A DNA stretch of 64,000 nucleotides from Ailanthus altissimus (Eukaryota > Streptophyta > Magnoliopsida > Sapindales > Simaroubaceae). Below, piece after piece: positions 1 to 64,000 of the stretch (position 1 is its first letter; each line of letters opens with the position of its first letter). Made by a program: the position numbers and the translations under genes. Location of the stretch: the NCBI GenBank assembly GCA_946807835.1, contig OX327683.1:32423001-32487000 (forward strand), in the 5' to 3' direction. The notes below the pieces were generated by a model, which ran no database searches, was not told where the DNA came from, and was given only the letters and a program-made list of their open reading frames with translations.

Positions 1-99
1 ATAAATACATACTAACATATCATATCAATAGCTATACAAAGCAATAAGGTTTTGATATATATGACGGTTATGTCCATGCTGCTTACAGCAGCTGTACAC

Positions 100-1962
100 A
101 TTTAGTTCCTTATATTGTAATGAAATTCACTTCTTTCAACGCCTCCTCGATTGATGGCGTGCTATAGGAGGCTAGATGTTAACATTTCTTAACATTTCTT
201 GAACAATCCTATCTGACGAGTGACCAATTGGATTGTCTGTCTTACTATATGCATGAAATAATGATTCATACATATAATAGAGTGAACAAAGACCCTGATA
301 CTGTAATCTGATCTGTCTGTCTACATATTTGAATAGCATGGACACAAAATAGTTGTCGAAAATCAATCTTTCGGCAACTACATAACTTCGTTGGGATGTC
401 CACAGTTTCATTTCTACTTCTATCATTCATGACAAAGCGAGAATAGTCTACTAGGTGAACTTATTAATTTGCTTTTAAACCTTACGATAGGCATAACTCA
501 TTATAAAGTTTGTCATACATTTTACAGCCTACTATCTCTGAAAAAATCAATTCTGCACTAACTCCAGTATCCACTCAACTAAGGTCATCACAGGAAGCCA
601 ACATATATCTTTTGAAGCAACATTAATGCTCCATACAATATTAGTGGTCATAATGTCATATCTTCTGAATGCTTATACTAATCGAGCCTAGTAAGAAAAA
701 CCAACCTGCTCCTTCAAGTATTTTGTTGCCTCTAGTTTTAACTCCCGTATTTTCTTAATTTGCTCTTAAAAATTAGTAAGGTGAAATGCATTCACAACAA
801 TAAAATAAAAAGTTATGAATCTCTTTTTCTTCTTTTCTAATGATATCGTGTATCTTGTGACCAAATTTACTTACAAGTAACAGATGCATACCCAAATGAT
901 TGTATTAGGAAATACTTCTCGAATAGACTTTCTCAATATTAGTGTGTCGATTAAATACAAATATAAGATCATGGAGATCACCACTGATTCATTGAGTTTG
1001 ACCATAAACCATATTTAAGAAGTATTATTTTTAAAATCAACAATCCCCTATGCCAGTTGAAAATTTTAATTGTTTTCATATTTACAAACCACGATAAAAA
1101 TCGTACTCAGGTACGCACTTTTCAAAAATGTTCCATCAATTACAATAGCCGGTCAAATTGATGACTAAAAACCTTTAACACATGGTCCAAGTGTCATAAA
1201 GAAATACTTAAAATGATTGCAATCGTTGATTTCTAAATAAGTAACTATACTCGAGTTTTTTTAACACATAGTAATATGCAGGAAGTAATCTAAACGAAGT
1301 ATTTGTAGTACCTTGTATCAACTTGAATTCACGTTCCTTAGCTCACCAAACAATGAAATACGTTATCTCCACATCAATATTTTTATATATATCTTTTTGG
1401 ACCTCTTTCGGTCTATAAAGTTGACTAATTGATGCAAAATTATTATTTATAAATTTTTAAATAATCTGACTCTTGCCTTGTCAGTGACTCATGTGCAACC
1501 GGTCCAACTAACATGTGTCATTTGCATCAATTTTGTGTACGATGAAATACTTTCTTACATCCGTCAACACTGCAAGTAATCATCATTTGCATCTCTCATC
1601 ATTACACTTGGTCTCAAAATAATCTTTTATAAACTTTAAGACTTTGAAGCTTCAATTAACTAAGTGATAGCATGATAATAGCCTAGTGAACTTCCTTTTT
1701 GCTATCATCTAACTTTTTCATAAATACATCTCCAATTTTCATATATGAAACCTTATCAAATATGACTAAGTCTAACAGTGGTATTGGGGGAATAAACACA
1801 AAAATATTTTCAGCTTGACAATCATCTCTTTTTTTATCTTCAATATTAAGATAATTGGTTGAAACATAACATTTTTACTTTTCGATAAATCATCCAAACC
1901 AACACATTATTCTATGTTATTAACATTGTCAAGACTAATGACATCCCCATATGCTCCACTGT
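100..1962 (-). pseudogene. Decayed MULE (MuDR-type) transposase, central and C-terminal part
   Basis: Minus-strand conceptual translation gives a broken Mutator-like transposase. Around 1615-1555 it reads ETKCNDERCKW, the cysteine-containing N-terminal DNA-binding region. Around 1440-1250 come SQLYRPKEVQKDIY and AKEREFKLIQGT, the usual spacer before the catalytic core. Around 690-560 it reads RYDIMTTNI followed by LVEWILELVQ, typical of the region after the core. Around 300-200 it reads LCSLYYMYESLFHAYS and NPIGH, resembling the segment after the SWIM zinc finger. Many stops and frameshifts interrupt it, so it cannot be functional. Its N-terminal continuation lies beyond the nested LTR block at 6470-6728. 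The family call rests on motif recognition; exact ends are uncertain. Confidence 0.75.
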
Positions 1963-4900
1963 CATAGTGTTGTGTTTTGATTAAAATAATATGTATACAT
2001 GTGGTATTTGTGTTCATTATGCAAAATACATATCTCAAATATAAGCACAATGAAAGTATAAAATTTAATAATAAACACAATAAAATATATTAATCACATT
2101 AATATATAAATTGAATTGAGAATTCACCAGTGTAACTTTTAAACAAAAATTACAGGAGTTCGCCTAAGGTGTGACTCATTTATAATTCTAGTAACCAACT
2201 AAGTAGACTTGGTCTTAGAGTAACAGCTTTTATCCAGTAAAAGCTTAACACTTAAACCCTTATTTATTTGTTTTTACCTTTGATCAATAAAATTTTTTTT
2301 TTATACTTTTTATTGGCCAAGTTTTGTTGGAGAAGATAATAAATAGTGATTTCATCTCTTAAATCAAAAAACAAAGAAACAATTTCCTTTTCTATTTTAC
2401 TTCTCTAATGGTCGGCTATACATAAGCATAAAAGCACCTATTTTGGTTTTAATTTCACATTTAAATAATAAAGACTTAATTTAACTATAGAGTTAACTAT
2501 TAACCATTATTAAGTTAATTATTATGTAACTATTAAATAATAAAAATCTTTATTATTATAATATTAATTTAACTAAACCCAAGTTAACCTTTAACTTAGG
2601 TTAAGTTAAAAACTTGGCCACCAAATTTTAAAATATTTAAATATTAAATAAATTTAACTTTAATTAACCATTTTAGTTATAGTTAAGTCAACTTTTTTAT
2701 CCAACAAGAATTGATTAATATTTAAATATATATAATTAACTTAACTTTAGTTAATATCTTAATATTGATTAAGTTATTTGACTATATAATCATTAAATAA
2801 ATATCTCATATTTATTAATTAAATAATTAATATATAAAATTATCATTAAGTCCTTCTACTTGGTTATTAAGTTAACCTTTGAATGTGTCTCACCTAACTA
2901 CACTTTTAAGTAAACTTAATTAAAAATTTATTATGCATTGCGTGTCGTTAATTAATTAGTTAATAATAATTGTTAATTAATTAATATATTTAACTATTAA
3001 ATATTAACACGTACGTATCCCGAGGGTTCCTGAAATAATTATTCAATTCTACTAGATTTTACTGGAATGAACTATTTAATTCGGTACGCTGCCCCAGTGC
3101 ACAACGAGTACACTTCATATCACGGGACTCTTTAGATCCACGCATGATTTGTCAAAAGAAACTATTCTATAAATTCGTGATTAATGCCCTGTACACATGT
3201 TATGGATATTACAAATTAGTGCCTTAGATCATGTAAATTGATATTATAGCGCATACGTATAGTCATTCTCTTATTTATACCTTAAATGTGCGGGGACATT
3301 GATCAACACCGCCAAATCTCCATGAGCTCATCTATGAACTTATCTCTAGATTCGTATCTCGATGAACAATATACACAAATACTTTTGCTATATTGTTTAA
3401 CCCTGTAAAAAAAATTTTTTTCTGGGGTTTATTACTTATGGTCATAATATTTTATAAGACACAATCTCGAAGCATCAGATATACAATTTTCTATGTGAGC
3501 TGACAGATCATATATCTATGCATATTGAATTTTATGAGCATCGGACCATACCCAGTGGTACGCAGTGGTCAGACTATAAAAGGTCATTGATATTTGTAGA
3601 ACCTAAGTATGATGGATCACTTACAAGCCCACCGTGGGCTTAGGTCAAAGGACCAAGAATACTGTTAGGGTTTGTGCTTACACGTCATCCCTGTTTGTAT
3701 GAATATTTAATTTTGTAATATTTATGCAATGAATATTTTATTAAATCGCTAATAACCTTTATTAAATGGTAATTAAGCTTGTAACATTATAGACAATAAG
3801 TATGATCTGAATAAGTTCATATTTGATTTAAAGAAGTTTAGACCAGGGTTAAGAGTTAGCAATGCTGACAGTTATAAATGCTAAGAGTTAGCACTACTAA
3901 GAGTTAGCAGGTTATAATAGCCAGCGAGATCTAAATAGTTAGAACCTTATCTATAATGTGACAAAGACTTGAGAATCTACTAGTAATGACATAGTTGCAA
4001 AAAGTTGCAATAGATACTAAGAAATATCATTATGTAAGTATCTTCTCAAATAAAGAGTTCCTGATCTACGTTCACCAATGAGAGTCTATCGGTGAAACAC
4101 AATTATATAGATTAGTGTATGTCTATATCTGTATTGCACATATGATTATTCTTAGTTAACCATGAGCTTGGTTAAAGCTTATATAGATATACAGGTATTC
4201 AGTTAGGACTGGATACTGAACAGACTCACGAGGACCTCAATAGATATCCTATGACACTGTCAAAGGAAGGCCCTCTCGAGTTGAGTGGTATTTGTGGTTC
4301 TTTAACCTGAGCGCCATGGTGAGCTTATGGGAGATCCACCATACTTTGGTTCCATATATGTCAAAGACCTTTCATGGTCTGATCGCTACGTGTCACTGGG
4401 TATGGTCCGACGCTCATGCAGTTCGATGTGCGTAGATATGGAATCCGCCAGCTCACATAGATGGGTTGTATATCTGAGACTTCGAGATTGTATCTTATAA
4501 AGTCTTATGGCCGTAAGCAATCAACCTGGAAAAAGAGTTTCCTACAGGTTTGAACATTATAGTAAAAGTGTTTGCGTATATTATTCATTAAGATATGAAT
4601 CTAGAGATAAAGTAACGGATGAAATTATCGGGATTTGATAGTAATGATCTATATCCCGTTCATCCAGGATATAATGACGGAAGGATTATACGAATATGTA
4701 GTAACCTCAACATGTATGGTCTAACGCGCTAATTTGTAATATCCGTAACGTGTGCGTGGGGCATCGATCACGGACTTATGAAATAGTTTCATTTGATGAA
4801 TCGGGCGTGGACCTAGGGAGTCTCAATATGAAATGTGCTATTTGAGCACTTGGGCAGCGTACCGTATTAAATAGTTCAATACAGTAAAATTCAGCAAATT

Positions 4901-5164
4901 ACTATGGTTAAGTTAACTAAAGTATAATGTTAAATGGTGGGACCTACTTTAGGTTAACTTGATAACCTAGTAAAGACATAAATATAATTTCACTTAATGA
5001 TTATTTAATTGTTAAATAATTTAAATAAATATTTATTTATTTATTTGTTAAATAAATAATTTTATTTGACTATGGTTAAGAGTTAACCATTTGTTTAAGT
5101 TAGGTTAACTTTACTTAATGGTTAAGTAAAAGTTAACTTAATCATGGTTAAGTAAGTTAACTAT

Positions 5165-5275
5165 GATTAAAATATTTAAATGTTCTTTTAACCTAACTAG
5201 AGTTAAGTGTTAACTATAGTTAGAATATTTAAATGTTCATTTAACCTAACTAGAGTTAAGGGTTAACTATGATTA
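5165..5275 (+). repeat. Tandem duplication of about 50 bp inside the solo LTR
   Basis: A unit containing AATATTTAAATGTTC, then TTTAACCTAACTAGAGTTAA and TTAACTATGATTAG-like sequence occurs twice in succession with small differences. The opposite-orientation copy of the family at 1968-3662 does not show an obvious equivalent. Confidence 0.6.
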
Positions 5276-5562
5276 GGTTATGTTAAATGCAAATTGAAAT
5301 TAAGTGTAAAAATGAAATTAAATTCATTTGTATAAATAAGACAAATGTAATTAAATTCACAAGTTTGTTAAATTTTCTTTTTGCTAAAAACTTGGCCAGC
5401 CATTACAAAGAGAGAAAAGAGAAATTATTTTCTAATTATTGAATTTAAGTGTTGAATTCATAATTTTCTTTTCTAAGGCATTAAAACCAATTTAGCAAAA
5501 GAGGTTTTGATTAATTGATTAAGTATTAATTAAAAGAAAAAATCAAGAACATAAGTTTAAGT

Positions 5563-5602
5563 TGTTAAACTATTGCTGGATCAGTTAAACTATTGCTGGA
5601 TC
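5563..5602 (+). repeat. Perfect 20-bp tandem duplication in the solo LTR
   Basis: GTTAAACTATTGCTGGATCA is present twice in a row. It looks like a replication-slippage duplication private to this LTR copy. Confidence 0.8.
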
Positions 5603-6469
5603 AAAAGCTGTCATTCTAGATAATCAAACTCATAATTGTTGATTATTAGAATTGATCAAATATAACATTTCGGTGGACTTCAACAATTTTCATCCAAAAG
5701 CTTCAAGGGTTATTTCTCAATTTCGTTTCTGTTAATTTATTTAATAAGTAATGATTGTGTTTACTGCAATATTTTAAGCTTTTCCTATATGATTATATGT
5801 ATGAGATATGTATATATTGTTGTTAAACACAAAACCCACATGTAAACACCTTTGAATAATCAACTCCCAACAAATATTATATAACTCGAGAGGACCTTCC
5901 ATTAACAGCTCACATAGGATGTCTATTGTGGTCCTTGTAAGTTTGTTCAATATTCAGTCCCGATTGAATACCCATATACTTACAAGAGCTCTAAGCTCAT
6001 GGTCAACTAGGAACGGCCATCTATACCTTACAGATAGAGACATAAACTGATCTTTATAAGAATAGATTCACTGACAGACCTGCATCAGTGAAACCAGATC
6101 AGTAACATAATATTTGAAAACATACTTGCATAATGACATTTTCTAGCACCTTATTGTAACTATATTATTACTAATATACCATTAGGTATTTGTCCCGTTA
6201 CAGACAAAGCTCAAACTCCTTAGATTTCATTGATTCTTACAACCTGCTAACTCTTAGTAGTTATAATTTTCAGTTTTGCTAACTCTTAATCCTGATCTAA
6301 ACTCCTTTAGATTAAATATGAACTCCTTTAGATCATACAATGTTTGTAGCATGACAAGCATTGTACCATATAATAAATGTAATTAACAAGTTAATAAAAT
6401 ATATAATGTAGAGATATAAAATATTTATACAAACAGGAATGACACGTAAGCACAAACCTTAACACATAG

Positions 6470-6728
6470 TGTGTCTAAGTTGGGTCTTCACTTAATATTA
6501 CAGGGGATAAATAATAGTGATCTGTTTTATTTGTATGAATTATAACAGTTGGTATTATTGGGGCTGTGCAGCTCACTTGGTTGCTTCCCGATATGAAGTG
6601 ATTATGACAGAGTGGTTGATTTTGAACGGGCACCTATGCATCCTCCTCACACATGAGAACTCTAGGATCCACTGTTACATATAAAGGACAATACGATATT
6701 CTATTGACCTCTAAAAAATCAGACATCA
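6470..6728 (-). pseudogene. MULE transposase, N-terminal fragment
   Basis: Reverse-complemented, this stretch matches the second MULE copy at about 33960-34220. Both carry a block reading ATTGTCCTTTAT, then a variant of GTGGATCCTA, then GTGAAGACCCAAC next to ACACACTATGAC. The match continues directly into 1962 once the nested LTR insertion is removed. This proves that the LTRs landed inside the MULE. Similarity stops at about 6728. Confidence 0.65.
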
Positions 6729-9700
6729 TACTTCACCAAAATAGAGCTCTCTCATCTTTCACTAAAATAACTAACAATTGAATTATACTTCACGGGATTT
6801 AAAAAATACTAAAAAATCAAACGCAAATTAGGAAAAGCACATGAAACATGCATGAGTAACACGAGAGATGCGACAAGTGGGTATGTCATGCATGCCCTTC
6901 CATGAGCGGAGAATGAGCGTGCGACGTGTCCAAGTTGGTGCCTCTTGCATGCAAGAATAAAGTTACATGAATAATTCGTACAACCATTCTCACTCACTAA
7001 AATAAAGCCATGTGAGTTGTTTTAGGAGATTTAGAGTTTTTGAACCCAATTTTTTAAGCTTTAGAGATTTTCTCTCTAATTTACTTTATTTTTCTCCGTA
7101 ACTTTATCACATTATATTTGAATTTTATTTTGACTTTACTACATTTAAAAATAAGTACAATTTTTAAAAAAACCAATCTATTTCAACTTTTATATATATA
7201 TAATAAATATACCTTATACAATAATGAAAGATGCCTTACTTTTGTAAATTATATAAAATTTTAAATTTAATATTTTCTAAATGTTAAATTATATTTTTGA
7301 AGATAAATTTATTAAAATTTGAGTAAATTTTTGTATTTTTTGATTTCAAAACTTTTGTTTATCACAATATTTTATCAATAAGGATAAATATGTTTCTTTA
7401 AAATTTATTTGACTAATAAAAATTAACCTTTTACTTTACGGCTAAAAAAATTGTTTAAAATTAAGGATCATCCGTGAAAAATTCCCATAAACATATAAGC
7501 ATGCAAAATAGAGTTCTCATCCAAGAAAATGAACTGCACACGCACATATATATATATATATATAATTTAAAATCTTAATAAAAAGAGAAATAAATTTTCA
7601 ATTGTTTTGATAGTCACGTTGATATCCCAGCTGATATGGAGTGGGTATAAGTCACAATCAAATCTCACCAGAGTTACGTAGAATAGACTTTGAAATAATT
7701 AAATTAAGTGTATGTTTCAAAGCTCAGGACTTATCAGGAGACCAGTTAGCTGACGTATGTATGGTTTCAAATCTCAGAGAGTTTCAAGTGAAGTTTAGAA
7801 TAAAGAACCCAATATCACAATTAATAATGTGTGAATATTTTTGGTGGGGGTTGCAAGAGACAAGGGCGGTGACCCCATACAGTGTATCTCAATGACTATG
7901 ATTCCCTAAATACAAACATTCATTCATGGGTTTCGAAATTCTGCTCGAGGTGTCATTTTGTTATATATTAAGTTCATAAACCCTAAAATAACATTATTTT
8001 ACTTACTACTCATAACTTAGTATTCGATTTGGTCATATTTTTCAGCTGTCGAGAAAAATTAGGTTTAAAACATAAACAAAGGCTTGGAACTTGGAAGTAT
8101 ATATATAAAAACTGAACTTGTAGAAACCCACGTATACAGGCAGCTTATTGATCAATGATCCCTTTTCAAGGTTTTTTTTTTCGTCCTTAAATTTATATCC
8201 TCAATACAAACACATTGGTATAGATGTGGCCTGACACTAGAATAGCAGAGGGTTTCAATATAGAAATGATATAAATAATCATCTGGGTCTGCTTTCATTT
8301 CATTGTTCCTTTTCTTTCTTTTGATTCATCATAACGCTCCCTGGACTATTTGTTTCATCTGTCATGTCATCGCATTTACTTGATTATTTATATTCATTCG
8401 CCTCGGGGAACTTAATCTTTTGTTTTCCAAACACTATTATTTTAATTCTACCTTGGCCTACACCAATCAGCAGAGAAAATACATGAGAATGAGATATTGT
8501 TAAAACCTCCTGAGTAAACACAAACTGTACACTCCCAAGGCTGTACACCATACACAGGCTGAGGTAGGTTTTTTTTTTTTTTAAAAAGAAAAAAATATTA
8601 TTTTATTTAAATTATATCTCTGTCGTTTGGGAAATCCTTAATAAGATTCTTGGTGCAGAATCTGCGGATTAATGTTAGCGAGCTTACTGGAAATTGCAAT
8701 TATTTCAAATTTCATAAACTTTTTTGGGTCATAAAGGTTGGAATTTTGTAAATAATAAAGAAAGAACGAACAGATCATGTTACAAATAAATCGTCAAAAA
8801 GTGTTACTGTGTTAGTGATTTCATTGTATCATCGGAAGAAACCCTTAAGGAGAAACGTGGTGGACGAATAAGGATTGACTGATTGTAAAAAAATAAAAGA
8901 GTTGATTAAAAAGTTGGATTTCACCAAGAATTTTAGCTACATCAATCATCGTCCTAAAGGATGTACCATATTATTTATAAGAGTAAAACTATACTTATTA
9001 AATAATATTTAAAATTTTTTATTTTAAATTGACATATTAAATAATAAAATGATAAATTTTTAAATTTTTTTACGATTGCAGGAGGTAGACTAGTGGTTGA
9101 AAATTAAAATTAAGAATACAAACTTAAAATTTTTATCCTAAAGGGGTTTTAATAAAAAAATTTAAAATTATTTATTATATTATTTTACCACAAAATAATT
9201 ATTTGACACATTATTTGAGATGGACAAAATTTAAAAGGTGTACTGACATTCTAAATATAATTATAAGATTACAAATTTTGTATTCAAGCACTGCTCAACC
9301 TGTATAAAATTATTTTATGTTTTAAATATTATACCATCATCAAATCTTTGTTTTGGTATTATTACGTGTTGCCCCTTCAAATGTTGACCCAAATATCAAG
9401 GCTCGAGCTTGGCCTAAAATCTATTAAGATGGGTTGAAAATCGAGGGCAAGTTTAGCTTAATTTAAAGATATCGAGGCTTAAATCTAACCTCAACCATCG
9501 GAAGACCTAATGCCAAGGCTCATTTATATCAAGAGGACTCCTCAATATTCATATTTAAAACATAAAAAAAGTCACTACAAACCTTTCAAGTAAGGTAAAC
9601 TCTGAGAAATTAGGAAGAGCATTAATATCAATCTTGCAACATAAGAGATTCTCTATCACTCATCACTATATAAAGGAAGCATAGAAATCTCAGAATCAAG

Positions 9701-12490
9701 GTCAATCACCACTCGATAAAAAAGGCCCCGAGAACTCTGAAATCAAGATCACTTGATAAGAGAAGCTCTAAAAATTTTAGAATAAGGATTAGTCCTAACA
9801 TTTTCGATTCACCACTAATCACAACAAATATGAAGACCAAATTTTTTGTCTCGAATTCTTAAGATAACACAATAAAGACCGAATATAAAAAAGTAGTGTC
9901 ACTATAACCAAGGGTAATGAAAATCACTATGACCAAGTTGCCTTTATTTTCTATTATAAGCATGCTAGAATTACCAAGTATGGCCTATCTCAGTGCAACT
10001 CGATACTAGATTTCGAGTTTCGTTTTTTCTATAAATAAATTTAAGATTTGTTGGCTTAAAAAAAATTAATTTTTTCGGTCAACATTATACTTTCTAACTT
10101 AAATGACTTATGTATGTAAACTTATATATATATATTTAAAAAAAAATGACATGCATTAATTACATTATAAAATTAAATATCAATTGAATGATAAAAACTA
10201 TAATAATTATTTTAAAATTCACTGTTTGTTGTGAGAAAAATTAAAAGGTGTAATATTATAATTTTTTTAAAAATATATATATTTAAACCTCTAACATTTT
10301 AAAAAATGACCATGCAGACTATAATAATTTAAAAAATTCAATCAACACTATTGCAAGTAATATTTTTTATTTATTTTAACGATAAAAATAAATCTACATG
10401 TCACTTTTTCGTTAAAATTAGTGAAATAATTACCTAATAAAGATGTCAATAAATTTTTTGAACCCATTAAAACTTACATGTCAATTTTTTAAAATATTAA
10501 AAGTTCAAATATTTCTTTCTTTTTCTTTTGTCTATCAAAAAGTTGCCGAGACTTCATAAATATTCATCGACGTGTTTGAGATATCTAAACCCATAAAAAG
10601 AGAACAAAAGCACTTACATATTACAAAAGAGAAATATTGCCAGCCTCTTATTAGGCAGATGTCAAGATTCAAACTCTCATGTGAGAGGTGTGCTTTCTTA
10701 CCTCTTGACTATGAGTGGGGAGCGCCATCACTCTTCATCGTTATAATAACAACAACAACAACAACAATAATAATATGTATTAGTTCAATGGGGTGTATGT
10801 ATTTTAATTGCATTTGTCCAAGAACTCTACTTATATAATAAAATTTAAAGTATGTGCATTAATTGATCAATTAGTAAAAAATAATATACACATAATATAC
10901 ATGCATAAATATAGAATGTCCAACACGTTTGAATATAAACGATTCCACTTTTAAATTTGAGTATTGGTTCTTTTCCAAACTCTGTTGGCAAAGAAAAAAT
11001 TATTGCATTTGTCCACGACCTAAAAAAGATTTAATCAATGATATTGATAAATATTTCAAATATATAATTTTCTTTTTCAAATGAAATTTCTAAGCCTACA
11101 TTTAAAAGGACTGTAGTAAAGTCAAGGCATATACTTACAAATACTCGCAATCTAAACATAGTAGTTAAGGTTGAATACTAACGTTATATGGAGATTTTGA
11201 CAGTAATTTTGACTATAAAGCATACTTTTGATCGTTGTTGGTTTAAGTTGGTTCTCAAGAGTGATTCAATGTTAACCGTTCATCTTTTTAGCAACCCTAA
11301 ATTTCATCCTCTATGACCTCTTTGAAATCATCGGTTAATTGTTAATGTAATATTTTTGTTATAGATTTTTTATTTATGCATATTTTTTGAGATAATAATT
11401 CAAATGCTGATACTTTAACAAATTTGAGTCTTATTCAAAATGTTTTTACTTGATGAGATCGTCAAAAGCTTCTTAGATTATGAGAATAGTTTTTCCAACT
11501 ATAAATTTATATAACTTTTTCAGTTCAATTTTCATTTTTCCTTATTGTTTCGAGAGGTTTAATTTTTATGTCCCCCTCTTTTGTTGTTTATTTAACATAA
11601 TTTTCCTCGAATTTCTGAGTCTTGCATAAAAAAAATTGTGAAATCCAATCCAAAACTTCTAAACTTAATGCTTGTTTTATTATCACTCAATTACCCATTG
11701 AACTCAAAATGTTTCTATTTTCCAAGTCTTTCTAAAGTTTCAAAACAAAACAAATGTTTTTTTTTTTTTTTGAAAGAGACAAAACAAATGTTTGTAAAGG
11801 AATAAAGGATATTTTAGAGGAAGAGAAGTGGAATAGAAAATTTGACATGGGTATTATGGTAACTCACTGTAGGAACTGTCATTCATTATTACAATTTAAA
11901 GAAAACAAAATCATGTTATTCTCTTAAATTTTACCCTTTAGAACTTTTTTCCTTGTCTCCACTCAACATACTGGCCCTATCATTTTTTTTCCATTTTACA
12001 AGCCCTAACAGTACATTTCCTACTTGCAAAAAAAGAAAAAAAAGTACAGTTCCTAACTCTATCATCTCTCTCTCTTTTTTTTCCCCTCTTAACTATGGTA
12101 AAGAAGAATATCATCAATAATACGTAGTTGTAGACCCATTATCAATTTAAAATCTCAGATGTTCTTCCGTATGATCAATATTATGTAGGTGCAAATAAGA
12201 ACAATCACTTAACATTTTCAGAAAACAAAATTACCAAAATTCCCCTAAATTTTTTTTTCACAGCTTTGCATAAACTTTCCACTATTGATCAAACAAAGAA
12301 ACTCTGCAAGTGCAAAGAGTCCCCTCACACTCTCCCATCAGTCTCATCATGCCCCTAAAATAAATACACAATATCACAATCTTATTTGCTGCTGCTCCAT
12401 TTTCATCTCATATCTCTCCTTCAAAATGGAAATTCTCTAATATCAATCAATAACAAGACTTTTGTTTTTCTTTTGACTTTTGTTTTCTTG
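6729..12490. other. AT-rich intergenic spacer
   Basis: Apart from the copia-like remnant listed separately, no gene is supported here. It contains a short TA microsatellite (about 7546-7566), an AAC/AAT microsatellite (about 10746-10770), and homopolymer A and T runs. Two AT-rich stretches (about 8985-9240 and 10060-10300) could be old MITE or LTR debris but lack clear termini. The last 1 kb before 12490 is the promoter side of the ALOG gene. Confidence 0.6.
7620..7900 (+). pseudogene. Possible Ty1/copia polyprotein 3'-end remnant
   Basis: An 84-codon open frame includes GDQLADV and REFQVKFRIKNP. These resemble the DQLADIFTK motif and the following residues at the C-terminus of copia RNase H domains. 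The rest of the frame does not align convincingly, and no LTR, PPT or other pol domain is seen nearby. I treat it as a short decayed fragment; chance resemblance remains possible. Confidence 0.4.
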
Positions 12491-12494
12491 CGTG

Positions 12495-12501
12495 TATAAA
12501 T
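12495..12501 (+). promoter_or_regulatory. Probable TATA box of the ALOG gene
   Basis: TATAAAT lies 233 bp upstream of the ALOG start codon, followed by a CT-rich leader (about 12590-12645, repeated CTCTTCT). That layout suits a plant core promoter with a roughly 200-nt 5' UTR. The transcription start itself cannot be seen. Confidence 0.5.
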
Positions 12502-12733
12502 GTAGTTGGCTTCATCAACAGTAACATCTGCCAAAAAAAAAAAAAACACTCATCCACTGCAGGAAGAATTATAAGAGGCTAAAGATTCAGTTCACTCTCT
12601 TCTCATTACTCAACAACTACACCTCTCTTCTCTCTCTTCTCCGTATTGTACTAATCTTGGCTCTCCTAATAGCTTATAGCTAAGAGGAAACCCTAGAAGA
12701 GAACTTAGCAAAACCAGAAACCATAAATTAAAT

Positions 12734-13348
12734 ATGGATTCATTCTCAGAAATGAATAGCTCCAACTCTGTAAACGCAATAAGCAGCCTCAACACAAACC
12801 CAAATACTCTCAGCAACGCGCTGCAGATGGCATCGGCTTCGTCAATATCTCCATCATCGGCATCATCATTACCTTCCAGCAGCCGCTATGAGAATCAAAA
12901 GCGCCGTGACTGGAACACTTTCGGCCAGTACCTTAAGAATCACAGGCCCCCTCTCACTCTCTCCCGCTGCAGTGGAGCACACGTTCTCGAATTTCTTCGT
13001 TACCTCGACCAGTTTGGCAAGACCAAAGTGCACACACCAATCTGCCCTTTCTATGGCCACCCCAACCCACCTGCCCCCTGCCCCTGCCCGCTCCGCCAGG
13101 CTTGGGGCAGCCTCGACGCGCTCATCGGCCGCCTACGCGCTGCCTTCGAGGAAAACGGGGGCAAACCTGAGGCAAATCCTTTTGGTGCACGCGCTGTGAG
13201 GCTTTATCTTCGTGAGGTTCGTGATTTGCAGTCGAAAGCAAGAGGGATTAGCTACGAGAAGAAGAAGCGTAAGCGTCCACCACAGCAGCAGCTGCAGCAG
13301 CAACCGCAGCAAATTCCACTTCTGCCAACACCACCAGGTGCAAGTTAA
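12734..13348 (+). CDS. LSH4: ALOG-domain transcription regulator, LSH3/LSH4-like
   Basis: Single-exon gene encoding 204 aa. ALOG (LIGHT-DEPENDENT SHORT HYPOCOTYLS / G1) proteins are plant nuclear DNA-binding factors that act at meristem and organ boundaries. Residues 1-50 are a Ser/Asn-rich, poorly ordered leader. The ALOG domain spans about 51-178, starting [17 protein letters not shown] and including [21 protein letters not shown] zinc-ribbon insert uses C104, H109, C116 and C118. It continues with [24 protein letters not shown] and ends [13 protein letters not shown]. Residues 176-181 (KKKRKR) are a nuclear localisation signal. A Gln-rich tail (184-193) and a TPPGAS end follow. The start is the first ATG of the frame, after a CT-rich leader, and total length matches the family. 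Assignment to the LSH3/LSH4 subgroup rests on the [14 protein letters not shown] stretch and is less certain than the family call. Confidence 0.95.
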
Positions 13349-16300
13349 AAAATATGAAAGATAAATTAGAACTTTCATAAAATAAGAAGTCTAGAAGTTT
13401 ACAGCACCTGCTGTTCTTCTTCTTATTATCATTCTGGTTGCCTGATCTATGTGGGTATTTTTCTTTTTCTGGTTATGAGCAAGTATTCTGGTATTTTAAT
13501 ACATGTGGATTACTTAGAGTCCACTGTGCACTACTTCTGTTTCTGTGTCTTCTATTTGCTTTGACAGAATTAAAGCAAAGGGTTAGATCTGGAGATACCT
13601 TGAATCTCTCTGCTTTTGATGCAAACAGATGGTGTTACTAGGGAACTAGTAGTTAAAATACTTTTTAAAAAAAGTGGTAGTGGTAGTAGTAACTGTACTA
13701 GCAGTCATTGTCTATGTGGAACTGATCAGAGCATCTAATTGCTCTTGTAGTTGTATGTACTTGAGTTGAATATTCATCTATGCCAAGCTATAGTTTAATT
13801 TGCAGATTACCCGTCTTCATCCATCTCTCTCTTAATTTGTCATACATTATTTTTTTTTCCCCAATTCGTGAATGGGTATTAGTAATTCAGTTCGTAGTCG
13901 TTAAATTTGAAAGAGCTATATATGAATAAATATCATCTGTCTGATATGTCAAGCAATTTGTTTAATGGCTGGGTTGCAGCTGGTGGACAGTTTTTCCATC
14001 TCTGGTAGTCTTTATCTTATTATCTTATCTCTGACTTCTCTTTACTCTCTGCCTGTTGTCACTTTAAATCCTTACTGTCTTAGAACTAATATGCATGGTT
14101 TTTGCTTTATGTTGTGATTAATATAGGATGAACATCAAGCTTTTTTGTTAGTTTTGGGTTATTAAAATCGTGCTTTTGCAAGCGAAAATCGATAGTGGAT
14201 CTGGGATCTTGTCAATTAATTGATATGTTTGTTTCATTTGTGGTGTCATTTCAAAGAGAATAAAATAACAAACAGGTTTTATTTCCTTTTATAACTCTAT
14301 ACCTATTCTAGTTAACAGTGAATTTGATTTTTGTGTTAAAATATTTTAACCTATTTCAGTAAAGTTGCATCTGCAATTTTTCTCATTTGTCGTGGGTTCA
14401 GATGTTTCAGAAAGAGGGAGAATGGATTGACTACATGAAAATAATTACACTGATCACACTTACCTTCGAAACAGTGAATCAAGTTGGATTTCCAATCAAG
14501 TGAAAAATAGTTAGATTATACATGCTGATATGCAAGAGAAAAAAAAAAGTTTGCATCCAAAAGCTTCCATTATTATTAACGCTAATTATGCATTTGGGGT
14601 GATTAATACTATAAAAAGGAAGGAAGCTTTGCATGTAGATCTGAAGGAAACTTTCTTAATCAACTTGGTCGAAAGTGCATCAGTAATTGGCTATTGTTGA
14701 GTCATCTTTTTTTGGATTTTCTGATTATATAAAGTTGAATTTGCAGAAAATTTCCCTCTTATGTTTGTAGGGTAAAGTGTTCGTTACATGAGCATTTGGC
14801 CAAGAAGGAAAATTAAAAAAGCTCTAATGTTCATATGATAGAAGCTAGAGAACCTTCTTTTCCCTTTAAATGATTCTAAAGGGGTGTGAATTTTCTACTC
14901 TAGTGGATGGGGTTCTATTCGTCCTTCTAATCATTTAGGTTTATCTTAACATCAGTCATAGTTATATGATTTATATTCTGTGAAGGTGCCTCTTGTGTGG
15001 TTAGTCTAACATTAATATATATAAAACGCGTTACTTTCTGATGTCAACATTATACATATCTGAGATTGTGCATGCCTTTGAGTTATATATATGTAAGTTG
15101 TGGGAATGATTGATTATTTTATAAGATTTCACCATATAAACTTAAGAAATGCTAAGGTTGAGTCCGCTTACGAAACATTCGGCTTCCTTGAGATGAACTT
15201 GCTCTTGAAAATTAATTAGTTGCTTGGAGATGTCTTTGATCCTTACATTTTTACCATCTGTTATGAGTTGATTCAATTGTAAAAAGATTTTATTTTCCTT
15301 TTGCATATATTTGTCATTTGTGATCCAATAATTATTATGGTTAATCAATAATTTCCTTGATAACCATTATTTGTTTAGTGTACAGAAGGTTGCTGGCAAT
15401 TAAGAAGCAGTTGCATTGATCTAAATAGTCATATTGAGTGCGTGAATTCTGCAATTTAAAGGGCTTTTAGTTTTTCATTAATCATTGAATTTGTCTTTCT
15501 ATGTTCATGCTCCTATGATTTTCAATTGATTTATGTCCATTAGTTAGTTTATCACCATATAACTATTTGTTATGTTACAATAAAAGAAAAAATTGAGTTG
15601 TATATACTTCACAGAATTAACTAATCTTCTCTTTTCCTGTTTGGCCAAAGATCATTTTGCTCATCACACACCTTTTCGCTAATATATATTGTGTGCACTA
15701 AAATATGTGATACCTCCATAATCCAATGATACTACTTGAGGAATCCTGAATCCGAATACCTAAAAATTTTCTTGGTTGACAATGTTGGATCACGAATTCT
15801 TTTTGTGCTTATTTGTGAATCGTATGTGTTAAAATTTTTCTGGCGTCACTAATTTATCCGTAGTGATGCAAACTTGTTACTCCATAAATTTTAAAACATC
15901 AAGTTGTAAGAACTCTATTGAAAAGTGTATAGAAAAATATATAGTTTCATCACTTTTTCCTGATCTTAAAGAGAAGTGGATCAATGATTTCTTCAAAAAT
16001 GGTAAAATCTTTGCCCTGGAAAGAAGGGGTTGATCTTTATCATCTTTACTTTGTTCTACGTATGAGGTACGTAGCTAGGTGACTAGGTATGTATATTGTC
16101 AGTAAAGGAATTAACTAATGATAAAAATACTAGTGTGCTTTAGTGTTTACTTGTATAGTGAGAAAGCCAAGTAAACAAAATACTTGACCAAATTAAATTA
16201 ATTAAGCTTAATTAGGGGGAAAAGCTTTCTTTTCAACTGCTAGACATTTTAAAAGGATCGGCAATCATGATCTTAATTTTCGTACACTCTTCTCTTCCTC

Positions 16301-18399
16301 TTTCTCGAATACAGATTTACATGGGTGTGTGAATTTGTGCGGATTTAGTTAATTTGCCTTGGTTGCAAAGACACACATGATAAGACTAGAAATAAGTATG
16401 ATTATTGATGTTGATTCATGGTCATAGACGTAGCCTAGTAAAATTTCGTGATAAATATTCAAGTTCTGAGTTCAAAATTCTCCCTCCCTCAAATTAAAAA
16501 CCATACAACAATCCATAATGGTTGACGTTGTTTCCAATAGTAAATGGATTAATGTACAATGACTACAAGAATTTTATCGATTATCTTTTTATTAATTTTT
16601 CTTGGTTTATGAGAACTTTCTGTTCAAAGAGCGTGTGAGATTAGAAGTATAGAAAAACAACACTTAAATTATTGTTATCATCAACGTCATTATCATTCAT
16701 CAAAACGTCGGTCGACAAGAAATTCCAGACGGGGCCTAGCTTTTTATGTAATAGTGAAGATGAAGTGTTAAAAGAAATCTATTTGAATGACTAGCGAGAT
16801 ACGATCCATTCAGTGATCACTAAATTTAGCAATTTGTTCATAGGTGAAATCATTAACCCATGTTAGTGAATCTATGTGTATTTCCACTATAAGTTTAAGT
16901 TATGATTTGTAACGAGGCATCATATCCAAGAGTTAGTGGATATAATAGACATAAATGGTGAAGGAAACATATTATTAATATATGTCTTTAGAGGCGCACG
17001 TGTTAACTCTAATTATATTATTAACATGTATACAAAAAAGGGGAAAAAAATGATACTGTCGTATAAATAGTGAGTATACTTATAAGACAAGGAATCCACT
17101 GTTGAAATGAAAATGAAAAATGGTTTCCCCAGCAAATATTAAGACACTTGCAATTTATATATAACTTTTTTGGTGGTACAAGGGAAACCTATCTCCTTAA
17201 TTATTACCCATCATGGAATCCTAATGGGCACTAATTGCTTGCAAAAATGCAAATCATGAACGGGTTGACATGAAATAGGTAATCAAATGATGATTATAAA
17301 GCGAAACCTACATCAACAGTCAGATGTGCAACAAAAGTTAATTTGAAGTTTCAACAGTGATTCAAGTTCAGTTCCAACAGAAACTTTCCACTTTCCATCA
17401 TAAATGTTGAAACTGTAAGCAACTATAAACGTCAAGATGTCCAAAAGTTCTCAGCATTGACTAAAACAAGAACGTATCACGAGCAAATGTGAAGCATGCT
17501 CAATAGTACACACTTTTTTCTTCACGGATGAGAACTCAGAAACTTACACTGAATTGTCTTTTAAGGCTTTCATATCCACAATTCTTTACATCTTTTCTTA
17601 TCAGATAGACTTTGACAAAAACTTTCTTTTCTATTTTTTTTAATCACATAAAATATAAATCAAATTCTTCTCTAATTTTTGTGTAAGCATAATTCAAATT
17701 TCAACACTTCTTGTATCGCCACATAAGACTTCGTCAAGGAAATAACTAACACCCAGAAATCTTTTTTTTAGTTATCATATCTATTTGCTTTGATATATTA
17801 ATTAAGGTTATGTTTGATATAAAGATGTCGAAGCCACAGTTATTATAGAGTGAAACAAGGTGAATATTTGATAAATATTTAGTTGTAGAATGACAAAGTT
17901 AAAGCAAAAACACACTACCAAATGCAACTAAGTTAATTTCATAATTCATAAGCATTTCATATCATTATATCATGCAGAAACAATAACCAAATATATACAT
18001 AGCTAGTAATGAATAAATTCACTAGCAAATTCTGAGCTGATAACACGATAAATAATCGCTAGTAGTATAGTATAGCAGTAGATCTGCCAAAAAAACTATA
18101 CAAAGGTGGCAATGAAGCCAAGATTGGCAGAAAGCCAGTCTGAGGAAAGTTTACCTTCCCGATGTATGCAAGGTTTAACCTTGTGTTGTGCGTGATCTTT
18201 TCTAAAGCAAAAAAAAAATAAATAAAAAAAATGAAAAAACTACAGAAACTAAACAATTTTATGAATAAACACTTCACTGGCGCCAAAAACGAGAGAACTC
18301 AAACCCCGCCACATTGCAGAGACGCCATAAATATAAGCACTGTAGAATTTTGTTGGCCTTGATATCAATTTCCGAAATGTAATAGGCTAAAAGCGTAAT

Positions 18400-18760
18400 A
18401 AGGCTAAAGCCGTCGGGTTCCCATGCAAATTATTGACAATACAGTTGAAGCGAAGCGAAGCCAGCCAGTGAATACACAGAGCTCAAAAGCACTCGTACGA
18501 GAATCCCGCATTCTTCGGTCAATCCGACGGGACGTTCGATTTGACAAAAAATTGAATGTGGGTCCCCATATTTAAATTTTGACCCCACCAATCGTGCAAG
18601 CCCCACGTGCATACCTGTCATTTTTGTCGGCTTCTGTATAAAAAAGGTGAACTCACCGTCCTCCACATGCGTTCTTCCACGTGTACGCATCAAACGGCGG
18701 GATCAACGAGACTTCGGCTTTTGTGAACCGTACGAGTCCTTGTCGCGTCGGCATCAATGA
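18400..18760. promoter_or_regulatory. Orphan promoter-like island with two G-boxes and a TATA-like motif
   Basis: This 360-bp stretch is visibly richer in G+C than its surroundings. It holds two CACGTG G-boxes at 18604-18609 and 18678-18683, and TATAAAAAA at 18637-18645. No open reading frame with recognisable content starts downstream. It may be the promoter or first exon of a non-coding or lost gene, or simply a conserved non-coding block. Confidence 0.3.
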
Positions 18761-19006
18761 CCTCTCATATATATCAATTTTATTTTATTTAGTTATTTAC
18801 TAAAAAGGGTCTCAAACAGTCAAAATCTTGGACATTGTTGGTGGTGTAGGCCCCATACCCTTCCAGTTTTAGCGTTTCCAATTATACTTATTTTCTGTAC
18901 GGACACTCCTCGGCTTTTGGTCTAGTAAAAAGTTTCAAATAAATTTGGTATTTTCCAACCAAGTAATTTTTTTCTTTATTTAAAAGTAAAAAAATTAAGA
19001 AGATAT

Positions 19007-19031
19007 GTCACGTCACGTCACGTCACGTCAC
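19007..19031 (+). repeat. CACGT pentanucleotide tandem repeat
   Basis: Five adjacent GTCAC/CACGT units. Each junction recreates TGACG/ACGTCA, the core recognised by plant bZIP/TGA factors. Confidence 0.85.
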
Positions 19032-20525
19032 TTTGAAGTTCTCTGTAGTTGTGTAAGAATGTGAGATTCTAGTGGGTCCCGTAGTAAACCCTTTTAAGAA
19101 TTTTGTCTCCTTAAATTTCCCCTTGAAGGGTAAATTTTCATTGTTCAAGGATATCCAAACAACTTTTCTTGGTAATTATCACCAAATTAAAAAAGAAAAA
19201 AGAAGAAGCAAATTTACGGCCAAACAATTAGAACATATTAAACAATAAATTAAAGCATGGATTGTTTGGATTATATATTTGGAAACCATTCATATGAGCA
19301 GTGTGTGTGGTTAAAAAAAAAAAAAAAAGGTTCCATGCATGGGGGTAGATTGGGTATGTAGAATAAATAGTAGGTTAGCTCAATCTTTGATATTAAGTAG
19401 AAATTAAGCAAAGAACTGGGGGGGGCCTGGGCCTGGGCCTCCCCGTGTGCGTTGTTAATTAAGACGGTGCAGATTGCAGAATGCATACATGCATGCAGAT
19501 AATCAATCTATAAACTGAGGTAGAGGGGACTCTCTTTTAGGATGCAATTGTTCTACACGTGTAGGGGTGGAACCTATGCTCTGTCCTCATCAGTAGATTT
19601 CTAGCTCTAGTGGCTATGTTGTCATTTCTCAATATCAGAGTTCTTTCTTCCTCTTCGTCAATGCTAAATTCTCTTTTTTTTTCTTCATTCATACGCTTCA
19701 TGAAATGGGCAATGTTCGCCACGTATCAAAATCAAGACATTTAGTATCCACGGTCCACCAAAAAAAAAGAGAAGAGAACTATTTTTCTTTTGTCACTAGT
19801 CTGTGGCAGATGAATTAATTATTACTTCTTTAAATTTTCTTTTTGCCCAATCTTCTATTAGAACATGTAGGTTTGCTTCATCTTGTTGGTTAGGGTTATT
19901 TCTCAATGATAAGCATCATTAATTGTTTGTAATCGTAAAAAATGTAATGTTATACATGTATATCTAGTTGAAATATAAAATTTATATTTTAAATAATTTA
20001 ATATATTAATTATTAATTAATATTATATAATTATTATATTAATATAAAAAATAAAAAAGTCAATAATTATATAATAAATTATAATCACTAATTGATGATA
20101 TATTTTTTAGAATACAAACTTTATATTTTAATTATGTATATATATATAGCAATACTCTTGTACAATACATAAATTCAGAAATCAAATGTGTCATGCGATA
20201 TGCTTTTAATATGGGAATTGGAAAAAAAATAAAAAATACGTAGGGAGAGTCATGGCCCCGGGGCATTTTCCCCGTTCGGCTTTGAGATTTAAAACAAGAC
20301 AACTGTCATGTTATCACCACACAAACTCTAAAACCATAACCCCCAGTCTATAAATCTAAACGAACCCTAGCTTAATTATATACGCTACGTGGAGCACTCG
20401 TAACACTTTTTTTTTTTTTGAGGCAGGGGGTCAGCCTCTCTTGATTCATGAAGTTGGAAGAAGGATCATAAATTGACGATGGGTCACATCGTCTAATACA
20501 TACAAATAAATGAACTTCATCTGAA

Positions 20526-20527
<2 letters not shown>

Positions 20528-20582
<55 letters not shown>
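20528..20582 (+). repeat. Compound microsatellite (AT)n(GA)n
   Basis: About 28 bases of alternating A and T run straight into about 26 bases of alternating G and A. Confidence 0.95.
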
Positions 20583-22439
20583 TGTGTAGAGGTAGTGACT
20601 AGTGAGATAGGTAGGGTATTATTAGATGCAATGAATTAGCCAGGAAGATACAAAAACAAAAAAAAAAAAAAAAATTACAAGTGCTGCGTACACTGCACCG
20701 TTATTTATCGAGTCATATTGATCGGTGATAGATGTCTTTGATAATTCTCGGAGTGAAGATTTGAGATGGGGAAATCACTCAAATGACGTTGAAATTTGAT
20801 GGAACCCTATGCTTGGTTTCCTTTTCTTACTTTTTTTTTTTATTGTTTAATTTTTTTCGGTGATTTTTAGAAAAAAGGTCGAACTTTATCTGAACTCCTG
20901 GATATCTGTTTTGCAAATAAATATTTGTAAAATTAAGTCATCTTGAAGACTTAAGTTAGAGACTTGTAAGTCACCAGTGACTTGAAGTAATTTTCTTTTT
21001 TATAAAAAAAAAATTAAATATAGACGAAAAATCTTATTCAGAAAATACTAACTATTGTCCTTTACTTTTATTCGAACTATTTTTATTTAAATTTGAATGA
21101 CCACAATTGTTAGACTTATTCATAATTGACCGAGCTATGCTAAGGGGCAAAGTAAATTTGATAAAAAGGAATATGCCTATAAAAACTGAAAGTTTAACAA
21201 CTGAAAAATTCTTGTGAGAAGCGTTAGCGAGGATTTATTTGATATTGCTAGAATTTAGAATTGACACAAGGTACTTGTTTAGAAATTGAACATCATATTT
21301 TTGTTTATGCGAGTAAGATTTTGCTTAAATCACAATTATTGTTGCTTTTTTAATTAAAAAAACACTAACACTCGAATTGGATGACAACTAAAGCCAACTC
21401 GAATTAATTCTTCGTAATGTAATTTTTATTGAGATAATTTTGAGAATTTAAATCTATTATAATATTATTTATTATGAATCGAGCATTTGTTATTAAACCC
21501 AAATGACTAACATCTTTTCTAATACTTACATTTACAACTTTCCATTGCGTAAAAATAATGTGAAAACGAAACAAAACAAAATACAGAGAAAGACAATACC
21601 AACAAGAAATAGACTGGAGATGGAAACAAAGAGTGACAAAGCCCAAAGCAAAATCTGCATTTGCACAAAACCTAGAAAGTTGTTCTATTCCTGCATTGGG
21701 CCTTTGACGAAGAATAGTCCAAATAAAAACGTTGATGCTAAAATTCTATAACCTACATCTTAAACTTAATGGATGAAAAATTATTGTTCCTAAACTTTAA
21801 TTGTTTGAAAAAATTTTATATTCGATGAAGCGAAAAATTCAAAGCCTTTACCTATTAAGGCTTAAATCTCAATGTGGTAATTAATTTTAGACCCTAAACC
21901 TTAACAATAGACCGAAAAATTACAGAAATTAGATACAATGATTTAATTGTTTATTTGAAAATCTGATTCTCAGATGTTACGATAACGGCAAAATCGAGGC
22001 ATATGCCAATTCATTACTGTTTAAATGACATGAACGCGTCGATAGAAGACTATTTATGTCAATATTATTCTTATGCAAACACTAAAAAATAAATAAAACA
22101 ACTACAAAAATATAATAAAACAGACTTTTTACAGTAAAAGAAAATATAAAATCTCATTCAACTTTGATCTAATGAGTCATGTGCACATGATAAAAAGGCA
22201 AAATCACATGGCATCCGAGAAGCCACACCCCAACCGGCGCAAAAGAGACGAAATATCAAACGCCACCGACACAACACAGGAGGCCGAGGCTCCGCTACCA
22301 TCCAAAAATAAATTTAGTTTACCGCGAAAAATAACGGCGAAATTATTGAACCGGGGTCTCATTATATCGTATCTGGCATTCACTCGCTCGCTAGACACCG
22401 AGTCAAGTTACTAGAACGAGATCTAATATCTAACCAACA

Positions 22440-24181
22440 ATGGGCTCTCTTCCTCCGTCGCTAGACTTTCCCTCGCCCCGAATTTCCGAAACTACCCTTC
22501 TAAACCTATTCAAATCACAACAAGACCATCTAAACTACTTCTTCGGCCACCTCTCCCTCTCCCAAACCTTGTCCTTCACGCAAACCCTCTTGAAATGCCG
22601 CGGCACGATCTTCTTCACCGGCGTCGGGAAATCCGGATTCGTCGCCAACAAGATTTCCCAGACATTAATATCATTGGGGATCAGGGCCGGATTCCTCAAC
22701 CCCCTCGACGCGCTTCATGGCGACATCGGAATTCTGTCGGGCGACGACGTTCTGGTGATGTTCAGCAAGAGTGGCAACACGGAGGAGTTGTTGAAGGTCG
22801 TGCCCTGCGCCAAGGCCAAGGGCGCGTATCTGGTGTCGGTCACGTCCGTGGAGGGCAATGCGCTGGAGGGTGTCTGTGATCTGAACGTGCATTTGCCCGT
22901 GGAGAGGGAATTATGCCCGTTTGATTTGGCGCCGGTCACGTCTACGGCCATTCAGATGGTGTTTGGGGACACGGTGGCGATTGCGATGATGGGGACCAGG
23001 AATTTGACTAAGGAGGAGTATGCGGCTAATCATCCCGCTGGAAGGATTGGAAAAAGTTTGATCTTTAAGGTAAATTGCTGTTTCATTCGTGCATTTTTGT
23101 TATAATGCAGTAAGGTTGAGATCTGGCTTATTTAGATTTCAGGTTAAGTGTTTGATCTATTGATTCATTGAGGAATTATAGTAGTCATAATTGATTGAAA
23201 AAAATTCACTTTTATATGTATAAGGTGTTATTTATGTGGGATTTGGTGGAATTTAGGTGATCTTTTATAGCCTTGTTTTGTTAACCTTAGCTCACAATTT
23301 GTGGGATGTTTCTTTAGTATGACCTTGGTTAGTGTCATGTTCGCATGGATAGTTATTATGGATAGTGTAAATTTACGACCAGAAGTTTTGATGTTGTGTG
23401 TAAACAAAGATACTTGTTTTGATCCATATGTTGATTTGGTTTCTTTTAAGATGGTTATGCTTGTTGACTGGGGATTTTTTGTTTTTGTTTTTTTTGGAAA
23501 TGAATTGGCATTTGTTTGTTCGTGGTAAAGATCTACTTGTATGCAATTCTTTTGGTTTGGTGGGAAATGAGTTTTTTTTTTTTTCGGTTGCAGGTGAAAG
23601 ATGTTATGAAGAAGCAGAATGAGCTTCCGGTTTGCAAGGAGGGGGATTTGATAATGGATCAGCTGGTTGAGCTCACAAGTAAAGGATGTGGGTGTCTACT
23701 TGTTATTGATGAGGAGTATCACCTGATTGGGACATTCACAGATGGTGATCTGCGTCGTACTCTCAAGGCTAGTGGAGAAGGCATCTTCAAGCTCACTGTG
23801 GGTGAAATGTGCAACAGGTAAATAAAAGAATATAGATTTATTTTTGTTCTATTTACATACCATACTGTTCTAGTTTTATGGCACTAAGTTATGATCTGTC
23901 TCACTTGAAACAAAGGCTGCTAAATAGAAAGCAGCTTGAAATCATATCATAGTCAATGAGGCACAAGGTAATCATAAGGTTTTAATTCTCTCGCAAATTG
24001 GTTGCCCCTTAATTTTTATGACAGGAACCCAAGAACAATTGATCCAGATGCAATGGCAGTGGAAGCCATGCAGAAGATGGAATCACCACCATCTCCTGTG
24101 CAATTTTTGCCCGTGGTCAATCACCAAAACATCTTGATTGGAATTGTGACTTTGCATGGATTAGTGTCAGCGGGACTTTGA
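22440..24181 (+). CDS. SETH3: Arabinose-5-phosphate isomerase (SETH3/KdsD-like), SIS plus two CBS domains
   Basis: Three exons, all with GT-AG introns: 22440-23069, 23594-23817, 24025-24181, giving 336 aa. The enzyme interconverts D-ribulose-5-phosphate and D-arabinose-5-phosphate, the first step toward Kdo, which plants need for pectin RG-II. Exon 1 holds the SIS sugar-isomerase domain: GVGKSG (61-66, with the expected active-site lysine), LHGDIG (92-97, with a conserved histidine), FSKSGNTEE (108-116) and NHPAGRIG near its end. Exon 2 opens with VKDVM and carries the first CBS domain, ending in FTDGDLRR. Exon 3 ([15 protein letters not shown] onward) completes the second CBS domain and ends in a leucine/glycine-rich tail. 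Length is close to bacterial KdsD (about 328 aa). Splice phases (0, then 2) keep the frame. It converges with the JmjC gene on the opposite strand. Confidence 0.95.
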
Positions 24182-25298
24182 ATTGTGCAGTGGTTGTTTC
24201 TGTATGTAATTTTAGTATTACTTACAGTGTGATTCTTTATTCCTGTTAAAATCTGAGATCACCCTTTTAATTGGGGATCATATGTACAAACAGTGTCATT
24301 AATGGAGATGATATGGTGATTCGTTTTGGTAGATAATCTGGTTTTACAAGTTTACTCGTGCTTTGTGACATCCGGTAGTGTCAAATGGGATATAAAGTAT
24401 GTAGTATTATTGATCCTGGTAGCTTGCTAGAGCGAAACTATATTATTCTTCTTTCCGTTGATGGTCATAAAGAGTCGTCATGTCAAATAGATTTCATTTT
24501 TCTTTTTTCTTTTAAAAAAAAAAAAAAATTAGAAAACAAAATAAAAACTGAAATGTACCAAACTTAGTTTTCATGAACTGGTATATGCGGAAAGTTTGAC
24601 GCCTCAAATCTCAATCACAGTCGATTGGGATCCTTTTCTTGTGATGGTGACAGACAGACCGAAAAATCCCACCCACTAGGCCTCCAACTGAGGTGAAATG
24701 TCGGACGCGTTTCGGGTTTTTTTTTTTTTTGTTTTTATAACTTGGATGATAATCCAAATAAAACCAACAAACAAAAGATCAAAAGACAAAATGAAGTAGA
24801 AGATGATAGCCCTGTAGATTCGTTCCTGCATAACAGCTTAAACATTGGTGAAGAGGTCTACTATCTGCCTTTAACTACAAACACAAGGCATGCATCACTG
24901 ACCTTTGACAAAAAAATCTACAATCTAGGTGTAGTTTTGCATCTGGGATACTAAGTGAACCTTGGTGGATTGTTGTTGCACATACAGCTCCTGTTGCAGC
25001 TACTACTGCTACTCTCTTGATCTACTCAACCAATCGGAGGACGTGTGAGTTTTATGTTCAATCTATAGATATCTACAGATGGCTGCATTACCCTTGTTAG
25101 TCACTTTTGTCTTAATCTCAAGAACTATTATTCTTGTGCAGCTTGGTGGCATGTTTTTCAAAATCTTAATGTTCTAAACCTAGGAATACGATCTCCAGCG
25201 GAGTAATCCTATGTTGTGCTCACTACACATACCTTTTGAAAGTCGAGACAAACTGACATTCGGGAATAACAAGGAGTGTTTGTGACTGAAGCTAAATG
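24182..25298. other. Convergent intergenic region (3' UTRs of SETH3 and the JmjC gene)
   Basis: About 1.1 kb separates the two stop codons. It should contain both 3' UTRs and polyadenylation sites. No further gene is supported; short open frames here have no recognisable content. Confidence 0.7.
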
Positions 25299-29969
<4,671 letters not shown>

Positions 29970-30049
29970 TAATATTAGAGTAGATTTGTACTGTCAATCA
30001 AACTGTCGCAGTTGCTGGACAGTTCAGACTAATCCACATTTAAGTTCAT

Positions 30050-30920
30050 CTGCAACAAACAAATAAAAGAACAAAATCCATGTAAAATTGACTACATAAG
30101 AACAACCTAATCCTACATGTTCAAATAGGGCATGGTACATGAGCCAATATAATAGTGGAACAGAAACAAGACCCTAGTAGGGAAAAATCAATAGCAGAGA
30201 GAATAATATCATTCATGGAATTCATTCCCAACAAGACTAGTTTGTTGTGTGATCTGAATGTTACTTAATACTGTTTCTGAATGATCAATCAACCAAATTG
30301 TCTTCTGTGTCGCTTCCCTTTTGTTCTTCTATGGTTTTCTTGCATATCAAAGGCTTAATCTTAAGCAGTTTCCTGCTTTGCATTTCTCTTCAAATTCCAG
30401 ATGCACAACTAAAACCCTTGAATTGACATTACTATTAATGCTAGCATACAGTTGAAAAAAATTTCCCAAGTACGTGATAGTTTACTATGTACAAGCACGC
30501 CACATTGTGCCAAAAGTAAGGATATCAACACAAATCATCAGAGAATAAAACATAACCAAATGGGTTTCAAACGTGATATGAATAGTAACTTCAAAGCAAA
30601 AAACTGAATGTGGGATGTGGCTCCCCAATCCCCATTTACAATTATACCACAGTAAATTACTAAAGTGAAACAAATTTACAGAACTTCCGTTTAAAACCAA
30701 ATCTTTCCAGCTTTTAGAAACCGTTTGCGTCATTTTCAAATTATTTATTAAGGAAAAAAATCAAATTTCCAATCATCTCAGCTCCATCATTCAAACTGAA
30801 AAAGAGAAAGAAAAAGTTCCTATTACAGTAATCTTTCGGCGTCAAAAAAAAAAAGACTTCGACTTTCTTAAACTAAAAAAGAAAAAAAAATAGACAACAA
30901 AAATTACAAAAGAAACGTAC
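30050..30920 (-). other. Probable 5'-UTR intron of the JmjC gene
   Basis: On the minus strand a strong donor (G then GTACGT) lies at 30920 and an acceptor ending TTGCAG lies at 30050-30051, just upstream of the coding exon. Splicing would join a leader exon near 30921-31000 to 30049. The joined leader would begin its second part with ATGAACTTAAATGTGGATTAG, a six-codon upstream ORF ahead of the main start at 29969. Confidence 0.5.
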
Positions 30921-30999
30921 CCAGAAAGTAAATAGAGCAAGAATGATGATTTTCACATGCTATTCAGACCAGAACCCAGATATCGAATGCCACGCTGAA

Positions 31000-32393
31000 A
31001 ATTTGTTGGCCGACTACGTGTAACCAGTTCCGTCTAGTTGTGGTTTCGTTTCAGTTTCCGATTCTTGTTTAGCATTTGCTAGTGCTTTTTGGTTGGACGA
31101 ACTTACAATCATGCCCCTCATACGTGAAAGACGGCATTTGTTTTAATGTTAATACGTGTTCCTCGCATGCGCGTACACGTGATGAATCTAGTCAATTGTC
31201 CCATTTTTTTCTTTTGGTATTTGTCCGACTTTGTTACTCGCACTGTAAATGTAATTATGTTATGTGATTATAGAAACGGTAGTAATTGTAAAATGAATAA
31301 TGATAAACTTTTTAAATCAAAATTATAAGTTAAGTAAGTAATTAAAATAATATAATACAAAATTTAAATTTTATATTATTATATTATTTAATATATTTAT
31401 TAATTGATGTATTTAAAATCGTATTTGAACATAATTTTAAATTAAAAATTAATAAAGAATTAATGCAATATTAATGATGCGTTGAATGGATAAGAAAAGT
31501 AAGAAAATACAAATTCAAAGGCAAAGAGGGACTTGGAGCATGAGAGAAGTCATCCCCAAGCCTTGCCATCCACGCGTGACGTTAGCATGGACAGAAACTT
31601 GGCATCTTCACATCACCTTTCGAGAAATCTCATATTTTGAGTTGTATTGCGTTTTCAAATTAATTTGAACTCTTATAATGCATAAATTTTTATTTTAATT
31701 AAAAATAGAGTTTTAAAGACGATTTGGAGTATATGTAAATCATTATAAATCTATTAGATTAATAAAGCATTATAATAGAAACTCTAAAAAAGAATAGAGA
31801 GTTAGAAAGTGTTTGAATGTTAGGTACTCAAGAGAGTGCCATATTGAGTACTGTTTGTGTAAGAGAGTACTGATAGATTTTTTTAAAAATTATTTATTAT
31901 TATATTATTTAATATTTTATTGTAAGAAATATTTGTAATTTAAAAAAAAATTAATAAAAGAAGTTAAAATCTTGTAATCTATCATAAACGTAAACATTTT
32001 TTTGTTGAATTACATCAATTTCTTATATTTTTTGTGTGATTATTTATCTATATTGTATATATGATATATATATATATTTTTTATTGATGAGTAAGAACTT
32101 TTATAAAGTATTTAAAATTTTAAAGTGTACACTTAAAATCTTAGCAATATTAATTTTATGATAAAAATTTTAAAATAACATTTAAAATTTTAAATATAAG
32201 ATTACTCTTATAAAAAAATTGTGTGTAATAACATAACCATTTATTTCAAAATGCCCCGAAACGATAAGTATCACAAATGTCCTAACAAATTTGAAAAAAA
32301 TTATCAAAATGGCATTAAAATATATTATTTTTGCACAAGTTGATTAGCACACGCATACGACTTGTATACGATTCGTGCATGGTTTTAGTTATG

Positions 32394-32430
<37 letters not shown>

Positions 32431-33165
32431 AAATTTCAAAAGTCGACATTACACAATTTGCAGACAACCTCAATTGTTTACTGCTACAAAAAGATATCGA
32501 TGGTATACGTGTTAGTTGAAATATCACGTAAGGGTATTATAGCTATTTTCCAAGTTACTTACAGGATACTAGTAAAACAAAGTATTGAGGGGATGTTTAT
32601 GTATTTGTGTGTTATTCCACAGTAAGTTGTTTATATATATATATATATTAATATTATTAGAAGAATTAACAAAATAAATGTTTCATGAGCAACTATTAAT
32701 TTTTTAAGAATATTTTTCGTGTTTAAAAGATTATATCCTAAATAAAGCATTGTATGATAATTTACCCACACAGCTTAAGTTTCTCTGCAGCGGCAACGGT
32801 TACCTAAGTTTAAGTAAAATTTAAAAAAAAAATTTAAAAACAAGAGTTTTAATAGGTAAGGTTTTTATAAGTAAGGTTTCTCACTCTCATTCAAAATATT
32901 TTAAAAAAATAATATTTCAAAACAAGAGATTTAAAAATAAAATAAGAAAATTTTTATAAATAGGCCTTAAATTTTATAATTATTCTTTTTTAATTGATTG
33001 TTAATCCATTACTTTTTATTAGTCAAACATTTCGTAATTGAACATTTATACCCCAAATAAAAAATATAAATTTTCTTTCATTTCTCTCCACCGAGTCAAG
33101 AATTATATTATTGGACAGACATCTTTAAAATTGTTATTACGTAAATTGAGTGTTGCTTAACTTAT
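31000..33165. other. AT-rich intergenic region upstream of the JmjC gene
   Basis: No supported gene. The first few hundred bases would include the JmjC promoter. The rest is A/T-rich with TA microsatellites (about 32400-32427 and 32633-32650). Confidence 0.6.
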
Positions 33166-33169
33166 TTTT

Positions 33170-35830
33170 TATTTCAAATTAAAAAAAAACTAATTCTTTT
33201 AAGTTTTTCTAAATTTTTTAAAAATTTTAATATTCGTTAGAAATTAGATAAAAATTGCATTTGAAGTTATAAACATGTGTTATTGATGAATTAAACGTGA
33301 AAAATGAGTTAGAATGGTATAAAAAACGTAAAATCTAATTAAAAAATTTAATTTTTTAACATGTTTGGTTGAAACCAGACGGCGGCCGGTGCGACGACCC
33401 ACCGCCATTTATTTTCAAAAATCTCAAGGCCATCTTGGGCCAGAGATGAGCTTAGAGGGGGCAATCTCAAGACCTCGAGATGTGTATTATGAGTGCATCT
33501 TGGGGGTTATCTTGGTCCTGAGATGTGCACAATGTGCGTATCTTGTTACGGCACCGCAGACCTTGTCTGTAATGCCCACTGTTTTGTGCCACGTGGCGTC
33601 ATCATATGCTGCCACGTAGCGCTACAATAAATTATTATTTTTAAAAATTATATTAAATTTTTTTATTTAATATTTTTGATTTATTTTGAATTTTTTTGGG
33701 GTTTATTTTTAATAAAAAAAATTTAGGTCGTATGGAGTATGATGCAATTGTTATTTGTTTTGAAGGAAAGTGGGAGAGTTCTAGTGATGGGGAAGAGAAT
33801 TATGTTGATTATAGTAATTTTGAGATTTTGGTTCCTAAAGATATTAAATTTGAAAATCTTTTGAATACAGTATGTTATATATTGGGAGTCAACAATGTGA
33901 ACTATAAGGTGACTTTAAAAATCAAAATTAATGTAATGAGGTATAAGTTAAAACTATTGAGATTGGAAATGATAGTGATGTTCGATTTGTTTTAGCGTCA
34001 ATAGAAGATCGTATTGTCCTTTATGTGTAATAGTGAATCCTATAGCTCCCGTTTATGAAGATAATGTACAGCCCCCCAATCAAAACCTATTTATGTCAAC
34101 TAACGGTAGCAACCAAGTGAAACATAACGAATAAGTATCACAATGTTTTTACTATATCGTTCAATGAAAACCCAACCTATACACATTACGATTGTGATGA
34201 CATTGAAAATGTTGAGGATGTGAAAGGGGACTGTGATGATGTTAGAAGTGTTGATAATTAAGAAGGGGATGATTTACCAGAAGGCGGATGTTGTTATGTT
34301 TCAACGAGCTCCCTAAATGTTGAAGTTAGAAGAATAGAGTTTTATGAAGCTGAAAACCTCTTTGCGTTTAAGCCTCCAATATCATCATCAGACTTGGGCA
34401 TATCGGATAAGATATCGAGTAGTGGAATTGACGATGTGTTTGTAGGAAAGTTGTTTAATAGTAAAAACAAACTTCATTATGCTATTTGTATGTTAACACT
34501 TAAGGGTAATTGGAGTTTTAAAGTCTCAAGATCAACAAACGGTCATTTTGAGGTAAAATGTGATGATGATAGATGTCGATGGTCATATGTAAAAAAATAT
34601 TTTATTGTGCGTAGAATTGATTCAAATCACATATGTTAATTAGATGGATTGCGCGATGGTCATCGACAAGTAAAGTCTTGAATTATTGGTAAATTCATAA
34701 AAAATAAGTTTGCATCTGTGAGTCAACTTTATAGACTGAAGGAAATCCAAGCAGACATACGCGAGGAGTTTAGTATAGAGATAACTTTACTGCATCTTCG
34801 TCGTCCATCTTCGTCAGTTTTAGACGTCCGTACAAATTATGAAGAAATATGTACGACTATTTTTTTACCTCTAAAAAATATGTATCACATAATCGAATAC
34901 CCAATTTTCTATTCAACTGTTGAGCGAGAAGATAATCTCACATTTCTAGTCCGGTGATTAGTATAAACTCCTGCCAACTAAATTAGATGTTTTTTTTCCT
35001 CGTGTAAAACCAAATCTCATCGTGTAAATTAGAGGTATGCACCTTACGCAATAATAACTCGTGCACCAAAATACTGGAGAAGGTCAAATCTAACATATCT
35101 AAGAAATGCCCTATACACGTTTGCCTAAATAATGCCTTTTGATTCTCTATTAGTTTTTCTTTTATATTTTTTAGACTTCATATCTTCGAATAAGTCGTTA
35201 TTGATGCACAAAAAAATAAATGTTCTGAAAGTCTATATTTTTTCGATATGTTATTTTTCCTGTAATAATTAAGAAAATAAATAAATAAATATTATTTACA
35301 AATAATAAGCATACATGTTAACTAACATACATTATTATTTAAAAATATTCACAAATAATATATATTAATTTAACAAACATAAAAGGAAAATAAAAATTAA
35401 ACACTAATATATTAACCAACATATTATAATAAATAATTAAATTAATTTTTTTAATATATAATTAATTACAAAAGGTACTCATTAAATAAATAACGTTACA
35501 AAAACTTAAAATTATTATTACTTAAATTAATCATTTAACAAATAACAATATAGTTTCAAAAAATGAACATATAATATTAATCAACCAGACGGCAGCGACC
35601 ACTGTACCGCCCGCCGTCTAGTTTTGACAAAATACACCTAAAACTTCTATTTTTTTTGTCAATTTTTAACGTTTCTTACACCATTCTAACCTCTTTTTTT
35701 ACAAATAATTCATTAATTTCACATATTTTTAACTTCAAATGTAAACTATAACAAAGTTTTAACTAATTTATGAAAACATTAAAAATTCTAAAAAAATTTC
35801 AAAAACTTATTAAGAATTGGCCATTTTCTT
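33170..35830 (+). mobile_element. Deleted MULE with long terminal inverted repeats
   Basis: The left block (about 33170-33400) and right block (about 35590-35830) are imperfect inverted repeats of roughly 230-240 bp. Shared stretches include CATTTGAAGTTA, a GAATTA-containing segment, GTTAGAATGGT followed by AAACG, and the GC-rich AGACGGCGG motif. Long TIRs of this kind are typical of Mutator-like elements. Between them sits a partial transposase. Exact outer ends and the expected 9-bp target duplication could not be fixed by eye. Confidence 0.65.
33730..34960 (+). pseudogene. MULE transposase N-terminal remnant
   Basis: Plus-strand fragments encode the N-terminal half of a plant MULE transposase. 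It begins MEYDAIVICFEGKW, then FEILVPKDIKFENLL, then VGKLFNSKNKLHYAI, FEVKCDDDRCRWSY, DGHRQVKS and SQLYRLKEIQADIREEFS. Stops and frameshifts separate these blocks. The catalytic DDE core and SWIM domain are missing: similarity ends at about 34790, so this copy is internally deleted. It is homologous to the MULE pseudogene at 100-1962/6470-6728. Confidence 0.75.
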
Positions 35831-36189
35831 GATTTAAAATGACAAATATGTTGTGTAAGACTCGATCTATGTAATGAAAACTTCAAAATTTTTAATCTAA
35901 TTAAATTTGTAAAAGTTTAAATTCTTCAATGGAAAGAGTTGGAGAATAGTTCATTTTGATTTTAGGATAAAATTGTCCTATTTTAAAATTTTTGGTTAAT
36001 AAAATAATAGTGATTTCAAAATTGATTAAAAAAAAATAATAGTAAAATACGAGGGCTATTTATAAAAATTTTCCAATAAAATATTTAAGACATACTAATT
36101 GTAAGCATAGTTTTCTAAAAAAAATCAAATCAACCGAAAATATAAAAAAATAGAGTTCCCTCTAAATCTTTGTCCTTTAGCAATCTAAT
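35831..36189. other. AT-rich spacer
   Basis: Short AT-rich interval between the MULE and the hAT-like element; nothing recognisable. Confidence 0.6.
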
Positions 36190-36803
36190 AGTAGGGGTGG
36201 CAATTCATATCGTGTTAATATAGGATATTAACAAAATTTTATTATATTTGTATATAATTCGTTTATTAAACAAATCAGACACTCAAAAATATATTCGATT
36301 CGTTTAATATGCGAATAACACGACACGACATGATTAGACATTTTTAAATAAATGAATCAATTTAATTTGTTTACAATTATATTCGTTTACGATTCGATTC
36401 GTTTATATGATTATACACGATTTGATTCATTTACGGTTATATTTATTTAAACCTAATTCAATTCGTTTACACAAAATATTTGATTCATTTAAAATACGTT
36501 TAAGTCATAATTAATAAAAATTATATAAAAAATCAAACATTTAATAATAAAATTTAGATATAATTTAATTAAACGCGACTTAAATGAATAGATACACGAA
36601 TACGATTCGTTTATTAAATGTGGTTTAAACAAATTAGTGAATTCTAGACCTCAAACACGTATTTGACACGATTAATAAATGGATAAACACGAATTCAACT
36701 CATTTATTAATTGTGTCAATTTTATCTACCTATATTCATTTAAAGCGTGTCGAATTTGTGTTGAATAATCATGTCATGACCCATTTTACCGCTCTTACAT
36801 AAG
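36190..36803. mobile_element. hAT-type MITE-like element
   Basis: The left end reads TAGGGGTGGCAATTC and the right end, reverse-complemented, reads TAAGAGCGGTAAAATGGG, an imperfect match. TAGGGGTGGCAA termini are common in dicot non-autonomous hAT elements. The interior repeats CGATTCGTTTA and ATTCGTTTA many times and has no coding capacity. The 8-bp target duplication is not recognisable, so the element is old. Confidence 0.55.
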
Positions 36804-36804
36804 A

Positions 36805-36867
36805 ATGGCAGACATAGATTTTGATTTCTTAGTGAACAAGTATAATTCATTGGTACTCTAGGGTAAT
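36805..36867 (+). pseudogene. LINE ORF1 start (fragment 1 of the interrupted LINE)
   Basis: A frame beginning MADIDFDFLVNKYNSLVL resembles the start of plant LINE ORF1 proteins of the DUF4283 type. It is cut by the solo LTR at 36868 and resumes at 38302 once one copy of the GTAAT duplication is removed. Confidence 0.5.
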
Positions 36868-38301
36868 TGACAGGACCCGATCGGAGCCCTCCTCGAGAAT
36901 CGAGGCGGATCCTGTGATGACATGTGACTAACATACTCTTTACTTATACATATGATACAATGAGGATACCTGTCTCAACAAAAAGTGTACATATGTACTC
37001 CAATATACAAAAACATATACAAATACACAGATTGAGACACTTATGTAGTTATGCGTGTCGTTAGCCAACCTCAAAATGTGATGACTGTATCACATTACAC
37101 AAATTTTTGTGACAACTTGAGAAAAATAGAAAAAATGGTGAGCTTGTGGTTCAGTGAGTGGACATAATCTGAAAATATTATATACTTTATATGTATTGTA
37201 CACGTATAAATCTGTAAGATAAAATAATCATGAAACTGTATACTGGGGATCTAAAAATCTGTGCAGTTGTCATAAAATTTGTGTTAAAACTAAAATCATA
37301 ACATAATACTAGAGATTTAAAAATCTGAAAGCGCAAACTATCATAAAATCTGAAAGCGCAAACTATCATAAAATCTATTATCAAGCTGAATATATGTAAT
37401 ATAGCTCTGAAAATATGTACTACATATATATTGAAAACCACACCAAACTTGTACCCGGGAAAAAACTGGTCTAACCTGATAGAGTAACTCACGCACAGGC
37501 AGAGCGGGGGATCTGAGCTGGTCTAACTTGGCGGAATGCTACATCGCTCGGGTAGAGCAAACTAAACTGGTCTAACACATGCGTAGAACAACTATACTAA
37601 AGGGGAGGGTACGCATATAGTGGTTCAAAAACTACTACTATATAGTTTTATGAAAGCATAATTTTTCTAAAATAAATATTTCTTTACTGAACGTAATCGT
37701 AAATTATATTATAATAAATTGTAAAATATTTTTGAATATACTAAATAGTATAAATATTTATCTGTCTAAAATAAATTATAATTAAATCTGATAACACGTA
37801 ATTTAATTATAATTTGTTGTATTAAAAACATATAAAATATATATAGTTATCAATTTACAAATCCTGAGCTGGGTTTGGATTCTGAGATCTACCTGCTATC
37901 AACACACCTTTTATATCATAGGGTGTAAAAATACATCATTGGTACCGATATATATTATAAATATTCTAATATCATAAAATTATTACCTGCTAAATCACTG
38001 GGTATAAATCTAACTATCCAAATAAATTTTCTAAAATTTCTTTTTTTTTTCTTTTCTTTCTCTTTCTCTTCTTCTTTCTTTTCAGTTTCTTCCTTTCTCC
38101 ATTTCTTTTTTCTTTCTCATTCTTTTTTCATTTCCTCTTTCTCTTCGGCTTTCTCTTCTTTATTTCTTTCTTTGTTTCAACTTTTCTTCTTCTTAAACCA
38201 AAAAAACAAAACAAACATGTTTTATATATAACGGCCACCGCTTACTCTTTTTTTCTTATTTTTATTTTTTTTAATTTTACCACCAAACGTATTACAGTAA
38301 T
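36863..38301 (-). mobile_element. Solo LTR of the outer Gypsy family, minus orientation, TSD GTAAT
   Basis: The element (36868-38296, 1,429 bp) is bounded by TGACAGGACCC at one end and TATTACA at the other. It is flanked by identical GTAAT repeats at 36863-36867 and 38297-38301. It aligns in reverse to the LTRs at 38835-40335 and 56032-57492, including the CCTCGAGAATCGAGG palindrome at one end and a long pyrimidine tract (38040-38200) that is the complement of the GAAA-rich tract in the plus copies. No internal region remains. Confidence 0.88.
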
Positions 38302-38834
38302 GGTATTCCAATTGTTTCTTTGAACTCTTCTGCGTATTAAACATGTTGCATTATCAATTGTTGGAAAAGTTTTCTACGCTCGTCCTATTAATAGGAAGTA
38401 GTTCATTACTACTATGAAGAGAATTTGGCGCACTATTGAATCGTCTGCAGTAGAATCTGTGAGGCAAGGCCGCAACATGTTTGTCTTCACCATTCATTCA
38501 GAGGTGGATCAGCAAATGTTAGTAGAGGGTCCTTGATCATTTAATAACTGCCTTTTGATGTTATAGGAACCTCATGGTTTAGGTCAGTTATAAAACCTGA
38601 AATTTAACTCGGTTTCTTTCTGGGTTCAGCTTCATCAGTTCTTGTTTTCTTTATAAATGTCAAAGCATGTCACTTGATTGAATCTATACTTGGTAAGGCT
38701 GAAGAAGTTGATACTAGTATTTTTGGTGAATGTTTAGGGCATTATCTTTGTATCGGGGTCAATTTAGATATTTTAATTCCTTTAAAGCCAGGCCTGGGTG
38801 TTTATGTGTTGGAGTATAAAGAATTGGCGATTAT
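38302..38834 (+). pseudogene. LINE ORF1, DUF4283-like region (fragment 2)
   Basis: Broken frames read VGKVFYARPINRK, TMKRIWRTIESSAVESVRQGRNMFVF and, further on, VDQQMLVEGP followed by PLKPGLGVYVLEYKEL. This is the pattern of the DUF4283 domain that precedes the zinc knuckle in plant LINE/retroelement proteins. It ends at the ATTAT target duplication (38830-38834) of the Gypsy element and continues at 57498. Confidence 0.6.
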
Positions 38835-38931
38835 TGTCATACACGTGTATAGTAACGTGTATGTTTGGTGTGAATAAGCAAAAAAAAAAAAGAAAAAGAA
38901 GAATAAAATATATATTATATTAAGCAGTGGC

Positions 38932-38968
<37 letters not shown>

Positions 38969-40335
38969 TTGTTTTGCTTTCTTCATTTAAGAAGAAAGAA
39001 TCGAAACCGAAAAAGAAACGAAACAGAGAAAGAAGGAGAAAAGAGAGAAAAGAAAGAAAGGAAGAAAAAGAGAAAAGAAAAGAAGAAGAAAAGAAAGGAA
39101 AAAGAGAAAGGAAGAAAAGAAATTGAGAAGAGAAAGAGAAAGGAAAAAGAAAAGAAAAGAAAAAAATAGAAAATTTTAGGAAATTAGTTGGGTAGTTAGA
39201 TTTATACTCAGTGTTTCAACGGGTAATAGTTTTATGATATTAGAATATTTATATTTTAATATTTATAATTCATATCGGTACTAATAATGTATTTTTACAC
39301 CCTATGATATAAGAGGTGTGCCGATAGCGGATAGATCTCAGAATCCAGACTCAGCTCAGAATTAGTGCACTTTTGTGAGTGGATAACTATATATATATAT
39401 TTTATATATTTTTAATACAGCCAATTATGATTAAATTACGCGTTGTCAGATTTAGTTATGATTTATTTTAGACAGATAAATATTTATACTATTTAGTATA
39501 TTAAAAAATATTTTAGAATTTATTATAGTATAATTTATGATTTTGTTCAATACAAAAATATTTATTTTAGAACAATTATACTTTCATGATATTATATAGT
39601 AGTAATTTTTAAACCACCATATGCGTACCCTTCCTTTTAGTGTAGTTGCTTTGCGCATGCGTTAGACCAGTTTAGTTTGCTCTGCCAGAGCGATGTAGCA
39701 TTCCGCCGAGTTAGACCAGCTTAGATCCCCCGCTCTACCTGTGCGTGAGTTACTCCGCCAGGTTAGACCAGATTTTCTTCGGGTACAAGTTTGGTGTGAT
39801 TTTTAGTATATATGTAGTACATGTTTCCAGAGCTATGTTACATATATTCAACTTGATAATAGATTTTATGATAGTTTGCATTTTCAGATTTTCAGATCCC
39901 AGTATTATGTCATGATTTTAATTTTAGCACAGATTTTATGACAGCTCATACTTTCAGTATAAGTTTATTGACTACTCAGTATACAGTTTCTTGATTATTT
40001 TATCATACAGATTTATACGTGTATAATACATATAAAGTATATAATATTTTTAGATTATATTCACTTACTGAGTCACAAGCTCACCATTTTTTCTATTTTT
40101 CCCAGGTAGTCACAGGAATTCGTACAGTGTGATATAGTCATCACATTTTGAGGTTGGCCCATGACACACATAGTTGCATAAGTGTTTAGTCTGTATATTT
40201 GTATATGTTTTTGTACGCCTTTTATTGAGGTAGGTAGCCTTAGTGTATCATATGTATGAGTAAAGAGTATATTAGTTACATGTTATCACAGGATCTGCCT
40301 CGATTCTCGAGGAGGGCTCGGGTCGGGTCCTGTCA
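38835..40335 (+). repeat. 5' LTR of the outer Gypsy element
   Basis: 1,501 bp, TGTCATACACG to GGTCCTGTCA. It contains a TA microsatellite (about 38936-38966) and a long GAAA-rich purine tract (about 38990-39165). Near the end is the palindrome CCTCGATTCTCGAGG. It differs from the 3' LTR at many sites, including length differences in the microsatellites, so the insertion is not recent. Confidence 0.92.
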
Positions 40336-40338
40336 GTT

Positions 40339-40350
40339 TGGTATCAGAGC
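40339..40350 (+). other. Primer binding site of the outer Gypsy element (initiator tRNA-Met)
   Basis: TGGTATCAGAGC, complementary to the 3' end of plant initiator methionine tRNA, starts three bases after the 5' LTR. This is the usual primer of plant Gypsy elements. Confidence 0.9.
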
Positions 40351-40436
40351 GTGGTTTTAAATTCTGTAGACTAGTACATGATACATGTATGTTAGAGATG
40401 TCATTAATGAATTGTTGCATTTTATAGATTTTCATC

Positions 40437-43400
40437 ATGCGTCCACGTGGCCGACCTCGCACGAAACTTGTGGCTGAACTGAGAGCTCCCTTAGTATCAG
40501 ATAGAATGAAGGAATCTATTAGAGAGGAAGTAGCTGAGTCAGTTCCCCTTGTACCCATACCTCAAACTCAGCCTGATCTTAATGTAGATGAGACATACCC
40601 TCAGTCAGTGCCACAACCTGTGATATAGCCTACACAGGGACAGCCTGATAGACCTGCCTTAGAGCAATCCATAGATAGATTGGCTTAGTTAGTTACAGTT
40701 GCAGTGGAGAGACAAACACAGGGACGACCTAAGAGAGAGAACACAATAGAGCGTGTTCGTAGTTTGGGGGTAGAGAATTTTTCAGGCACTACAGAGCCAG
40801 CTGATGCAGAGTTATGGTTGACTAGAGTAGAACAGATATTTGATGTTATGAGATGTACTGATGATGAGAGGTTTCCTTTGCTACATTTTTACTTGAGGGT
40901 GAGGCATACCACTGGTGGAGATCAGTATCACGTAAATATGGAGGGGTGATTAGTTGGGCTGATTTTTGTAAAGAATTTAATGTTAAATTCTTTCCTATGG
41001 TTTACCAAGACATCCAGGCTAATAAGTTCTTTGAGCTAGAACAGGGATTGATGACAGTGGAGGAGTACGAGAACCGTTTTATAGAGTTATTGAGGTTCGC
41101 TTCTTATGCAATATAGAATGAGAGGGATAAATGTAAGAGATTTGAACAGGGCCTTAGAGGCAATATCAGGACAACAACTACAGCTATGGGGCACAGTGAT
41201 TTCAGTGAGTTGGTAGGGGATGCAATGGGAGTTGCGAGAAGCCTAGTAGAGGCACACAGAGCCCAGTCATTCAAGTAGAAACCAGGCCATGGTTGGTCAG
41301 TTGGTGGATCAAGTAGCAGTAGAGCACTTGGAGGAGAGATATCCTATACAAGGTATTTTGGTAAACAACGGTATGGTCAGAGCCCTATACTATCAGGAGG
41401 ACAGAGACAGAGTCCTAGTCAGAGTTTTGTACCTCCATCTGTTGGAAGCAACATAGGGAGTCAGAGGCCCCGAGGTGGTAGCTAGTTAAGTAGTAGTGCT
41501 AGCATGAGAAGGTACCCTCAGTGTTTCATTTGTGGAAAGAGTCATGAGGGACAGTGTCTGAGAGGTTTTAGAGGTTGTTACCATTACGGACAAGCTGGAT
41601 ATTTGAGGAGAGATTGCGCTCATCTTTTTCGGAGTAGCAGCTTAGTATAGAGTATAGCTTATCAGGGTTTTCAAGGTGGCAGTGGCAATACTCAAAGACA
41701 TGAAAGATCTTAGATAGGAGAGCCTATCTCTAGTACTGGTGTACAACCTAGAGCTTTAGGAGCTAGTTGAGATCCACAGAAGGGTCAGTCAGGCCGATCT
41801 CGTAGCCAGACACGTGTATTTGCTTTAACTCAGCAAGAGGCACAGGCTACTCCAGATGTTGTTACAGGTATGCTGATTATTTTTTACTGAGAGGCCCATA
41901 TTTTAATTGATCTGGGCTCTATGCATTCTTTTATTTCCCGTATTTTTACTGTGCATGCGGATAGAGTGTTAAAACCACTAGATTGTAATTTGGTGATAGC
42001 CACACCGGTTGGAGAATTATTATTGACTAAGAATGTATTTCGGGGTTATGTTATCAAAGTGGGTAGTAGTGAGATGGTAGCAGATTTAATTCCTCTTACT
42101 ATACATGATTTTGATGCAATGTTTGGGATGGATTGGTTAGCTAATCACCATGCTACTATAGACTATTTTCGAAAGGAGGTTATATTCAGAAGACACGGAG
42201 AGCTTGATATTATATTTTGTGGAGAGCGACGAGTTCTTCCATCATGTGTTATATCTGCTATGACAGCTAAACGGTTGCTCAGAAAATGATATCCAGTCTA
42301 TTTAGCACATGTTATTGATATCAGAGTCAATGGGGTTACATTAGAAGATATTCCGGTGGTAAGAGATTTTTCAGATGTATTTCCTAAAGATCTTCCAGGC
42401 TTACCACCAGATAGAGAGATTGATTTTGGTATTGATTTAGTTCCAGACACAACTCCTATCTCCAAGACACCATACAGAATGGCTCCCTTAGAGTTAAAAG
42501 AATTGAAGACTCAGTTACAAGAATTGGTAGATAAGGATTTCATCAGACCTAGTATATCACCATGGGGAGCACCAGTATTATTTGTTAAAAAGAAGGATGG
42601 AACTTTGAGGCTATGCATTGATTATCGGGAGCTAAATAAAGTCACTATACGCAACAAGTATCCACTCCCTCGCATTGATGATTTATTTGATCAGTTACAT
42701 GGTGCGAAGGTTTTCTCAAAGATCAATCTATGATCAGGGTATCATCAGTTAAAGATTAGAGATACTAATGTGGCTAAGACTACTTTCAGAATTCGATATG
42801 GGCATTATGAGTTTTTAGTAATGCCATTTGGGTTGACTAATGCTCCAGCTGCATTCATGAACCTTATGAATAGGGTATTTCGTCCCTATCTTGATCGATT
42901 TGTTATAGTTTTTATTGATGATATTCTTGCGTATTCACGGAGTACAGAGGAGCATGCAGAGCATTTGAAGATAATGTTACAAATTTTGAGGAATAAACAG
43001 TTATATGCTAAGTTTAGTAAATGTCAGTTCTGGCTAGATAAAGTTACATTTCTAGGCCATGTGATATCAGCAGATGGCATTTATATGGATCCTCAGAAAA
43101 TTGAAGCTGTGGTAAATTAGGAGCGACCAGCTAGTATGATAGAAATTAGAAGTTTTCTAAGTCTAGCGGGTTATTATCGGAGATTTGTTAAAGATTTCTC
43201 TAAGATTGCTGCACCACTTACAAAGTTGACCAGAAAAAATGTAAAGTTTATGTGGACTGATGAATGTGAACGTAGTTTCCAAGAACTGAAGAAGAGATTG
43301 ACTTCAACTCCTATTCTCACTCTTCCATCTGGCACCGAAGGATTTATAATTTACAGTGATGCTTCTAGACAGGGATTAGGTTGTGTATTGATGCAACATA

Positions 43401-43482
43401 GTAAGGTGATAGCTTATGCTTCTAGGCAGCTTAAGAAGCATGAGTTGAATTATCCAACCCATGATTTAGAATTGACAGCAGT
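40437..43482 (+). pseudogene. Gypsy gag-protease-reverse transcriptase-RNase H (N-terminal part), broken
   Basis: Open frames in order: gag start MRPRGRPRTKL and the capsid-like ENFSGTTEPADAELWL block. A CCHC knuckle lies near 41520-41620 (CFICGKSHEGQC, second copy degraded to CYHYGQAGY). The protease motif DLGSMHSFIS has its usual DSG changed to DLG. RT includes [38 protein letters not shown]-like [15 protein letters not shown] and the FIDDILAYS catalytic box. The RNase H start is [16 protein letters not shown]. Stops split it: for example the R of KIDLRSGYHQ became TGA at about 42732 and the W of VVNWERP became TAG at about 43120. Not translatable as a polyprotein. It is cut at 43482 by the inner element. 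Confidence 0.9.
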
Positions 43483-46191
43483 TGTAGTAACCAGTATCCA
43501 TAACCGGTAAGAATATGTATATTTATATATATAAATATACGTATTTTATTTGTATGTGGGTGATCCTTGATTTATATATTGTTATTAGTAGTGTTTTTAT
43601 AGGTTAAGGATATACTATTAGTATTGGGTTTATTTGCAAGACTTTGGAATTATTTTAGGGACCAAATTGTTATACTTTGAAAGTTTTGGGGGTGAATTCG
43701 TAAATACCAAAAATTAACCACTTAGTATAAAAATACACTTTTAAAAACCCTAATTCTCTCATTTTTGTCGAGCTACCCATTTTTAGAGAGAGAAGAGAGA
43801 AATAAAAAAGAGAAGAAAGAGAAGAAGGAGAAGAAAAAGAAGAAGAAATTGGAATTTTGGATTTTAAGAGGTATATCATACGTATTTCTCAATTTATTGG
43901 TATTAATTAAGTTAATTCCTTTAAGTTTTGATTTCTGAAAATATGTATAATTGAGGATTTGTTGTGTATTTCGTAAGATCATATGAGAATTGATGATGAT
44001 CTATAAGATAGTTTGATAAATCATGATGAATTATAGAATTTCTGCTGGATAACCTCTTGATCTAGGAATTTTATAAATTGTTTTGATTCGATTCTGATTT
44101 TGAATTTTGAGTATATGAAATTAGACATGTTAAGGATCATCTGAGACTTTGAATCGATTGAAAATTCTGGAAATTGAATTTATAGTGAATTTACCAAAAT
44201 GACCCTGAAATTATGGAAATTTCCTATGTGAACAGTATAATACAGTGACGAACAATGTTTGTCCTACTGAATGATCTTCAAAAATTACGAATTTGTGGAA
44301 TATGATAAGTTTATATGTCTAATATGATATACTCGGAATTGAGAATTTAGATCAATGTGGTTGAAATGTTATGATTTTCTAAAGTATATCCGCTCATTAC
44401 AGTATTTGATTAACAGATTTTTAAAGCTATGGAATAAAATAGTTTTAAAATATTTTTGGCAGTGATTTGGAAGAGAAATATTTATCATGGACTGAGATAT
44501 GTGTTAAGAGTAATTATGTGGTAGTTTTATAATTTTTGAGTTAGTATATGATTTTATAAAATTGGGAGATTGAATACTGTTCAGTAAGTATCTTGATCCT
44601 GTCAGGTTTGTAGTTTGGATTCGATGGTGTGTATGGAATGGATTGTGTAGGAAATTTGATATAATGTTCATATATAAGAAGGATATATGAATCAAGAATG
44701 GTATATTCTGATTTCGGAGTAATTGGACATCATTTGATGTATTAGAAATTTTTGTTAAGTGTAAGTGGTCAGAATGACAGGTTTTGAGAAACCAAATATT
44801 TAGACCAATTTGATGTGAATTGTGTATAATTTTGTAAGCTATTTAAAGTATTTTGTGTGAATTGTGAGGCTTATGAAAGGATTAATCTCCATTGATAGGT
44901 TAAGGAGATTTAAGCCTTGTAGCTGAAAGTGTTAAGAGGTAAGTATACTAGACTTACTACTGGAATCACAATAAACATAATAATTGTTTTGTATGATTTT
45001 GTAAATGGGGTTAAGAATATGTTTATGATATGTCAAAGTATATTTTGATATGAAATGTGAATATATGTTTATGAATGTGAGCATTGACATTGAGCATGGA
45101 CATACATGTGTTTTTGAAAGTGAGCTTTCCAAAATAAGATGCGTTTAACAAAGAAAGCTTTTGAAGTGTAATATGTCCATGAGAAATATTTTGTGATTTG
45201 AGGGTACTTGAACTCACTGTTAACTTAGTAGGCATTTTATGTGATTTGTGGAGCCTTTATGTGTGGCCTTTCCTTTGGGATTGGTATATGTTATGTGTTC
45301 CGTATGTAGGGAGGATCCTATTGGTACCTAAAGGAAGTGTGAGTCATCACATTCGTGTGGTGGCGTATTGGTACACGTGAGAGGACTCACCGATGATCAG
45401 GGTGAGGGTTTGGCTTTTACCTTCGGGCATAAGCATTATATATGTGTTATTCAAGACCTCACTTGTACTATTCCTCTCATACGGTATGTCACCTACGAGT
45501 GACATTTGGCTCATTATGTGATATGTGATATGTAAGTCCTACTAAGTAGTAGTCGAGTAATGGTATTCCTATTATGTGTTTTGAAAGAATGTGTAAGCGC
45601 TTACATGATATGTGATTTGATAAGATTATGATTTTGATTGATCACAGCATATCATACATATGCATTGTGTACATATATGTATTTGTATTTGATATATGAA
45701 AAACTAGTATGCTTACTGAGTTTTATACTCATTATAGTTTATGGTGATTTCAGGTAAATAAGGTACATGTGTGCTTAGCGGATTTGGCAAGGCTTCTGCT
45801 GTTCCTTGGGTTCCCTAAGTTGTTAGGTTGCTAAGTGTTTTATTTGGGGACACGTGGGATAAGATATTTGATTTGTCCCTAGTGAATAAATACCTATGTA
45901 TTATTTTATTGTGTGGTTGGATTTAGTTTAAGTTTCACCAAGTGTAGTAATGGATTGATTTTAAGTAAGAATTTGCAATGAATATATTCTGGGCTTCCGG
46001 TAACAAAGTTGCTACTGGTGACGTAGTAGAGTGTTAATCTCTGAGAAAACTCTGCGTATCTCCGGTTTAGTAATTGTCCAGTCATAATTCAATTGCTATA
46101 ATTCTGAAAGAAATTAAAATGAATGTTTAAGTATTATTGAATGAATGTAAGTGATGTCGTGTGTCAGATCTGTTGGGTCTGGGGCGTGACA
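43483..46191 (+). repeat. 5' LTR of the inner element
   Basis: 2,709 bp. Every stretch compared with the 3' LTR is identical at a constant offset of 6,509 bases. It includes a GA-rich tract (43780-43855). Its last base directly precedes the internal region. Confidence 0.93.
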
Positions 46192-46199
46192 GCTTTTAT

Positions 46200-46211
46200 T
46201 GGTATCAGAGC
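46200..46211 (+). other. Primer binding site of the inner element (initiator tRNA-Met)
   Basis: TGGTATCAGAGC lies 8 bases inside the 5' LTR end. It is the same primer type as in the outer element. Confidence 0.88.
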
Positions 46212-46344
46212 TAAGATATGATTCTGTAGACTTTTAAGTGTCGAGTCAAGGGAACCGAGCAGATGCCAAATCCTTAGGATTGTATTTGTAGCTTTGTTGT
46301 GTAAAAGTTTGACATATTCCTTAAATTTTGTATGATTTTGTGAA

Positions 46345-46636
46345 GATGACACAGTATCCAAGAGCTGCTAAGATTGTTGTTGTTGTGGATAATGGTACAT
46401 TGTGGATCTTAATGCTACCATTTAGATTTTCTTTTAAGTTATGACTAATATGCTTAGTAAGAGTGATGTTGAATATCTTATAATGATAATTTGCATGTGA
46501 TAGAGCAAATTGAGATAATTTTCTCAATGACAAAATATAGAGAAGTAGAGTATTGAAGACATCAATTGAAACAACTTTTATTGAAAAGGAAAACAACAAC
46601 ACAACAACAATAGCAGCAACAAAAATACAATAGAGG
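46345..46636 (+). pseudogene. gag remnant of the inner element
   Basis: A sense-strand frame starts MTQYPRAAKIVV soon after the PBS and decays quickly. Near 46505-46630 it reads EQIEIIFSMTKYREVEY, then KRKTTTQQQQ, a basic/Gln-rich end as found at the back of Gypsy gag proteins. Stops interrupt it. The homology is suggestive only. Confidence 0.4.
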
Positions 46637-47302
46637 CTACGGAGTGAGATTTAAGTCTATTTTGCGCTTCTTCTGACTGTCATGAGTAGACCAATCTAAC
46701 TGATGCAATGTTGGATTAGACAGAGGAATAAAAGACTGCAATTGATCAATCAGTTGATCAACAGTTGGAGCTGAAATAAGAATCCGTCGTGCTAGAAGTG
46801 GGATGAATTGTGTTCCCGCTGCATAGTCAAGAAAAGATATCAACCCGTCGTAAAAACCATTAACATTTAACAAACCAATGGGTTTTTGGTGGATTTGTAA
46901 TTGTGCCCATGAGACAATTTGAAAAATTTCCTCCAAGGTCCCAAAACCTCCTGGTAGAGCTATGAAAGCATCCACATGCCTAAGCATTTGAGCCATTCGT
47001 TCGTGCATAGATGAGACTTGTAACTCATCCCCAACTGTTTTTCCTACAATATTTTCAATAGCTAGAGGTTTTGGAATGATACCCAAAACTCGACTACCTT
47101 TATTGTATGCAGCTTTTGCCACAGACCCCATTAGCCCTCGGTTACCTCCTCCATATACTAAATGTATATTTCGCTCAGCTAATACCTTACCAAGATTTTC
47201 TGCAACTTTTGTAAACTCTTCAGTATTCCCAGGGTTAGATCCACAAAAGACACAAATTTTTGTGAATCGACGAGCTGAGGTTTCCTTCATTGTTATGCTC
47301 AC
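46637..47302 (-). CDS. LOG: LONELY GUY (LOG) cytokinin riboside 5'-monophosphate phosphoribohydrolase, retroelement-borne
   Basis: Intact 221-aa ORF without introns. LOG enzymes cleave cytokinin riboside 5'-monophosphates to release active free-base cytokinins in the cytosol and nucleus. Family signatures: KICVFCGSNPG (16-26), YGGGNRGLMGSVA (50-62), RVLGIIPKPL (71-80), SMHERMAQM (98-106), ALPGGFGTLEEIF (115-127, the diagnostic PGGxGTxxE), and PIGLLNVNGFYD. Arg102, Thr122 and the EE pair are kept. Met103 replaces the Lys usual in MHxRKA, and Asn replaces Asp in LLNVDG. Plant LOG genes normally have several introns, so their absence suggests capture through RNA. It lies antisense between the LTRs, 585 bases 3' of the unknown gene. 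A TATA box sits 49 bp upstream of the start. The divergent but open frame suggests selection after capture; whether it is expressed is unknown. Confidence 0.93.
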   Translation of the reverse strand: MSITMKETSARRFTKICVFCGSNPGNTEEFTKVAENLGKVLAERNIHLVYGGGNRGLMGSVAKAAYNKGSRVLGIIPKPLAIENIVGKTVGDELQVSSMHERMAQMLRHVDAFIALPGGFGTLEEIFQIVSWAQLQIHQKPIGLLNVNGFYDGLISFLDYAAGTQFIPLLARRILISAPTVDQLIDQLQSFIPLSNPTLHQLDWSTHDSQKKRKIDLNLTP

Positions 47303-47350
47303 CCTAATCTTTGAATATTTTCGAGTTTGTATAAGGATGCAATAATAATG

Positions 47351-47358
47351 TATTTATA
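47351..47358 (-). promoter_or_regulatory. TATA box of the retroelement-borne LOG gene
   Basis: On the minus strand CTCTATAAATACA lies 49 bp upstream of the LOG start codon. It is a near-perfect plant TATA box, and the same CTCTATAAATA string precedes the neighbouring antisense gene. Confidence 0.65.
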
Positions 47359-47887
47359 GAGAAACAAATTGATAATAGCTGTGGAGCATATGTGTAAGTA
47401 TGTTCAAGTATATATTTTTCTCGATTCTTGTGAGGTAAAACAAAAAAAAAAAGAGAATGAGTTTTACTTTATCATTTTATAAGGGACAATAGGTCGCAAA
47501 ATCTTGAGTAAATATATGTTGATATGTAAGTGTGATAAAAATTGTGTCGGAAGTGTGATAAGTTAGGTAAGATAATTAAGAAAAGTCAATAAAGGCCTAT
47601 TTCATAGATTTAGGGACTTAGCCATTTTGGCACTAATGGTCGACAATACATCAATGACTTGAAGACTTTTTGAGCTAACAATTGGACTTTGGACATGAGG
47701 CCAAATTAACTTTATTAATTACAAAGATTTTGTGGTCTTAACATTAATTTTTGGCCGATAGATTAAAAGCAGATATGAAGAAAGATAAAGCACACTTGAC
47801 AAAAAGATAAAGCAGTAATCAGTCTCTCCTTGATGTGATAGAGCAACACGGATCTAGTTTCTGTGAAAATAGAAACAGCAATGTAGG

Positions 47888-49081
47888 TCAAAATGAGTCT
47901 CCTTGGTCGCTTTCATCTGTGTCGTATCCGTGAGAGAGAAACTTATGGAGTTGTTGTTCCCATACATTGAATGAGGACTCTGGCGGAGTGGAATGTGGGT
48001 CTACCATATCTTGATCTTCTCCAGGTGAGCTGGTCTGGATGAGGGATGTGCTGGCTTCCTCTTGGATTTGGGTGTCGGTTGGATAAGGTTGAGAGTCTTG
48101 AAAGAGGGATAAGTCAAGATTGGGTTGGTGTTGGTCAAGTTCTGTCGGGACAACTGGCTGAGATTGAGTAGGTTCTGTCGGGACAACTGGCTGAGATTGG
48201 GTAGGTTCTGTCGGGACAGTTAGCTGAGGCCATTGGTGAAGGTTATCCATTGCTTGTCTGTATCTGGCATAATAAGTCATGTTTGGGATATGGTGATGAT
48301 GAGTAGAGTAATCTGTATTTCTGAGATGTGAAAGATGATATTTTTGTCTTTGTTGGAATTTGAGTATATTGGCAAAATTCAGGTCTTCTGTAAAGTCAGC
48401 TTCAACTTGTTCCCAAGGTGCAGCATCTTCTGGGGAGATCCAAACAGACGGAGGAATTATTTGATTTTCCTGAGCAAGAATTCTTTCAAGTTCTCTCTTT
48501 TGCTGAATTACTTCTTCAGGCCAGAGCTTAATTGATCCCTTTAGTGAAAGGGTAAATGTGAAGTAATCCTTAACAGTGGGGTAATAATGAATCTCGTGAT
48601 CTGAAATAATCATACCCTTCCGTTGGAGAAGTAAGACTGACCAAAGATGTTGTCTGGGGACTGCAGCATTTGTGTTGTTTGCAATCATGTATTGAAATTT
48701 AGTTATCCACCATGTCTTTGGGTAAAACCATTGGAGAAAAATCAGGGCTGGATGATCTTCATCACATTTTTCTAATTTTTGGAGGGTTCTAAGTAATGGG
48801 AATTCCATGGCGATTGTATACAGATCCAACAGGTACCATAACAAGTAAAGGACAGGTTTGGACCATTGGGAAAATGGGAAAAAAGAGTGCAGGTGAAAAA
48901 AAGGGTATTCTAAGTTGAACAAAGGGCCACCAAGAACTGTGAGGCCGTGTTCTTGGACTGCTAAGATGGCGTAGTGTCTGATGAATTCTTTGGCACGGGA
49001 ATGGAGTGTTCTGGTTTTGATTAGGTCTGGAAATTGTGGTGGAGAAAAAGGAACATGAGGAGTTATGATAATGGGATTCAT
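47888..49081 (-). CDS. Unrecognised 397-aa protein encoded antisense in the inner LTR element
   Basis: Start chosen at 49081 (MNPIIITPHVPFSPPQFPDL) because it follows a TATA box by 63 bp; an in-frame upstream extension to 49348 would precede that box. The N-terminal half is rich in aromatic and Trp residues (HLHSFFPFSQWSKPVLYLL, FLQWFYPKTWWITKFQYM, PRQHLWSVLLLQRKGM) and looks like a folded domain. The middle has WPEEVIQQKRELERILAQEN and VWISPEDAAPWEQVEADF. The C-terminal third is low complexity, with tandem VPTEPTQSQPV repeats, Gln/Pro-rich sequence and an acidic end (DTDESDQGDSF). No signal peptide, zinc knuckle, protease or RT motif is visible. I do not recognise the family. It may be a captured host gene, or an additional ORF of retroelement or pararetroviral origin. 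It is intact and co-oriented with LOG. Confidence 0.75.
   Translation of the reverse strand: MNPIIITPHVPFSPPQFPDLIKTRTLHSRAKEFIRHYAILAVQEHGLTVLGGPLFNLEYPFFHLHSFFPFSQWSKPVLYLLWYLLDLYTIAMEFPLLRTLQKLEKCDEDHPALIFLQWFYPKTWWITKFQYMIANNTNAAVPRQHLWSVLLLQRKGMIISDHEIHYYPTVKDYFTFTLSLKGSIKLWPEEVIQQKRELERILAQENQIIPPSVWISPEDAAPWEQVEADFTEDLNFANILKFQQRQKYHLSHLRNTDYSTHHHHIPNMTYYARYRQAMDNLHQWPQLTVPTEPTQSQPVVPTEPTQSQPVVPTELDQHQPNLDLSLFQDSQPYPTDTQIQEEASTSLIQTSSPGEDQDMVDPHSTPPESSFNVWEQQLHKFLSHGYDTDESDQGDSF
48150..48225 (-). repeat. 33-bp tandem repeats coding VPTEPTQSQPV
   Basis: Two nearly identical 33-bp units and a third degenerate unit lie in frame within the unknown ORF. The unit length keeps the reading frame, so the number of copies can vary without breaking the protein. 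Confidence 0.85.
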
Positions 49082-49143
49082 TATGAAGATGGTAAGAAGG
49101 TTGGTTTTCTTTATTGCTAGAAAAGTGATTATAAGGTTTAGGC

Positions 49144-49151
49144 TATTTATA
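49144..49151 (-). promoter_or_regulatory. TATA box of the unknown antisense gene
   Basis: CTCTATAAATAGCC on the minus strand, 63 bp upstream of the start codon at 49081. Confidence 0.6.
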
Positions 49152-49369
49152 GAGTTTTGTGAAAGAAAATCAATAATCGTTTTGTCCTTTTTTTTTACGT
49201 GGATGACGTTAAAGGAATAGTTGAAAAAAAAAACCATATTTGCCATCGTAGTAATTGTGCTAGTGGAATCATTTCTGTTTGAAACTGAGCATATTAAAAT
49301 AAAATAAAAAGCAGACATGTCAATCTCAATGAAAAAAATGATGTCCAATAAGGTGGATTATTTTTTTAA

Positions 49370-49991
49370 GAGTTAGAGTAAGAGATATAATGTTGAGATC
49401 TATAGTTTAAGAATCAATTGAATTAAAGGTTTTTTTATTTTATTTTATTGAAGTTGATTTTTGATCATTTAAGATAATGCCTTCAATATTCTGATTTGAA
49501 TGACAACTTAGTTGCGTAGAAATGCTACATTGTATTTTGAATGATATCAAGGTAGTGAATGATATTATGACGTATGAGTATATGTTGAAGGGATTAAAAT
49601 TTTCAGAGGAGTTAAGAATTTTATTTAAGAGATTAGTATGGGTATTCTACATCTATATTATTCTTTAATGAATAAAAGGTGAAGTGTATAGATGCACATT
49701 ATATATTGAACGAATGAGAGAAAAGAATAAAAATATGTGTGTATAATTTTATAAGTCCATAATGTGTGTCATGTGTTTATTTTATGGATGAATGTTTCGT
49801 ACTTCTCTCACAGACTAAGTTATGAGCAAATCTTATATACCAAAAAGATTGCTTTGTAAATGTTTTATGAATAAACCATACTGTTGAAAAGGCAACTTGG
49901 GAATGAGAATAAGAAATGAGATCTAAGTATCCTCATCTATGTGCTTAAGTTATGAATTTCGAGGACGAAATTCTTATAAGGAGGGGAGAAT
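49370..49991 (+). pseudogene. Gypsy pol 3'-end remnant and polypurine tract of the inner element
   Basis: Sense-strand traces of a polyprotein end are visible near 49885-49960: VEKATWE, EMRSKYPHL and, after a stop, VMNFEDEILIRRGEL. This matches the tail of Tekay/Del-type polyproteins and parallels the outer element at 55920-56025. A PPT (AAGGAGGGGAGAA) directly precedes the 3' LTR at 49992. The rest is AT-rich with no clear frame. Confidence 0.65.
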
Positions 49992-52700
49992 TGTAGTAAC
50001 CAGTATCCATAACCGGTAAGAATATGTATATTTATATATATAAATATACGTATTTTATTTGTATGTGGGTGATCCTTGATTTATATATTGTTATTAGTAG
50101 TGTTTTTATAGGTTAAGGATATACTATTAGTATTGGGTTTATTTGCAAGACTTTGGAATTATTTTAGGGACCAAATTGTTATACTTTGAAAGTTTTGGGG
50201 GTGAATTCGTAAATACCAAAAATTAACCACTTAGTATAAAAATACACTTTTAAAAACCCTAATTCTCTCATTTTTGTCGAGCTACCCATTTTTAGAGAGA
50301 GAAGAGAGAAATAAAAAAGAGAAGAAAGAGAAGAAGGAGAAGAAAAAGAAGAAGAAATTGGAATTTTGGATTTTAAGAGGTATATCATACGTATTTCTCA
50401 ATTTATTGGTATTAATTAAGTTAATTCCTTTAAGTTTTGATTTCTGAAAATATGTATAATTGAGGATTTGTTGTGTATTTCGTAAGATCATATGAGAATT
50501 GATGATGATCTATAAGATAGTTTGATAAATCATGATGAATTATAGAATTTCTGCTGGATAACCTCTTGATCTAGGAATTTTATAAATTGTTTTGATTCGA
50601 TTCTGATTTTGAATTTTGAGTATATGAAATTAGACATGTTAAGGATCATCTGAGACTTTGAATCGATTGAAAATTCTGGAAATTGAATTTATAGTGAATT
50701 TACCAAAATGACCCTGAAATTATGGAAATTTCCTATGTGAACAGTATAATACAGTGACGAACAATGTTTGTCCTACTGAATGATCTTCAAAAATTACGAA
50801 TTTGTGGAATATGATAAGTTTATATGTCTAATATGATATACTCGGAATTGAGAATTTAGATCAATGTGGTTGAAATGTTATGATTTTCTAAAGTATATCC
50901 GCTCATTACAGTATTTGATTAACAGATTTTTAAAGCTATGGAATAAAATAGTTTTAAAATATTTTTGGCAGTGATTTGGAAGAGAAATATTTATCATGGA
51001 CTGAGATATGTGTTAAGAGTAATTATGTGGTAGTTTTATAATTTTTGAGTTAGTATATGATTTTATAAAATTGGGAGATTGAATACTGTTCAGTAAGTAT
51101 CTTGATCCTGTCAGGTTTGTAGTTTGGATTCGATGGTGTGTATGGAATGGATTGTGTAGGAAATTTGATATAATGTTCATATATAAGAAGGATATATGAA
51201 TCAAGAATGGTATATTCTGATTTCGGAGTAATTGGACATCATTTGATGTATTAGAAATTTTTGTTAAGTGTAAGTGGTCAGAATGACAGGTTTTGAGAAA
51301 CCAAATATTTAGACCAATTTGATGTGAATTGTGTATAATTTTGTAAGCTATTTAAAGTATTTTGTGTGAATTGTGAGGCTTATGAAAGGATTAATCTCCA
51401 TTGATAGGTTAAGGAGATTTAAGCCTTGTAGCTGAAAGTGTTAAGAGGTAAGTATACTAGACTTACTACTGGAATCACAATAAACATAATAATTGTTTTG
51501 TATGATTTTGTAAATGGGGTTAAGAATATGTTTATGATATGTCAAAGTATATTTTGATATGAAATGTGAATATATGTTTATGAATGTGAGCATTGACATT
51601 GAGCATGGACATACATGTGTTTTTGAAAGTGAGCTTTCCAAAATAAGATGCGTTTAACAAAGAAAGCTTTTGAAGTGTAATATGTCCATGAGAAATATTT
51701 TGTGATTTGAGGGTACTTGAACTCACTGTTAACTTAGTAGGCATTTTATGTGATTTGTGGAGCCTTTATGTGTGGCCTTTCCTTTGGGATTGGTATATGT
51801 TATGTGTTCCGTATGTAGGGAGGATCCTATTGGTACCTAAAGGAAGTGTGAGTCATCACATTCGTGTGGTGGCGTATTGGTACACGTGAGAGGACTCACC
51901 GATGATCAGGGTGAGGGTTTGGCTTTTACCTTCGGGCATAAGCATTATATATGTGTTATTCAAGACCTCACTTGTACTATTCCTCTCATACGGTATGTCA
52001 CCTACGAGTGACATTTGGCTCATTATGTGATATGTGATATGTAAGTCCTACTAAGTAGTAGTCGAGTAATGGTATTCCTATTATGTGTTTTGAAAGAATG
52101 TGTAAGCGCTTACATGATATGTGATTTGATAAGATTATGATTTTGATTGATCACAGCATATCATACATATGCATTGTGTACATATATGTATTTGTATTTG
52201 ATATATGAAAAACTAGTATGCTTACTGAGTTTTATACTCATTATAGTTTATGGTGATTTCAGGTAAATAAGGTACATGTGTGCTTAGCGGATTTGGCAAG
52301 GCTTCTGCTGTTCCTTGGGTTCCCTAAGTTGTTAGGTTGCTAAGTGTTTTATTTGGGGACACGTGGGATAAGATATTTGATTTGTCCCTAGTGAATAAAT
52401 ACCTATGTATTATTTTATTGTGTGGTTGGATTTAGTTTAAGTTTCACCAAGTGTAGTAATGGATTGATTTTAAGTAAGAATTTGCAATGAATATATTCTG
52501 GGCTTCCGGTAACAAAGTTGCTACTGGTGACGTAGTAGAGTGTTAATCTCTGAGAAAACTCTGCGTATCTCCGGTTTAGTAATTGTCCAGTCATAATTCA
52601 ATTGCTATAATTCTGAAAGAAATTAAAATGAATGTTTAAGTATTATTGAATGAATGTAAGTGATGTCGTGTGTCAGATCTGTTGGGTCTGGGGCGTGACA
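49992..52700 (+). repeat. 3' LTR of the inner element
   Basis: 2,709 bp, identical to the 5' LTR in all stretches compared, ending GGCGTGACA immediately before the GCAGT duplication. Confidence 0.93.
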
Positions 52701-53131
52701 GCAGTAGTATTCGCCTTAAAGATTTGGAGACATTATCTATATGGTGTTACATGTCAAATCTTCACTGATCACAAAATTTTGAAGTATTTGTTCACACAGA
52801 AAGATCTGAATCTGAGACAACGGAGATGGTTAGAGTTAATAAAAGATTATGACTGTACGATTGACTATCATCTAGATAAGGCGAATGTGATAGCAGATGC
52901 ACTCAGCAGGAAGTCTTCTAGCTCTATTGTTTATTTAAGAGTGACTTATCTTCCATTGTTAGTTGAATTAAGATCTATGGGGGTTGAATTGTCTGTAGAC
53001 AAGTCTGGAGTCCTTTTAGCACATTTTCAATTTAGGCCTATGTTGATTGATCAGATTCGAGAAATGCAAGATCAGGATCTTAATTTAGTTAAACTTAAGC
53101 AAGAAGTAAAGAATGGAATGCGAACTGATTT
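52701..53131 (+). pseudogene. Outer Gypsy RNase H, continuation after the inner insertion
   Basis: Removing the inner element and one GCAGT copy joins LELTAVV directly to [12 protein letters not shown]. The frame goes on through [24 protein letters not shown] and [11 protein letters not shown], the conserved end of Gypsy RNase H. It runs to the GATTT duplication at 53127-53131. Confidence 0.9.
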
Positions 53132-54514
53132 TGATAGGACCCGACCCGAGCCCTCCTCGAGAATCGAGGCAGATCCTGCGATGACATGTGACTAACATAC
53201 TCTTTACTCATACATATGATATAATGAGGCTACCAGCCTCTACAAAAAGTGTACACATGTGCTCCACTATACAAAACATATATAAATACACAGACTGAGA
53301 CACTTATGCAGCTATGCACGTTGGCCAACCTCAAAATGTGATGACTGTATCACACTGCACAATTCTTGTGACAACCTGGGAAAAAAATAGGAAAATGGAA
53401 AAAAGGGTGAGCTTGTGGCTCAGTGAGTGGACATAATCTGAAAATATCATATATTTTATATGTATTGTACACGTATAAATCTGTATGATAAAATAATCAT
53501 AAAACTGTATACTGAGTAATCAATAAACTTGTACTGAAAATATGAACTGTCATAAAATCTGTGCTAAAATTAAAATCATGACATAATACTGAGATCTGAA
53601 AATCTGAAAGCGCAAACTATCATAAAATCTATTATCAAGCTGAATATATGTAACATAACTCTGGAAACATATACTACATATATATACTGAAAACCACACC
53701 AAATTTGTACCCGGGGAAAATTTGGTCTAACCTGGTAGAGTAACTCACGCACAGGCAGAGCGGGGGATCTGAGCTGGTCTAACCCGGCGGAATGTTACAT
53801 CGCTCGGGCAGAGCAAACTAAGTTGGTCTAACGCATGCTCAGAGCAACTACACTAAAGGGGAGGGTACGCATATGGTGGTTCAAAAACTACTACAATATA
53901 ATATCATGATCATAATTATTCTGAAATAATTATTTCTGTACTGAACATAATTATAAACTGTACTATAATAAATTCTAAAATATTTCTGAATATACTAAAT
54001 AGAATAAATATTTTTGTCTAAAATAAATCATAATTAAATCTGATAACGCGCAATAAAATCATAATTGGCTGTATTAAAAATATATAAAATATATATAGTT
54101 ATCCACTCACAAAAGTGCGCTAATCCTGAGCTGGGTCTGGATTTTGAGATCTACCCGCTATCGGCACACCTCCTATATCATAGGGTGTAAAAATACATCA
54201 TTAGTACCGATATGTATTATAAATATTAAAATATAAATATTCTAATATCGTAAAACTATTACCCGCTAAACCACTGGGTATAATTCTGACTACCCAAACT
54301 AATTTCCTAAAATTTCCTATTTATTTTTTTTTTCTTCTTTTTCATTCTCTGTTTCTTTCTCCTTCCCGGTTCCTTTTCTTCATTTCTCTTTTTCCTTTCT
54401 TTTTTCTTTTCTTTCTTTTCCCTCTTTTCTCTTTCTCTCGACTTTCTCTTAATTCTTTCTCTGTTTCGTTTCTTCTTCTATTTTAAGTTCTTTCTTCTTA
54501 AATGAAGAAAGCAA

Positions 54515-54552
<38 letters not shown>

Positions 54553-54637
54553 CGGCCACCGCTTCATTTCTTTTTTCTCTCTTTTTTTTTTTCTGCCACC
54601 AAACTTTATATATATACAACACGTGTATTACAGATTT
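53127..54637 (-). mobile_element. Solo LTR of the outer Gypsy family inside the outer Gypsy element, TSD GATTT
   Basis: 53132-54632 (1,501 bp) is an LTR of the same family as the host element but inverted. Flanks are perfect GATTT copies at 53127-53131 and 54633-54637. Removing it joins ARG-Thr-Asp to a Leu-Thr-Leu-Lys-Ala-Asp-Gly frame, restoring the expected RNase H-integrase linker. No PBS, PPT or internal sequence is left. Confidence 0.92.
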
Positions 54638-55953
54638 AACATTGAAAGCTGATGGGACATTAGTTATAGGTAACAGACTTTGTGTTCCGAATAACTCAGA
54701 GTTAAAGAAGCAGATTTTAGAAGAAGCTCACAGCTCAGCTTATGCTATGCATCCTAGCAGCACTAAAATGTATTGTACTTTGAGAGAACATTACTGGTGG
54801 CAAGGTATGAAAAGAGAGATTGCAGAGTTTGTCTCACTGCCTGATTTGTCAGCAGGTTAAAGCAGAACATTAGAGGCCAGCAGGATTATCTCAACCACTT
54901 TCAGTTCCTAAATAGAAGTGGGAACATATCACCATGGACTTTGTTGTTGGGCTTTCTCGTACTCGAAGGGGTCATGATAGTATTTGGGTGATTGTTGATC
55001 AACTCACAAAGTTTGCTCATTTTCTGCCTTATAAGATTTCATACTCATTAGATAGGCTAGCTCATTTGTATGTGAGTGAGATTGTGAGTGAGATTGTACG
55101 ATTACATGGGGCTCTAGTGTCCATCGTATCAGATAGAGACCCTCGATTTACTTCTAGATTCTGGCATAGCTTACAGAAGGCATTAGGCACTAAGCTAAAC
55201 TTTAGTACAGCTTTTCATCCTCAGACAGATGGGCAGTCGAAGAGAACTATACAGATATTGAAGGATATGCTCAGAGCTTGTATGTTGCAGCTTAAGGGTA
55301 ATTGGGATGATTATTTACCATTGATGGAGTTTGCATATAATAATAGTTATCAGTCTAGCATTCAGATGGCACCGTATGAGGCTTTATATGGAAGAAAATG
55401 CAGAACTCCAATTTGCTGGGATGAGGTTGGAGAAAGAAAATTATTGGGTCCGAAGATTATTCAAACCACTAGTGAGAAGATCAGTATTATTAGAGACAGA
55501 CTCAAGGCAGCTCAAGATAGACAAAAGAGTTATGCAGATAAACACCGTGGACAGCTTGAGTTTATAGTAGGAGACAGAGTCTTCTTACGGATCTCACCAT
55601 GGAAGGGTGTGCTTCGTTTTGGGAAACAGAAAAAATTAAGTTCTAGATATATTAGGCTATATGAGATTCTAGAAAGAGTTGGTGTGGTTGCGTACCACTT
55701 AGCATTACCACCTGAGTTGTCACGCATTCATAATGTGTTTCATGTTTCTATGTTGCGAAAGTATATACTTCACCCTTCTCACATTCTAGATACTCAGCTA
55801 GTTCAGTTGAGGACAGACTTGACTTATGACGAGGAACCTGTTCAGATAGTGGACTATCGCCAGCAAGTACTACGTAATAAGACTATACCGCTAATTAAAA
55901 TCCTATGGAGGAATCATACAGTGGAAGAGGCTACATGGGAACGAGAGGATTAG
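54638..55953 (+). pseudogene. Outer Gypsy integrase and chromodomain-like C-terminus, broken
   Basis: It begins with the HHCC zinc-binding region (LKADGTLVIGNRLCVPN, EEAHSSAYAMHPSSTKMY). Near 54830 a frameshift breaks the CLICQQ motif, and a TAG follows. The core runs MDFVVGLSRTRRGHDSIWV (first Asp), SDRDPRFTSRFW (second Asp) and TDGQSKRTIQ, where the third acidic residue of the DDE triad (normally QSER) is Lys. Then NWDDYLPLMEFAYNNS and the C-terminal IHNVFHVSMLRKY, with a chromodomain-like end closing at WERED. With a stop, a frameshift and a lost catalytic Glu, it cannot support integration. Confidence 0.9.
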
Positions 55954-56015
55954 ATAAGAGTTCAGTATCCTCATTTATTTCAGACAAGTATGTGAATTTC
56001 GAGGATGAAATTTTT

Positions 56016-56031
56016 TTAAGGAGGGAAGAAT
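56016..56031 (+). other. Polypurine tract of the outer Gypsy element
   Basis: TTAAGGAGGGAAGAAT directly precedes the 3' LTR start TGTCATACACG at 56032. Confidence 0.85.
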
Positions 56032-57492
56032 TGTCATACACGTGTATAGTAACATGTATGTTTGGTGTGAATAAGCAAAAAAAAAAATAAGATGAATAAA
56101 ATATATATATTATATTAAGCGGTGGCGTTTTATATATATATATTTGTTTTGCTTTCTTCGTTTAAGAAGAAAGAATCGAAATAGAAAAAGAAACGAAATA
56201 GAGAAAGAAGGAGAAAAGAAAGAAAGGAAGAAAAAGAGAAAAGAAAAGAAGAAGAAAAGAAAGGAAAAAGAGAAAGGAAGAAAAGAAACCGAGAAGAGAA
56301 AGAGAAAGAGAAAGAAAAAAAAAAGAAAAGAAAAAATAGAAAATTTTAGGAAATTAGTTGGGTAGTTAGATTTATACCCAGTGTTTCAACGGGTAATAGT
56401 TTTATGATATTAGAATATTTATAATTCATATCGGTACTAATGATGTATTTTTATACCCTATGATATAGGAGGTGTGTTGATAGTGGATAGATCTCAGAAT
56501 CCAAACTCAACTCAGGATTAGTGCACTTTTGTGAGTGGATAGCTATATATATATATTTTATATATTTTTAATACAGCCAATTATAATTAAATTATGCGTT
56601 ATCAGATTTAGTTATGATTTATTTTTAGACAGATAAATATTTATACTATTTAGTATATTAAAAAATATTTTAGAATTTATTATAGTATAATTTATGATTT
56701 TATTCAATACAAAAATATTTATTTTAAAACAATTATGCTTTCATGATATTATATAGTAGTAGTTTTTGAACCACCATATGCGTACTCTCCCTTTTAGTGT
56801 AGTTGCTCTGCGCATGCGTTAGATCAGTTTAGTTTGCTCTGCCCGAACGATGTAGCATTTCGCCGGGTTAGACCAGCTTAGATCCCCCGCTCTACTTGTA
56901 CGTGAGTTACTCCGTCAGGTTAAACCAGATTTTCTCCAGGTACAAGTTTGATGTGATTTTCAGTATATATGTAGTACAGTTTCCAGAGCTATGTTACATA
57001 TATTCAACTTGATAATAGATTTTATGATAGTTTGCGCTTTCAGATTTTCAGATCCCAGTATTATGTTATGATTTTAATTTTAGCACAGATTTTATGATAG
57101 CTCATACTTTCAATACAAGTTTATTGACTACTCAGTATACAGTTTCTTGATTATTTTATCATACAGATTTATACGTGTATTATACATATAAAGTATATAA
57201 TATTTTCAAATTATATCCACTCACTGAGTTATAAGTTCACCATTTTTTTTATTTTTCCTAGGTTGTCACAGAAATTCGTACAGTGTGATATAATCATCAC
57301 ATTTTGAGGTTGGCCCATGACACACATAACTGCATAAGTGTTTCAGTCTGTATATTTGTATATATTTTTGTACACCTTTTGTTGAGGCAAGTAATCTCAT
57401 TGTATCATATATATGAGTAAAGAATATATTAGTTACATATCATCGCAGGATCCGCCTCAATTTTTAAGGAGGACTCGAGTTGGGTCCTATCA
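56032..57492 (+). repeat. 3' LTR of the outer Gypsy element
   Basis: 1,461 bp, collinear with the 5' LTR but with many substitutions (for example GTAACATG against GTAACGTG near the start) and a shorter TA microsatellite. The end is mutated to GGTCCTATCA and the terminal palindrome is eroded. Confidence 0.92.
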
Positions 57493-57497
57493 ATTAT

Positions 57498-60132
57498 CCT
57501 CCTCCTATGAGTGCCTTTCGGAGTTATGTTTTAAATGTAGCTTGTTTGGTCATCCGTTAAAGGAATGCCTTTTTCCTCGTAATGATAATGTGGATTCGTT
57601 GTCTTTAGTTTTTTTGTATATTTTTTTATTGAGGGCAAGCCTTGGTGGTTATCAAACTCAGTCTGTGATGTACTACAATCAGAATAAGGGTTCTAGTGGC
57701 TCATATGTTTTGCCATCGTTCAGTCATCCTTCAGGGCATCAGGGTAAACGGTCAGACTTCCTCTAATAAAGTTGATGTTGATTTACTTGGTAAGCCGTGC
57801 ATGGATGTGAAGCCTCAGTCTTTTTCTGATGTTGGTATAATTAGTGGCGATAATGTGATTGATTCAGCGGTCCTGATTAACTTGAATGACTGTGGCGGCG
57901 AGTCGGTTGTGGTTGCATAGGCAGTTGATACGCTTGATGAGCAGTTATCTAGCTAACAGTTGATGATAATGAATAAACAAGTTTGAGTAATTTGTAGGAT
58001 TATTCAGAAACTTTAACTGCTTGTGATGTGCTGACTAGGACTCCTCCGAGTGTATCCCTCTCAATGTTGGTTTCATTATCGTCCCATCGTCATGTACGAA
58101 TTACTTCTATAGACTTTTAATCTGCTGACATGGTAGATTTTTCCTATGCAACCATAGTAAATCCTCTTACAAATTTAGTGGACAAGTTGCCAACAATTTC
58201 TTTTGCTTTAGTGTCGTAGTTCTCATCGTATGACAATCATTCTTCTATTCTTATAAGACTCTATCTCCATCATTTAAGTTCTATGCTTTTTCTTCCTCTA
58301 CCATTCCTTATAAAAAAGTCATATGGGAGACAACTTATGATTGGACCAATGTTTTTGTTGAAGGCTTGCTTTAACCCTAGCTTCAGTAAGGATTTTTCAG
58401 ATGGCAAGAGAAAGGCTAAGGACAGGTTTTCATACTTCAGTTTCAATAAGAAGGCTAAGAGCTGTATGGTGTTTACTGCCATTCGACGTATTGGTGTGGA
58501 TGGAATTATATTTATGGACAACCCCTCCTCTATGGTTCCTTCTCAGGTGTCTTCATTGGTTGACAATTCTTTTTCTTTTATTTCGGTGGCTCTAGCCCAG
58601 GTGCAGGACCACAAATTATGCTGTTTTGCTGGAATGTTCGTGTCTGGGCAATTTGCTTACATTCTATATCCTATGTCAACATATGTAGGACTAATGCCCC
58701 AAGGTGGTCTTTTTGTTTGAAACCATCTCGAATAGTTTCTTTATGGAAAAGTTGCAAGGACATTTAGGTTTTTTAGGCAAGAAGGTGGTTGACAGAGTGG
58801 ATAGGAGTGGCAGCTTGACTTTGTTTTGGCAGGATATTGTGTCCGTTCAATTATTGTTCTTACTTTTGTAGCCACATTGATATTAGTGTCTCCCAAGGGT
58901 TTTCACAGCCTTAGCGTTTCACTTGATTCTAGGGGAACCCTGATGCTTCATAGCATACATATTCATAGACCTTGCTATGGCATCTCATAGATCTTTCGTC
59001 TCTTCCATGGCTTTATGGAGGTGACTTCAATGAGATTTTGAAGCCTTCAGAGTAGAAGGGTGGGGTGCTGAGGCAAAGCTCATTGATGAATAATTTTTGT
59101 GAGGTTCTAGATATGTGTTGCCTTTGGGACTTGAGGTATTCTGGACCTAAATTCATTGAGTATAATAGCCATCATCTACTAGATTTATCCAAGAGCATCT
59201 TGACAGGTTTATTTGTTCTTCTGACTGGTATGATTTATTTTTGGGTAAGGTATCTCATTTGATCAATTATTCAGGCTCGGACCATCACTCTATTGTGTTT
59301 GAATTTTATCCCGTGGGCATTGTTCATAAGCGAGTGGTAGGAAGGAAGCTGTAGTTCTCACTTTCATTTTGAGGCTGCGTGGATCAATAATGTTGGTTGT
59401 GCAGGTATCATCCTGAATGAGTATAATTTATCGGTGCTTTCTATGGATTCAGTTTGACAGAATCTTCGGCCACTTAGCTTGAAGCTTTCGGTTTAGAATT
59501 TTTAGAATTTTAATTCTGTCTTGGAACATCCAACAAAAGTAATCTGAATTCTTAAAATCAAAATGTATCAGCAGCTAATTGGTCATAACTCTGAAAGCTT
59601 GAACGTGATCTTGATGCTCTCATGAAAAAGAAGAAAGTTTATTGGAGACAATGGTCTTGTGTTGCTTAGCTTCGCGAAGGGAATCATATCACAAGTTATT
59701 TCCATCATAAAGCTCTGCTAGGCGTAAGAAGAATCTATTAGTTGGTTTACTAGATGAAAGTGGTGTATGGTAAGAGAAGATTGAAGTATACTTCTCATCT
59801 TTATTCTCTTCACGAGCTTGTTCCCAACAATCTTCATGTCCATTTTGGAGAGTATATCCTCAAAGGTTTCAGTTTCTATCAATAGTGTTTTAGATGCCTT
59901 TTTTTTGCAAGGAGGAGATAAATAGGATTGTCTTCCAATGACTTCTATAAAAGCTCCAAGTCTCAATGGATTTTTTGCCCTATTTTACCAGAGTTTTAGC
60001 CGTGGTTTAGTAAGGATATCTCGTTGGTTTGTTTTTCTTTCCTTAAATAATGTTGGTGATTTACGTAAGATTAATGAGACTTTGATTGTGTTATTGTCAA
60101 ATGTTGATGAGCAAAAAATGATGCCAGATTTT
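57498..60132 (+). pseudogene. LINE fragment 3: zinc knuckle, endonuclease and start of reverse transcriptase
   Basis: Broken frames continue fragment 2. First comes a CX2CX4HX4C knuckle (CFKCSLFGHPLKEC, about 57521-57565). Around 58610-58650 the start of an apurinic endonuclease domain appears (CWNVR). Around 59015-59140 the frame reads GGDFNEILKPS, then LWDLRYSGPKF, the conserved endonuclease core. Around 60060-60132 it reads RKINETLIVLLSNVDEQKMMPDF, matching the RT segment before the FRPISLCNV motif. Many stops; non-functional. Interrupted at 60133 by a solo LTR. Confidence 0.75.
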
Positions 60133-62218
60133 TATTGGGATCTGTGCTTACATACTATCTTATTATGTATGAATATTTACGTTTAATATTTATACAATCA
60201 TCATTTCATTAAATCGCTAATTATATTTATTAAATAGTAAGATGCATGTAATGTTTTAGACATTGTATTATCTAAATGAGTTTAGATTTGGTCTAAAAGA
60301 GTTTAGATCAGTGCTAACAGTTAGCAATACTAAGAGTTAGCAAAATCTAAATAGTTAAAGCTTTGTCTAAAATAGGACAAAGGTTTAAAAATATATTAGT
60401 AATAATATAGTTGCAAATGGTGCTAGGAAATGTTATTATGTAGTATGTTCTCAAACACTATGTTACTGATCTATCTTTACCGATGCGAGTCTCTAGGAGA
60501 AACTCACTTATATATACATCAGTGTATGTTTATATTTGGGTGGTTCAGATGGTTAGTTGTAGCAAACAATGAGTTGCGTAAAAGTTTATATAGGCATATG
60601 GGTATTCAGTGAGGATTGGATACTGAATAGACTTACGAAGACCTTCAATAGACATCTTATAAAGTCGTCAATAGTAGGAATTCTTGAGTTGAGTAGTATT
60701 CGCAGTTCTTTGATCTGAGTACCATGGTGGGCTTGTGATTGATCCACCATACTTTGGTTCCACGCATATCGGAGACCTATCATAGTCTGACCGCTGAGTG
60801 TTGATAGGTATAGTCTGATGCTCATAGAGTCTGATGTGCATAGATGTGAGATCTTTCAACTCACCTGGGTGAGTTGTATATCCTAATGCTCCGAGATTGT
60901 ATTTCAAAAAGTCTTATGGCCATAAACAGTGAACCCAAAAAATAGTTTTTTGATGGAATAAACAATATCGCAAAAGTATTTGCAGATATCGTTTATTGAA
61001 ATACAAATCTAAAGATAAGTTCATGGATGAGCAAATAGAGATTTGACGGTGTAAATCTATATCTATACACTTTCAAGATATAGGTGACGAAAAAATTATA
61101 CATATATGTTATGACCTCATCTTATATGATATAATGCACTGCTTTATAATATCTGTAACGTATGTATGGTGCATCGTTCACGAACGTATGGAGAAGTTTC
61201 ATGTAACAAATTGAGTGTCGACCTAGAGAGTCCCACGATATAATGTGTACTCATTGTACACTAAGGCAATAGACTGGATTGAACAGTACGATTCGGGAAA
61301 TTCTAGCAAATTGGATATTTATTTCAAGATCCCTTGGATTGTGCACTTGTCAAGATTTAAGTGTTAAGTACATTAATTAGTTAATAAGAATTATTAACTA
61401 ATAAGATAATGATAAGTGGCATATTTTGATCCATTCATTATTTTACTTTAAAATTAACTAAAATAACCTTGTTTATAAAACAAGCAAGATCAATTATTTT
61501 TTCAAAATTATTTTGAATAAATAATATTATTATTATTGTTAAAAGTCAAGACGAGTAAATAAAGGAGACATGGGTTAACAATGCTTTGTAGGGCTATTTT
61601 GTTGACTAAAGAAAGGGAAACAAACAAATGGAAATGATTTTTTTCTTGTGAGAAATCTTGGTTTAGCTAAGAGTTAAAGAGAGAGGTTTATTTTTTCTAA
61701 GTATTGAGAATAATAGCTATTCATCATCATCTTATTCTTTGGAGGCTGACCAAACTTAGAGCAAGAAAGATTATTTTTGTTTGTACAAGAGTTATATTAA
61801 TAAAGAACACTAATCATTTTGAAACAAATACAAATTAGTTAAAGTGTTTAACTAATAATCAAAGTTTAAATAATTTAAACTAGGTTAAATAGTTAAGTAA
61901 AATTGTGTTTAAGAGTTAAACACTTTTGTTGAAAATTAGAGCTCTCTAGTGATCCAAACCCACATAAATTGGATCCTAAAATTGTTGACGTGTGTGCTTT
62001 AAGGTGGACTCTATTTTGAACAAAATTTCAAAGACTTCAAAGATGATTCTCAATCTCATTAGTGTAATGAAAAACTTAAAAATTAAATGTGTTTATTGCA
62101 TTAAGAAATTAGATTTCTAGTTCTGTTGCTCAATATGTATGTATGACATGCATAATTTTAATGTAATAGACATATATACACATGCATGTACCTATAGAAA
62201 TGGTACATTTTCAATTTT
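60128..62218 (+). mobile_element. Solo LTR (family L2.2) inside the LINE, TSD ATTTT
   Basis: 60133-62213 (2,081 bp) is collinear with the left-arm solo LTR 3663-5872 but diverged. It begins TATTGGGA where the intact copy has TGTTAGGG and ends in TTTTCA. Flanks are ATTTT at 60128-60132 and 62214-62218. Removing it restores the LINE frame PDF-F-PIRLCNVI. Confidence 0.85.
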
Positions 62219-63713
62219 TTCCCTATTAGGTTATGTAATGTGATCTAAAAAATTATTTCAAATATCGTGGCAAATAGATTGAGGTTAGTGCTAGATGAGA
62301 TTATTTTTGTGCCTCGGAGTGCTTTTATGTCCGAAAGACTAATTATGGACAATGCTATTGTTAGTCTCGAATTCTATATGCTTTGAGAAGGCATATAAAG
62401 GCCCAAGAAAGTTTTTTATCTTTGAAACTTTATGTCCACGGTATATAACTGTTTTGAGTAGTTATATTTAGAGGCCATAATGTGGAGGTTGGGTTTTTAT
62501 GATTCTTGGTGTACAAAAATCATGCAATGTGTGTAATTGGCGTCTTTTAAATTTTTAATGAGGTTTGTAGATCTGCTATCCCATCTCGAGGCCTTTGGCA
62601 GGGTGATCTTCATCACCATACTTATTTATTATCTATGTCGAGGGCCTATCTTCACTCCTTACTAAGGTTGAATCTATTAGGGATATATGTTGTATTCAGT
62701 GTGTGAGATGAGGGCCTTATATCTCATATTTATTCTTTACTGATGATAACCTACTATTCACAATAGCCTACACCAGAGATTGCTAGACTTTTAAAATGGA
62801 TTTTTTTTTATAAAGAGGTGTTTGGTCAGTTAGTGAAATTAGTTCGGGTACATGATAAATATTTGCGGCTTCCTGGGTATGAAAGTCAAAGATGAAAGTA
62901 TCTCTTTAACTAAATTAGAAAAAGGGTGTAGAATAGAATTAAAGGTTGGAAATCCAAACTTTTTTTGTGGATGGCCGAGAGGTCTTTTTTAAGGCAGTGT
63001 TACAAACTATTTCATCATACTCAATGAGTTTATTATGTCTTCCTAAGGCTCTTAGTGATGATTTGCATCGCCTTAGTGCTTGCTTTTGGTGGGGCGGTTT
63101 AAATGTGAAAAAGAAAATGCACTGGTGTCGATGGAATGTGCTTTGTAAGTATAAAAGGCCCATGGCCTAGGTTTTTAAAGATTTGATGTTTCAATAAAAC
63201 ATTACTGGTTAAACAAATTTGGCGCTTGCTATCTTCCCCTAATTCTTTAGCAGCTCATATGCTAAAGAATTATTATTTTATTTATTGTGACTTTATACAA
63301 GTTAAGGCCAAACCATTTTTATCATGTGGCGAATTTTTTTTTTTATAGGGAAGAGATATCATTTATATACGTTCTCGTTGGTGGATTGACCATGCATCTC
63401 CGCTCCTTGTACGCCTACCATGACCTTTCTCTTTTAAACCACTGATCCCATACAATTTGCTTGAAACTATATTATCGGTGACTTGAAGCTACCATTAGGA
63501 GCATGGAATGTTAACCTGTTATGCCAACATTTAGGACATGAAGAAAAGGAAGCTGTTTTAAGTATTCCTATTTGTAGCACCAATGATGTTGATTAACTAA
63601 TATGGTATTATGACAAATGGGGTCAATATTCTATTAAAAATGACTATTGGCTGTTTATGCGACTTGAATTTTCATCTTGTTCTCCATCTTTATCGAGTTT
63701 ACAGAGTTTGTGG
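62219..63713 (+). pseudogene. LINE fragment 4: reverse transcriptase and downstream domains
   Basis: In order: PIRLCNVI, KIISNIVANRLRLVL, then SAFMSERLIMDNAIV. RGLWQGDLHHH matches the RGLRQGDPLSP motif. ISYLFFTDDNLLF is the RT catalytic box, with FTDD for FADD. Later come FFKAVLQTISSYSMSLLCLPKAL and SACFWWGG, the conserved post-RT region, and a zf-RVT-like YSIKNDYWLF near 63630. Stops and frameshifts are frequent. It ends at the next LTR insertion. Confidence 0.78.
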
Positions 63714-64000
63714 TGTTAGGGTTGGTACTTACATACTATCACTGAATGTACATATACTTATGTATTTATATATGTAACACATTCTCATAAAATCGCTAAT
63801 ACTTATTTAAATAGTATCATACAATGTAACATTACAGACATTGTATGATCTAAAAGAGTTTAGATAAGGGCTCACAGTTGGCCACACTGAGAGATATAAA
63901 TGCTAAATATTAGTACAACTAATAGTTAGCTGGTTATAATACTCAACGAAGATCAAAGAATTGGAGCCTTGTTTGTAATGGGACATAGACTTGGGAATAT
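63714..64000 (+). mobile_element. LTR (family L2.2), left end, continuing beyond the window
   Basis: It begins TGTTAGGG and matches the first approximately 290 bases of the family (TACTTACATACTATC, AAATCGCTAAT, then the AGTTAGC motif). The preceding bases TGTGG (63709-63713) would be the left target duplication. Whether it is a solo LTR or the start of a complete element cannot be seen. Confidence 0.8.

Follow-up and report, generated by a model that had tools for sequence, protein, structure and literature searches.

LOG-family (YgdH) domains have been detected in gypsy consensus sequences of Citrus sinensis and C. clementina and, with no filter applied, of Populus trichocarpa (PMC9289625). 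LOG in gypsy elements is therefore known, and the view taken in the initial annotation of the locus described here, that a retroelement carrying such a gene would be a new kind of host–element interaction, has to that extent been anticipated. Work by Steinbauerova et al. from 2011 is said to be in line with YgdH domains in gypsy elements. More generally, the functions of antisense extra genes in plant retroelements have been called yet unknown (PMC7264820). In CgLOG of C. glutamicum, Lys100 lies at the adenine site and Glu125 at the proposed prenyl site, and alanine changes at the AMP-contact residues, a list to which Glu125 does not belong, nearly abolish activity, S19A excepted (PMC4979012). 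Whether a wheat LOG forms iP or iPR is reportedly not predicted by its known binding and catalytic residues, and a C-terminal motif 8 has been described for land-plant LOGs (PMC11593424).

The locus analysed here lies in a 64,000-nucleotide stretch of the Ailanthus altissimus genome (the window) and consists of a retroelement (family A) with a LOG-like gene in antisense. The fold of its product is solved, the product bears a named motif whose partner is known, its history can be read from a tree, and near-identical copies are numerous; its role can therefore be put to a direct test.

Results

Anatomy and setting of the window element

Paired LTRs, a target-site duplication, a primer binding site (PBS) and a polypurine tract, the defining parts of an LTR retrotransposon, were all found in the window element (Table 1). 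Its two LTRs show no difference across 2712 aligned bases, which, with the GCAGT duplication located, bears out the original description of a LOG gene in antisense between identical LTRs flanked by one such duplication. That description had passed over the second antisense ORF, the absence of gag and pol, two TATA boxes and the insertion of the whole element within an older gypsy element. No gag or pol ORF appears between the LTRs in the ORF listing, where the only long ORFs are the LOG frame and one of 397 aa, both antisense; pol is represented by a degenerate end recognisable by similarity, and the window element is therefore a non-autonomous derivative. The final ~120 bases 5' of the 3' LTR are ~77% identical to the equivalent place in the surrounding gypsy element. 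This similarity of chromodomain end and polypurine tract, together with a PBS that we take to be of the initiator-tRNA-Met type, makes the element look chromovirus-like, no RT being present, and the lineage name chromovirus (Tekay/Del) may apply.

Table 1. Features of the window element and its setting, in window coordinates.
Feature	Position	Strand	Remarks
Older gypsy element hosting the insertion	38833..57492	+	LTRs 38833-40335 / 56030-57492, 90% identical
Target-site duplication GCAGT	left 43478..43482, right 52701..52705		
5' LTR	43483..46191	+	TG...CA ends, 2709 bp; same sequence as 3' LTR
Primer binding site TGGTATCAGAGC	46200..46211	+	
3'UTR piece common to window element and Athila-like family B	46506..46587	-	
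AATAAA 3' of LOG	46577..46582	-	
LOG-like gene	46637..47290	-	217 aa, single open frame, antisense to element
KKRK + IDLNLTP tail codons	46640..46672	-	basic patch and DLNxxP EAR-like motif
TATA box CTATAAATA of LOG	47351..47359	-	near end 61 bases before ATG
Second antisense ORF	47888..49081	-	397 aa
TATA box CTATAAATA of 397-aa ORF	49144..49152	-	near end 63 bases before ATG
Degenerate pol end	49874..49994	+	chromodomain-tail-like by eye; ~77% identical to the surrounding gypsy element at its end
Polypurine tract AAGGAGGGGAGA	49978..49989	+	just 5' of 3' LTR
3' LTR	49992..52700	+	TG...CA ends

Nested insertions are suggested by further LTR-like copies, 82–87% identical to the LTRs of the surrounding element, which lie at 36867–38193 and 53131–54532 and occur in both direct and inverted order. 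Elsewhere in the window, ORFs resembling, by eye, a LIGHT-SENSITIVE SHORT HYPOCOTYLS (ALOG-domain) gene (204 aa; 12734–13348, +), arabinose-5-phosphate isomerase (22440–23105, +) and JmjC-demethylase exons (25299–26555, −) were seen, placing the window element in a repeat island close to genes.

The LOG-like protein and its C-terminal tail

The open frame spans 46637–47302 (−) and contains PGGFGTLEE, as first annotated, but translation probably begins with the ATG at 47290, for a product of 217 rather than 221 residues; the closest database relative (P0001, 99%) begins at this same ATG. The protein matches Pfam PF03641 (E 1.4e-38) and TIGR00730 (182 bits, cut-off 96), and its best solved relative is Arabidopsis LOG3 (2a33), onto which its AlphaFold model (pLDDT 83.8, pTM 0.80) superimposes with a TM score of 0.93 (target-normalised; 0.75 query-normalised). 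It thus has the LOG fold along with both family matches. The NCBIfam equivalog NF058542 gives 121 bits against a cut-off of 300, below which the canonical grape LOG P0176 also falls (132 bits). A scan of IMG/VR returned four loci at 35–42% identity. Both catalytic residues, Arg99 and Glu122 in CgLOG numbering, are present in the window protein, whereas Met and Gln stand in place of the Lys100/Glu125 pocket pair, and because of this replacement we do not file the protein as a proven cytokinin-activating LOG. The naming of the locus as a hormone-activation gene accordingly holds for fold and catalytic residues and is weakened by the loss of two pocket residues that are invariant in 120 canonical LOGs.

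At the C-terminus, the sequence DLNLTP conforms to the EAR motif, defined as LxLxL or DLNx(x)P (PMC9956375). Most element-type relatives carry LxLxL within their last 12 residues (97 of 120; DLNxxP in 1 of 120) and three basic residues in a row within the last 16 (99 of 120), while neither the EAR-like motifs nor such a basic run was found in any of 120 canonical LOG1/LOG3-type proteins, a set in which 94 are of 205–235 aa and some have odd ends; AtLOG8, added to this set, likewise lacks the EAR-like tail. For an alignment of the tail, eight of 121 element-type proteins, the window protein among the 121, were dropped as falling outside 205–235 aa and the 113 kept were clustered to 24 representatives below 80% identity. 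Twenty-two of these rows extend as far as the three tail Leu positions, where Leu stands in 22, 20 and 21 of them, and the x positions vary. Model pLDDT is below 50 at residues 201–217, which fits a free tail, as expected, and is no sign of binding. LxLxL is short and common, and the tail could serve some other role.

The substrate pocket changed within the element-type clade

Of 121 element-type proteins, 114 retain the two catalytic residues Arg99 and Glu122. The Lys100/Glu125 pair is KE in 120/120 canonical LOGs versus 14/121 element-type proteins, 106 of the latter having neither residue and one Glu alone. The tail motif accompanies the changed pocket: it occurs in 98 of 107 non-KE proteins versus one of 14 KE proteins, P0005 and P0108 being among the nine non-KE proteins without it. 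In a first tree, element-type rows form one side of a branch with 100/100 support (33 versus 16 rows), and a later tree, from which P0108 was excluded, shows this division again. When the later tree is rooted on canonical LOGs, KE rows without a tail come off first (P0026 and P0042 deepest), followed by P0007, which combines KE with the tail, and all 24 non-KE rows form a single clade (support 99/95). Because the non-KE rows are monophyletic and P0007 branches earlier, a single change of the pocket, later than gain of the tail, is the most likely course, an order that depends on the single row P0007. These replacements make a changed enzyme specificity of the element LOG fairly probable; the kept catalytic residues may possibly leave some hydrolysis, even cytokinin release.

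Family A is amplified and has been moving very recently

We searched the genome (939,062,666 bases in 37 contigs), in which the window occupies contig 1:32423001–32487000, with the window LOG protein. All of the best 150 scored among 6243 first-look candidates, the window itself being one, are 97–100% identical, and four have an in-frame stop; the LOG frame thus recurs at ≥97% in 149 other places among those scored. Each of 20 loci fetched at 9.9 kb contains LOG (CDS identity 98.2–99.7%) together with the region of the second ORF and LTR sequence that matches, and the LOG frame has a stop codon in a single locus, L030. LTR pairs could be compared in 17 of 21 elements (four have no measured pair): six pairs are without mismatch, 16 of 17 differ at 0–9 of ~2700 sites, and the remaining one differs at 22. 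Perfect 5-base target-site duplications were read by hand in 12 of the 17, the match in the other five having ended short of the LTR end. Family A has been moving very recently. A search based on the LTR scored the best 40 of 3787 candidates.

Ten pairs of LOG copies lie 6.4–6.7 kb apart in the same orientation (for instance C10:13839925/13846479 and C30:19952927/19959641), and a further pair (C5:4491951/4498501) was seen among matches to a canonical query. This spacing is as expected for tandem elements with a common LTR, a form shown by L013, and at C14:13059505–13072578 three LTRs follow in succession.

The second antisense ORF and two putative antisense promoters

The 397-aa ORF has no Pfam match (E up to 1) and no NCBIfam match, and its assignment to a known domain was rejected for this reason; its one relative is P0121 (99%), and its model has a pLDDT of 33. 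An internal LDLSL is uninformative, such a motif being frequently expected by chance. PF04195, the Retand-type TRP28 profile, is matched by neither antisense ORF (E up to 1). An MNP start with more than 350 aa is found in 10 of 21 copies; L016, L023 and L024 have frames of 395–473 residues without the MNP start. A 33-bp tandem repeat lies within the ORF (window 48139–48237), and the 11-residue difference between copies with 397 and 386 aa equals one repeat unit.

A TATA box, CTATAAATA, precedes each antisense ORF (Table 1). The count of this motif is ordinary (three occurrences in 64 kb on both strands against 2.0 expected; at least three in 31 of 100 shuffles) but its placement is unusual, since two of the three lie on the minus strand and precede the antisense ATGs by 61 and 63 bases. 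It is found before LOG in 20 of 21 copies and before the second ORF in 18 of 21, with one altered and two whose starts were not recognised, and it also precedes LOG in 10 of 12 family B loci. Counted from the LOG ATG, the motif starts at −69 in family A, at −73 in family B and at −61 in family C. This placement points to two putative antisense transcription units in family A.

Selection on the LOG frame

Between families, dN/dS of LOG is 0.34 for A–B, 0.30 for A–C and 0.16 for B–C, with dS at 1.5, near saturation, in the last pair. Within family A, pN/pS is 0.071 among the 21 copies left after seven duplicate loci and broken frames were dropped, a value biased low because the copies had been picked by protein similarity. 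The corresponding figures are 0.344 for the 397-aa ORF in the 10 of 21 copies with an MNP start and more than 350 aa, and 0.81, from few differences, for LOG in family B (seven full frames of 12 loci). Catalytic positions are conserved among 25 diverse rows. The portrayal of the gene as recent, amplified and kept open agrees with these figures and with the near-identity of the scored copies; the mark named for a passive passenger had been one isolated copy whose dN/dS is near 1, whereas the search for further copies gave 150 scored ones and the comparison between families a dN/dS of 0.16–0.34. We regard the anatomy, amplification and selection of the family A LOG element as practically certain.

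Single copies of families B and C carry LOG in sense, next to a viral-like gene

When the canonical LOG P0142 was used as query, the best 150 of 5729 candidates scored in Ailanthus were all single-frame at 48–52% identity and fell into several frame-length groups, with a stop in 17 of 150 (hand count); no canonical-exon-like match was found among them. Two of the families among these matches, B and C, were read in context in one copy each, with LOG in sense and downstream of pol in both. The family B copy has mutually identical LTRs of 1438 bp, a GCTAT target-site duplication, TGGCGCCGTTGCCGGGGA as PBS, a gag frame (PF03732, 7e-21) and a pol frame that encodes RT, RNase H and integrase; its order, all in sense, is gag, pol, a 182-aa ORF and LOG. 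The family C copy, read within 9.9 kb, has the same order with pol broken. From PBS and layout, we take both families to be Athila-like Ty3/gypsy. All three Ailanthus families of the element-type LOG clade seen in context are retroelement-borne.

Between pol and LOG lies a gene resembling those for plant-virus nucleic-acid-binding proteins (NABP) and carlavirus CRPs (L045:3792–4340 and L046:3854–4300). Its frame is open in the family B copy, and a stop breaks it in that of family C. The 182-aa ORF of family B matches PF05515 (Viral_NABP; 1.9e-7, 31.7 bits, cut-off 23) and scores 18.3 bits with PF01623, below the cut-off of 20.9. One piece of the family C gene matches both PF01623 (Carla_C4; 3.2e-7, 30.6 bits versus 20.9) and PF05515 (8.4e-6, 26.3 bits versus 23), and the second piece matches neither profile. 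Viral CRPs of this kind are described as silencing suppressors, and CVB p12 is cited as a transcription factor inducing hyperplasia (PMC12172455).

The LOG unit was very probably taken over from an Athila-like element

What families A and B have in common, at the thresholds used, is the LOG block only, running from the TATA box, with a gap, into the 3'UTR; the CDS is ~82% identical, and outside TATA box, CDS and 3'UTR there is no match. The TATA box would be missing from an mRNA, and its inclusion in the A/B block therefore makes transfer from an element, not mRNA capture, the likely source. The idea that this element had captured an RNA-derived host LOG does not fit a block that takes in the TATA box as well as some of the 3'UTR. 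Rather, family A very probably took the LOG unit, promoter included, from an Athila-like element, the direction being our reading of the comparison. The transfer would most likely have taken place at the level of DNA or genomic RNA, into antisense orientation. An ancient RNA-level capture of an intronless LOG by an ancestral element could still have come before.

Relatives outside Ailanthus

Among the 120 clusters listed, element-type relatives come from Reevesia, Xanthoceras, Populus and Paulownia, with Reevesia accounting for 38 of the 120, 172 member sequences and 15 chromosome labels (hand count). Copy number suggests that elements carry the Reevesia, Populus and Paulownia relatives. In Xanthoceras, the proteins P0002 and P0003, annotated as fusions, each join two LOG pieces via a stretch that shares 71% identity, across 34 residues, with the end of family B gag (E values 9e-12 and 1e-11), which fits an element origin there.

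Discussion

The reading that we prefer, at roughly even confidence, is that the element LOG may act as a nuclear, corepressor-recruiting accessory protein of the element, with cytokinin activation at most secondary. The LOG protein would be expressed from its own antisense promoter, the basic patch would bring it into the nucleus, where it would bind a nucleotide or an altered substrate, and the EAR motif would draw TOPLESS-type corepressors, shifting host transcription in favour of the element; silencing or defence genes would be the obvious guess as targets of repression. Recruitment through the EAR motif is, taken by itself, plausible at somewhat under even odds. A fuller scenario is one we put forward tentatively, as unlikely to be right in every part: a host hormone enzyme turned into a nuclear, nucleotide-sensing corepressor recruiter would have gained the tail, then lost the cytokinin pocket while keeping catalysis; it would have been paired, after pol, with a viral-type nucleic-acid-binding (silencing-suppressor-like) gene; and LOG with its promoter would then have been taken up by an unrelated non-autonomous element and amplified in antisense as a portable kit against host control.

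Retention of the LOG fold, the catalytic Arg and Glu and PGGxGTxxE, together with purifying selection between families, would suit an element LOG that is an ordinary cytokinin activator, the extra cytokinin favouring dividing cells in which the element can transpose; the NABP-like gene beside LOG in families B and C, with its resemblance to carlavirus CRPs of which one, CVB p12, induces hyperplasia (PMC12172455), could be read in the same way. In 106 of 121 element-type LOGs, however, neither Lys100 nor Glu125 is kept, and changes to alanine at AMP-contact residues, among which Glu125 is not counted, nearly abolish activity with the exception of S19A (PMC4979012). Ordinary cytokinin activation would moreover leave the added tail unexplained, and we consider it rather unlikely. 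Far less likely still is that LOG is an old retrogene copy hitch-hiking with no role for the element, even though in family A it is antisense inside an element without gag and pol, its 397-aa companion passes the full-length test in just 10 of 21 copies, and internal pN/pS in family B is 0.81 (seven frames). Against such a passenger stand the dN/dS of 0.16–0.34 between families, a CDS ~82% identical between A and B amid surroundings that, beyond TATA box, CDS and 3'UTR, are unmatched at the thresholds used, and the conservation in 25 diverse rows of the catalytic positions and, in 24, of the tail Leu.

It is also conceivable that a host gene family, annotated as LOGL10 in Populus, was picked up repeatedly by elements, tail and pocket having evolved for the host. 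Populus members are indeed named as a gene, Xanthoceras members are annotated proteins, and the deepest rows, P0026 and P0042, keep KE and are without a tail, as a host gene might be. Yet three of three Ailanthus families seen in context sit in LTR/gypsy sequence, the Reevesia relatives (38 clusters, 172 sequences and 15 chromosome labels among the 120 rows listed) are numerous, the canonical query in Ailanthus gave single-frame matches at 48–52%, none of them canonical-exon-like, throughout the best 150 scored, and gag-like sequence lies inside two Xanthoceras proteins; we judge a host origin of these features improbable.

Like the YgdH-bearing elements of Citrus and Populus, the window element has a LOG-family domain inside a plant Ty3/gypsy element; those are domain detections, with no discussion of orientation, tail, pocket, companion gene or transfer in the sections of the paper available (PMC9289625), whereas the Ailanthus LOG is antisense in an element without gag and pol. 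In the open-licence literature searched, we found no earlier report of the tail, the pocket loss, the pairing with an NABP-like gene or the antisense transfer. Retand, Grande and RIRE2 are gypsy elements that also have antisense ORFs in their internal region, with an own promoter reported for Grande, but there the ORFs follow pol, ahead of the 3' LTR, and code for TRP28 or products of unknown nature (PMC7264820, PMC11963269), while the window element is without pol and one of its ORFs belongs to an enzyme family. Extra ORFs of sunflower Athila and Tekay elements, which are of like lineages, have nuclear localisation signals and a suggested part in modulating RNA silencing, though the excerpted text mentions no LOG or viral-NABP domain (PMC11728184).

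A host-type enzyme domain has likewise been fixed and amplified in Phalaenopsis gypsy elements with an m6A RNA demethylase ORF, a different enzyme whose activity was shown in vitro (PMC9289625), the Ailanthus LOG being known from its sequence. With plant LOG enzymes the element LOG has fold, catalytic Arg and Glu and PGGxGTxxE in common; it differs in its single open frame, the lost Lys/Glu pair, the gained basic and EAR-like tail and its mobility, and if the pocket change alters its chemistry it would exemplify a hormone enzyme refitted by a mobile element. The likeness to EAR-bearing pathogen effectors that bind TOPLESS is that of a foreign agent's protein meeting a plant corepressor; for the effectors the interaction is reported (PMC8126959, PMC7446885), and in the element LOG it is the motif that is seen. 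Should the tail indeed recruit TOPLESS, retroelements would join pathogens in exploiting this plant corepressor.
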